Of a stretch of DNA of 64,000 bases, positions 1 through 64,000 are shown piece after piece. The DNA is from Kappaphycus alvarezii (taxonomy: Eukaryota > Rhodophyta > Florideophyceae > Gigartinales > Solieriaceae): the NCBI GenBank assembly GCA_002205965.3, contig NADL03000641.1, forward strand, positions 682,001 to 746,000, written 5' to 3'. Position 1 is the stretch's first letter. Each line of letters opens with the position of its first letter. The notes below the pieces were generated by a model. It searched no databases. It was not told the origin of the DNA and saw only the letters and a list, made by a program, of their open reading frames with translations. A program made the translations under genes and the position numbers.

Positions 1-3000
1 GTTTCTTGGTCAGTTCTGTGCTGCAGGCTAAGAGGGGATGTTCGCGTCCGCAACTTTACTATGCAAGATATAACAAAAGCATTAATTGATATCTTTGCTT
101 TCCGCTTTCTATAGAATCAACAATCAAGTTAATCAACAAATTCCATCACTGTAAATATTGAATGAATTGGCCAGCAGTTGGCAGCAGCAAGTTCATGTCA
201 ACGCACTTAAGGGATAGTCATTGAGGTAGGCAACAGTGATCATAGTACGGCTGTGTACACCAACTCCCTTTCTTCACCCTTCTGTGGCTAGTTCTAACTA
301 TTTCTCTGGTATAGAATATTAATAGTAAGCGACTAAAATCATCATCGACATCATTATTTCGGCGTCCCGTGTTTCAAAGGCCCTAATCGACTAAAAATTG
401 ACCGAGCTGCAATTCAATTACAGCAAATGGTGACTTATATGTCCTGTCAGTCGTAAAATACCAATATTGAGTCACCTAAAGTAGCCTTATTTTCTTATAA
501 GGGCCCTTTTTTCCCTTCATCTAAAAGCATGGGGGCTACAGCCCATATTAGGATTCTGAAGGGAAGTTGACAGTAAAAGCGCAAGCATAAAACGGTCGTC
601 TCATTTCAAGAAATGCGCGGGAAAATGAATTGTAGGCCACTGTTGTTGATGAAGGAGTTGAGAACAAACAATTTTTGATCCTGCGCATAAGAAGAAGGAT
701 AATATGCCTATATAGCATTGAATGTTCTACGTTCAGCCTACGGGTTTAGAAATGCATTTTGGAAATGCAGCAACTAAGCCGGTGCGCATTTTCAAGCTGT
801 AAAAAGCAGAATTTAGAGGCCAAATATCTATATATCGATGTCAGCATAGCGACGCTCATTTTTGTACCCGATCGCAGGCTGGTTTGCGAAAACATTTATG
901 TTATCAGTGGCAATATAATAAGACTTTGTAACTTCTAGTAACTTCAACCACTACTCAGGGGGTCTTAGGAGCCAAAGAAAGGCTAATTGTATGATTTGAA
1001 ATGAAAAAAATATCGTTGATGTAGGAAGTAATAGTTATGGATCAGTGAGGTCCTTATGCGTCAGAATATCAAGATATTTTGAAACAAATAACTATCTTTC
1101 AGCTCAAAATCAATTAATAGCGGAAATTACGGGCCTTCTTTTGCTACGAAATTCACTAGGAGAATATAGAAAGAGAGAAATACGCTTATTTTGTACGGGA
1201 TATTGTATATCCCGAGATTTCTTTGCCCAAAATTATACCCGCTGAAGATCCAAATTTTCAAGCCCACTGCAGGTGATTTTTTCAAGAAATTTAGTTAAAA
1301 TTTCGATAAAATGTGGCATGAAACTTCAGTAACATATATGTAACAATTTTCGGTCAAGCAAGTCCATATTGACAAGCACGAAACCTTGCAAAGGAAGAAA
1401 CATGTACTGAATTCTAGAACTCGGTATATTAGGTTAAACATTATTCAAATCTTCTTGAATATAAGCTCACTAAACTGAATTTTCCTTCCCGTCGTTTATT
1501 TTCTTCCTTTTCTGTCTCTATTGATATCAAGCTTCTTGATTTTTTCATTTCACTGAATTTTAAGCCAAAAAGTTAGTCTATTTGATTTTAATTAGTGCCT
1601 GGTCAGGATGGAAAACATTTTTTATCGGATAAAAACCGCATTGTTAGAAAAACACTGCCAAACATGATGAACCCATCCAAAAGTACTTTTCATAAACCTT
1701 TAAACCTTCTATATTATGTTATACTAGGAAAAATTACCAATCTGTATTGTCTTATGACATATATTTCATGCAAATTTTAGTAACGTTTCAGTAGTAAGTG
1801 GCACTTGACCTGACTTTATTTCGAGAGAATGATTACAAGTCTCTTCATAATATTTAACATCCCAATAATGCCAAAATGAATGAACCTGCATGTGATCTAC
1901 AATCTTTAACGAAATAAGCTAAAGATCATGTTGTTGTTGATTACAGCATCTGTCTCCACATGGAGAAGTTTTCAAGACTTAATATAGTCCACTCCCGGAC
2001 ATAAAAACTTCTTAAGTAGTAGTTATCGTGAATAAAACAAATTGGAAGAGCAATTTTGTCCTTTAGAATCATGCAGAAGAATTGGGCAAATACTAATGCC
2101 ATTAAAAAATCCTAATTTTAAAATTCCACTTCTCCACTGATTTATTTGAGATAATCTGACTTATTGGACTTATCTCAAGGTAATATTCGAATCAAAATGT
2201 TTTTTCCTGTTCCCGATATTTCGTAGTAATTTACTCACCTTATAAGTCACTATCCTAAAGATCCCTATCCTGAATATCTCAAAAGAATTGTCTATTTGGA
2301 GCGCCAAATCCAGAATAGAGAGAAGAAGATGTTCAAATATCACGGAAACGCACGAAAATAATCAACTACTAGTGAATATAAATACTTTTTTCTTCAAAGC
2401 AGGAAATGAAAATATGGTGGAGAAAAACTCTTATTTCATCTATTTTTTCTCATTACCATGATAATAAAACACAACATATTGGAAATTATTTATCCGAATC
2501 AACGTCTTCCTTTTATCCACCAATGACCGCCATTTCAATCTTTTCTTTACAAACTGCTTTGCTGTAAGGTATTGTTAAATTGAAGTTTAAATGGCATATT
2601 TATGTATCACCAGCATATAAATGCAACTAGAGAAAGATCAGAGCTAAAAGCTGTCGAAAACAGTGAATGAATTCGTCTAAATGAACATATAATATTACTT
2701 TCGTCTAGTGGACTTTTTTGCTCCAGAAAGGATAATTTTTCATTCTTTATTTATTTCGGTGCCCTTACAATAATTATACGTGCGATTGATTTTTTTCAAA
2801 TAAGAACATTAGACACCTTCTGGTAGATTGGAGTGCCATCTACAGTTTTCGATGTATTGTACGGTTTCCCAATTGGCTTGGCCAATATACGGTATCTACG
2901 CTCCGGTACAAATTTGCTGGGTACTAACCCACATATCTACCACAGTAAATTAACCCCCCATTTCATAAAAAAAGAACATTAGTATCTACTTTAATTCTTT

Positions 3001-4149
3001 TTTCTCTCTCAGGACTTTTTTAAATTTCCTTACCATTTTGGAACAAGAGACGTTTCTTCCGCACTTTCTTTTAAGATTGTGCTGTAATTTTTTTCTCATA
3101 AAAATTTCTCTCAAATAACGTAAAAGAAGAGGGAGATTGAGGGAAAGATATTAAAAAGGAAAAATTAAGAGAGAGCTCTGACGGAATGAGGAGGGAAGAA
3201 ATGTGAGGGAAGTAAATGGACACTTTCGAAAAGGGAATGAGAGACAACTAGGGGTATGGGGACATGAATAAGGCGGTTATGAAAAAAAATAAAATGTGAC
3301 AGACAAGGGTATACAGAGATTTAGGGAGTAGAAAAGGAAATAAGTAAGTAAAAGGGTAGTAAGGTTAAAGAAAAAGAGCGGATAACTTCTTTGGTCAACA
3401 GTTGGCCAACAGACGGGTGAATATGAAGATGGTTACGGCCCAGAGAATGTTCATTAGACGACCTGGAACAAAATTCATAATTTTTGAAAAAGATGAGCAA
3501 ACTGCAGTTGCTCAAAAACATGTCATAAGCTTGAGCTTAGTTGAAATTAAATTGAATCAATAAAATTCCAAAATGAAGGTTTATTATTATAGTACATTTT
3601 AGTTAAATAAAAATAACAAAAATTAAGGTAGATGGACTACTCTAGTTTTCATAAAATATTGCTTACCCTACCAGTACTCACTAGTACGTAAGTACTGTAC
3701 CATCTATATTTCAGTTGTGGCCATAATTTAAAAGGTAAAAAGTGATTTCTGATATTTTGGTTCACTTTCTAAAAGTATATTGCCCAAACAATAACTGCTT
3801 CCCGAATAAATATACCATTTACGTTCTTTGGATCAATAGTATTGATAGACTCTTTTTGATTCCAACAAATATGAAAGTATAATTTTACTTGGATTATAAA
3901 ATACATATAAATTTACAACAGAATTATATTCTGCCTAATTTTGTGAATTTTATCTAACTATATTCCGGAAATTTGTTTTTCATAGTTGTTTACTTTCCAT
4001 TTCTTTTCTTCACGTCAATTCAATAAAAATTGTCTCTATTTCCAATCCTTTTTAGTATTACCACGATCAGTAAGTGCTAGACAAACGGTGAGGGGCGGTC
4101 GGAGGTTATTCATGATGATGTAAAGGTAAGGTAGTGTGCGGGTGAGCCC
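1..4149. other. AT-rich gene-free region
   Basis: This stretch is strongly AT-rich, with stop codons dense in all frames. The longest open frames are about 60 codons and carry no recognisable motif. I see no tandem array, tRNA or transposase motif. It resembles the AT-rich compartment at 11.7-17.4 kb and is probably intergenic DNA or very old transposon debris. Confidence 0.6.
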
Positions 4150-4299
4150 ATGGAGTGGATGATGGCAGGAGTATTGCTTCAAATACATTGTTATCACAAT
4201 TCTAAAAGGGGTATGTCTTTAATAATTTTCAAGGGCTTGGTAGAAATAAAAAAGGTGAAGCGATGGTGCGGCTCTAAATTTGTATGCATTGGGGGTAAA

Positions 4300-6700
4300 A
4301 GAAATCTGCTGGCCAAAGTCGCCTCCTTTTTCGCACTCCGCTGCGGGAAACCCCCATCTGATGAATACCACGAATTGGTCACCACCCTCGCCTCCCTCGT
4401 TCTCCAGCTGACGGCTCACGCCGTATCTCGCCGTGCTTTGTCTCTCACATCACCTGATGCCTGTGTGACCCAGCTCGGTTTAGTGAACATTTAATAAAAG
4501 CGTATATTTGTTTGATAAAATATCAGAACTGGATTTGGAGGACGAATCGGGTCACTAGTCGATATTTTCTTCTCGAAAAGGAGGACAAAATCTTCATCAA
4601 ACATAAAATAGAAATGGAGTCGTACAGTGATTTTGGATCCATAAAGGAAAAGTGCTTTCAGATTTTCTTTTTGAAAGAAAAGGAAGCAGGGTTTGCTTAA
4701 AGGAGAAGCGGTCAATGATAGATCCCGATATGAAAGAAAATGAATTTGTTGGAAGGACCGATTTCGTATCGGTTATTCGCCAAGGTACCACCAACGTTCC
4801 CGGTTCTCCCCTGGGAGATAAGTCCAACTCTGAATCCGTGGTCTTGGCCGGCGTCGACCGCGTTTCGATCATCTGGGGGCGAATTGTCTCTCTCCAAGAT
4901 CCTCAACGCGTCTACCACCTCCTCCGTATTGTGCTGGCGCTTTCCGCAACATTTACCTCCTGCGATGTGCCCCGCCGAACACTACCTCTTTCCGGGCCTC
5001 TAGTTCGACTCTGAACTGCGAATGGTCTTCAAAGCCATGCTCAGCCCAAGTTCCTTGCGGGCTGAGTTCTTGTTCAGTTGCCGACAAGAAGAGGTGTACG
5101 CCTCACTTCCAAGTATCGAATCGCGGCGGTCAACTGTGCCGATTCCGTGCTCGCTAGAATTGCGTCAATTGACGGTCTCTTTTCTAGTTCACAGTTTTCC
5201 CTGGCCCCATTACTTCAAGCTCCCCTCACTACATCTTACGCGCACGCTGTCCTCCTTCCTACTCCTGAGTTCCAATCGATTTTCTGCCGTACCAGTTCGG
5301 ACCCCTCACCCAATCCTGCTCAAGTTGAATATCAGAGTGCCGTCATTGGTGCCATTATGGTTTCCCTATGCGCTTCACTTCTGCCATCTACCTCCTCTCG
5401 ATATCTTACGAAGCGCCGTCCGTCCATCGCCGCCCCTTTCAATGCCCGCTCCATCACTGCGCTCCCGCTCGACTATCTGAGGGTTCGCTGCTCTACGGAG
5501 CTCTGGCGTATAACCATTGCTCTCCCCCTCTGCACGCCTCCTTTTCTGGTACTTCCCATTACCCCTACTGTACTGCTCCTCAAATTCGTCTTGACACATG
5601 TGGACACCACGCATCCTTCCGCCCCCGTGCCTACGGTTTCACTTGGAGCCACAATCTGCTTCGGTACAGCCTCTACACCTATATGACAACCGCCTCTACA
5701 TCTGACAACCCACTTAACTGCTTCGCGGCCCATACGCGAGTGGATAGTTCCTCAAGACCTCTCCAAATCTCATGACTGTCGCCCTCGCGTCGTTCTCTAC
5801 ATGGAAGATCACCTATTCGCGCCACCTGTCCAAGGTTAAGACACTGTCAGTCGTCTCCATCCCGAACCATATCTCCGCCACAGGGGGAAGTTTTGGTTGC
5901 TTTTACTATTGGAAGATATATTCGATCTATCCTAAATTTTTCCAGGCAACCACAATCGACTCAAAAAGGTGTGCAGACACAGTAGTGGGGGAGGAACTAC
6001 GCTCCCCAAAAGAACGCCTTCAGGCCAGCTATCAAGCAGGCCGCATTGGACATGACGGCTGCTGCAGCGTGTCTCTGCATCAAAACCCTCAGAACTTTCC
6101 CGTCGTCTCCATTGTCTTCACAGCCGCGTTCCTTGCCACGTCATTTAGCACTGCACATGCATATGGGTGCCAACCTCCAAGAGTGAAGATCGACACAGGC
6201 ACGAGCCTACCTCTGGTGGAGGTCGCGACAAAAGAATGATATCTCTGCCTTGTATTTCGCGCCGCATTCAGAGAGGGCATCGGGTTGAAAGCCCTCACTC
6301 TTCTGTTGGAGGGAGCGAAAGGATTCACGAAGGCAACATCAAAAAAGCCGGTCCCTCCTCTGCTTCCCATTGCGCCAATGCCCGCCACAGTGAATCCGAC
6401 CCCACTGCTGCTCTTTTACAAGCCGAACGTACCAAAGAGGCCCGCTACCGCGCCCTATATGATGAGTTGGATATGGATTTTTATATTATGGCCTTCGATA
6501 TTTAATGTTCTGTTGGTCCCGGCACTTGAGCGGATGTTCCTCGCATCTCCGAATATATCGCCTCCGCAATGGCACCACCACGTTGCCGGACGTCATCTGC
6601 TCCTGATGCGTCTCTGTTCCCTCGTCCAGGAAAGCGCGGCGGTCGCCATCAATCGCCAGGGGCTGCACCTTATTTCGTCCTCTTCTGCTCTTTCTTTGAC
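4300..6700 (+). pseudogene. Unidentified broken coding-like region
   Basis: Base composition changes here from AT-rich to balanced or GC-rich. Open frames of 60 to 202 codons overlap on the plus strand, for example 4652-5014, 5078-5686, 5368-5775, 5772-6239 and 6167-6505. No single frame reads through. The frame at 6167-6505 ends in a charged helical stretch (around ALLQAERTKEARYRALYDEL) that looks like real protein. I recognise no family. It could be a decayed gene, a degenerate transposon body, or a gene broken by the same missing-base errors seen elsewhere in this window. The minus strand shows only shorter frames. Function unknown. Confidence 0.3.
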
Positions 6701-6809
6701 CGCTTGATAAAAAGTTTCCCTTCTCTCTCTCAGTCAGGAGTGCACATCTACATATTTCGGAAATCTATCTACACAGGAGAATTTCTGGAACTGCACGTAA
6801 AGGATTTTT

Positions 6810-8291
6810 AGTGACCTTTTCAAGCTTTGTACAGGTGTCATAACGCAGTTTAGTGGAAGGGAAACAAACATTGAAGAAAAGGAAAGGCAAACGAGATTTG
6901 CTTTGCTGACGAAAGCAAGCATATCAGCCTGTACTTGTGACTGAGCCAGGACGTCGCAGCGATACGGGTCGGCTCTGCAGGGCAGTTTGTGGGCTCGCAA
7001 GTTTCCTTTGGGCAAGGCCCCCCAGATCGCCCATCTGTGATGTCCCAGCAATTTACCTTCCTTGCCCCGACGCAAAAAATGCAACACGCCCAATGTATTC
7101 GGTGCTTTGTCGGTCAGTCGTTGTACACCCTAGATGTTGAATGAACAAATATCATCTTGCGCATCACATAGCGTTGACGGGCGACACATACTAGGTGCCC
7201 CTATCACGGGTTTATATATCGCATGGTATTCAGTAAACTGCATGTAGACATCGGTTGTCACTCTGTCCGGAGGACACGACTTTCAATGGTCAATAGTACA
7301 CTTGGAATAGCTGATTTGATTGATATTAAAGGGATGCCTGCTGGGCTTCGATATGAAGGCGCGACAAGGCGTGAGATACCGAGAAACAGAAACAGAAGCT
7401 GCTAGCGTCTTCTCGTTCTACCAGTGCTGGCTACTCAATGCGACGTTGTTTGCAAGCTGGAGGCCCCTCCATTTCACAACAGTCGGGCCCCGCGGTTTGC
7501 ACCTATGACGAAATAGTGTATTTCCAGGGACACTGTACATTTCGTCCCATGCTTCGGTCCAGCCCCCTCAAAATTTACACAGTTGACACAAGGCACCTGA
7601 GTTTCTGCTCTCATTTTCCAACCTGAAAAAGAAAAGATCTGCAGTTGACCATGTTCGCAAATAGCGTCGCTCACACATTTTCGTGATAACTACGGCGTCC
7701 ACACTATGCGTGTTTGATTAATTAAACGCAAAGGGTCTCTTTACCTGGCCCCGTAAAATTCCGATTTCGCATCCCACTGTAGATACCCCTTTTCCGCTCG
7801 TTTACATGTCCCAAACACCTGACTCGGTAACAAGAATAAAACTTGGATTGCCCTGCCTCTGTGTCTGTTGAGCGGGTCAAACGACATAGCAGCAAGGCCC
7901 ATTTCGAGCCCGATGTGTGCTCCTCCCGTCCCAAAAACAAACTTATGCCCTTCACTTGCCCACACCGGGGTTTTCCACATAATGTATTTATGAACAGTGT
8001 AATCTACTGCTCAGTGATGTGACGGATGTGGTCCATCCGGTTAGTTGCTTGCTGCACAGTCGGATCCGGCAGTGGATTCCACAGAAACTAGTTGCCGTAA
8101 ACGATCCTTCTAGCACGGAATGGCCAGAACACTGTGAGCATTGCAATAACCCTCGCAACTATGTACATAACGCGTGCCTCAGTGCAGTGCCGATCCCACA
8201 CCTGGGAACTGGGGTAACAATAACGAAATGATCCAGTTGTACTGGACACAATACACATGATTGTACACGTGTACACCACCATTTCGTAAAG
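6810..8291. other. Intergenic region upstream of the guanidino-enzyme gene
   Basis: Only short frames without motifs occur on either strand. The last part, from about 8000 to 8300, is the probable promoter region of the gene that begins at 8584. Nothing else is recognisable. Confidence 0.5.
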
Positions 8292-8299
8292 TATATAAA
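8292..8299 (+). promoter_or_regulatory. Candidate TATA box
   Basis: TATATAAA lies about 290 bases before the chosen ATG at 8584. A start of transcription some 30 bases downstream (about 8325) would give a leader of roughly 260 bases, which is pyrimidine-rich. The placement is inferred from the motif alone. Confidence 0.4.
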
Positions 8300-8583
8300 G
8301 CCCATGTGCATATCCAACTACCCCCGACTCGGACAAATCCAGGAAAGAACGTTCCGTTGTGGACTTCCTTCAGGCAAAGTCAATTTTGCCTGCTATCGCC
8401 CTGCTATCGCTTCACGACCGCTCAGTGCCCCGCATCCCGCCCTATTGCACTGCTCATTCGCTTGTTCCCCTCATCCGGTCCTCTCTGCTCATTCCCTCTC
8501 ATTCCCTCACCACTCCCCTTCCCCACCGTCCACAAGCCCGAAATCGGAGGTCCATAAACCAGCACCAACACCGAACAACATTC

Positions 8584-10200
8584 ATGTTCCGCTTCCGCCT
8601 CTTACCCCCCCGGCCCCCACTCCGCCCAAGTCGTGTAGTCCAAACACTCGCCGTAGATTCCCCGCCGCTTCGTCCGCCCCCCTCCTCTCCCGCTCCATCG
8701 ACCGCACATTCCCTTCCGCTCTCCGGTGGCGATGAATCTCGCAGTGCACGCCGCGCCTCTTTACAACGCATCTCTGCCTTTTGGCGCAACCTCACACTTC
8801 CCAAACATGCGTCGTGGTCCACACGCGATATAGCACCGGCTGCACCGGAAACGGCCGCTGTTTTTGTCGGCGTGGGATTGGAGACCAATTGGCCGGCGCT
8901 ACATGCCGCTATGGAGGGTGGCGTCTTCGGACAGGGTATCAATAAGGTAGTCGCTGTTAGGGATGTTTTTGATAGGGACAAGGAGAGGACCTGCTTGTCG
9001 GATTGGTTTGCTCTGGTTGCAGATGATGTGGTGGCAGTGGTCCGCGATGTTGTCAAGGGAGGTGTCACCACGAGGAGATTTGTGAACGAGTATGTCAAAG
9101 GTGGTAGTGGTGACGACGCGCCGTATGTGCTGGTGAAAAACGACGTTGATTTGATCGAGTATTTGCATTCCAGTGGCTTTCGTGTAGTCCCAATTGACAC
9201 AAAGCACGAATTGGATGCATTGCGAGAGGGGAAGAAAGCAGTGCCCGTGCAACAGAGTACCAATCACGTGTTGGCATGTGCGCCCACTGCATTTGAGTTT
9301 AATCACAGTGCCGCAGCAGACAATCATTTCATGAGTGGCGACCTTGGCACAGCGGGCATGGCCGGGGCGGAAAGCGTGAGGAGGAAGGTGTTGACAGAGT
9401 TTGCTGGATTGCATGCAAAGTTGGTGGATCGTGAGCAGGGCGTTGGCGCGCAGGTTCACTTGTTCACCCATGAGGATTGGCATAATACTCCTGATGCTTG
9501 CTTTCCCAACAATACGTTTTCAACGCATACCAATTTCGAAACAGACAGCGCTTGCGTGTTGGTGTTGTACCCCATGAAGGACGAGACGAGACGAAAGGAG
9601 AGGCGGTTGGTGCAGCGGTTGTTGACGTCGGGCAGGTACACACAAGTGTATGATTTGACAAGGGAGGAGGATGCGGTGAAGCCATCGTTCTTGGAAGGGA
9701 CGGGAAGTTTGGTGTTAGATCGTGTGAATAGGTTGGCATATGTTGCAGAGAGTGCGAGGTCAGATTTGAAGCTGGCGAGACAGTGGGCAAGGGTGATGGG
9801 GTACGAATTAGTAGAGTTCCAGGCGGTAGATAGAGGAGGCAGGGCAATTTACCATACTAACGTGATGATGAGTGTGGGGACGGGTGTGGCGGTGGTGTGT
9901 GGGGAGAGTATAGTGGGGGACGGAAAAGATAAGGTGTTGGGGAGTTTGAAGGATACAGGACATGAGGTGGTGGACATATCGATGGGGCAGGTGGAGCGAT
10001 TCTGTGGAAACGTGCTAGAATTGGAGAACTTCTACGGGGAGCAGGTCATGGTCATGTCGACGGGAGCGTACAACACGTTTCAGGAGGATCAGAAAGAGAA
10101 AATTTTAGAACACACCACACGCCTGGTTCATGCAGATATCTCAACCATAGAGCGCGTTGGAGGGGGCGGGGTGCGCTGTACGATCGCAGAGCTGCATTAA
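8584..10200 (+). CDS. CtlX/DDAH-like guanidino-group hydrolase (amidinotransferase superfamily)
   Basis: An intact single-exon frame of 538 residues. I chose the ATG at 8584; the frame stays open upstream to a GTG at 8359, but that part is low-complexity Pro/Ser. The C-terminal half fits the CtlX / eukaryotic DDAH-like branch of the pentein fold, which hydrolyses or transfers guanidino groups such as those of arginine, citrulline or dimethylarginine. Family marks visible are NHVLACAPTAFEFN (about residue 225), PDACFPNNTFSTH (about 306), LYPM followed by an Arg-rich ERR helix, EGTGSLVLD, the probable catalytic His in YHTN (about 424) and the probable nucleophile Cys 532 in GGGGVRCTIAE. The first 20 residues (MFRFRLLPPR start) are Arg-rich without acidic residues, suggesting organelle targeting. 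About 200 residues before the catalytic domain are extra relative to bacterial CtlX and unrecognised. The exact substrate cannot be read from sequence. Confidence 0.85.
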   Translation: MFRFRLLPPRPPLRPSRVVQTLAVDSPPLRPPPSSPAPSTAHSLPLSGGDESRSARRASLQRISAFWRNLTLPKHASWSTRDIAPAAPETAAVFVGVGLETNWPALHAAMEGGVFGQGINKVVAVRDVFDRDKERTCLSDWFALVADDVVAVVRDVVKGGVTTRRFVNEYVKGGSGDDAPYVLVKNDVDLIEYLHSSGFRVVPIDTKHELDALREGKKAVPVQQSTNHVLACAPTAFEFNHSAAADNHFMSGDLGTAGMAGAESVRRKVLTEFAGLHAKLVDREQGVGAQVHLFTHEDWHNTPDACFPNNTFSTHTNFETDSACVLVLYPMKDETRRKERRLVQRLLTSGRYTQVYDLTREEDAVKPSFLEGTGSLVLDRVNRLAYVAESARSDLKLARQWARVMGYELVEFQAVDRGGRAIYHTNVMMSVGTGVAVVCGESIVGDGKDKVLGSLKDTGHEVVDISMGQVERFCGNVLELENFYGEQVMVMSTGAYNTFQEDQKEKILEHTTRLVHADISTIERVGGGGVRCTIAELH

Positions 10201-11460
10201 ATTTCAGTTAAGATAGACGGACCAGGACGTTCGCACCAGGCACAAGAGGACAGAATGGTTCGTGATGCGCATGAGATGAATGCGTTGAGTGAGAATATAT
10301 GCGGTGCAGAATCAAATAAACCTGGTGGGATGCAACTGAATACGGTGGCATAGGTGAGGGTTACAGAGCGATTAAACACGTTGTTCGAGCACATGGTTGC
10401 TAGAGCTGAGATGGAGAGGGAAGATGGTTGGTTGCAAAACGACGTTAACTTTGACTCTCATGTGAAAAATCATGACAGCTGCAACTCGACGGTTCTGCGG
10501 CAACGGAAAGGGGAGGGGTTGACCAGGAAAAATGGTCGTTCCCAAACAGCGCGCTGCAAGAGTCCAAGTTGGAGGAAGTGATAAAGGGCATGTGTTTCAG
10601 TTAATGCTGATTGTAAAACCTGGGGCGTGGAGGGTGATGGGGATGAAGCGAGCAGGTTTGAGAGAGTTCCAGTCGTGCTCGAAAGAATTGTTTGAGGCGC
10701 TTGATAGAGGCAAAAGTTTGGTCAGCTAAGATCCGTTAGAAGATAAAGGAATGGGAAGAAGCGGGTTGGAGGTTGAGTGTGTCTATGACCGGTGGGAGAG
10801 GAGACGGTGGAGGGCGGCCCAAAGAGCGGAGAGGCGGACGGAAGTGTCAGCATGTAGCGTGCGTAGGGTATGGGTAGAATTAAGTTGGTGGGTGGCGGGT
10901 GTAGAGCTGGAGGATGGCAGGGATGGATGAAAAGGAAAGGGACATGGCAACAGTATGTTGGCATGGAGTGGAGGGCTAGATGATATGGAAGGTCATTATA
11001 AAGGTGGGGAGGTGAGTGCGTGGGGAAGGCGGCAAGGAGTGTGACATGTGGTGCGAGAGGCGGCGGTGTGACACGAGTTGGAACCGATGGTGGCTGGGTA
11101 GTGTGCTACAGCTGGAGTGACTCTCGGTTGGGGTTTTGCAAGAGAGGCAACAATTGATGCGAGTGCGAGTGGAACGTAGTGGGCGGGTAAAGTCGGGAAT
11201 GGGTTGGCGCAGCGACCGCTGTGAGGTCGGGGACATGACGCGTGAAAGCTGGTTGATGGCATGTGACATGTGATGAATTGGGTGCAGATGGAAAGTGAGG
11301 CGTAAAGCGGACGGTGATTAAGTAAGCACCTGAAAACCGTTTGGCGAATGAAACAAAGATGACAAGGTGGTGGCGTGACTAACTCCTGTCGTCCAACGAG
11401 CTGCAAAGCGTTATTTGTTACTTTAAGATGTGTCAACTGGCGGAACGTTTGGCTCCTTTG
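10201..11460. other. Purine-rich intergenic region
   Basis: Downstream of the guanidino-enzyme gene the plus strand is G- and A-rich with several short frames. A minus-strand frame at 10996-11436 is rich in His, Ser and Pro and shows no domain. It looks like composition-driven noise. A non-coding or UTR role is possible, but nothing specific is visible. Confidence 0.4.
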
Positions 11461-11462
11461 AG

Positions 11463-11502
11463 TGTACTGTACTGTACTGTGCTGTACAGTACAGTACTGT
11501 AC
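11463..11502. repeat. Palindromic TACTG/TACAG pentanucleotide repeat
   Basis: Several TACTG units run into TACAG units, so the tract is nearly self-complementary and could form a hairpin or cruciform. Related tracts occur at 11673-11692, 40421-40742, 45091-45140 and 47594-47629, always outside genes. Confidence 0.85.
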
Positions 11503-11672
11503 ATTTGGCAGTCTCGAGATTTTGAACAGGGTCTTGCAGATCTTGCCATCAAGCCTTTCTACTAATCATTGTTGAGCTTTAAATTCTAAATTCTAGTCTT
11601 TGGAGCTATTCCAGCTTGGTTTGGCTAAAGGGGGATTATGCACCAAACTTGGAAATGGGGCTGAAATACAGA

Positions 11673-11692
11673 ACTGTACTGTACTGTACAGC
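11673..11692. repeat. Short TACTG/TACAG palindromic repeat
   Basis: A second, shorter copy of the pentanucleotide palindrome seen 170 bases earlier (core ACTGTACTGTACTGTACAG). Confidence 0.8.
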
Positions 11693-11699
11693 AAAGGCC

Positions 11700-14600
11700 C
11701 CAATATAGTGCCACCCCCGTCATGTACAGAAATATGGCACTGCTGACTATGGCGCACTATTAGGTGAGTCCAAAATTACTGCTGCATTTCAGTAATAACA
11801 AGTACTGTGGCTGCCTGCTCCTAACGCTCGTCTCTGCCCTTTTCGATACCATGAGTACCATTCTTGTTAGACCAAGATAATGAAGATATTGAGCTATCAT
11901 TGTCAACAGCAGCACTACTACGCCTACGTCCCTAATTACTGTGGCATAATATCGTAACACCCCATCACCAGTAGTGAATTCTACGTACGTGTTTAGTTTC
12001 CATTACAGAAAGCAAAGCAAATGCAGTCTGATCTGCACTATAATTGAATTAGCCTGGTGTTTAGTTACATTTGGCGTTGGAATTCACTTAGCTATTCTCT
12101 AACACCCAAACTTCGTGCAATTGTAGTAACCGGGCGATTGGGTAAATGCAAAAATAAGGAGGACATGTATCTGCAAAAAAAAATTTATCTGAAGATCCGG
12201 GGCCAAGGCTTATCAGAATACAGCAAAAAGACGTAAATAAGTTCCATCTATAAATATTGTTGTACCCCCACCATCTCAGGCCTTATTTCAGAGTATCGTA
12301 TGGTATTGACGCATAATAAAACTCATACTTTTGACAGAAAGTCTAAACGAAAAGGTGTTCAATAAAGTGGAATATTCTTGAATAAATTTAGGTAGAAATA
12401 TTGATGCTATTGTCAATCATAATTTTCATTTCAGGTACTTCACCATACTTCGAGCTCATAGCATAGTTTTAAACGTCGCATGTTTGAGCTGATAAAAATA
12501 TTCGTAATTTATTTCAGTTATCACGAAAAACACAAATAAATAATGCACAGAATACTAATCAGGCCCAAAAAGTCTATATATCAAACTACGACAACAAGTA
12601 TGTTTATAAACCACATTAAGGCCTAATACAACCTCTTGATGCAAAAAATGTTATTAAATACATTTTCTCTGATATTTAGATCATATAAATTGTTTCACGG
12701 CAATTTAAAATTTTCTGAAACACGAAGCTGGTATTGTTTCCATTTTCTAGGAACATTTCGAAATGAACTTGTGTTGTTTGATGAAATTAGCTTTGAGGCT
12801 CTTATTATATGTTCTTCAGAGGCTAAACATCAAAGCTAGAAGCTCCCTATTACCAGAAAGCTGTACTGTACTCACCTCCTCGGGCAATACTACAAGATTC
12901 TTGTTCATCGTAGCCACTTCTGTGCATTTTCAAATATCATCCAGCCTCTTTCTAGTTATTAGCTACCCCTTACTCTCCGAAGATCTCTATTTTTCCAAAG
13001 AAATATAACACTCAGCAGTTTTTATTGAGCTCATATACCTCATTTTTGTCTCTTCTATCGCAATTGTCTGTTCTAAAGGTTCATATGTTATTCAACAGTT
13101 CTGAATCATTATGTAGTAACATAAATACATAATCATCTGGCTTATATATTTTCAGTACCAAAAGTCCGCTTGTTGACACTAATTATCACTATCTTATCCA
13201 GTATTCAATCAGATTTATTCTTGTTATCTTTTTCTTTGTTGTATATTTCAAAAAAACCCACTGAAAAACACGCGTACAGTTTTGTAGCCGATTATCATTT
13301 GCTGGCTTTAACATTCCAAGAATTAAATATTCATATTTTTCATTACTTACTATTCTCCTACATCATATTCAAAATGTTTAGAGCATTACAGCTTTGCTGA
13401 GTGCTGATAAGAAGGAAAGCGATTACTATGCCCATTCTTGTTATTATAAATGCACCGAAATTGTCTCCGAAGTCATCGTTAGTAATTTGAAGATTTTACA
13501 GTTTGGTCTCCAAACCCTTGATGATATCAGCAAATTTACCACGGAATGCGTTTGAAACCATCAAATATCTTAATTTAACGCATTCAGAAAAACGTATTTT
13601 TCAATTTTCTAATTTAAACAACCGGTTTGGTGTAATTACATGAAGTAATGCAACCACAACTTCGAATACCCAAATTTCGGATGAGACTTTGACCTCTGAT
13701 CGCCCTCCTTCTTACGATATTTTCGAATCAAAATGTCTATTTCTCTGGATATTAAAATAAATTCAATGACCACCAAGTCATTATTAATTGGAGCAAACCT
13801 TGAATACGAAGAGTTCAAAAAAAGTCTTCATTGAATTGCTTTCTTTTTTAGTCATTCATGGAAGTAACAAACAAAAAATAATATACCCTTTAGGCAAATT
13901 TCGTGTGTTAGGGATTCATAACTCTTACTCAAAGTATGTTAAAATTGGACTACTACAAAGCAGCATAATCCCTTTTATAATAGAGTTACCGAAGCCTTTC
14001 GCTACTTGGAACTACAAAATTGGTCATCTTAAATGACAAAGGCACCTAAAAATTGCGACAGTGATAATTTTTTTCAAGAGATTATTAGAACTATTTTCGT
14101 TTTAGTTGGAAAAACTTACACTAAACGATGCATACAATTTGAATCATACTGAAACAAATAACCGAAAAAAATTAAGAAAAGAATCCTACTGTCTATAAAA
14201 ATATATAAATAATAAGAAATAAAAATTCAAAAATTTAAGAGCAAATTTATGATTGGATTTCTACTCGCATAATGTAAAACATGAGAAACTTTAACTGTAA
14301 TCATTGGAAGTTTTTATACCAGTAATTCTCTGAACAGCTCCAGTATATTTGTCTTTTCTGATCGTAAAAAGTGTTTCGGTTTTAGTGAAACAGTCCATAT
14401 TAAAAATAGTAGTACATATTCTCCTGAACCTGTCGAAATTTGAAATTAAATATAAATTGGGAAACTTATCACTAAATTGAAGATGAAGGTATTCATATTA
14501 CTTTATGAAAGAGTTCAAGATGCAGTTTGCAACATTTTTGAAAGTCAAAGTGCTTCTTAAACAATTCATTGAGTACATTTTTATGTTTTACATATTTTAT

Positions 14601-17389
14601 GGTACCTCTTGTAATTAATGAGAAATTATTAAAACGGGCATTCTTATCCTTAAAATTATATCCCAGGGGTTTTAAATCGTGAAGTTGACTCATTTTTCAG
14701 AAAACCTTAATATAAATGGACTTTTATCGTCTTTTAGAGTGACACATGCTTCTTGAGTTAACATTGTCGAGATTTTAGAGAGGATTATTTTCTCTTTGTA
14801 AATTTCGGCTCTACAAATCTCTCTTCAGAAAAGTCACAAAAATTTTCCTGAGCCCTGTTTTTTCTCATATGTAATCAATTTTTATTCAGCAAATATTAAA
14901 AGAATGGGGTTACTTTTACTTACAATTCCGTGTCGGAATGGAAAATCACCGTCAAATATGTTCAAATTGAGTTTCACAGCTAACAAATTGTACTCGTTTC
15001 AAAGTTATTGTAACAAAGAATGGAACCATCCATTCAACTTTTCAGAGACAAAGAGCTCAAATTTTGATGTATCTTGCTTAAAGTTCCCGAAGAGGAAAAT
15101 CCTATTACTGCTTGTTCGTTCAAGCATTTGATTTTGCTGAGAGCTGCTCGAAAAAAATTAAAAGCCTATGTAGTTTTCTTTTTCATCCTTTCCTTATCCT
15201 TATCTTTTCGAAAATATTACGCACTTTTTGAAAATATGGGGCAAAAAAATTTATGCTATATTGTAATTTGAATGAAACGAAGTAGGGTTTACCGCCCTTG
15301 AATCGTCGAAGGAGATAAAAACTGTATATTAGTTTCCTTCTGTGCCCGTTTGAGCCATGAGAAGGGCACAAAAATCAAAATCCAATCAAATGAATAACTT
15401 TATAGAAGCTAAAAAATCAATAATTCCTCTTGGAAAAGGTCAAGAAAGTTGAAAAAGGAATTATCCTCGCCTGCTATCAGATGAGAATGGTACAGTCTTT
15501 GATCGCTGAAAGTATGAACAAAATACGGCTGTATAAATTAATTACATATAGGCCCTCAAAGATACAAGACCCCCAAGAAATAGGGACTCACTGAGACAAA
15601 AATTGATTTAAAGCGTAGAAATAATATTTCCAAAAGGAGTGATAGTTCTACTATGAAATGGGAAAAATTTTATATTTAAGCCCAGAATATGTAAAAGGTA
15701 TACTGAAGAGATCTTGAAATTAGAATTACAATATATTCTCCAAATAGTCTAATAGAGTATAGAAAAAATGAAATAATTATGTCTCGCGAACATATGCATT
15801 CAAAACTTTTTTCGATTGAGCATTTAGAAGACAATTAATATTATTATAAGCTCATAACTTTATCCGATCAAGCTAATTTCTACAATAAAACATGTAAAAA
15901 ATTTTGCAACCGGATCAATTTACGCAATATAGCTTACTAAATCTCATTTTTCGAAAAACATCAGTCTCTCCATGATTTGCGAGATTTTCTATCATTAGCC
16001 TGGTTGGAAACTTTTACGTGCTGAGAGAACGAAATTGCGGTAATAATAGCGAAAGGTTGAGGTTAAATGAAAAGTTTGGGAATCATTTTTACCAGACGGT
16101 AGGTACAGGAGACCTGTATTTTCTTAGAGATAGATTGTGAGCATGAAAAGGGGCTACAAAGATGTTTTGAGAAATCAAAAGTGACATATTTCTAGAGTTT
16201 TTTACTCTGCTATTCTATTGTTGAATACCATTGATACCCAAATCAAAAAAATTCTACTCACTACATTTTGTCTCAGTTTTATAAAGCATTCAAATAATCA
16301 CGGTCATTATAGCATGTAATCCGCACAAAAGATGGAGATATATCGCTTCCCATATCGACTTTTCGACTTAATTCAGTATTATCGCATTTCAATACCATTT
16401 CTCTTCCACAATCAACAGTGTGTAGCTCATCTCGAGGTTTTTATTACCTCCTAGCCGAGTTGTCGGACCGGTCAGTGCACCGCGCTGATACAGTTTTAAC
16501 TAAAGAAATCATTCAAATAGCGGTAGGCTAAGAGAAAAGGGTCACGCTGTGGAACTAGCAAAAGGGATATTTGCTTGGTTTTTTAGAGTAGGAGTTTCCA
16601 ATACTCGATTAATAATTATGTATTACTACCGGAAAATAATTTTGTAATGTAATGTCTCGCCACAATAAGGGTGTCCGCAAATTGGCCCAATACGCAGTTA
16701 ACTAGCAGTTCTTACAGTGACTTCGAAAGCCACCGCAAATATTTACGACCTGTTTTGAGCAAAATGAAACAGCACCAAACTGGACGTTATGAAAGCTAAC
16801 GTTCTGTTTGGGTGTGACTTGTTCATTACGTCATGCGCAAACGTCATGTATGGCGTCATGACTCTCACGCAGCATTGAACTCAGATCGCATGCTCACACT
16901 CCAGGCATAAATTCACCGCCGGCGGTTTCGATCTCTACTTCTCCTTGTTGAAGGCTCACCGTCCTACCTGTTCTAACACGGAAATTCTACCGCTCGATCA
17001 TTTCAACCTCATTGGCGTCCGTCGACTCAGCTCAAAATGATAAAATGACCACAATGGTCCCTGCTGTGAGCATTTCCGATCCCTCTCTGTTTGTACCGGA
17101 CGCATCTACTCTAGGACCAGACAATGATAGCGTTTGCGTTAAGACTCGGGGTATATAAGTACCAAAAATACCAGTGAATAACTAAAAAATACAAGCGACA
17201 TAATGCGGGACAAACTATGCCGTCCGTTCACCCAGTCTATCCTCCTCGACAGACGTTATTCGCACTGTGACGCGACTTAGAAGCGCAGAAACACAAATGG
17301 AGCCAGCGTCTTAGTGTGCTTGACTAGCAGCTATAGTGAACCCTTCGCATCCTATTGTCGAGGTCGGAAGCTAGCAGTACAACAGAAAG
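11700..17389. other. AT-rich gene-free region
   Basis: About 5.7 kb of AT-rich DNA with no frame over 82 codons. Those present are dominated by Phe, Ile, Lys, Asn and Tyr codons, as expected from composition. No repeat array, RNA gene or transposase motif was recognised. Composition becomes more balanced after about 16.4 kb, approaching the transposon relic at 17.4-18.7 kb. Confidence 0.6.
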
Positions 17390-17836
17390 TACCTACTGCC
17401 GTTTGGCGTGAGGTGTACAAGGATTTTGTTCAAAATCAGAAATAATGCGCAGCAGCGGCGGTTCGTTAGGGATCAAATCCCACAGGAACCAACTTTGCAA
17501 ACTGCATTGCGAAATGTCCTCGAAGATATTCGAACAGGTGTCTCTGACGATTCTTGATGCCAGAATATGGCATTGCAAGACGAAAACTTGATGCAATGCC
17601 TGAAGAAAAGCGACACTTACCATAAGGAAAAAATGAATGACTATCGAGAGATTCTACGGGACAAGCTGACACAAATTAGTAATCCTAAAAGTAACGCAGC
17701 TGAAGCTGGATCAACTGTAAAATACGAAGAGGAGGGTATAAAAGAGTCTAAGCCACGACTTACAAGAAGGGATATCTTGCAGCAGACAGTCAGCACAATC
17801 AGTTCGATGGTTTCAGTAGTTGAAAAAAAGTCATAA
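17390..17836 (+). pseudogene. Possible second ORF (Myb/SANT-like) of a Harbinger-type element
   Basis: A frame of 89 codons (17567-17836) encodes a Lys/Glu-rich, mostly helical peptide. Just upstream, in a broken frame, is a Trp-x3-Tyr-x2-Phe pattern (around VWREVYKDFVQNQK) reminiscent of trihelix or Myb-like DNA-binding domains. Its closeness to a decayed PIF/Harbinger transposase on the opposite strand suggests it is the accessory DNA-binding ORF of that element. This is weak: there are stops between the pieces and no complete domain. Confidence 0.25.
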
Positions 17837-18077
17837 GACTTATGTCAGGTGGTACAAGACCAGACCAAGGTGCCGAAGGATCATGCTACAGGTCTTCAAT
17901 GTTTAAGTTCAAAAAAATGATGCGCTGGCAAGCGAGGAGATCCACAGAAAGACCAAAAGATTCGTACACCTGAAGGAGCGAGTAATTATCACTGAAAAGG
18001 CATTCAAAATGCATGTTAGAGAGGCATTTGGACTTAAGGCTAGTAAGCCTACCCTCTAACAAAACCATCACTGTATG

Positions 18078-18660
18078 CTATAGATATTGAAAAGTCCTGA
18101 CGACGTCGATGAATGTCGTTTGCCAGAATTGCTGCAGTGGTAAAGATGAGAGAAAATTTGTTTCTTCGTTTCTGACATGTGGTAAGCAACCTTCTAAACT
18201 TTTGCTCCATACAGCCAATACCTCACTCCACTTGCAAACTATAGCCAGATTGGTACTTATTGAATTATTTGAAATAGGGTCTTCATTAAAAAAGCAAAGA
18301 TTTCGAGTGTCGATGTGGCGTAAAATGAAGTGATCCATTCCAAAATAACCCGGATCGCCAAGTAGATATTCAATTGGTTCGACAGAATTTGGGTCCACAA
18401 TGAAGGAACTCTGCCAGTTTCTGTCCAGGGAGGTTGCACGCAAAAAAACTACACCATAGTACTATCTTGCATAGCCAGGGTCGGTAAATGTGAATAAAAC
18501 TTCGTGGTTGATCAAAACCGTTGAGTTGAAGCCGTAAATTTTCTTCCGTCCTTTAAAATTTGCGCGATTCTACGAAGACTAGGCCTCCTTATTTTTTATA
18601 GGGTTCCATCCACAACCCCAATATAGCCTGCAAACAACGGTTTCGTCCTATGAGCTTGTG
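18078..18660 (-). mobile_element. Decayed PIF/Harbinger-type transposase (DDE_Tnp_4-like)
   Basis: On the minus strand, a broken frame around 18600-18640 reads GYIGVVDGTL, matching the first Asp region (DGT) of the PIF/Harbinger nuclease. After several stops and frame changes, an open frame of 121 codons (18078-18443) contains IEYLLGDPGYFG, which matches the second Asp block (LGDxGY), and then helical sequence with an NNSIST motif, where the family usually has FN-x2-LS-x-(A/S)R. The expected terminal Glu region cannot be placed. In-frame stops mean it is not functional. Terminal inverted repeats and target duplications were not found by eye. Confidence 0.6.
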
Positions 18661-21119
18661 ATCTTTCCTCAGCACTTGGCAAACGTATTTCTGATGAGAG
18701 CACTTCGTTAGTCATTTTACATATGAAAATTGCATCGCTATGTAGAGAAATGCTACTATAGTTTCAGATTGGAGACTTTGATGTAATTATGGAACTTGCT
18801 CTTAAGTACATCAAAGCGGACATTACCCTCTCCTCAGCAACTAGTTTTTGCGCGACGCCCTCCAGACGCACGTAATTAGTTTGTATGTCTCACTTTAATA
18901 TGTATCTGGGGACGAAAGGTAGCATAAAGGCCTTCAAACGCTGTGGGGAAGAAGCTAGTTACGGTCTTGAAGAGGGATATATGACTTCCAATTTTTTCTT
19001 TGAACAAGTTGACGGAGAAGTGTCCTATGAAGTTATTATCCAGTTCCAAGAGAACAGTTGCAGCTTTTTCTACAGACTTAGATCATGCTTGATGTATAAG
19101 AAGAAGCTGTGATACAATTACATCCGGTTATGACTTCGGTGTTAGATCATTGTCCTCATCAAAAGTTTCCATGCTGGTGTACTCCAACTGTTGAGTGAAG
19201 GCCTAAACGTGCTTGATTCACAAGTGGCCCTTCACAGGGCGTAGCTAGTCACCGCCGTCCGAAGTTCGGGGCGACCTGTTCCTTCATTGCTGGAAAGCAA
19301 AAAGACGTCGCGAAGTCAACGTTTTGAAAATCGGAGTCGTTTTAGGGACAAAAAGGGAAAAATATGAGGTGATTTAATATTTGAAAGATATGGTCGGTTG
19401 TCGCCCGGAATATCCTACATGGTAAACAGTAATACCTCCTAAATTTCCCTAAAAAAGCCGCCTCAAAGGCAAAGGCCGCAGAAAACTACGAACTTGCAGT
19501 ATTTTTGCGGACAACTACAATATTTGAACAAATTTGGCCATCTCTACTATGTTTTGAGTCTAATCTCCATCTGGATGAGCACAATGGTCTATTCGATCGC
19601 TAATCTTTTTTTGTCATCTTTTTGCTTTTACCAGAAAGTGGCTTGTTCAGTCCTGCCAATAATAATATAGAAAGACAGTTCTACGAGTGCATGAATCAGA
19701 GAGATTGGTAGAGTATCCTCTGGATGAAATTCTGAGTGATGGCGCTATTCTTATTTCGCGCACTGCTATTTCCTTCTGTTCCTACTGTAATTCAGTACTT
19801 GGTGCGGCGCATCGTAAAGACCAACATGTGCCTTATTAGAATTAATAATTATTTGAATAAGACAGGGGCCGTGACTGATGGACAAAAAGAAGTCACAGGG
19901 CAATAATCTGGTCAATAATTGAGCGTATCACAAAGTGACTCCCAATTTGTTGCAGTTCAAAATAAATGCTGCGACTTTCTGTCATACTTTGACGAAAACA
20001 GTATCGTCTTATTCAGGACCCCGAATCGATGGGAAGGATTTGTTACAATAGACAGACTTTGATGCGGAAGAATAGTTGTCTGCGGATGTGCTTCTCGCAA
20101 TGCTATAGGATTGGTAATAGCTGTTTGAACAAGTGATACGGGACCAATTAGTAATTCCATCCCAATCTGTAAATTGCTGTCCGAGTTGACACCCTGGCTT
20201 TGCTGTAAAGCAACCTGAGTAAACGCTGTTTGATACAGAATTTATGCGGGCAAGGTTGCTGTAGCGTTTGAGGAACAGTTTGGTGCGCCAGTGAGAAAAT
20301 AGTAGACAAAGGGATTGGTGACATTGATCACAACAAAGATATGGCTGGAGGTGTCGAGTATTGGTTTTTATTTTTTTGAAGAGAGGTACGCGCCGTGACA
20401 GTCATAGGCGTGTCTAGCTTTCGTGGGTTTGGCGGTTGGTGTAACATTGCGGGATACCCTTGGCCTTGTTACATATATCCTTCTGTATGTTGGACAATGA
20501 GATGAAGGGGTTTTCAAGCCTGGTTGGGCCGGTTGGACAAGGCTCGTGCTGACTGCGTCAATCGTGGATTGGATCAACTGGGGGGGGGGGGAAGGCGGTG
20601 AGTGAAGAGGTGGTGTGTTGGGGCTTGAGGACATTACGCTGATGTGCAATGGAGACGATTAAAATTCAAGCAAAACATTTATAAACAATTATACAATATG
20701 ATAGACTAGGTTTGAATTGAATTTTTGGTAAATTAAATGGAAATGGAAATGGAAATTGAAATGGACCAGATGGCCCCTTTTTAATAAAGGTATCATTACT
20801 GGTTGAAAACGGAGGCGAAATGAAATGTGGATTAGCGGTTGATTCTAAGCAAGTATTTATTGCGAAAGGCTGATAAAACAGCAAGTGGTGGCGTGACTTG
20901 TTGACCTCACCGTTTGAAGCAGCGTGACAGAAAAAGTTGGGATCTAATTTTAATCAAAAAGTTGCGGTATGCTTCAAACTCTCCAACACCAACAGCCAAC
21001 CAAAATCGAGCAAGCCATTGTACTACTCATCACAGAATGGACCAGGCCCGAGTTACGCCAAGTGAGCGCTGTGCCATTCGCACATTGTGTGATAATGCCC
21101 GTCCCCTCCGCCTGTACAT
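18661..21119. other. Intergenic region with no recognised gene
   Basis: Short frames only. Some of the first part may be further debris of the Harbinger-type element. A run of 12 G lies at 20580-20591. No frame from 20.3 to 20.9 kb shows a domain. Confidence 0.45.
20580..20591 (+). repeat. Poly-G tract
   Basis: Twelve consecutive G followed by a G/A-rich segment. It is a likely place for base-count error in the assembly. Confidence 0.9.
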
Positions 21120-21791
21120 CTCCGCTTCGACCTTTTTTTTTCGTTGCCCCAACCCTTCATTCCCTTAAACCCACCCCTTACTTTCCTGCCCCCAACCCCC
21201 ACCTCCTCGCATCGCTTCCCCTCGGAAGGGTCCCAGTTTTCCTTTTCTCGCCCACTCCTCCCCCCGATTGTGCACATCCTATCCAACCTCCCCTTTCAAA
21301 AGTACCCTTCCCCCCTTCGTCAACCAACCAGCGACACGACAGGAGTGCAGTTGGAACCTAGTCCTCCACCACACTGTTTAAGAAAAGGCCCAAACCTAAC
21401 GGATCAGACGGTGGAGGAGGGGGGTGAACAATTTTCTTTTTTCTTCCTTTTCTACCTATCAAACCACCTCACCCTCCAACCTCATCTACCAGCTTCTTTC
21501 TCTGCTGGAGTGTGCCGCAGCCTTGTGCCGTGGAGACTGCTGGCATCCACTTGCCGTCGTGTCTTGCAGCCTCGCAGATCCACATACATAGTCCAACCCC
21601 TCCCCCTTCCCCGCACCGTTGTCGAAGATTCACTCGCATACATCACACTTGCGTCTTGTCTTTTGACATCCACTCCGTCAACCGATCTTCGTCAACTCAA
21701 ACACAAATCCATTCAATCTTGCCCCCACCACTCTTTGGTTACTAGTTTCTGCTGTTATATTGCGTTTCCATTTTACTGTCTGTGTTAGATC
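21120..21791 (+). promoter_or_regulatory. Pyrimidine-rich leader/promoter region of the giant gene
   Basis: The 670 bases before the ATG at 21792 are rich in C and T on the plus strand, with many CCC and CTTC runs. A similar pyrimidine-rich leader precedes the CHMP6, eL28 and guanidino-enzyme genes in this window, so it is probably the promoter-proximal and 5' leader style of this genome. Open frames here (for example 21144-21788) are composition-driven. Confidence 0.4.
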
Positions 21792-24700
21792 ATGAGTGCG
21801 TCCCCACCGCCGGTCGCCAGCATGTCGTCCGCCTCTTCGGATACTCCGAAGGATCCGGCAAAGTTGGAGTTGGAGAATCAGAGTCTCAAGCGTAGATTGG
21901 TTCAGTACGCAGCCACTTTGGAAAAGTTAACCGGTCATGCGAGGCGTGAAATCGATGCCAGTGTTCGTGCACGCGACGATGCCTTGGCTGCAGCTGCTGA
22001 TGCAGCCGTCCTAAGGGAAGGTATTGCAGATGCTGAACGGAAGAAAGAGGAGGCTTTGCAGAAGGTTATGGAGCTTGAGCAAAAGTTGAAGGAACGTGAG
22101 GGAAAGGTAGGCGAGTTGGAGCAGAGGGCTGTTACCTTGGAAAGCGCTAGTCAGGAGAGGGAGAAGGATGCGTTAGAGTTAGCAGAGTTGAGGTCTGAAG
22201 TTGGTGCGGCGAAGAGGGAAGCCGAGCTAGCTAGGCAGGAGCGCAAGGAAGAGCGAGAGCGCGCGGAACGATTGCATGAGGAGGTAGCTGAATTGGGGAG
22301 GCAGTTAGCAGATACAAAGCAAGTTGAGATGAAAGTGAGAGACTTGGAGGTTGAAAAGGAGGAGGCGGAAAAAGCAAAGGAGAAGGCAGTGATGGAGCTC
22401 GGCGAGATGCGGGCGAAGGAAGAGGGAATCAGGAGCGAGAGGGACATTCTTCAGAAGAGGCATCAGGACGGTGATGCAGAGGTTCTGAAATTGAAGGAGG
22501 AGTTGACGACCAGCGTCGAGAAGGTGAACGAGTTGCAGAAGGCTGTCAGAAGTGCTGAAGGGATGGGAGTGGAAAAGCTTAGCGCAGCGGAAAGCAGGGC
22601 GAAGCATGCAGAGGAGAGCGTGACAGCATTGAGAAAGGAGCTTGACGAGGTTCACCTGCAGTTGTCTGATACCAAGACGGCTTTGGAAGATGCAAGAGTG
22701 TCATCAATTTCCCAAGAAGTTCAGAAAGAGGCCTCGAGGAGAGAGAAGCGCTTAAAGCGAATTTGAGTACGATTCAGGACGAACTAGAGCAGTCAAATGA
22801 ATTGCTAACCCGTGCTGCAATAGATGCCTTGGCTGACAAGCAAAGAATTCGAAAGCTGGAGGATTCGCTCTACAAGATTCGGACATCCTTGAACACCGAG
22901 CGTGAGGAGAGAAGAATGAAGGAGCAGAAGATTACACAGATGACTACAAGTATTCAGAACGCTGAGCACGAACTTGATGATCTGCGAACAACGAAGCGTA
23001 CCTTGTCAGATGAATGCCACAAGTTGCAGCTGCAGATACATGAACAAAGTAATGCAGTTGCGACGAAGAGCCGTGAATTGGAGGAGCTTGGAGTGGTCCG
23101 CGCTGATCGTGAGTCAACCGTCCAGAAGCTTGAACTTGAGTTGAGTAATTCGAAGAATGCCCTTGCAAAGAAGGAAAGCGAATTCGTCAACATGGCTGCG
23201 GAATATCAAGAGGTGTGCAACCAACTTAACCATTCCTCGAAAGACCTCGAGAGTCGCCACGTTGAAGTCGCTACCGTTCGACGTGAGCTCAGCACCTACA
23301 AGGATCGTGTCGTGGACTTGGAGACTGAGGCTGAGCGCAACAAGCTGACATTCTCTGAGCTTCAGGCTGCCCGCCGGCAGCTGCAAGAGTTTACGGAGAA
23401 ATTCGCCGAGAAAGAGTCTAGTATCGCGGAGATTAATCGCGCACTGACAGCGGCGAAGAACGAGTCCGCAGGTGCCTTGCGAGAAAAGAAACGCCTGTCA
23501 GATATGCTCTCTGATGTAAGCGGAGACCTCAAGCGCGCAAACCAAGAACTTGATATTCTTCGTGGCCTCCGAAAGGATCAGGAGCTTCTTGCAGCTCGCA
23601 TCAGCGATATCGGAGCAACTTCCTCCAGGGAGTTGGATATCATGAAGAAGACCCAAACTGAACAAGCACAGGCTTTGGCCAAAAACACTGTCGAAGAATA
23701 TCAGAGGAAACTTGAGCAAGTCCAGTCAACGGCGCACCGCGATATTGCCGACACCGTTACCAATCAGCTCAGGAACGACTTGATGCCTCACCTCCTTGGC
23801 CTTGTTGATCAGAAAGCCAAGACCATCGTGCGAAACCTGGCCAAACATGTGGAGTCGTTCGCAATCGATGTAACGACAGACAGTGAGCTCTCCAGCACAA
23901 AGCAGGCTGGAACGGGAGCTGCTACTGACGCGACATCCCGATCTCCGAGTCAATATGTGGAAAATGTTGACTCCATTCTTCCACAGGCAACAACGCGAGC
24001 AGCAGCATCAGAGTCTCCATCCGCACCTCATTCCTTTCCGGACTCAAGTTTGCGAGGCGGGCCTCCGAATTCATTGATACTCCTTTTACTATGCGCGAGG
24101 TTCGGGAGGAAGATCTAGCCCCCGAACCTCGCCCTGTTGATGTGCAATTGGCGGTCAATGCGGAGGATACCCGAGGGTTGAGCTGATTTCCGGTGACAAA
24201 CAAGATGCTGATGAAACTGTCGACGCCACTGGGGTAGAGGTGGAGACAGAGGAAAGGGACATGCAGGATATATTTGTAATGATGGCTGATGAGCCTGACA
24301 TGGAGGAAGCACCAAATATTATTGAAACGATGTACGGCGTCCCTGCTGGCCTTAATGACGATGAGGAGGAAGATTACGATGAGGATGAGGAGTACGAGCC
24401 TGATGATGATGCAGTTGCTGGTGAGTATCAACAGGAATTTGAGCAGTACGAGGAACGCGAGATAGACATTACTGGATTGGCAAAATCCACATTGGAGAAC
24501 GATATCCTTGCACCCGTTTCGGGAAACGAACCTGCCGAGGATGAGGTGGCACCTGTTGATGGTGTTGCCTCGGAGGCGGTCGAAACCTCTAAGGACCGCA
24601 AGAATGCCGAGAAACAAGAAGACTCACCGAAGGATGAGATGTCTGCATTCACAGATGCTCTTAAAGCGGCTGAGGAACTGCTGGCTGGTAAGGATAGTAT

Positions 24701-27700
24701 TCCGAAAGAAACCAGGACTGTTGCACCACAAACTTCCGGTGATCTAGCTGAAAGTCAAGCTGAAGGGCAACATGATGAATCTTTGGCCGCTGAAATGTCT
24801 TCTGTACCTGGGGATGTGAAGACCGACGAACTATCAGGGCCTGATCTTGAAGAAGATCCGGAAGGCCGCCAGGGTGATCCGGTTGATCGTAGTATTCCTG
24901 CCGAAGAAGATCAACTTGAATCAGTCGGAGTTCTTGATAAAGCAGAGCTAATTGAGGACAGCGATTACCCTGGTCCGCGTGAGAGTGAGTTGGAAGAAAC
25001 GCAAAATCAACATCACGAGGAGTCGGCGGAAGTTCTCGCGGAAGAAATGGAACCAGAGAAGAACACGGAGATTGTAGACTCAGAAAAGGAGGTACAAACT
25101 GAGGATAGAGAGATGGAAGCGGAATCAGGGACTTTATCGGGCGGTACAGAGAAGGCTGATGTAGAATCTGCAGAAGTGGCAAGAGAGGGCGAAGTTATCG
25201 CTCCAGTGGCTGCGATGGGCACGGCTGCCACAGCTATTGCTGTGTCCTCCTTCGCAACTTCTATTGCGGTATCTGCAAATGCCTCCACTGAAGAAGAGAC
25301 TGCGCTCCCAACGGAAGCAACAGCGCTGCATTCTGAGTCGGTAGAAAATACCTTTAATGAAGATGAAAGTCCAGAGGAGGCTGTTGTTCTAAACTCAGAA
25401 GAAATGGCAGAAGGAAGCCAGATACAGGAGTCCAAAGAGAAGAATGCTGGCTTCGATGCACCGACAGAGAGTGAAGTGACTCCCGAGAGAGATGCCACAT
25501 CAGGGCGTGATGAGGCTTGGCGTTCCAAGCGAGAAGATAGCTTCGACGAGGCAGGTACAGCAAATGTAATCCCAACCGAGGCGGATTTTGAGGAGGGGGG
25601 CTCCATAACCGCAGAATCATCTGCGGTTCCAAAGGATATTGGGGAAGACGTAGAAGATCATGCTGAACAGTTGCCTATGGTAACTGATTCACCAGAAGAA
25701 CACATTGCTTCTGGGCCATCCGCTGAAGCGAAAGATCTTCCACGAAAAGTTGAAACTCCTAAGCAAAGTGATGTACGGGAAACAGATGAATCTGATCCCT
25801 CTATTGACTCAGGCGTTTCTCCCGATGCAGTCGCAGAGCCTACTACGGCAACCCAGGAGCCATCCCCTACAGAATCTGCGACGAAAAGTAGTTCTGATTA
25901 CAACAATGGTGAAGTTGAAGCGGCGGCGGATGAAAAGTCACCAGCTGAAAAGCTTCCAGTTGGAAATGTACCCGAGTGTCAAGGAGAGACGCGAGAGCCG
26001 CTGACGATAGACCATGATGTGTTGAAAGAAGCAGTAGAGCAGGATTTGTGTGTTGAAGAGACTGAAGCAACTACTGAGGGGAATTAAAAGCAGCTAGTGA
26101 GGATGTTTCGGGGGAAGGAATGGAGCAGGTGGTACTTCAAGAGGAGGAATGTTCCTCAAAGGAAACTGCGAGGGAGGAACCTCCGATAGGGTCGCTTGCG
26201 ACCGAGGAGGAAGAGGCGGTGGACAGTTTAACACCAGCCGACGGTGGAATGAAGGCACTACCTGCAGAGTCGATAGTGACGTCTTTGAGCCAACAGATCG
26301 CCCCGCCAGAACGAGAGTCCTGCACCCCGGTAGAGTTGCAGGAATCTGCGCTGGAATCCCAATCGCCGCTGGAATCGTCCTCGGATCACATCTCCGGAGG
26401 GACGAAGGAAACGGGGGTGGCCATGGAGCTATCGGAAGTCAGAATGGCCGAAGTCACAGGGTGTGGAACACCCTCCCTGCGGCGATGGAGCCATTGCCTT
26501 CTGTAGTGCCGAAGATGAGGGAGGCGGAAGAGATTCTGCAGCCAACCCACGCGGTAGCACCAGGGAAGGAAGAGGAATCGATGACGTCCAAAGAAGGGAG
26601 CACAGCTTTCGCAGTCGAGGAGGAATCCGAGCCAACAGAATCTCGGATGGAAGGGACCGGCGAACTTGGAGATGTAACCATCGGGACGGAGGATACCCGA
26701 CAACTGGGAACGGAAAGTACGGGGACGGAGGATACCCCACAACCTGGAACGGCAATTACTGGGACAGAGGATACCCCACAACTTGGAACGGCAACTACTG
26801 GGACGGAGGATACCACAGAACTTGGAACGGCAACTACTTGGACGGAGGATACCACAGAACTTGGAACGGCAACTACTGTGACGGAGGATACCCCACAACT
26901 TGGAACGGCAACTACTGGGACGGAGGATACCACAGAACTTGGAACGGCTACTACTGGGACGGAGGATACCACAGAACTTGGAACGGCAACTACTGGGACG
27001 GAGGATACCCCACAACTTGGAAAGGAAACTCCTGGGGAGGCAGATACTCCACACCCTGGAGACTCCGCTACTGTACCGGTGCCGGCGGAGACGCCCGAGC
27101 TGCAGGAGCACCCAGATTTCGAGGAAATGAAGGAACTGTTTCCGACGGAAGAGGTGACCCAAGCTTTAGCTTCGGAGAAAGCCGGGGCGACAGAAACATT
27201 CGAAGACGCTCCGTTGACAACCGAAGAGCTTCAGGGAGAAGTTCAAGCACCGCCTGCAATCCTGGAATCCGAGGCAGCAGCAACAACAAGTGCGTCACCC
27301 GAGACGGCCACATCAGCGGCGTTAAACGCAGGTTTAGTGAGCGGGGAGGCCTCGGAACTGATACCTCGCGACGAGGTCGAAATTCAAGCAGCCGCCGAGG
27401 CATCCACACCGGCAGCACCTGTAGAGCCGATTGCGGCATCGGTGACAGAGGACGTACTGGAGCCGCCTGTGACGAACGAGCCAACGGATGCCGCATCTGC
27501 CGACGAAACGTCAGGAACGACAGCGGTAGCAATGCAGGATGTGGAACCATCAATGCAGGATGTGGAACCATCAGTAGAGGCTACTGTTGCGGATGTTCCC
27601 AGGGTGATGGAAGCAATGGAGAAGTTGCCGGAGACGACATCATCCGGAAGGCTAGACGAGACTTCGATGGCCGAAGAAACCGCAACACCATATGCTGCAC

Positions 27701-30700
27701 TCGACCTCGAACATGTGCCGGAACAGATTGCCCGCGAGATGTCCGAGGTGGCAGTTGCAGTCGAAGGTACACAGGAGGCAGAGGATCCGAAAGAATCCGG
27801 GACAGCAGTATCGAGCGAGGAAGTATTGGAGCCATCCCCCGCGAGGAACCCGAGGGGGCATCAGCCGAGGAGGTGCTGGCCACTCCCAAAGAGCCAGATG
27901 TGCCATATGCTGCCGAGAAAGATTCGAAAGAAGTTGCACTGGACCAGACCGTAATGCCGTTAACATCAGAGGGGCCGCGGAGTCAGAGCCAGTGGAGGAG
28001 CAAATCGCAACCGAAGAGTTGGAGGGGGTTGCAGCAAGAGAGATTCTGGAGGGGTAGAACGGGAGAAGTCGATTTCAGCCGAAGAGCCATGGGTCTCCCA
28101 GGCGCTGCTGCCGCAGACATGAAACTAGCTCCAGAGGACGTGCCGGAGCTATCTGCACCTGAAGTAGGAGAGGTAGCACAGCAAACCTTAATAAGGGAGA
28201 TACATGTGACGGGAGCGGTGGAGGAAGTCTCGCGGCCCGTTGCGATCGACAAGCCGGAGATAGTGGAGACCGAGGAAGGGTCCAACGCTGTTGCCACATC
28301 CGAGGAGGGTCGCAAACCTTCAGCACTGAAGCAACCTGATCCGACAGTAGCGGCTGATGAAGGAAAGACTGAATCCACAGAGATGGCGCCAGGTATTGTG
28401 CAGCCTAAGGAGTCGGTAGAGGCCGACGCTATACCCGTGATGAGGGTTCCGGCAACGGAGTCCGTGTATGTAGCTTCGGATAATGCGGAAGTTGAGGATG
28501 GGACAACAGAAGAGGTATCATTTGTACCTTTGGACACCGCGGCGGACACCGTACAGGGCGATGAAGGTACGTCAGAGTCTGTGGAGATGGCTCTGGGTGC
28601 AGCTCAAGATGAGGAAGAAACGACTGTGACCGAGCATGTCGAGGTAGCCTTGAATATGGCGGAAGCTGAGCCAGGAGCGACTGAGGTATCTTTACTGCCT
28701 ACGGACACCGCGCCTGGTGCAATAGGTGCACCGGCAGCGCCTTTAGATACCGTGCCGGCTGAGGAAGGAACAACGGAGGAGACGCCAACGATTGAGTCTG
28801 CGAATAAGGCTGTGGGGACAGCGATTACGGCTTCCGAGTCTGTCGAGGAAACTTTCGATGCAGCGAATATTGAGGAAGAAGCTTCTTCCGTACCTGCAGA
28901 CACTGCACCTACTGTGGATGCACCGGCTGTTGCGATTGAGGAAGCATCTTCTGATGCTGCGGCGGCTAAGGATGGAGCGGAAGAGATGGCGGCTAGTGAG
29001 TCTGTTGAGAAAACTTTGGAGACGACGCAAGCCGAGGCTACGATTACTCAGGAGGCTGAGGGAACGACTGAGCTGGAGGCTGATGCTGGAACGACTGAGG
29101 AAGTGGCTGACGAAGGGACGGCTGAGCAGCTCGCTGATGAAGAAACGATTGATGATGCATACACTGAACCTATTGTAGAGGCACCGGCAGTCACGGCTGA
29201 GGAAGCATCTTCTGAGGCTGCGGCGGCTGAGGAAGGAGCGGAAGAGATGGTGGCCAATAAATCTTTTGAGGCAACGACTGAGCAGGAGGCCGAGGCAACG
29301 ACTGAGGAGGCTGAAGAAACGACTAAGCAAGATGCTGAGGGGCCGACTGAGGCAGTGGCTGACGAAGGAACGGCTGAGCAGTTGGCTAACGAAGAAACGA
29401 ATGATGATGCATTTAAACCTGCAGATATGCCTGTTGCTGAAGGGACGTCCTTGGCTGAGTCTGCCAAGGAAAGTTTGGATACAGCGAATGCTAAGGAGGT
29501 ACCGGCTGAAGTGTCTTCCGTTCCCACGGTCATTGCACCTACTGTGGAGGCAGCTACCCTGAAGAAGCTTCTTCTGATGCTGCGGCAGCTAAGGAAGGAG
29601 CGGAAGAGATGGCGGGCAGTGAGTCTGTTGAGAAACCTTTGGAGACGACGCAAGCTGAGGCAGCGATTGAGCGGGAGGCTGAGGCAACGACTGAGCAGGA
29701 GGCTGAGGCAACGACTGAGCAGGAGGTTGAGGCGACAACTCAGCAAGCTGAGGCAGCGACTGAGCAGAAGGATAAGGCAGCGACTGATCAGGACGAGTCA
29801 ACGACTGAGCAGGAGGACGAGGCAACGACTGAGCAGACTGAGCAAACTGAGGCAACGACTGAGCTGGAGGCTAATGCCGGAACAACTGAGGAAGTGGCTG
29901 ACGAAGGAACGGCTGAGCAGTTGGCTAATGATGAAACGATCGTTGCACCTGCAGATGCGGAAGGGGCGTCGACGATCGAGTCTGCCAAGGAAAGTTTGGA
30001 CACAGCGAATAAGGAGGGAACGTCTCAGGTATCTTTGGTACCTGCGGACACTGCACCTACTGTCGAGGCAGCGGCAGTTATGCCTGAGGAAGCATCTTCT
30101 GGTACTGCGGCGGCTGAGGAAGGAGCAGAAGAGATGGCGGCTAGTGAGTCTGTTGAGAAAACGTGCGAGACGACTCAAGCTGAGGCAACGACTGAGCAAG
30201 CTGAGGCAGAGACTGAACAAGGTGATTTGACGACTGAGCAGGAGGATGGGGCAACGACTGAGCTGGAGGCTGATGCCGGAAAGACTGTGGAAGTGGCTGA
30301 CGAAGGAACGGCTGATCAGCTCGCTGATGAAGAAACGAATGATGATGCAGTATACACTGAACCTACTGTGGAGGCAACGGCAATTGCCGCTGAGGAAGCA
30401 TCTTCTGATGCTGCGGCGGCTGAGGAAGGAGCGGAAGAGATGGGGCTAGTGAGGTCGTTGAGAAAACCTTAGAGACGACGCAAGCTGAGTCAACGACTGA
30501 GCAGGAGGTTGAGGCAACGACTGAGCAAGCTGAGTCAACGACTGAGCAGGAGGTTGAGGCAACGACTGAGCAGGCTGGGTCAAAGACTGAGCTGGAGGCT
30601 GAGCAAGCTGAGTCAACTACTAAGCATGGGGCTAAGTCAACGACCGAGCCGGAAGCTGATGCCGGAACGACTGAGGAAGTGGATGACGAAGGAACGGCTG

Positions 30701-33472
30701 AGCAGTTGGCTGACGAAGAAACAATTGATGATGTAGCATCATCAACACCTGCAGATCTTCCTGTTGCAGAAGGGGCGTCGGCTGCCGAGTCTGCCAAGGA
30801 AAGCCTGGAGACAGTGAATGCTGAGGGACCAGCTGAATTATCTTCCGGGCCTACGGAGAGTATACCTACTGTGGAGGCACCGGCAGTTACACCTGAGGAA
30901 GCATCTTCCGATGCTGCGGCGGCTGAGGACGGAGCGGAAGAGATGGCGGCTAGTGAGGTCGTTGAGAAAAGGTTGGAGACGACGCAAGCTGAGGCAACGA
31001 CTGAGCATGAGGCTGAGCAAGCTGAGTCAACTACTATGCAGGGAGCTAAGGCAACGACCGAGCTGGAGGCTGATGCCGGAACGACTGAGGAAGTGGATGA
31101 CGAAGGAACGGCTGAGCAGTTGGCTGACGAAGAAACAATTGATGATGCAGCATCATCAACACCTGCAGATCTTCCTGTTGCAGAAGGGGCGTCGGCTGCC
31201 GAGTCTGCCAAGGAAAGCCTGGAGACAGTGAATGCTGAGGAAGGACCAGCTGAATTATCTTCTGGGCCTACGGAGAGTGTACCTACTGTGGAGGGAACGA
31301 CTGAGGAAGTGGCTGACGAAGGAACGGCTGAGCAGTTGGCTGACGAAGAAACAATTGATGATGCAGCATCATCAACACCTGCAGATCTTCCTGCTGCAGA
31401 AGGGGCGTCGGCGGCCGAGTCTGCCAAGGAAAGCCTGGAGACAGTGAATGCTGAGGAAGGACCAGCTGAATTATCTTCTGGGCCTACGGAGAGTGTACCT
31501 ACTGTGGAGGGAACGACTGAGGAAGTGGCTGACGAAGGAACGGCTGAGCAGTTGGCTGACGAAGAAACAATTGATGATGCAGCATCATCAACACCTGCAG
31601 ATCATCCTGCTGCAGAAGGGGCGTCGGCGGCCGAGTCTGCCAAGGAAAGCCTGGAGACAGTGAATGCTGAGGAAGGACCAGCTGAATTATCTTCTGGGCC
31701 TACGGAGAGTGTACCTACTGTGGAGGGAACGACTGAGGAAGTGGCTGACGAAGGAACGGCTGAGCAGTTGGCTGACGAAGAAACAATTGATGATGCAGCA
31801 TCATCAACACCTGCAGATCATCCTGCTGCAGAAGGGGCGTCGGCGGCCGAGTCTGCCAAGGAAAGCCTGGAGACAGTGAATGCTGAGGAAGGACCAGCTG
31901 AATTATCTTCTGGGCCTACGGAGAGTGTACCTACTGTGGAGGGAACGACTGAGGAAGTGGCTGACGAAGGAACGGCTGAGCAGTTGGCTGACGAGGGAAC
32001 AATTGATGATGCAGCATCATCAACACCTGCAGATCTTCCTGCTGCAGAAGGGGCGTCGGCGGCCGAGTCTGCCAAGGAAAGCCTGGAGACAGTGAATGCT
32101 GAGGAAGGACCAGCTGAATTATCTTCCGGGCCTACGGAGAGTGTACCTACTGTGGAGGCACCGGCAGTTACACCTGAGGAAGCATCTTCCGATGCTGCGG
32201 CGGCTGAGGACGGAGCGGAAGAGATGGCGGCTAGTGAGGTCGTTGAGAAAAGGTTGGAGACGACGCAAGCTGAGGCAACGACTGAGCATGAGGCTGAGCA
32301 AGCTGAGTCAACTACTATGCAGGGAGCTAAGGCAACGACCGAGCTGGAGGCTGATGCCGGAACGACTGAGGAAGTGGCTGACGAAGGAACGGCTGAGCAG
32401 TTGGTTGGCGAAGAAACGATTGATTATGCAGCATCATCAACATTTGCAGATGTGCGTGTCACGGAGGGGAAAAGTTTAGATGCAGCGAATGCTGAGGAAG
32501 GAAGTACTGTGGTATCTTCCGCAACTAAGGACTCAGCGGCCCTTGTGGTGGAGGTACCAGCAGTCGCACTTGAATCAGATACCGCGCCGGGTGAGGAAGA
32601 AACGGCTGATAGTGAAACGACATCGAAACTAGCAGACACTTTTCCTATTGAGGAAGAGGCACCGGAGACAGAGACAACTGATGATGTGGTAGCAACAGCT
32701 GCGGACGCCTTGTCCGTTACAGACGAAGCGGTAGGAAGTCAGTCTGTTAATCTCACGGACAAGGCTGAGGAAGAAACTACAAAAGCACCGATAGAGGAGG
32801 TGACCGCAGACAGCGCGAGGGATGAAGAGGGGACGGGCGAGGAGGTGGTGTCGTCAGCACCCGCGGGTACTGTGCCTGCAGCCGACGAACAGACGGAGAC
32901 GACTGTGGAAGAGGCTTCAGATACTCTGGGGAAAAGTGAAGTCGTGCAGGGAAAAATCGAGATTGGGCAGGGAAAAACCGAGATCGAGCGGGTTGAGGAG
33001 GAAACGACTGAAGAAACTATGTCCTCGACGGCTGCGGTCGCTGTGCCAGCTGCAGTAGTGGAAGAGACTGAGGAGAAAGAGACGGGTGTTGAAGATTCGC
33101 TGAATGTCGGTGGGGAAGAAGACTTTTCTGATGGGCCTGACATTGTGGATGAAAATGGGGTGAATAATTTACCCGTGGGTGTTGATTCACCGTTGGTGAC
33201 AGACGTGAATGTTGCGGCTGATGCGATTGCAATGCAGAGTGAAGCCATGGAGATTGCGGCCGCTGCAGAAGTGGAAGTGGTGAAGAGTGTGGAAGCTGTT
33301 GATACTGAAACTGGTGGGAAGAGGCATTTGTGCACGCGGAAACGGTACCAAAGGTAGTTGCGGAAGCTGTCGCGGGATCGCGCCTGGAGTTGATGTTGAG
33401 AGCGGAGTGTTGGGTGCGAAGAGTCTTGCAGAAGCTGTGACTGAAGGAAAGAGTTTGGAGGATGTGGAGTAG
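21792..33472 (+). CDS. Giant acidic repeat protein with N-terminal coiled coil (frame-interrupted in this assembly)
   Basis: About 3,900 codons starting at ATG 21792 and ending at TAG 33470-33472. I recognise no family. Residues ~20-700 are a long heptad-rich coiled coil (Leu/Glu/Lys/Arg), ending near 23.9 kb. Residues ~750-3890 are overwhelmingly Glu, Ala, Thr, Asp, Ser, Pro and Val, with a 39-bp array (26683-27072) and a 216-bp array (31078-32157). An Ala-rich hydrophobic stretch near 25.19-25.28 kb (VIAPVAAMGTAATAIAVSS) could be one membrane segment. The reading frame changes about 13 times (near 22.74, 24.05, 24.18, 26.09, 26.47, 27.84, 27.96, 28.06, 28.10, 29.56, 30.45, 33.32 and 33.39 kb), always as if one base were missing, so I treat it as one gene. 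A structural, scaffold or lumenal role is possible but unproven. Splitting into several genes is the alternative. Confidence 0.7.
26683..27072 (+). repeat. 39-bp tandem array (13-residue units) in the giant gene
   Basis: Nine clear units plus a degenerate tenth encode variants of GTEDTTELGTATT or GTEDTPQLGTATT in the frame that continues the acidic protein. The units differ by a few substitutions only. The array also stays open in another plus frame (Gly/Tyr/Trp-rich) and on the minus strand (Val/Ser/Pro-rich), because the period is a multiple of three and the unit lacks stops there. Confidence 0.9.
30877..31077 (+). repeat. 201-bp block, copy A (paired with 32158-32358)
   Basis: This 67-codon block starts APAVTPEEASSDAAAAEDG and ends TTELEADA. 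It is repeated almost without change at 32158-32358, so it brackets the five 216-bp units. The arrangement suggests that the tandem units arose inside an older composite repeat of the two blocks. Confidence 0.85.
31078..32157 (+). repeat. 216-bp tandem array (72-residue units), five copies in the giant gene
   Basis: Five copies in perfect register (31078, 31294, 31510, 31726, 31942), each beginning GTTEEV and ending PTESVPTVE. Copies differ by only a handful of bases, for example DLP versus DHP and VDD versus VAD, so the expansion is recent. An older, slightly different unit precedes the first 201-bp block near 30664. Copy number may vary between individuals or be collapsed in the assembly. 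Confidence 0.95.
32158..32358 (+). repeat. 201-bp block, copy B (paired with 30877-31077)
   Basis: Near-identical second copy of the block at 30877-31077, in the same reading frame of the giant gene. Confidence 0.85.
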
Positions 33473-33862
33473 AGCACGAGTAGCGTGAGATGAGAAATTG
33501 AGAGATTGGTACGTTGGCTGTCATAGTTTTATAAAGTCAATTGAGATGTTGTTGGATGTAGTCTTCTTGCCGCGTTGGCACCATCGAAACACGATCAACG
33601 GTCTTTGACAGGACAGCTCATCAGCGGCTCTAACGCCTGGACACGTGTGTAGACTAGAATGAGTTTGATGCGTTGTTGGGTGTGGGTCCGAATAATAAGC
33701 AACCGACAAGTTGAAGCTTTGCCCCGCTTTGCAATTCATTATCCAACGTCGGCAACTTACCCGAAAACCAAACTTAAACTTCGTATTCTGTTCATGCCCC
33801 CTTCCCGAGACCCTCTCTCATTCCTCCTCGGCTTCCTCCTCGGTATCTCCACACCTCTCATC
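33473..33862. other. Intergenic gap between the giant gene and the CHMP6 gene
   Basis: About 390 bases. The second half becomes pyrimidine-rich toward the CHMP6 start and is probably its promoter and leader. Nothing else is recognised. Confidence 0.5.
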
Positions 33863-34644
33863 ATGGGTTGCTTCGCCTCAAAACCAGAAACAGTTCCTTC
33901 CTCTGCGCCGCAGAAAGTGCCACCCCAACCAACCTCCCAACCTCAACCGCAATCCCAACCGATCCCAACCCCCGTATCCGAACCGGCCGTCGCCGCCTCC
34001 AAAGTCGCGCTAGTCCCGAAACCCGCAATCCAAATCACCGCCACGACAAAGCCTCTCTGAAACTCCGTTCCCTCCAAGACAAACTCACCGCCGCTCTCTC
34101 CCACTCCGACTCCCAACTCCGTCTCTACGGTCAAGAGGCACTGCGCCAACATCGCGCCAAGAACCCCATCGCCGCACAACTCCTCATCTCCGAACGCACC
34201 CGCCTTCAAACCAAAGTCGCTCGACAACAACAGGAAGTCGCCCGTCTGGCCGAAATGGTCGATAAGATGGACGAGGCTAAACAAAACAAGGACCTCTTCG
34301 ACGCCCTCGAAAAGGGCAACGCAATGATCGCCGACATCATGCAAGACCTATCCGACGATAAAGTCCAAACCGTGCTTGACCAGAGTCGAGAAATGAAGCA
34401 AGCAGTCCAGGACGTTGGCGACGCATTGGCCGAGGATTCCACACACCTGCCGCAGGAGCAAATCGACGCAGAAATCGCGGAGCTGGAAAAGGAGTTTGGC
34501 ACTGACGACACCGTGCAACATGAAACTGAAACCCTTGACAAGGCACAGAACATTCCCGACGTCCCACAGGTGCAGCCCGCTGTGCCGCAACCCGCCACCC
34601 CGCAATCCGCCCCTGAAGCCAAGGTCCCGATCGCACAGGGATAG
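33863..34644 (+). CDS. CHMP6: ESCRT-III subunit Vps20/CHMP6 (Snf7 family), one missing base
   Basis: ESCRT-III filaments remodel membranes at endosomes; Vps20/CHMP6 is the subunit that nucleates Snf7. The ATG at 33863 gives MGCFASK, a classic N-myristoylation start as in CHMP6. A Pro/Gln-rich linker of about 50 residues follows. The frame then breaks near 34045, where one missing base is enough to join DKASLKLRSLQDKL, which aligns with the DKAILQLK helix of CHMP6. Basic helix 1-2, LLISERTRLQTKVARQQ, the acidic helices and the C-terminal Pro/Gln tail with an EIAELEKEFG segment follow to the stop at 34644. About 260 residues; CHMP6 is usually about 200, the excess being linker and tail. It converges with the uL15 gene downstream. 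Confidence 0.85.
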
Positions 34645-35471
34645 CCTGAACCGCCCTATCCCGCGCTCCCATTCCCGCAATCACGACCATGCGGTTTGAA
34701 ACCCCCGACACTGTAGTGTAGAGTCGCACTTTTGTCTAGTTGAAAATCACAAAGTCTACTCATCGACCCTGCGCCACACACCCATCTCCGATTCGCGTAT
34801 CACCCGCCCTTTGCCTCGTCTGCAACAACGCAACGCCATACCGCATGTTGCGCCGTCCGTTGGGAGTTTTACACCCCTCGTCGGCCCATGTATAGGCTCC
34901 AACCGGTACCGCGCCCCTACTCGCATGTCCATTTCACTGGCCCACGAAGCGTACGCACCGAGGGGTGCGTACGCTTCGTGGGCCAGTGAAATGGAACCAA
35001 ACCAACCTCAACTCTATGCGTGTGCACACCGATTAGTTCAGTATTGCAATTGCGCCGCTGGTGGACGGCTCGATAGGCGCTTTGACAATGAATACCTCCC
35101 GCTGCCCAAAACTCCAGCACCATCACCCGCAGGCGCCCAAAAGCGCGCAAATTCGGCAAAACGCCACCGCGCATCCCTTCGCAACGGTCACAACCGCCTG
35201 TACTACTAGCAGTGTATAATCTTTACCAAGCTGGCTCATGCGGACCCGTAAATAACAAACGACAAACGCGACATAAATCCCGACATCCCCCCTGCGACTC
35301 AACACTGGTTCCGAATAGAATGGCCACAATCCACCACCTCACTGCTCTTCCCCAGGGCGGGCAAATATGCACCCCTGATACCACGATAAGCGTCCAAATT
35401 TGCTCGATCCGTGCGCAATCCACAGCTCGGTAACAACGAGAGTGGGGCTGCTGCAACACGGTGAAGCATTC
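34645..35471. other. Intergenic region between convergent CHMP6 and uL15 genes
   Basis: About 830 bases between two 3' ends. A frame of 132 codons (34811-35209) runs through it, but part of that frame is a perfect inverted repeat and the rest has no domain, so I do not call it a gene. Confidence 0.5.
34928..34995. repeat. Perfect 32-bp inverted repeat with 4-base loop
   Basis: Arms at 34928-34959 and 34964-34995 are exact reverse complements around the loop GAGG. Complementarity stops abruptly on both sides. It lies between two convergent genes. It could be a hairpin/cruciform, a transcript 3'-end structure, a tiny foldback element, or an inverted artefact of library preparation. Confidence 0.95.
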
Positions 35472-36262
35472 TTACTCGGGCTGGTCCTCGACGTCACTGT
35501 CAGTTTCAGACGGACTGTCATCCACACCCTGGTCGACCTCTTGTTCATCATTGTCATCCTCAAGGATGATATCCTTTCCGTAGTCGGGGAAATCAACACA
35601 CACTTGCCACCCCTGCCCTCAATCTGCTCAACGGCACTAGTAGTAAAAGCATGTGCCTTGACTGTCAAACCATCGACTGTCAAATCGGAACCACCGACCA
35701 CCTTGTAAATCTTCCTCTTCTGCTTTGTAACAATACCCCTTTCCTTCAAGCCTTCAAAGGTGACAATCTCGCCCTTTTCACACCCATTTAAATGATCAAT
35801 CTTCATCAACGCATACTCTGTCTTCTTATGACCCGGTCCCATCGGCCTGCCGACATACTTTGGCAGTCTCCTATACAAGGAGTCTGCCCTCCCTCAAAAC
35901 CAGGCCTAACCCCCCTTCCAGAACGCGACTTTTGCCCCTCATACCAAAGCCACACGACCCACCCTGCCCGGCAGCATGACCACGTCCCTTACGCTTCTTC
36001 CTTTTCCGGAACCGGGTGCCGGACGGAGGTTTGTAAAGGTGAAAACGCCATTTGCCTCCGGTGGAAGGATACCATAGTTTGGATCGGCACGCTTCTTCCA
36101 ATCAAAGATCTTTGCCGTCGGAGTGGTCCTAGGGATGATTGTGGTGGTTGAAGGAGCGGATGTGTGGCGTTGGGGAAGCTTGCATGTGTTGGGACAAAGT
36201 CCAACGTAGACGGGGTGCTTGATGCGAGTGGCGCCTAGGGAGGGCGCAAAGGCGGGGTGCAT
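35472..36262 (-). CDS. rpl15: Plastid-type ribosomal protein uL15 (nuclear-encoded), four missing bases
   Basis: uL15 is a large-subunit ribosomal protein. The core (GQGGSCGFGMRG, PGFEGGQ, LYRRLPKYVG) is the bacterial/plastid type and closely resembles plant plastid L15, so the product should act in plastid ribosomes. I start at ATG 36260-36262, giving MHPAFAPSLG, a basic Ser/Thr-rich transit-peptide-like extension with an early Phe; an upstream ATG at 36367 is possible. The frame breaks four times, each explained by one missing base in a short homopolymer run: AAAA near 36010, GGGG near 35935, CTT near 35885 and CCCC near 35588. After the last, the protein ends in an acidic tail of about 40 residues, unusual for L15. 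It is divergent from eL28. Confidence 0.92.
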
Positions 36263-36651
36263 GGTTGAGGACCGTTTGGAGGGAAGAGTCGAGAGGGGTG
36301 TGCGGTGGGTGCGTTGTTGTGTGCAGGAAGGGTTGAATGGAGGCAAGCTCGGTTTCTCTGTCGCCACATGTGATCTCCCGCAATCCTAAATTGTTTAAAT
36401 GACATTTTTAAAGAGTCATGCCCCTGCAAATACGATTCACAAAGGGATCACAGTCGATACAAATGGATCCGACAAGCATTACAGACTGTAAAGTAGTTAT
36501 TTGCTTCAACATTTTCATCCCGCGGCGACACGCGGTCGGTGACCGATGCCGCCGATTCCCATCATCCACAACTTCCTGCCCCCATCTCTCCCTCATCCCA
36601 ACGCTGATTGAATCCCTCCCTCCCCCAACTCCCCATCCCATCCCTAACACA
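36263..36651. promoter_or_regulatory. Shared divergent promoter region of uL15 (-) and eL28 (+)
   Basis: Only 389 bases separate the two start codons, so the promoters of a plastid ribosomal and a cytosolic ribosomal protein gene must overlap or share elements. The half next to eL28 is C/T-rich, as in other leaders here. No TATA box is obvious. Confidence 0.5.
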
Positions 36652-37043
36652 ATGTCCGAAGCACTAGTCTGGCAGGTGCTCAAGTCCCGCAGTTCCAAAT
36701 CCCTGCGCCGCACCCACCCGGTACGCTCCTTTACAATCGAAAAAGGCTCTCTCACCCACGCCCGCCGTTTCCAAGATTCCGGCCTCGCCCGCCTCAAAGC
36801 CGTCGACGTTTCCGTCAACGACGATGGCATCCCAGTACTAAGCTTGAAAAACGACAAGGAGGAGTATCGTCGCCGCCCCGACAAAATGTGGACCGCGATC
36901 ACACTCGGCGGTGGCGTTCGAAAGCACTCGCAAAGACAGATAAGGTGCTCAGTGTGTATCAACCGGCAGCAAAGAAACAGGCGATGAGGAAGGTTAGTGC
37001 CATTTATAAGGCTGCGCAGAGGAAGGCCAAGTTGGCTGCGTGA
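36652..37043 (+). CDS. RPL28: Cytosolic 60S ribosomal protein eL28, one missing base
   Basis: eL28 is a eukaryote-specific protein of the large cytosolic ribosomal subunit (present in animals and plants, absent from budding yeast). From ATG 36652 the frame reads MSEALVWQVLKSRSSKSLRR, with the LVW-x-VL / SS pattern and the later FQDSGLA segment matching the N-terminus of eL28. The frame breaks near 36918 in GTTCGAAAGC. Adding one base continues into a helical basic tail (KTDKVLSVYQ, MRKVSAIYKA, KAKLAA) ending at TGA 37041-37043. That tail has the expected Lys/Arg/Ala-rich character. About 130 residues, close to the usual 125-145. A single-copy essential gene with one clean deletion is best explained as an assembly error. 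Confidence 0.87.
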
Positions 37044-37588
37044 TGGTCGGCAACTCTAGGCCCGAACGCGCCGGTGTGATGGTGGCGGTTGGTGAAATGC
37101 ACCACGTTCTGGCTTGTTTGTGCGTTTGTCCTCAGTCGAGTCTTCTTAAACTGTAAACAATGCATCGGTACTCCCGCGTTTTCCCCGCTCCATGCTGAAT
37201 CTATACTCGATCCCATCTATGTAGAGTCGCTACCGCGCCAAAGCCACGTCTGTAAACATGCGTCTGCGCTGCAAGGTTCCAATGCGCGCGAGTCATCTTG
37301 TTGACACGCTAGTGAGGACCTTGCGCCACAGCTGTCGGTGTTTACCGCGCTGCCGGTGCAACTAGATCAGCCGTGCGTTCGGTTGGCACTCTCACTTATG
37401 GTATCAGCCGCTGAATTCCGTCGGAAAGGGTAGTGTCCCGTGCAGCGTTTGTCTCTCACCCGGGGTCTACTGAGACATAGGTGATTACGTCGCTCTGTCC
37501 CGCGCTTCCTCGCAATAGTCGATGCTATCTGCGCATACACCTGCAAATCGCTAAAGGTGGGTGGGTGAACGGCGGTCACACCAAAATT
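37044..37588. other. Intergenic region between convergent eL28 and SET-domain genes
   Basis: About 545 bases without a recognisable feature. It should contain the 3' ends of both transcripts. Confidence 0.5.
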
Positions 37589-39963
37589 TTACGCGCTACA
37601 GCTAGCTTTTCCCCTCCACTCGGCGCCCTTTTTCTCACCGGCCAGTCTGAAAGCAACCCCGTCATCCTCGGCGAGCGGCAGTCCCAACACAAGATCCTCA
37701 CAATCCCCGTCGTCGTACTGCACTCTGAATTTCTTCTTCTTCAAATTGTACAACTCCACCACTCCCGGGTACCACCCATCGTCCCATCTCACCTCTACTC
37801 GCTTTCCAATTAGCTTTTTCATCAGCTTCTTTTCAATCGGCTCCAGCATACTGCAAGAACTCGTCCCACACTGACACATGAATGACCGCTTTTGACTTTT
37901 GCCGCTCAGCCCATAGTCTTCAAAGCAGTAGTTATACGTTAGTTCCGTTCCGACGGCGATATCCGTAATCGCAAAAATCCCCACGTGCGTCTGCCCTGTG
38001 CTGCTGTCAAACCACTTTTGCGTCTGACAGTTGGGCTCACAGCTCGAGTTGATAAAGCGCGACAGATTCCCCTTGAACTTTGCATCGACGAGCAAGTCAT
38101 TAGTTAAATCCATCATGTAGTACTCGTTGCTCTTCTGCTCTTGCGTCTCTTTCAGCCGCTGCTCCAACGTGTCGCGATCAATAATCTCGCCAACATACTC
38201 GATCACAAACGAACCAGCCTTGACCAGCTCCTCCACCTTTAAACCCCAACCCCGTTGGTCCGCTGTAAAGAAAGGCTTCATCTTGGGGCTCTTGCGCTTG
38301 TAAAAGTTGCAATTCTGGCATTTCGCACCCGCCTTGCACGTCACCGCATTGCAAAAATAGCGCGACGCGTAGTTGAGGCAGCTGGCATCCACGCAGCGGA
38401 CTTCATCGCCACGCGGCAAGCACTCGCAGCAGGCAATCTCCGCCTTTCTCGGCTTTGGGGGCGGTTCGACGCCCTCGGCCCACACAGACTTTTTCACATG
38501 CACATAGGTGGGCATGTGCGGCACCCTCACCTCGCCCTCATCCCCGCGTTCTCCCTTACTGGCCACCTCCCTGGTCTCCTTGTAATTCCACCATTCGACA
38601 CCACTCAAATAGCCACTGGGCCAGATCCTCGGCTCTTGCAAATAGCCCCAGACCTCTCCCAAAGCCACGGTAATATCCTGTCTCTCACTAGCAGTGACAT
38701 ACCCCCTGGCCAAGCCCGCACCAAACGGGGTCAAATTCTTCTCCGACACCACCGCGACCTCCCCGGTCCCAAAAAACATACACGGCAAATAATTGGTGGT
38801 GGTGCTATTCTCCGGACTGAGTTTCAAGGCCGGGTAGGCCTCCCGTGCCAGATTGCGCGGCAAAACCTGAACCGGCCAGTGCGGAAATCCCCTCAACTTT
38901 GCCCACTGAATCAACTCTGCATCAGCACGTTGATAAACTCTCCGAGTTTCAAATTGAGTCTCTCGCCCACACAGCAGTCGACAAACTTGTGGGCCAGGGC
39001 CATACACTCCGGTTCACACCACCAGCCACGAGGATACTTTGTATTGCGATGACAATAAGCCTTGACCTCTGCCAAAGCCCTCTGAAACATAACCCTACTG
39101 CGTTGTGCCAGATGCATACCTCTTCCCACACCCTCCTCCCATGAAATACAAGCGCGTTCCGGATTGACATAGGCGACTTCACAAGTACCGAAATACATGA
39201 CACACATTTCATCGCCCTTCCTACTAAACCTTCTAGCGGTAATAAAACGCTGCTCGGCCAGACGATTCGGATCCATACGGACCATTTGCGCAGGCCAATA
39301 CGGATGCCCCTTAATCTTGGTCCATACAATCCTCTCCTGTCTAGCGACTGTAGCAATCTTGATCATAGCGTCTGTAGTAACATCATCGGATGGTGCCGGG
39401 GCGGTGCTAGACATTGGGGAACATACTGTAGAGGCTCTGGACTCACTGCCAGCGGACACGGAGGATCCCTGTCGACACGACGCCTGGTACCCGTGGTGTT
39501 TTCCGGGATACAGGGCGTGTATGCGGACGAGAAACAAGCGGTAAGACATGGATGGATGATCGGGGATATGAGGTTGTTGTTGTTGCGATGGGGTTTGGTT
39601 GTTGAAGAGAAGGGGTGGGAGTGGGTGTGGAAGAGGGGTGTGATTTGTGGAATTTGAATCGGGTGAGGGAATGTTCGGAATCGTCGGAGGTATGTGGATT
39701 GGGGGTGGGGGAGGACGAAGTCGTTTGTTTTTGCGGAGTGGACGCATGGGGGGTGGTCTGATTGTTGGGTAGTTTGAGTTTCGGGGGGGGGGAGTGGGGA
39801 TTGGAGGGGTGGGGGACGGGGTGGAGGTGGGGGGGTGGGGGGGGATGGGGATTATTGGGGTGGGGACGGTTGTGTGTTTGGGGGTGTCGGTGAGGGCGAG
39901 GGCGGAGGCGGAATTGGCAATCTCGTGGAGGGGTACTATGACGGGGATTCGTTTGCGAAGCAT
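37589..39963 (-). CDS. NSD/ASH1-like histone H3K36 methyltransferase: PWWP-PWWP-AWS-SET-postSET-Tudor (one frameshift)
   Basis: About 790 residues from ATG 39963. Order of parts: a Pro/Thr-rich N-terminus (~1-190); PWWP 1 (WTKIKGHPYWPAQMV, ~205-300); PWWP 2 (WAKLRGFPHWPVQVL, ~350-440); a Cys-rich AWS domain (CCECLPRGDEVRC... CQNC, ~505-550); SET (RGWGLKVEELVKAGSFVIEY, RFINSSCEPNCQTQKW, ELTYNY, ~560-690); post-SET (CQCGTSSC); and a C-terminal Tudor-like fold (VEVRWDDGWYPGVV ... QYDDGDCEDL). AWS plus SET plus post-SET defines the SET2/NSD/ASH1 group that methylates H3K36; PWWP domains bind DNA and methylated H3K36. The usual NHSC motif reads NSSC. The two halves meet near 38930 with a shift consistent with one missing base. 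The protein should act in the nucleus. Confidence 0.92.
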
Positions 39964-40019
39964 GGTGGATTTTGTGATTTGAGGGTTGGGGATGTGGGGG
40001 GGTATTGATAGGGATGGGT

Positions 40020-40083
40020 TGGACGGATTGGATAGGTTGGTTGGGTTGGATGGGTTGGATGGGTTGGATGGGTTGATGGGTTG
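40020..40083. repeat. TTGGATGGG-type minisatellite
   Basis: Several imperfect copies of a 9-10 base G/T-rich unit (TTGGATGGG and TTGATGGG) in tandem, in the leader region of the SET-domain gene. Confidence 0.8.
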
Positions 40084-40216
40084 ATGGTGTGGTTGATCGA
40101 CGGGTCGGCGGTTGTATTGGATAGGAATTTGGGAAGGAGTAATGAATATCTCTACGGGACGGGCGAGATGAGCGACTACTCGCAGTCGGCGTGTCCACTG
40201 TAGGAGGAGCAGTCTG

Positions 40217-40241
40217 AAAAAAAAAAAAAAAAAAAAAAAAA
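40217..40241 (+). repeat. Poly-A run (25 A)
   Basis: Twenty-five consecutive A on the plus strand, a T tract upstream of the minus-strand SET gene. It could be a promoter poly-T element or the tail of an old retroposed copy. Length is unreliable in long-read data. Confidence 0.9.
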
Positions 40242-40420
40242 GGCAAAATGGGCGGGATAAAGCATAAGAGTTGAATAAAAAATATTATTGGATACGTGAA
40301 ATATGATTTTTCTTTTCTAAAAGGTCGCCCGCTCTACAAGCCTTGTCCCTTGTCCTGGTTTGTTCCAAGTAGCCGTAGATGATACGGCAATGTGGGGCAA
40401 TGTGGGGTGGGAAGGGGCAT

Positions 40421-40742
40421 GTACAGTACAGTATTTCTGGTTGATGTGGAGGATTGTGCGGTTACTTTGGTTTTCGAGTGTCGCATATGCGTGTTGAGAG
40501 GAGGGCAACTGGTTTTGGCGCCTTTTTCTTATCAGTTTTGCTGTACAGCACAGTAACTGTTACTGTTACTGTACAGTACATACAGTACAGTACAGTACAG
40601 CATTGGAAACAAAGCCGATGCTTGTCCTGATCCAGCCGTTGCACTTTTTGGATTTTCGGCCGGCCCCTTTCCCGTTTCATCCATCCGACGGCCCTCGACT
40701 TTTTTTATTGAAACCAGTTACGGTACTGTACTTTACTGTACA
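40421..40742. repeat. Cluster of TACTG/TACAG palindromic repeats
   Basis: Three tracts at 40421-40434, 40541-40601 and 40723-40742. The middle one mixes CTGTTA and GTACA units, and many sub-segments are self-complementary. It separates the SET-domain gene from the next gene on the same strand. Confidence 0.85.
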
Positions 40743-41004
40743 TTGCAATAGATGTCATGCCACCTCAATTCAAGCTTTTAGATGTCAGTGTCAGACACTG
40801 TCACCTTTATTCAAACCTGGCAATCGGCTCCACCAATGCCGCCCGCTACGACAGAGCGGGGAAGAAAGACAATTCTACCAGAGTAATCTCGCCAAGCCAT
40901 CAAGCACAGGAACCAACGGCTTGAACAATCTTAATCCACTTTCTTTTAAACAGTCGCCACCCCGCACAACTTATTCATGCTACGCTTAAACCCTACTTTG
41001 CCAG

Positions 41005-43186
41005 TCAGCCCACACACCCGCCAAGCAATTCTTCTAAACTATCATCGCTCCACATGATAAACTTCCAGCCGGCCCGCTCCATACAACTAGGTCTCACCAT
41101 CATCACCACCCTCCTCCTTCTTCTACCTCCCCTTTCCCCGTTTCGACCTTCCCCTCCCCTCCCAACCCAAACAGCCCCTTTTTCTTCCCCCACTCCTCTC
41201 CATCCCTCCCTCTCCACCAACCGCTCCAACCTTCTCCGCTCCCCCCTCTCCACCTCCAGCTCCCCCCGAACCCTTCCACTCCCCTTCAACCCCTCCCCCT
41301 CCGTCTCCCGATCCAGCTCCCATTTCAGCGTCAATATCACCTCTAGCAATCGCTCCTGCTCCTTTTTAAACTCCGCATTCCGCATCCGCTCCCTCTCCAA
41401 CTCCCGTTTCAAACTCCCCTCCTCCATCATCTCCTCCAGTTCCCTATTCGCCAACACAACCCTCCTCAACTCCCTTGCAACTGCAAAATGTACTTTTCCA
41501 TCTCCCCAAACCGGTACCGCATTTCTTCTTCCCCGAGCAACCTCCCGTCCAGCCCTACAGCCCCTCCTGTCCACCCGCTCCATTCCCGCACTCCCCACTT
41601 CTTTCCCACTCTTTTCCCGTCCCTCCGTCCCTTCGCTTCCCCCCACACTCCTCTTCACTCGATTTGGATTTGGATTGCGATGACTTGGGCGACTTGCACG
41701 ACGGCCCCTCCGATCGAACCAACCCCCCCTCTCCTCCCTTTTCTTCCTACCCGAATCCTCAAACGGGTTCCCGTCCTCATCGCTCTCCCCCTCCCCCTCC
41801 CTCGCCCCTTGATCCTCCTCACTCACCTCCTCGCTCACCTCTTCACTCCCCTCCTCCCCCTCCTCCTCCTCCTCCTCTTCACTCAATAAAGCATCCTCCA
41901 CATACTTGACCTCATACTTCAAGTATTTACACGCCGCCACCACGCTCGACTTGCACAAACTAACCGGCCCTCCCAAATCAATCACAAAATCCGAGCCCCC
42001 TTTCACCGGCCTCAACACACTCTTCTGAATCGGCGACATCTTCCCCACCCGCGCCACCCTCCCACGTCCCGCCACACAGCTCGACAATGCCGCCATATGC
42101 TTTCTTTTCGGCCCCGCACCTTCCCCCATCCCTCGCACCTCCTCCTCGTCACTCTCATCCTCATTCGGACCCTCAATGCTCCACCATTCCAACCGTCCCG
42201 GCCCATCCACCTCACATACACGCGACTCTTCTCTCCAAATCCCCCCAGAATATCGAGTCACATACTCCCTCCCGTCTCCCAAGAGCTCTGGCGGCTGCAA
42301 AACTCATCCACCTTCCACCTCCCATTTTCTTCACCCTCAACCACCCCCCACGTCCCCCCGCCTCACACCCCTCTCGTACCCCTTTTCAAACCCTCTCGGC
42401 TCGCTCCCATTCGTGCATGATGAGAAAAGTCGCTCGCTTTCCAGAGCGGGCCATCGACTTTCCTTACACTCGCTTTCATTTTCTGGCAATGTGCATGGGA
42501 GTGTGATCACACCTTGTGTCGCCTGGTCCATCTCCACACTATCGAAACTTTGCGTCATATCCAACTGCTCCAGTGACGTCGTACCCTGCGCCCCAGAATT
42601 GCATCCCTCCGATTCCGCGCCTCCGTCCACAGATTCGCTGCTGTCCTCGCACTCGTCCCCTCCTTGTCCCACGTTTCACTACTTGACGATACACCCTGCT
42701 CACCTTGTACACTGCAAACTTTGGCCTCCACGGATAAGCACAGTGTCACACCAAGCTGCAGCGAAATGTCCGATTTCGAAACGCTGTGATGTCCGGTGAT
42801 AAACTTTGCCAAATTCACAGACAGACAGTCCAACACCGCGCCCGTCGCATCCTCACTACGCAGCGTTAATCTCGCCATCACCGCCTCGAGCCCACGTACC
42901 GGCACGCCATTCACGTTTGGCCCCGCCTTTTTTTTTTACAGTCTCCAGGCAGTATCCATCCCTTGCTGCCATGACGAGATGCATGTCGACGTTTTGGTCG
43001 ACCGGGATCACCTCCTCGGTGGTGTGAATAGGGATGGCGGTTGCGGTGCATACCGTTTGTGCCTTTCTTTCGCATGCAAACACTACTTGTTTATTCCGCA
43101 GATGACGCGGTGCAGTTAGACTGTGCACGCGAATGAGAGAAAAACGCGGAATGGCTCCAGCCCGCGATCCCGCGCGTCTCGCTCAT
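41005..43186 (-). CDS. Unrecognised acidic/coiled-coil protein (several frame breaks)
   Basis: Four consecutive minus-strand frames (to about 42930, 42555, 42337 and 41005) join into one gene of about 710 residues if bases are restored in homopolymer runs: the poly-A run at 42930, GGGG near 42655, two G6 runs near 42350 and TTTT near 42305. I know no family. The N-terminal 190 residues look globular (VVFACERKAQ, MARLTLRSEDATGAVLDCL). A Ser/Glu-rich acidic stretch follows, then a second globular part (WREESRVCEVDGPGRLEWW, DFVIDLGGPVSLCKSSVVAA), a long run of Glu/Asp, a basic Arg/Gly region, and a coiled coil (residues ~560-650). The first ATG is at 43186 but needs one more break; a GTG at 43128 is in frame. 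Confidence 0.55.
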
Positions 43187-43189
43187 TTT

Positions 43190-45877
43190 CTGCGTGAGTG
43201 TCGGTGAATTCACTCATTTCTTCGAGGAGCTGGTGGAGTGCTGGGAAATGATCCGGATGGCAGAACTGAGTTCAGAACCTTTGCGTAGAACAGACTTGGC
43301 GGTTTAGAGAGGTGATGTTGAGTGATTTGAGGCGTATGACACAATATATGAATCGCGCGTCGTCGGGTCTACAATGGTTGTGATTTTCTTGATGTGCAGT
43401 TTCCTGCGAATCAGTGCAGGTGGCGACGCGTACAGGGTACAGGCTATGCTGGAGTAGGAATGGAGCCGGGCAGTATGGCCGTTTTAAAGTTGCCCAAGAT
43501 GCCAACTTTCAAAGAGTTTTGAAATTGTAGCATATTCTAAACAGGTGCAGGTGAGCATCTTGCTCTTGGAATCTATAAATCTTTCCATATCTTGACGAGT
43601 CATGCGATTTGGGTTTAGCATCAAAATGCGACCTGATGTGGAAGGATTTCGTGTCAGACTTCCTACGGGTAAGACGAGTAGATAGGATTTTTGTCTGTGA
43701 TTCTATGAGTTATTGCAGGATTACAAAAGTTTTGTGTTCAGTGTTGGGTTGATTTCAGGTTACGTCAAGCGATGAAAAGGACAAATATGGTTGGGTTGGG
43801 GAAAGGTGGAATGTTTTCCTGCGGAATTTCCGAAAGGATAGATTGGGTTGCAAATAGAAGTTGTACAATTTACAATGTTTCATGGTTCAAAGAGTAGCGA
43901 GTAATACCTTGATCAACTGAAAGTAGATTCTGTTTCAGGGATGCTACAATCAGGCATACGGGTTCCATTCCGGAGACGCATGCCGAAAAGATAATGACAG
44001 CACGCCAGCGGAGCGGAGTTGGAGGATAGCAATTCTAAGCGACCAGGAATCATGTTTCTATTAAAATGCGGTAAAATTCTCCTCTTTCGAAAAAAGAAAA
44101 CCGCGCACGCGCAAGGGCTGCATCGACAAACCCGTCGTCGTATCGGGGCCTATATAGTATACTATTGATGGATTGTCCTAGTTTGCTGCTATGTGATCCA
44201 ACTGGACCGAATGAGAAACGCCAAACCGGCAGAAAACGGTTTGTCGGACCGCTAAGGCATAAACGAGCAGATGACATGGCAGATTTCAGAAAAGCCGACT
44301 GGATTCAGTGTCAGGCTCGGCGTACAGAGCAGCCAGGGGTAAGAATGTGAGATACCGGTGTGGTCACTGCAGTATGCTCTTTTGCGACTCTAACCGCAGA
44401 TGAGACTACAGTTTGGCATTTTCAAGAGATCCAAGCAACTTTGGTGCTCCAGCGCAGTGAACAAGAGACTTGAAACACGGTTGGATCATTAAATTAGTTT
44501 GAAAATGAATTATGGTATGCCTTTTTACTTTGGAAAAAAATCAATAAATACAGTAGCAATTCCAGAAGCTCTTGGAGTTGGAAATTTGCAAGTTTAGGTA
44601 GTTTATACCAGTTTTACGCACAGGCTGGTTTGGTGAGGCGTGCGGTGGAGCCTAAATGTTGTGATTTTGCTTCACAAGTCCAAGTTGCGACCCAAATTGG
44701 ACTATTTCTGTTTAGTGTAAGGTTTGAAATAATTGGTGAATCTAGTTACCCCTAGATTGATACCAGCGGAGTCTCTAAGTCTGATCAAAAGAAGAGTCGA
44801 CGAGGTAGTGGAGAGAGTTTAATTGCTTCGAAAGTAGATTGGGCCTTTTATGCTGAATTTTTCCCAACGGGAAAGCAAAGGCGTGCAGTATTGTAGCACA
44901 TACCGGAAGATGGTTGTGCCAGGCAGTGTTTGGCAAAAAATTGCCAACTAACGCTTTGGCAAAGTTGAAAGAGTAGGAATAAATATTTATGACGACTATG
45001 GGACCGATAGTCAAAAGTCTCGTGGACTAGAGCGATGACGATTACTTGTTGGATGGCAGGGTCATAAGGCTTACGGTAATAATTCTGTCGAGTACTGTAC
45101 TGTACAGTACTGTACTGTACTGTACTGTATTGTACAGTAGAGAGACTGATCGATACATTTGAAAGATTTGCATTACAGTACATGACGCAAATGTGGATAC
45201 TTACAGTATTGGTCTAAATTCAGGTGTGAAGGTTTTGGATACTGCAAAGCACAGCACAGCTTGCCAGCAAAGCATGTTTCATTCGTAAGCCACCAGCAAC
45301 GCAATATCCACGTGGCTGTATGAACGCAAAGTGTACTCCACGAGTAGACACGTGTACCTCGGACATTGCTGTACACCTCTATACAGTAACAAAGAACATT
45401 ACAGCCAGTAAAATACTCCAACAGTAAGCACAACGATCTGTACCGAGTCACACGATACACGTAGATTTTATGGCACCTGCATTTGACACCCTCCCTCCCT
45501 CCCAAGCGGCACAGCATCTCATCTTTCCTGCATTTACGCCTGCCGCCACAACACCGCACCTGCATCGCCACCCGACGGTCACCAAGCGCCTGCGCCATTG
45601 CCCTCACCCATCAACACGCAATGTAAAACACAACGCCCCCCCCTCTTTTCCAAGCCACGTTTCAAATGCAAACAACTCACGTGCTCCTTGACTGCACTCG
45701 TCCCACCGAACGCCTGTTTCTCTTCCACACGCCGCCTCGTTGAAAAGCGGCACAACACGGGGTGTTTCACCGCGGTGTGTTGCAGTCGAACGTTGGATGC
45801 TCCGTGTACGGTTTGTGTGCGGGGTGAATCGAGGGTGGACGTTTTATCGTGGGCGATTTGATAAGGGGCGAAGAAAT
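43190..45877. other. Intergenic region with no recognised gene
   Basis: About 2.7 kb of mixed composition. Frames on both strands (for example 44050-44277 minus and 45173-45607 minus) are short, Cys- or Phe-rich by chance, and match nothing. A TACTG/TACAG tract lies at 45091-45140. The last 300 bases are the likely promoter of the gene at 45878. Confidence 0.5.
45091..45140. repeat. TACTG/TACAG palindromic repeat
   Basis: About ten pentanucleotide units in alternating orientation. This is the longest uninterrupted example in the window. Confidence 0.9.
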
Positions 45878-47021
45878 ATGAGCAACAGGTATGCGGGACG
45901 TCGACGAAAGAATGGGTCTGGAATTCGGGGGTTGATGTCACCTGTGAGTGTGGTGATGTTTGGGGTGATGGTTGGGTATGTGGTGTGGGGAAGGAGGGGC
46001 GGGGGAGTGGGGTGGTTTGAATGGGGTAGGTGGGGTGAGGGGGGTGATTGGTGGGGAGGAGGGAGTGTGGAATTGGAATTGGGAGGGGAAGGTCGTAATG
46101 ATACTGGTGGGGTGGCGTGGGGGTTGGATTTGAGGAGGGGAGTGGTGGGGCGGACGAGGTGAGGATCGACATGAGAGGGATAAGGAACGTAGGAAGAGGG
46201 CTAGGAAGGGGGTGCATGAGAGAGTGGGGGAGAAATTAAAAGAGGTGAATGGAGAGGAGGAGACGGGTGGGGAGGACAAGGGAAGAAGAAGACGGAGGGG
46301 AGTGGAGCGGTACCGGAGGGGGCAAGAACGAGTGGAAAGTTGGAAGAGTTTAAAGGGAGTGATGGGGGTAGTGAGGATGGGATGGTGAGGGACAGAATGT
46401 GACGAGGGTGAGTTATACGTTGTACAAGGTGATGCGGTTGTTTGGGTTTACGGGGTTGACAGACAGTCCTGCTGGGGCGCATGCCGAATGGATGGTGGAT
46501 TTGGTGCGACGGATGGCGTACGAGGTGCCGTTTTTTGTGTACAAGGGGGTGGATGGGTGGAGGGATTGGGGCGGGCCAAGGAGCGGATGGGCGGGGTGGT
46601 GGATGGGGAGTATTTTGAGGGGGATGCGGAGACGGCATTGCCAGATGGTACTGATGTGTTGTTTCATTGGACAGAGTTGGATGGGGGGGAGAGGGACCCG
46701 CGTGGGAGGGGTTATTTAAAGCATATGGCCAGGGTGGTGCGGACTGCAAAGATGGGCGGGTTTGGGTACTTGGTGTTTGGACAGTTTCCTAGGTTGAATG
46801 GTCCGAGTCCGGTGTTTCGAAAGGGAAAGTGGAAGTTTGTCGGGACTGAGGAGGAGGAGCCGTTTTTGTTGAATGAGCATGTGAGGGGGGTGGTGCCGAC
46901 GGCAAGTGGGGGAAAGGCGTATATGCTATATCTGACGTTTTATAGCTTGAGGAGCATCCCGATGGAGGCGATCGAGGGAATGGACGTGGAGGCTTCCAAG
47001 GAGGGCTGGGCAGGGGTGTAG
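45878..47021 (+). CDS. Unrecognised single-pass membrane protein (several frame breaks)
   Basis: From ATG 45878 the protein begins MSNRYAGRRRKNG, a short basic segment, followed by a hydrophobic helix of about 20 residues (SPVSVVMFGVMVGYVVW), fitting an N-terminal anchor of an organelle inner membrane or a type II protein. Gly/Trp-rich and then Lys/Arg/Glu-rich helical linkers follow (KERRKRARKG, EKLKEVNGEEE). The C-terminal domain of about 200 residues (VSYTLYKVMRLFGFTGLTDS to the TAG at 47021) appears globular, with WTELDGGERDPRGRGYLKHM and GGFGYLVFGQFPRLNGPSP. Frame breaks near 46110, 46160, 46350, 46380 and 46560 all fit single missing bases in G-rich runs. I cannot assign a family. Confidence 0.55.
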
Positions 47022-47593
47022 TTTTCTTTTCTTTTGCTCTTAGTTAAAAAGTTGGGTTGGTCTCGACGACTGGTTGGTGCAAACGTTGGTGCTTACAATT
47101 CTTATCTTGTCTGTACAGTACTATCCAGGTATAGCACGCTGTGGTAAGCTGGATAAAGGAGCTGTCGGCGGGACACGTTACCGATGTTTTATCCAGCAAC
47201 AATTGAATTGCGTTGTTGCAAATGTCTATTGATCAGTCTTTTATCGTATTGCTTTATTCTTTTATAATTGCCACCTATGCACTTGCAGTGCCACTACTGT
47301 AAGTACTGTTTACCGCACTGCATTGCTACGGCTACGGTACATACCCAAGACTTTGTCAGTCCTATCGAGTATGTCGGTAAAATCAAAATCTGACTGTAGT
47401 ATCAGACTTCTACTGAACTTAAACTATCACTGTCTGAGCTGTCTTACACTGAAATAAACTACATGTCGGCAGCATGTTTTAGATAGCGCCACACTGCGGC
47501 TTTCTCAACATTGACGCTACAGTACCCCGGTCTGTAGTAGACTCAGGCAACCATGGTTAGACATGGCTCCCCAGCAGACAACTGAATCAATAA

Positions 47594-47629
47594 TGTACAC
47601 TGTACAGTACATTGTACAGCACTGTACAA
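47594..47629. repeat. TACTG/TACAG-related palindromic repeat
   Basis: GTACACTGTACAGTACATTG and flanking bases form overlapping palindromes of the same family as the tracts at 11.5, 40.5 and 45.1 kb. Confidence 0.8.
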
Positions 47630-48408
47630 ATTGGACAGTCAGCTTCAGAAATCAGATCTCCACCCGCCCAGGGCGGGCACCTGATTTCAAAATTGGACGA
47701 CTCCACCATCTATGAATTTCGGAGCCTGAGTCACATTTTGGCGACGCCCTTCAGCGAAGTTTTCGCAGCAGTTGCAAACTCCGCTGAGCTGTCGAACATC
47801 CCAAACATTAATATCTCAGACATCATGAACATCATCATGCTTCCTCTTCTCCTCCGTTCCTCCGCACAGCTCACCGCACCCATCAATTCTACTCCTACTG
47901 CTATCCCTTTCACCAATTCTCTCTATTACCAGGTAATTCTGCCCGCGAATCTCGAGCTTCATTCCCCCACCCATTCCTCCCGCTAACATCCCTTGATGCT
48001 CCCCTTGAGTCCGATCCCATTGCTGTTTACATCGACCCTTCAAGTGGGTTACTACCTGCACTCGTTCGCCCCCACTACTCTCGTTTCTTACCCCTCCCAT
48101 TTCCTGCGCATCATTCATTTCCCGATGCCTTCTCTTTGCTCATCCCAACAATGCTCATGGTAATTAACCCCTCACTGCTTTACCTTATGGAAATCTCCAA
48201 GGTTCGCGCATTAACCGCTACACTACACTTTCTTTAATGCTTCTAGCACTGCTCCAGATTTATTCTAACTCCACCTCTCCCTTGTCACTAGTACGAACTT
48301 TTTGCGGATCCATCCTGTCCTCGCCGCTCTCCTGTCTTCCTTTATCCGCTGCCCCTGTAGCTCACCGATCGTACCACTCCCGCCGCTTGGCCTTCTTCAC
48401 TCGCGTGT

Positions 48409-48830
48409 GCTCGGCAGTCGCAATTGACCTGCTTGGCAGTCAGTAACATTCCGTCTCTGGACTTTCGTCACCCAACCAGCGCTTAGCTGTCAATATTATC
48501 CCGCCGCTGGAGCTTCGTCACCCAACCCGCGCTTGGCTGTCATTACAATCTCGCTGCTTGGCCGTCGTCACTGAATCCAACCCGTGCTTGGCTGTCACTA
48601 CAATCTCGCTGCTTGGCCGTCGTTACCGAACCTACGCAGAGCTTGGCTGTCACTACAATATCGCTTGGCATTCGTCACTGAACCCACCCCGTGCTAGGCT
48701 GTCACTACAATCTCGCTGTTTGACCGTGGCCACTGAACCCACCCCGCGCTTGGCTGTCACCGTAATCCCGCTGCTTGGCTATCATAACACACAGCTCGCT
48801 TGACTCTCGCTACCATACCGCTGCTTGACT
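48409..48830. repeat. Degenerate 50-55 bp minisatellite
   Basis: Successive units start with GCTTGGCTGTCA at about 48481, 48531, 48586, 48641, 48693 and 48748, so the period is 50-55 bases. Each unit holds CAATCTCGCTGCTTGGCCGT and a CACTGAACCCACCCCG-like part. Units are 80-90 percent alike by eye. A looser tail continues downstream. Confidence 0.85.
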
Positions 48831-49693
48831 GCAGTCAGCCACCCTGCGCTTAGCTCATTACTACACCGCCACTGGACCGTCTTCATCCACCCCCGCTTGC
48901 TCATCTTTTAATCACTGGCGTTGGCCATCGATACTCTGCCCGCCACCGGACCGTCTTCACCGATCCTGTGCTTGGCCATCTTTTACTTATCGACGCTGTC
49001 CAGCGGTGCTCTCCCCGCCGCTGAGCCGTCTCCACTCTCGCGCTTTGTCATCGATACCCTAGGGGGCCGCTTAGCCGTCGATACACAACCACACGTTGCC
49101 CTCCCCCACTCTTCGCTCCTCGTTCGCTCGCTGCTAGTCTGTCGTTTTCCCGCTGCTTCGGTATTGTTACCCATGCTACTTTTATGTCTTTAATTTGTCG
49201 CTTGGCTGTCGTTACCACCCCAATGCTCGCCCGTAGTTCCCATCTGAGGTGCCGCTGCGCGAGCGGCTCGTCTTTCGTTGTTCACATTTTGGTACTCGTC
49301 AGTGAGATTGGCAAATTGTTTCAAATCGTACCTTCCCCCCGTTTTATAATTCTTCCCCTGAGGGCCACTTACTCGCACGTCGGTCTTGATAAGGGTTTCT
49401 TACAAGGCTTCGCGTCCTCCCGATTGGACTTTCCATTGCCAAGCCGTCCTGGGCTACCAATGCTAAAGGGAATGGGATTCTGGATTTTATTTTTTCCCCG
49501 TTGCTCCCCAAAGTTAATCCAAAACAATACCTAATACTGCCGGGACGTTTTTGATGACAGCATAAGACGTTGCTCCAGTGAGGTCTTATTCACTTATTGT
49601 GTTCAGATTCTTGGGCATCCCAAAACGGACAGTAGCATCAGACATATACTGCAATGATACAAACAAACGAAACGCGTTCCGTCAATTCTTTCT

Positions 49694-52600
49694 TCACTTT
49701 TTCCTAGCAGGCGTTCCACTACCTCCACCTGTAGAAGAGAGATCCCCGTCGGGTTCAACGTCCACATTCTGGACCTGGCGGTGCTGGAAAACAGGCTCGG
49801 GTTGCTCGCGTGGAGAACTTCTGCCGCTTTGAACAGCGAAGGTCTGCGGCACTACAACAAACTGTGCCGGAAATACCGGCGAGATCCCGCTCGGTAAAGA
49901 CGCAGACGGGTAAGACGCCGTTGAGAGTCGTGCCCGCTGTTCATTGCCTTCATCCTGGCTCCCAAGTTTTGGGGTTTGCAAACTTTGCACATAGGGATTA
50001 AGCACCACGTAATAAATGAGTCCTCCAGGAGGAATGTTTTCCTGAATTGTAGGGATTGCTATGGAGGTGCTCGGAAGTGGTAGATGTGAACGTTGGGGGC
50101 CATGAGACTCCAGATTCATTGGCACATTTGGTCTCCAGTGCTGGGAAGCCGAATTTAGTTCAGCTGAGCTATGGAACTCGGACTGGGTCAGTGCAGTTGC
50201 AGAGCGGTACAGTGCCTCTTCTGCTTGTGACTCCATTCTTCTTCTGAGGGATCGAAGTTTCTTCATACCCTCCATCTGCTTATCTACATCGCGTGCAATG
50301 TCTACTTCGCCTTGTGCCAATTTGCTCAGAACTTTCGTGTTCCATTGGCAGAATAACAACTTTCGTACCATCTCCGGTCGAAGATTTGACCGCTGTACAG
50401 TGTGTATCCTACTCTGAAGATTAAAGGTCCTTTCTGTGGCTGTAGCTGTCGGGCTTACGGACAAAGTTCGCCGCGAGAACTCGATCAGAGCCTCGGTGGC
50501 TTTTCGCAAGTGAGGGTCTCGGGGAATACTTACTCGTCCCGTAGTCCAAAAGCTAACTGGACTTTGCTTTCTTAAATGCTGCAAGGAAGGCCTCGGGTCA
50601 CCGGCCGGCCTGGATGTTGAGCTCTCAGAGACGTTTCTGATTAAGTCCTGATTCATCCACATAGATCTCACGTGCGAATACCTGTTAATAATTTCGTCGA
50701 GAAGTGATTCTCTCGCGGTCTCTTCAATGTCGAACTCATTAACTAAATCCACTCCTTCCAAATACCTTCCCAAGTGCCGTCGAAATGATTCCATGTAATA
50801 AGTACAGTCCGACGCCGTTCGAAACGGATCCAATGGAGCGGCTGTGTAATGGAGATCAGGAAATAAAGTTACCTTCACCCTTTTACGGCCTGGAATTGGC
50901 CCTTCCTTTCTGTTCTTAAAGACCATCATAAGCTCCTGGCGATTAGCTTCCTGTGGTTCCGGAAAGAATGACTGAGGAAGCGCATCTAGACCTTTTTCTA
51001 GAAGTGTTATACCTTCGAGCACCTCTGATGCCAATGATGTTTCAGCATCAAAGACACGCAGGTATGTACGGCACACTTTAAAAATTGAATGCATATGCTC
51101 CATAGTGTGGAGAAGACCTTTTTTTAGAATTGACAAAGCAACGTTCTCTTTTCTGGCGATCAGAGTACCCTGTATCAGAGTAGACATTTTCAAAGTCTGT
51201 GTTTTGCACAAGATTCAGCAGACAGGGCGAATGCTTATGAATTCTTCTAACAGTTTTTCGCTTGAAGCAAACAGCACTATCGAAATTAGCTTCATTTTCT
51301 TTGCCAAAGGAATCCTTTCCCCGTCGTCGCGAGGGGTAGGAGAATAGTGATGGATTTGTTGTGCTTGTTCTGGGATTTCAGACACCAACTCTGTGTCCTC
51401 GCCCTCTTGTTCATTTTCGCCATTGTTGACGTTTGCGAGGTGAAGAACTGCACGGTGTTCTATATCAGCTGTATCATCTGAGCCCCCCGCAATGTTTCCA
51501 GCACTGCCGACATCTTCCACGGTCGCACTTATCATCCTCTCACGACGCAAGTTGGCGTTGTAAATAGACATAATTTCTAAAACTTTTGCCCGAAGCTTTC
51601 GTTGCCGCCGAATAATTGAGCCCAATTCCGAAAGATTAGCAAGGGCTTCTTTCATCCACTGAAGTTCGCCTAAATCGGACATCAAAAGATATGCTATGTG
51701 AGCTTCATCCTGTGATGCAACCACACGGCCGTGTCGTAGCTCGAGTGTTTTACGGGCGTTTTTGACGGAACCAGTGTTATCCGTTACAACCCCTGCAACG
51801 AGAGAGAACCTACCGAAATCTCGCATAAAATCTTCTACTAATCGAAAATATTATTTCTTAACATCACATTCACCATCGGAGCTCCATTCAAATCCTCCGA
51901 TCCATCAAACATAACAGTCCCCCTGCAGCTGTGCATGAACCTCCGTAATGTCTGCTGTACATTAGCCCGCATGTTCTGGTAGTATTCTTCTAATAGTTTG
52001 CCACGAACTGCACTCCCCAGGGGCATCTCGTAACCCGGTCGGAGGTATTTGAGAAGCTTTCCTAATGCTCTGGGGTATTGGTCACGTTTGTTACGAACCG
52101 CAAATGGTAGGTTCTCTTCCACTAACAGTTCCAAAAGGAGTGTTGCAGCCATGCTGTGTTCCTTGGGAGAGTACTCACTAATGACAGTTCTCAAGTCAAG
52201 ACTACTCCTCGCTAATATATACCTAGTGAGGTTCGGAACTGTTAGCGGATCATCCTTGTCCATGTAGCCCTGGAGAAGTCTTTTCATATCTTGTGCGCAT
52301 GCCTCTTTCAACTTTCTCGCATCAGATGGAGTCATTCCATGCGGAGGATTTAGCAACAATGGGGGTTTATCTTTATCTTTTGTAGTGACCCAGAATCCCA
52401 GCCGAACCTTTAAAGGAATGATAGAGATCACTATAATGTGGAAGACTCTCCGCCTGTCTCGCTTTCCCTTGATGTCCATATTACAATGAGTGCAGATTCC
52501 ACCAGCAAAATCCCCCTTATCGTTACTGTAATCATTAAAGTAACCAGCACTTCTCGCAACACGCTTCTTTCTCCCGGGGATGTCCTGTTCATCAACGATC

Positions 52601-52913
52601 TCCCTTCTAAATTATCTCTCCCTCTGGTGATTGTACCAACCTCAATAGAATTTCTTCTTTGGCTATTATTTGCCGTACTTTAATCAGGAATTGTAGTGTT
52701 CGGTGGTGGTGTTCCTGACAACGTGGCGGACACACTTGGGTCATAGATACCAAAATCAGCACTCAAAGACTGCACAGCCCTTAGTACTTGCTACATAGTT
52801 GGGTTAAAATGAATATCGGTTGCAGCGATCCCATTCACACTTTCAGGCAAAGGGAGGCCAAGTTGCGAGAGCTGTTCAATAGCACTGTCAAAATCAAAAT
52901 CTACATCTTCCAT
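49694..52913 (-). mobile_element. Degenerate hAT-family transposase gene
   Basis: Minus-strand order from ATG 52913: MEDVDFDFDSAIEQLSQLGL, an in-frame TAG at 52791-52793, a BED-type zinc finger broken by frameshift (CTHC near 52.5 kb, then GSAGILGHYK), a helical region with PFAVRNKRDQYPRALGKLL and a FDGSEDL-type motif, then GVVTDNTGSVKNARKTLE (transposase Asp block), a TGA at 51215-51217, and the C-terminal hAT dimerisation region (PVSFWTTGRVSI, SPTATATERTFNLQSRI, LRPEMVRKLLFCQWN near 50.4 kb). hAT enzymes cut and paste DNA elements. Two features are odd: a 100-residue acidic insert near 51.4 kb and a Pro/Ser-rich tail of about 180 residues after the dimerisation domain. About 50 residues seem missing before GVVTDN. 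Two in-frame stops indicate decay. Terminal repeats were not located. Confidence 0.85.
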
Positions 52914-55659
52914 TGTTCGCAAATAGGCCAATGTCACGGCAGGGTCAAATGCGAGGACTGTTGAGTTGACTCACGGAAGAGCAAACGTGGATGATACAAG
53001 GGGAGGCAGTGGAGCCCGAAAACAAAGAGAAAGGCTCGGTTTTTGAGGGCTGACTGGATTGAGCACTGGAGCGGAAAGTTAAAAGTTTGAAGGTGATTGA
53101 GGAGATCGGGAGGAGGTACGAACTTTGATTACCCTTAAACATTTGTGCTCCACTTGCTTCAAGTTATGTACTGTACGGCTTGAGGCAGATTTGCTCTGAA
53201 AGCCAATGTTACCAGCACATTAGATCAATTGCACTGGTGTTCTTACTCCACGGAGATCACCGCAGTTGCAGGTTATTGCCTTAGTATTACAGTTAAAGGA
53301 ACAATCATTATGTTTACAGAATTAGATATCCCATTAACAAACAACGAAGTATGCTTGTAGTAGGCACTCTTTTATTACAGTAATTTAGACATGTAGAGAA
53401 TCTAGAACGGAGACTGCTTTCAGTTCTCCTTACAAATGGAGCCAGGTAGCTACATGATAGCGGTGTTATTAGTCTCTGAAACGGTCTGAAACGGCCCTTA
53501 CAAGTCTCTAAAAGCCTGTAACCGTCAAGCATAAGTAGGGAATGGCACAGTCGTACAATGCAGGGTACAGTATGTACTACATATTGTACCCTGCAGGGCA
53601 AATCAAGGTTGAATAGTTACACTTCTTTGACAGTGCATACTGTCCAAACGGTCGTGTCCAATCGCGGGCCACGACTACAGTGATTTGGCGACTGTGATGA
53701 CTTGTGCCGTATTTGACAGATGGCAGTACTGGTGTACAGTATAGTGCTACCGGTAATATAGTACTTATCGAGCTGTTACCACTCCTATATTGCCATGGGA
53801 ACGGCTACATAAGGCAGAGCTCTCCGCCCGATCGGGGCGATAGGAGAGACAACAGAGGGAGAGGAAAAAACGGTCAATCGGACTATCTACCAACCTGTGT
53901 GTCAATTATCTACGGCAATCGGCCTAATTAAACACACCAAACACGGGACTGCAACGGCATCCCGGGGGTTTTGTACCCGTTCACTGTGCCTTCCTTCCTC
54001 GCTCCCCCTCTCTGACACTACGCATACATCACTACTTACTTACAGTAATTACTCACTTGAACCCGTCGCCACCTAAGGGGCTGCTCCAGAGTCCTTGGTA
54101 CTTATGGTACTAGGGGAAAAATTAGGGTGTTTAAATGATTGAAAAATAGGTTAGCCTATGTTCCAAAACGCATGAAATAATTGGTACAAGTGGTCGGCAT
54201 GGGGGAACCAAGGAACGGAATTAATCCGGTTCGAAGTCGCTAGAAGGCCGCCGCGAGGCCAGCCAGCAGGCGCGTTGGACGTGGCAGCGGCCGCAGCGTG
54301 CCTTTGCATGAATATCCGTACGGTACTGTACAGTGCATATACAAATACACTACCACCGGGGAAATTTTTGGGTTATTTTAATGCATGGAAGATGTGGTCG
54401 ATTATGTCCAAACGGTGTTCAAAGAAAATGGGTTTTCCAGTAAGCTATCTGAGGATATAGAAGAAAGGCTTCGGATGTACAACATTTGCGCCAGGTAGTA
54501 CAAGCTTCTCGATCTCTGAAAGCAAAATTCTTAGTTTATGTCTTTTTTCCCAGCACGCAGGATTTTTCATCACAGATGTTTAAAAAGTTCTTAAAACTGG
54601 AAGATTATATCAACATTCTAGCCCCGCGGTGCCCTAGGGACTCCCGTTCAGACGCGCAAAAAACCGATTATCTCAGGAAGGCTGTTATCGAAATCACCGA
54701 AAGGTCACAGAGACCTACACAAAGCATCAATGTGCACAGATATACATTCAGCAGGTTTGACAATTCCCTTCATGAAACCATTCAGCAGCTCAGGCAATAA
54801 AGTTGATGAATGGAGGCAGCTCTCCCTCCTTATGCGATACCGGTGTTAAAACTTCAGTCATTTATCGAAAGGCGATATACGACATTTTTTGCACATTGGG
54901 ACTCAAAAATAGTATTTCACCCGCATCTTGTCACGATTTTTGCTTTCCAGACGCCGTATAACCCTCTCCTGGTCGCACTACCCTACCTCTGGACGCAAAC
55001 CTTGGAACAAAGATAGTCTGTGCCCAGCTACCCCTTGTTCAAGCAGATATACCTGCATTTATTGAGATGGGCACCCTGCACAGAAAATCTTTGACACCCT
55101 AGAAAATATCCAAAAGACTCGTCAAGAGATTTCTCGTACCAGTAGACGATTTGGAATTTCCATACGTCCAAGAATGGTACATATACATGACGCGGTCTCG
55201 AAGCATCGGATTAAGAGCCTTTAAGCACAAAATGCCTTCAGCAAGTAATCGAAACTATGAGGTCAGAGACAACATTCTCGCCTGGCGGAAGAAAGAGGTG
55301 AGCAATCATATTGGTGAGTGGACTGATTCATATGCCGTAGAATCCGTCACGGTCGTCGAAAAGCAGTTTTTATCACTGTAAATAGCTCTAAAACTGCATT
55401 TCCCTGCAAATATGCTCAAGTTAAGCCCTATTTCTCCCCTGAAGTTGTGTCCTACTCCTTCTTCTGTGATTTAAATTTGCTTCTCACGAAATTTTGCCCT
55501 CGATAAGAGCGACCTATCCTTCTCACAAGGGTCTTGAACTCTCAAGAATACAGAGTTCTATCCCCGAAAATGGCTTCAGCGAAGCGATAAGAACTCCAAG
55601 TACTTCTTTAACCTGGCGTTTTAAAAGTTGTCCTTCGAAAAGATATCCGTGTAAATTTT
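52914..55659. other. Intergenic/transposon-derived region
   Basis: Short frames only. The part from about 54.3 to 55.4 kb (plus frames 54486-54800, 54810-55016 and 55151-55381) lies directly upstream of a plus-strand copia reverse transcriptase and may be its gag/integrase debris, but no zinc knuckle or integrase triad is readable. Small TACTG/TACAG motifs occur near 53170 and 54323. Confidence 0.4.
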
Positions 55660-56985
55660 AATGTCATCCCGGGCAGTTTTGTACCATAGAAAGAGCCCAC
55701 TGTTGATGGATCTATCAATTAAAAGGGCCGCTATATCATCATTGGCCACCAAAATCTTATGAAGGACTTCCTTCGATAACTTTGCAGCCAAATTCTGTGC
55801 ACCTATCCTCGCCCAGGCCGTCAACTCAGATTTTAATGTCTGGATATCCAAGATCCCCAAGCGTACTTACAATATTCTGAAACGCTCCTTCGTGATTTTT
55901 TAAAAAATAACCTTGCCCAGAGTTTGATTTGGAGCCATGCCAATGCCTCAAGCTCTTGAAGAAATTCTACGGATTGTGCAACGCTAAGGACCTCTGGCAT
56001 GCTACGGTGGACAGAAAACTTCGCGTTGTACTTGTTATGCTTCCAAAAAGAATAAATAGAGTACTCTAATACCTCTACTACCAGATGAAAAATGGCACGG
56101 TCAAAGGTATTAGTGCAGCGTACGTCAACGAATTTCTTCGGGCCGTGGACTCCAACTTTCGAAATATTACCAACCGCACTTGTGAGCGGTTTAAGATGTC
56201 GGAAGTGTTCGGGTTCCACGCAAAATTCACCGTTTTCTTCCTGGATACAACAGAGGATGGAGAGTTCTCCGTGGACCAAATCCACGACCTGACAAAGATG
56301 GAACGATTACCCCGTCCGCAATATTCCCCAAGTTACGTTCGGGGCAAAATAAACTCGTCTGGCACTCAAAATCTCGGATGAACTGCTGTCTCCAGATAGC
56401 ATAATTTTCCCAGATCTCCGAGGTCTTCGCTTGAATATGTCCATTTCCTATGGCTTAGAAAACCCAATACGCTTCAAACTACTGCAATTAGACAAGTATT
56501 CAATCTTATTTAGTTTAATTCTTCGACTTAAGCTTCGAAAGTAACGCAGATGTGTCTACCCAGCTCGATTAAATCATTTTTCTTGCGGACAAACATGATA
56601 TAGTCGTTCCAATTGCCTTGAAATCAAACAAATGCCGACGCACTACCAGGTAAGCGATGTATGGAGCATTCAGAACCTTCCTGAAATGTTTGATAACGCC
56701 CATGCCATCTCGCAAGACCGAAGAAACATACTTTCCCGATTCTTTCCAGGCCCAGTGCTAACGGATAACAAGAGACTTTTGGATGTAATAAACAAATGGT
56801 CCATAACATTTCGAAAGCATGATGTCGGCCATTGCCACAGATCAAGACGCTCTTAGGAATTTCATTATTTTTGATGTAAGCTTTGTGAATATTGAGGACA
56901 TCCTCACCGACGGACTGACCAAAACTATGTCTGAAGCTGCTATATGAAATGAATATTCATCTGCAGTCATCAGCCCGAATATTGG
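55660..56985 (+). mobile_element. Ty1/copia pol remnant, plus strand (reverse transcriptase to RNase H)
   Basis: Broken plus frames spell the end of a copia polyprotein: NSDFNVWIS (RT fingers) near 55.8 kb, LKLLKKFYGLCNAKDLWHAT (the LLKPLYGL landmark) near 55.95 kb, then GTVKGISAAYVNEFLRAVDS at the YVDD position (active site replaced by YVNE) near 56.1 kb, and the RNase H segment with HAISQDRRNILSR ... LTDNKRLLDVI near 56.7 kb. It is clearly related to the minus-strand copy at 58.5-60.2 kb. Stops and shifts make it inactive. LTRs were not delimited. Confidence 0.8.
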
Positions 56986-58500
56986 GCAATAAATTATACG
57001 GGAAAAACATAAAATGGATTTTCTGTATTAACTAAGGCATAACCACAGTATAAATGCCACTGGACAAATAAACTACTTTTCGGACCGCTCGCAATAACCT
57101 CCTTAGCCCCTTTAAATCTTGAGCTTCCCAATCTTCGGTTGCCTCAACTCCTGTTCCGGTTGATGCATTCCCCGCACTAAAAAGCCGTAGACTTCGATTT
57201 TCGAGCTTGATAATCTTCTTCTCGGCTTAATTGACGCCTTATTGAAATCCAATTCCCTGAGCTTATCTCTCTTTTCCACCAATTACACGATATATACCGT
57301 ATTAATGGTTTCTAAAATTCATCTAAGGCATAATTTCAGTTGACCCAGGAAAGCCAACCCCACCCCGTCTTTTATTATTGAAATACGCCATGAGATCAAG
57401 CCGAATTACGAGCCCGCGCAAGAACATATGAGTTGCCGTATTGTACCACACTTCGAAAATTTTTCGAATCCGTTAGTCTCTCAAAATGGTTGCAGTCTTC
57501 TCCTCCGCTATCAACGGACAATTTTTACCATTCTGAAGTGTGCATTGTCAAGTTAATAGGTCCTCAGAACGAGGCGTCTATTTTGTCGCATCATATAAGG
57601 CACAAGGAACGGATTCGGCACCTGCGCTCCCCAACTCCGGTCAAGATTGCGATAAAAAGGTGGTTCTACGAGTAATTGCGCATATCCTTCAAAATAATTC
57701 TCTCCGATTTCACGAAATTTCTTTCATTTTTAAAAGTTTTCTGTTTTCCCCAGCAAATTTCTCCAACAGCTTGCTGAGATCATATGTTTTTGGGCATATA
57801 AAAGTCACGATACATTTGAAATTTTTTTGGAATTTGTACGCCCAGCTAATTAGGACGAATTGGGGGACTACCATTAGGGTAACTGCGTACTCTTCGTACT
57901 AAAGGTAAGGACTCGCCACAACCCGTCGCCGCCGTTGGTTCTGTTCCGTAGGCCTTGGCACGGGAAAATACTCTGTCGCCGGGTGCAGTTTCTGGCGATC
58001 TAGGCATCAGAAACACAAAGGGTTTATTGTTCTAGTAGTACGAATAAGGTAGGTAGAAGTCTTCGTCGTTCGTTCATCTCGGTCCCCTTCGTCATGGCCG
58101 TTCGATCAGCCCGGCCTCAACTATCTCCATACCTAATACTATGTCACCGGGTGCCGTTTCTAGCGACTCCGGCCTCAGTAACACATAGGGTTTGTTGTTG
58201 TAACTTTGCGATTGAAGTAGCTAGGACTCTGCGCTATTTTTGCAGTTCGGCCACCTTTGTCACCCTCCGTTCGTTCAACTCGGCCTCACTTATCTCTTTC
58301 GTTTAAAATATCCGCTACGTGTGCGCATTCCATCTCTTAACACCTACTCCTATCACTTTAAGCGAAACTATCTTACAAAATGATTGCAAAGTTCGAGTCT
58401 CACATGGATAGAAGAGCGAATACGCAAGTGCACGAAGAGAAAGGGCTACAGAGGAGTAAATCGAAATAAAATTACTTAGAGAGATGCTGGAAAAGCCAGT
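56986..58500. other. Region between two convergent copia remnants
   Basis: About 1.5 kb separating the 3' ends of two oppositely oriented copia pol remnants. It should hold their 3' LTRs if any survive. A diverged direct duplication is present at 57971-58305. No gene is recognised. Confidence 0.45.
57971..58305. repeat. Diverged direct duplication of about 165 bp
   Basis: The segments 57971-58125 and 58140-58305 share TGTCGCCGGGTGC / TGTCACCGGGTGC, GTTTCTGGCGA / GTTTCTAGCGA, a CACAAAGGGTTTATTGTT-like part, and an ending with GTTCGTTCAnCTCGG and CCTCAnnTATCT. They may be tandem LTR fragments or a local duplication. Confidence 0.6.
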
Positions 58501-60164
58501 TTATATCACTGGGGGGTCCAGAGGGCGAAGAATAAACTCGATATTGAACCTTATCGAAAAGAGTACGGTAGCAATTTGGTGCTGGGTGCTGGAAGGATGG
58601 GTTGCATTGCAGCGAGTGTGGTGAATGCATTGCTTTTGACGCTGGGAACGGGATGCTGCCATTATAGCCAGAGATTGTTGGTTAGGTAGCGAGAAAGAGT
58701 GCACGAAAATTCGAAGGGCGCAAGTGTTATGTTCAACATAGTCCTTATTCGGATGTGCGGGAGCGTTTTGATATGATTTAGAAAAGCTCTTGTTGTCTGT
58801 TAACAGTAGTATAGGAGGTGTACGAGAGAGTATATCGGATAAGTCTTGAGAGATGGCTATTGTAGTGTTGAATATGTCTGCAAAAGTGATAAAATCGCTG
58901 GACATCGCAGAGCAGGTGATTCAAGAGGATTTTTAGAACTTTAACACGACTATAACGGACGCATTATGCAGATAAACAAGAAACATGATGTACTCCAACT
59001 GTGTGGAGAGGTTTATTGTATCTGCAAGGCTGGAGTCCAAGTACCCAACAAGTCGAACAGAGCATTGATCCAGTTTCGGGATCGCCAAGCTAACACAGTA
59101 TGTTATCGCGTAATAAATAGACTTGTTCAGCCGACGAATTATCACGGCCTTTTCCTTGTTCCTGATGTCTTCTGCGCCAACTGGGAAATCTTCAGGAAAC
59201 AGTCCGGGCGGGAGTTTGCCAGCCAAGCAACTTTCATACGTGCAAATCTAAATTGAGAGAAGGAGGCATGTGAGGGCAATATTTCGGGCCTGTGGAGGTA
59301 ATGAGTTTGGTTGACGATGAAAGATCCCGTTGTCGTACGATTTAGCAGGAAATACGTGGAATTTGTGGGGAAAGTGAAGTCCTCATCCATCTTGAATCGC
59401 TGATTAGTACGGGTAGCGATAGATCTAAACTCTGAGTCACCAGCACTTAAGAGTTCGTCCACTTTTGATGCACTGAATCCCTTGAGGGTACCGCTATGAA
59501 CAAGGTAGTACAAAAATCCATCAAGTTAGCTAAACTTCATGCCAAGGTCGGGACGGTGTTGTTTGTCGATAAAAGCATGCCGTGAATCACCAGAATCACA
59601 GAGAACATATAGAGGCTTCAATAGCTTCAAGCAATACTCGGTATTTGGCTCCAATTCCAGAACGGGCTCCCTGATGTAGATGTCTTTTACGATGAACTCT
59701 GAAGACTGGAGGTAGACCTGTGCGATTTCCGCTCTCCACACTTCGAAATCGTGAATAGAAGAAGGAGAAAGGAGAAGACGAACCCATAGCCGTTGCAGGG
59801 TGGTCGATGTGTGTACGAGGAAGTTCTTCACGCTATATCGGTGACCTCCGATAACATTCCGAACTTTATTTTTGATTTCGCAATGTATACTAGAATTGAC
59901 AGCGGGAACAATTAGGCCGGGAAGAACGTTTCCATTTTGTGGAATTTCTTCGTGCAGATTGACCTTGAATACTCCGCGACCGGGGATTCCGCCAAGTTCT
60001 TTACACTTAGCATCTTGCATCTCATAGGACAGTGCCCGATCATTAAAGCGAGTTCTTCGGTGAGTAAAGCGTCGAAATCCGCATTTAGAAAAATAATTTA
60101 CCAAGAGCATTTGAGAGGCCACACATATACAGTGCGAAACTTCCTGCAACGCATTAGGGCACAT
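58501..60164 (-). mobile_element. Ty1/copia pol remnant, minus strand (reverse transcriptase to RNase H)
   Basis: Reading the minus strand from 60164: FEVWRAEIAQVYLQSSEF and LKLLKPLYVLCDSGDSRHA (RT palm, close to the canonical PLYGL landmark) in a 212-codon open frame; then GTLKGFSASKVDELLSAGDS at the catalytic YVDD position (VDEL), and MKVAWLANSRPD in the frame 59142-59513; then CSVRLVGYLDSSLAD (RNase H) in 58933-59226, and TIAISQDLSDILS ... LLTDNKS in 58501-58905. Order and motifs are those of a copia polyprotein, replicating through RNA. The frames are broken and some catalytic residues are changed, so it is inactive. Upstream minus-strand sequence to about 61.9 kb may hold integrase and gag debris. 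Confidence 0.87.
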
Positions 60165-63100
60165 TTTATTCGTTGGCGTGGATTGTATCTCTTGCTAATT
60201 TCGTGAAGAGGTCGCCACATGTCCGGGGTGACATCTTCCAGATGGGACCGCTTGAGGAGATGGAAGAGCTTTTGTGCGGAAGGATGGAAGAAATGCTTAT
60301 GACTGCGGAGTAGTTGCTTGAGGGTGAAATTTGAATGTATACCTCTCTGCTTGATAGGAACGTATAGGTGGATAGTACGTGACCTAGTGATGGTTTTGTG
60401 ACATTAGTAGACATATACTGGGAATAAGATTGTAACCAAGGCTGCAAAACGTTTCACCAGTTTGTTGGATATTGCAAATGGCGTCAAAAATTCAAGATCC
60501 GTAGTGTACCCAAACAGAGTAGCGCAAGTAAATCCACTGGGACGATATCAAAGACAAAATTAGAACCTCTTTGAGCCCAGGGAGGGTATCGAGAGGGAGA
60601 GGTTGACGACCGAATGATTGGTATATGGCGTCTGCAAATCGGAAGCGATGGAGAGACGGCTTCGGTACAGATAAGATATGGAGATCGTAACATATCCGAT
60701 TGACCTCTTACAGACTCTCGAGATCGGGGTCCTTGTATCGCATATATGGCCAAGGGTTCTGTCTCTTTCAATTCTGAGAACGTGCGCAATGTTTCGGATA
60801 GTCATATCAATTTGTACGTTACTATAAATAGTCGCCTGGATTTCTTTGTGGGCAGTTTGGCGGCGCAAATGTCAATGGTTCACATTCAGTCGCCGAACCA
60901 AATATCCTTGACGAAATGTTCCAAGTGGGAGTCCAAGGCCGATGATAGGCGTTGCATGTAGATCACCTGCTCTTCGTGGACGAAGCCGTCGGTAAGGTAA
61001 CTATTTCCTGTAATACCGCGTTCGGGGTCCACGGGCTGATATTTCTCGTCTTCGTTTTTATCAACGGATTAATAGGAGTCGAAAATCTCGAAATATTATC
61101 ACCTTGCGGGTATGGATGGTCCTCTAGTGAAGAAGAAGAACCAAAATCTCTACTTCGAAGTCATAGAGGATATTAACAGGCTATTTTTCGTGTTGAATCC
61201 ATGATATAACGATGTTGATAAGGGTTCACATCGATGTTTTAGGCATCAAGGGCGCTTAAAAATGAAGCAAAACCCTTCAACTAGAGCTTTCTGAAAATAC
61301 TCATAGCTGTTTTGCGGTAGTTTTCTCGAAGGTGCAGGACGAATAGAAGATGGGCGGAGATTAGAGTGTCGATCCTTACCTCGAAAATGTCGAAGGTTGC
61401 GAGCGTTACGCATTCATCAACTGTTGGGTCGATTCAGTGGCATTAAGGTGAGTGCCTAGATCAGAGCTCCACGATGTCATGATTTTTGGCTTATGAAGGT
61501 TCGGAATCGACTCATAAATGGATGTACCAAACGTATAGTGCATAAATTTATAGCGATAAATGTTTATGCTTTGAATAAGTATACATGACCATGCATAGAA
61601 CTTTGCAACGGCCCAGCGAAGATAGCTAATCTTGTTGTCGTCGTATGTAAAATTTAGGGATCATTGCGAGGCGAGTGCATTGATATGGTATTCTAATTTT
61701 TTCAGACCAACAGAGAAATCGGAAACATTGTGTTCGGCCATGAAGGATTGAAGTCGAAAAGTTCCCAGTTTCGCTTTGAAATGCATGCGGAGAGCGTCGC
61801 TTTTGTACTCTTTGCACACAACGGAGACCATTCCCATGTAAATAATGTCGATATTATTAAATTAGGTGCCCAGAAAAAAGCGTTGTGGAGGACTATCGAG
61901 TGCAGGAACTAAGAAGTGCGCTTGTTGATATCGGTTCACTTTGTATTTTCGAAAGGGGATACTGTACATCCGCAATGACTCTTCACTGTTCTCGGCTATT
62001 TCACTAGAGAAGCGTGGATCTTTAGAAATTTGAAGTACTTAGTTCGTGTCACGCAAATTTTCTTCTCAGGCACTATCAAGTGGCCCACAGTCATGGACAT
62101 TGTTCCAGATTGGCAGGTTCGAGAACTCTTCGTGACCAGCCGGGGAGTAATAGGACCCAGCTTCATTCGGGACTTCCGTCTGTAGAATGGGAGTAGATTC
62201 TGTTGATTCATTCCGACTGGCGTAGTTGAGGTTGGTCACGGTGTCAAAATCCGCCTGAATTTGGATTTTTTCGGGTCTGCAACAGCATTATCTTGCATGC
62301 TAGTATTTGCGTACCTCTAAAGCTTAGATTTTCCAACGGTGTTGAAAACTGGCGATAGCGGGATTTAATGCGATGACCAGAGTCGACAGGGTTCATTTTA
62401 CTGCTCTTTAAACGGGAAATGAATTAAATCTCGGTAACTTTCTTGTATACATCGGCATCAACAGATTCCAAATAGCACATCCAAATGGGAGAAGATAAAA
62501 ATGTTTCTCGAGTATACGAATCAGGAAGACCAGCTGCTTTAGCGTATTCTGCCGCAACGGAAGAGAAGTAAAACATCTCTCCCAACTTTTACAAGTGTAG
62601 TGCAATTCGCGATGCATAGTTCTTCTCGTCTAGCAACGGAACACCGTTAGACAATGAGAAACTCAACACACACACACCAAGACCCACAGAGTGTTCGTTG
62701 TCCCTCTTTCTCTTTAAGCAACCTGCGATACAGTAGCACAGCTCGCCGACGGCGAGGAGAAAAGGGGTTGGAAAAGCGGGGCTAATTCCTTGGACAGCTG
62801 GACGGTATAATCTTCTTCCGGGTTTTAAGGCCCGGCCGTGGTCCGCGGAATGCTAGAACCTTGATAAGGATCGATTCCAAAGAATTGTATACACCAGGGG
62901 TGTAATACTGGACAAAGAAGAGGTAGAAGTGGGTCACCAGTGCTGAATATCTCCTTTGGAGATAAGGATGTTGTCACCAACGACAACCTTGAAGTTCCTA
63001 TTTGTATATAGACGCCGGAGTACGGGGCGCCAAGTGTGAGTAAGTATCACAAACAAACAAAAAAAGGGGTATCATAGTATTGGATGGAGAGGAGGGAATT

Positions 63101-64000
63101 AAAAGGGGACCCGGGCGGATAAACGTGGCTATAGCCAAAGTTGTCGTTGGTAAGGTTTCTGCAAAGGCGGAAGTTGGGAGTCAAGTTCAGAGCCAACACC
63201 GGGGTGGCTGTTTAATCTTGGGCCCTAGTGGCCAGGTAGGTATAAATACCAGTTAGATAGGTTGGGGTTATCTAAGAGGGCGGGGTGAGTAAAGTTAGGG
63301 TCAGCCAAGCAAGGGAGATCCAAGTTAGAGATAAGTAAATTCGACACTTGGCCCGATAGATGCCCTTCACCTGTGAAAATATCAGGTCCAATTTGGGGGC
63401 CGAGTGGTCCAGATTGCCAGCCGTCAAGCCTCTTCGGGTTGTTATACAGTACCCGGAATAAAAGTGGGCGACAAGCTAGAATTGCCCTCACTGTAAAGTA
63501 CAGTGCATTCTGGTAAGCGGTGAATCCGATCAAAAAAGATCACCAAAATCAGCTCTGCCGATGGCAGTACAGTGTGAGTGCCAATTGCACTACAAAAGTG
63601 AATCGATCGAGAACATAGGCATCTTGAAGTACTCTGAGCTGATCAAATCACTGATACGAGGAAGCGACTAATCCAAAAAATCAGAAACGGTATCTCATTC
63701 ATCAACTTGGATCTATTTTTCTGGTTCCAGGTGAGTAAGTACAAACATACCAAGTGTTAATTGCACGGCCTTCAGTAAACTCAGCTGCAATTCTTCAATA
63801 AACGTGCAAATTCCTAAAATCTTGCAAAGCTTAACAGAATGCGCTATGAACTTAACAGAATGCGCTATGAACTGGGCGCGAATCACAGCAAGCATCTTAA
63901 AATTAACACATAATATTGTACAAACAGATATTCAGATCGGAGAAAGCGGTTCTTAAAGATGGAAGGTGGATATAGACGGCTTTTTGTGCTCATTATTACA
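60165..64000. other. Transposon-derived or intergenic region to window end
   Basis: No gene recognised. Minus frames at 60166-60447, 60484-60868 and 61626-61817 lie where integrase and gag of the minus-strand copia copy would be expected, but no HHCC or DDE pattern is readable. From 62.6 kb onward the sequence is unassigned and may include an LTR. A two-copy 21-bp tandem repeat lies at 63831-63872. Confidence 0.4.
63831..63872. repeat. Two-copy 21-bp tandem repeat
   Basis: The unit TTAACAGAATGCGCTATGAAC occurs twice, back to back and without change. Confidence 0.95.

Follow-up and report, generated by a model that had tools for sequence, protein, structure and literature searches.

The rod of an intermediate filament is usually about 310 residues long; the red-algal rod described here is about twice that length, and its tail is far longer than known tails. 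In the neurofilament proteins NF-L, NF-M and NF-H the filament-forming part leads into a tail that is disordered and negatively charged, and NF-L tails, at a net charge per residue of -0.24, form brushes (available text of PMC10869404). The nuclear-pore protein TPR consists of an N-terminal coiled coil of ~1,600 residues and ~800 highly acidic, non-coiled residues (PMC3258255, in the part available). In trypanosomes, the lamin analogue NUP-1 is described as a large coiled-coil protein that replaces a missing canonical family (accessible portion of PMC3313915).

A gene of Kappaphycus alvarezii was analysed in a window of 64,000 nucleotides (C637:682001-746000) from an assembly of 336 Mb in 884 contigs. 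Its product resembles the neurofilament proteins in having a coiled-coil part followed by a negative tail of similar charge density (-0.218 per residue, against -0.24 for NF-L), and resembles TPR/Mlp in the order of its parts; unlike TPR as given in the text consulted, its coil is less than half as long and its tail about four times as long. The likeness to NUP-1 is one of description only, and an acidic tail is not mentioned in the accessible portion of that source. The preferred reading, held with belief and doubt about evenly balanced, is of a coiled-coil scaffold that would oligomerise inside the cell and bear a neurofilament-like polyanionic brush. The features of the gene were as follows (window coordinates).

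21792..33472, + strand: whole gene, 3,896 codons when 13 single-base gaps are bridged
21792..23872, + strand: head, predicted coiled-coil rod, residues 1-694 (composition, periodicity, AF2, dN/dS 0.07)
23873..24533, + strand: conserved linker with an Asp/Glu-rich patch, residues 695-915 (copy-to-copy identity)
24534..33472, + strand: acidic, probably disordered tail, residues 916-3896 (composition, AF2, dN/dS 0.41-0.64 by block)
25194..25277, + strand: 28-residue uncharged Ala/Val/Thr/Ser/Ile segment, residues 1136-1163, possible membrane segment (hydropathy, shuffles)
26683..27036, + strand: 13-residue repeat (39 bp x 9.1); three units (39 residues) missing from the second copy
28895..29412, + strand: 87-residue repeat (261 bp x 2)
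31078..32158, + strand: 72-residue repeat (216 bp x 5, units 99% alike); the second copy carries four insertions, each of 62-63 residues
32884..33183, + strand: C-terminal block, residues 3701-3800, 95/100 identical between copies

Stop-to-stop frames over 20-35 kb showed the coding path to be a relay of several frames. A Viterbi path built with the region's own codon usage ran in a single coding direction on the + strand from the ATG at 21792 to the TAG at 33470-33472, and comprised 3,896 stop-free codons once frame slips were permitted, with 12 frame changes (eleven -1, one +1). Alignment to the second copy, on contig C861, split the apparent +1 near 28052 into two -1 slips near 28055 and 28105, so that all 13 changes run in one direction. 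Reading through the region took at least 9 frame shifts on the + strand and 43 on the - strand; Markov shuffles required on average 117.9 (order 1; minimum 103) or 108.0 (order 2; minimum 89; n = 100 each). The coding signal on the + strand is beyond chance. An earlier note, made from the sequence alone, had described about 3,900 uninterrupted residues with no visible intron. Length and direction held, whereas continuity gave way to the single-base slips; an intron is unnecessary because the frame changes are of single bases. Spliced introns were ruled out, the breaks being one base long and mostly filled in the second copy, and programmed frameshifting was set aside, the slippery heptamer pattern tested being missing at all 12 Viterbi sites. 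The gene itself is apparently real, though its assembled frame is broken.

Four fragments of the gene (two head, two tail) were searched in the genome and matched only the window locus and the copy on C861; the head fragments (21792-22733 and 22763-24004) placed the latter near 312.9-315.1 kb. No paralogue beyond this copy was found in the four-fragment search. A 20 kb stretch (C861:299001-319000) was taken for comparison and was syntenic with 17.9-37.3 kb of the window, the six largest distinct blocks being 90.3-95.0% identical (91.0-96.2% when identity was counted stretch by stretch). At 10 of the 13 slips (22734, 24050, 24169, 26474, 27841, 27969, 28105, 29556, 33316 and 33378) C861 carried one extra base. 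Agreement at 30437 was indirect, the codon there also being different, and at 26076 and 28055, each beside a GGGG run, the slip was common to both copies, which were of equal length. In C861, further slips fell at sites intact in the window: 5249, 6259, 7743, 9061 and, in a G run, near 10025 (numbered along the reverse-complemented stretch); the site at 15457 lies within a 19-base difference and is ambiguous as a slip. The Viterbi path through this copy had seven breaks; one in-frame stop was present near the 3' end, in a diverged stretch, and one open frame of 1,904 codons covered part of the tail. In 5 of 12 cases a G/C run of at least 4 lay no more than 25 nt from the slip, against 0.93 expected (share 0.0028 of 5000 draws).

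Three neighbouring genes were broken in the same manner.

33863-34644, + strand: Snf7/CHMP6-like ESCRT-III gene (Snf7 E 3.4e-9; one single-base gap near 34040)
35320-36390, - strand: uL15 gene (PF00828 E 6e-12; four single-base gaps, all filled in C861)
36652-37043, + strand: ribosomal eL28 gene (PF01778 E 7.2e-10; single-base gap near 36923)

The first is taken by us to be CHMP6-like, its start MGCFASK possibly allowing N-myristoylation, and the uL15 gene is presumably of plastid type. Slips in these genes were placed at 34040, 35577, 35878, 35934, 36008 and 36923, and the base was present in C861 at all six; the C861 copy of uL15 had one gap of its own. Over 33.86-37.27 kb, the window had 11 one-base gaps and C861 had 2. 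Because C861 fills most of the sites in the giant gene and all six in its neighbours, the frame breaks are best explained as assembly errors. Users of the assembly should therefore be cautious, as single-base losses break many frames. Paired matches of near-equal score on two contigs, found for some of the 17 phycobilisome-linker matches in the genome and likewise for tubulin-family matches (families compared by score), suggest that both haplotypes were assembled, and the duplicated syntenic region hints at two haplotypes that differ strongly or at a genome of hybrid origin. The linker matches are in keeping with a red alga; phycobilisomes are also present in glaucophytes.

Elsewhere in the window, a perfect inverted repeat (34928-34995; 32-base arms, 4-base loop) was found 284 bases past the stop codon of the CHMP6-like gene. 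A dimethylarginine dimethylaminohydrolase-like frame lies at 8359-10200 on the + strand (PF19420 E 3e-73, residues 312-613 of a 613-residue frame). A SET-domain frame at 37592-39963 on the - strand had PWWP and Tudor-like matches above cut-off, with a second PWWP in an overlapping upstream frame; the frame change near 38.9-39.0 kb is perhaps another assembly gap. Likely hAT transposase remnants were seen at 49697-52611 on the - strand (Dimer_Tnp_hAT and DUF659, both below cut-off, frames broken). The stretch 12001-16000 is low in GC (29-34%) and has no open reading frame of at least 150 aa; GC was 50-58% over 22-40 kb. Rfam (gathering scores) and tRNA scans over the window gave no match.

Selection was measured as dN/dS between the window and C861, with slip neighbourhoods masked and 3,541 of 3,767 aligned codons retained. 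Repeat-to-repeat pN/pS within the tail was 0.64, 0.48 and 0.44 in the coding frame and 0.65-1.21 in six readings off that frame, one of the six being close to its in-frame counterpart; this evidence was too weak, and the two-copy comparison was used instead. The head gave a dN/dS of 0.07 (interval 0.03-0.11; 10 nonsynonymous and 40 synonymous differences), at a synonymous divergence of ~0.10, and the non-array tail gave 0.53 (interval 0.43-0.66). In seven tail blocks beyond residue 760 point values were 0.41-0.64; the two shortest blocks had upper bounds exceeding 1, and the interval of block 1400-1620 reached 1.49. Outside the repeat array at 29.6-32.57 kb, indels longer than 1 bp were divisible by 3 in 9 of 11 cases in the two coding stretches, 4 of 11 in upstream and intergenic sequence and 5 of 8 in the downstream gene-bearing stretch. 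Judged from the two copies, the rod appears to be under strong purifying selection and the tail weakly constrained and indel-rich.

These values bear on two other accounts of the breaks. Decay into a pseudogene would be in keeping with 13 breaks in the window and seven, plus a stop, in C861; it is very improbable, as break positions mostly differ between copies, the adjacent ribosomal-protein genes have the same kind of break and the head is so strongly conserved. Since two breaks are common to both copies, there is a small chance that two or three separate genes are present, divided at 26076 and 28055, where C861 slips identically. Such genes would have to abut, the frames having no spacer between them, and in all the flanking blocks the point value of dN/dS stays under 1. 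Both sites also lie beside GGGG runs and several other assembly slips are shortened G/C runs, so that a systematic miscall fits the common slips. The single giant gene of rod and polyanionic tail proposed in the earlier note was supported.

Residues 1-694 are rich in Glu, Ala, Leu, Lys and Arg, with a net charge of -23. Heptad periodicity was scored as power at 3.4-3.7 residues against 300 shuffles per block. The signal was strong at residues 315-420 (reached by 0/300 shuffles), 401-520 (1/300) and 501-620 (0/300), weaker at 181-314 (7/300), weak at 21-120 (21/300) and 101-200 (50/300), and absent at 601-700 (145/300), though the last ~60 head residues are helical; of three tail blocks, 801-1000 passed (4/300) and the others failed (170/300 and 146/300). 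The coiled coil of ~680 residues claimed at first reading is therefore clear over 181-620, weak over 21-200 and without heptad signal over 601-700. AF2, run on the single sequence of fragment 22763-24004 (414 residues), predicted helices at 3-191 and 197-370 (189 and 174 residues; mean pLDDT 77), although a prediction of this kind for coiled coils is no proof of oligomers. Residues 551-750 were all identical between copies (701-750, 50/50), 751-800, near two slips, were identical at 43/50, and 801-900 at 98/100; the strongly conserved module thus extends past the coiled coil, to residue ~915.

The 3,202 residues after the rod are rich in Glu, Ala, Thr, Ser, Val, Asp and Pro, as had been noted for some 3,100 residues of nearly pure Glu/Ala/Thr/Asp/Ser/Pro/Val, with a pI of 4.05 and a net charge of -698. 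The repeats of the tail are nested and their copy number differs between the copies, yet net charge per residue is the same in both despite a tail length difference of 156 residues. Among 366 amino-acid differences beyond residue 915, C861 was more positive in 55 and more negative in 47; the tail may be drifting, with codon and repeat composition, not selection, maintaining its charge. Fragment 24180-26084 (635 residues) was unstructured in AF2 (mean pLDDT 40, which from one sequence is no proof of disorder), and the tail is probably disordered. A kinase-regulated brush was also considered and dropped, since CK2-type sites in the tail were unenriched over shuffles (153 against 165.3; stricter pattern, 26 against 42.8).

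A possible Ala-rich membrane segment had been pointed out near 25.2 kb. The segment is present, and both copies are hydrophobic there (hydropathy over 19 residues peaking at 1.64 in the window, 1.61 in C861), and a run of 28 residues free of charged residues, Asn, Gln and His arose in 3/1000 tail shuffles; its peak hydropathy was equalled in 228/1000, AF2 predicted no helix there, and a membrane anchor is no more than possible. The segment bears on whether the protein could be a secreted or membrane-anchored matrix protein, in the cell wall, in a vesicle or in a pit plug, whose tail lies outside the cytosol. The rarity of the uncharged run and the long acidic repeats would suit such a protein, as would the pit plugs of red algae, described as mainly glycoproteinaceous in the part of PMC10536634 available. 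No N-terminal hydrophobic stretch was found (best 19-residue hydropathy -0.15 in the window, 0.14 in C861), and this, with a peak hydropathy ordinary for the tail's composition, makes the cell-wall or vesicle-matrix role first suggested improbable.

Pfam was searched with fragments covering nearly the whole protein except short pieces around the slips, and no family was above its curated cut-off on any of them. Rod fragments matched mostly coiled-coil models, all below cut-off (Crescentin rod, MAD, GAS, GCP_N_terminal, MIP-T3, DUF3509 and similar, which were rejected), and tail fragments gave at most one match, also below cut-off. A PDB sequence search with three head fragments gave nothing significant (best E 0.063). 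Foldseek with the head model returned 829 matches at E <= 10 (best 1.0e-3, 0 counted at E <= 0.001), the best 50 of which were long-helix proteins (SMC/Rad50 arms, chemoreceptors, F-BAR and others) and uninformative. No relatives were confirmed among viral contigs (one head fragment) or prokaryotic contigs (the other), in collections without red algae. Open-access literature yielded no paper on a glutamate-rich, intrinsically disordered red-algal protein and, judging by titles, none on a protein like this one among papers on red algae, intermediate filaments and coiled coils. The earlier note had recognised no known family and had named a clear match of the head to one with another domain layout as grounds for giving up its reading; Pfam gave no such match above cut-off on the head fragments.

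Unlike neurofilament proteins, the protein had no Filament match (PF00038) on rod fragments, and the family had 0 matches in the whole genome. Unlike TPR/Mlp, it had no TPR_MLP1_2 match on head fragments (0 in the whole genome), and two simple nuclear-signal patterns matched nothing in the window protein. In the available part of PMC6411479, basket and transmembrane-ring nucleoporins are reported as conspicuously absent from the red algae surveyed (two genomes), and this vacancy gives a nuclear role more interest than any other alternative. The protein could be a component of the nuclear basket or nucleoskeleton, either a TPR/Mlp that has diverged or an unrelated protein in its place; the coil would then sit at the pore and the acidic tail in the nucleoplasm. 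TPR's order of parts (PMC3258255, as far as available) would speak for this, as would a genome with neither TPR_MLP1_2 nor Filament matches but with 5 matches to SUN domains. Against it stand the missing family and nuclear-signal matches and the reversed proportions (694 coiled residues, 3,200 acidic). The zero count itself comes from an exon-by-exon genome search, with prokaryotic positive controls, that could miss a diverged TPR, and the same survey warns, in its available text, that undetected homologues do not mean an absent structure, which other proteins may build. Such a role is considered unlikely. Less probable still is the wider proposal that in red algae the basket, or some other scaffold of the nuclear envelope, is built from a giant coiled-coil protein specific to the lineage, in which a brush of ~3,000 residues would replace TPR's shorter acidic tail.

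Under the preferred reading of a scaffold with a polyanionic brush, an intron-less-looking red-algal gene would encode a protein of ~410 kDa. Its first ~690 residues would form a long coiled coil through which the chain would oligomerise, the next ~220 a conserved, partly acidic linker, and the remaining ~3,000 a probably disordered, repeat-built polyanion with about -0.22 charge per residue. Assembled through its rods, the protein would most likely project its tails in a polyelectrolyte brush; this would space, gel or passively order what lies around it, much like the tails of neurofilaments. A scaffold or a brush, both put forward in the earlier note (the brush there as cation- or protein-binding), remains the best guess, and only the matrix role offered beside them found no support.

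If this is true, a red alga would possess a giant scaffold protein whose polyelectrolyte tail has a charge density like that of neurofilaments; searches of this alga's genome gave no lamin or intermediate-filament rod and no TPR domain. The protein would then display a division of labour between a near-invariant rod and a fast-changing, indel-rich tail whose charge density is kept.
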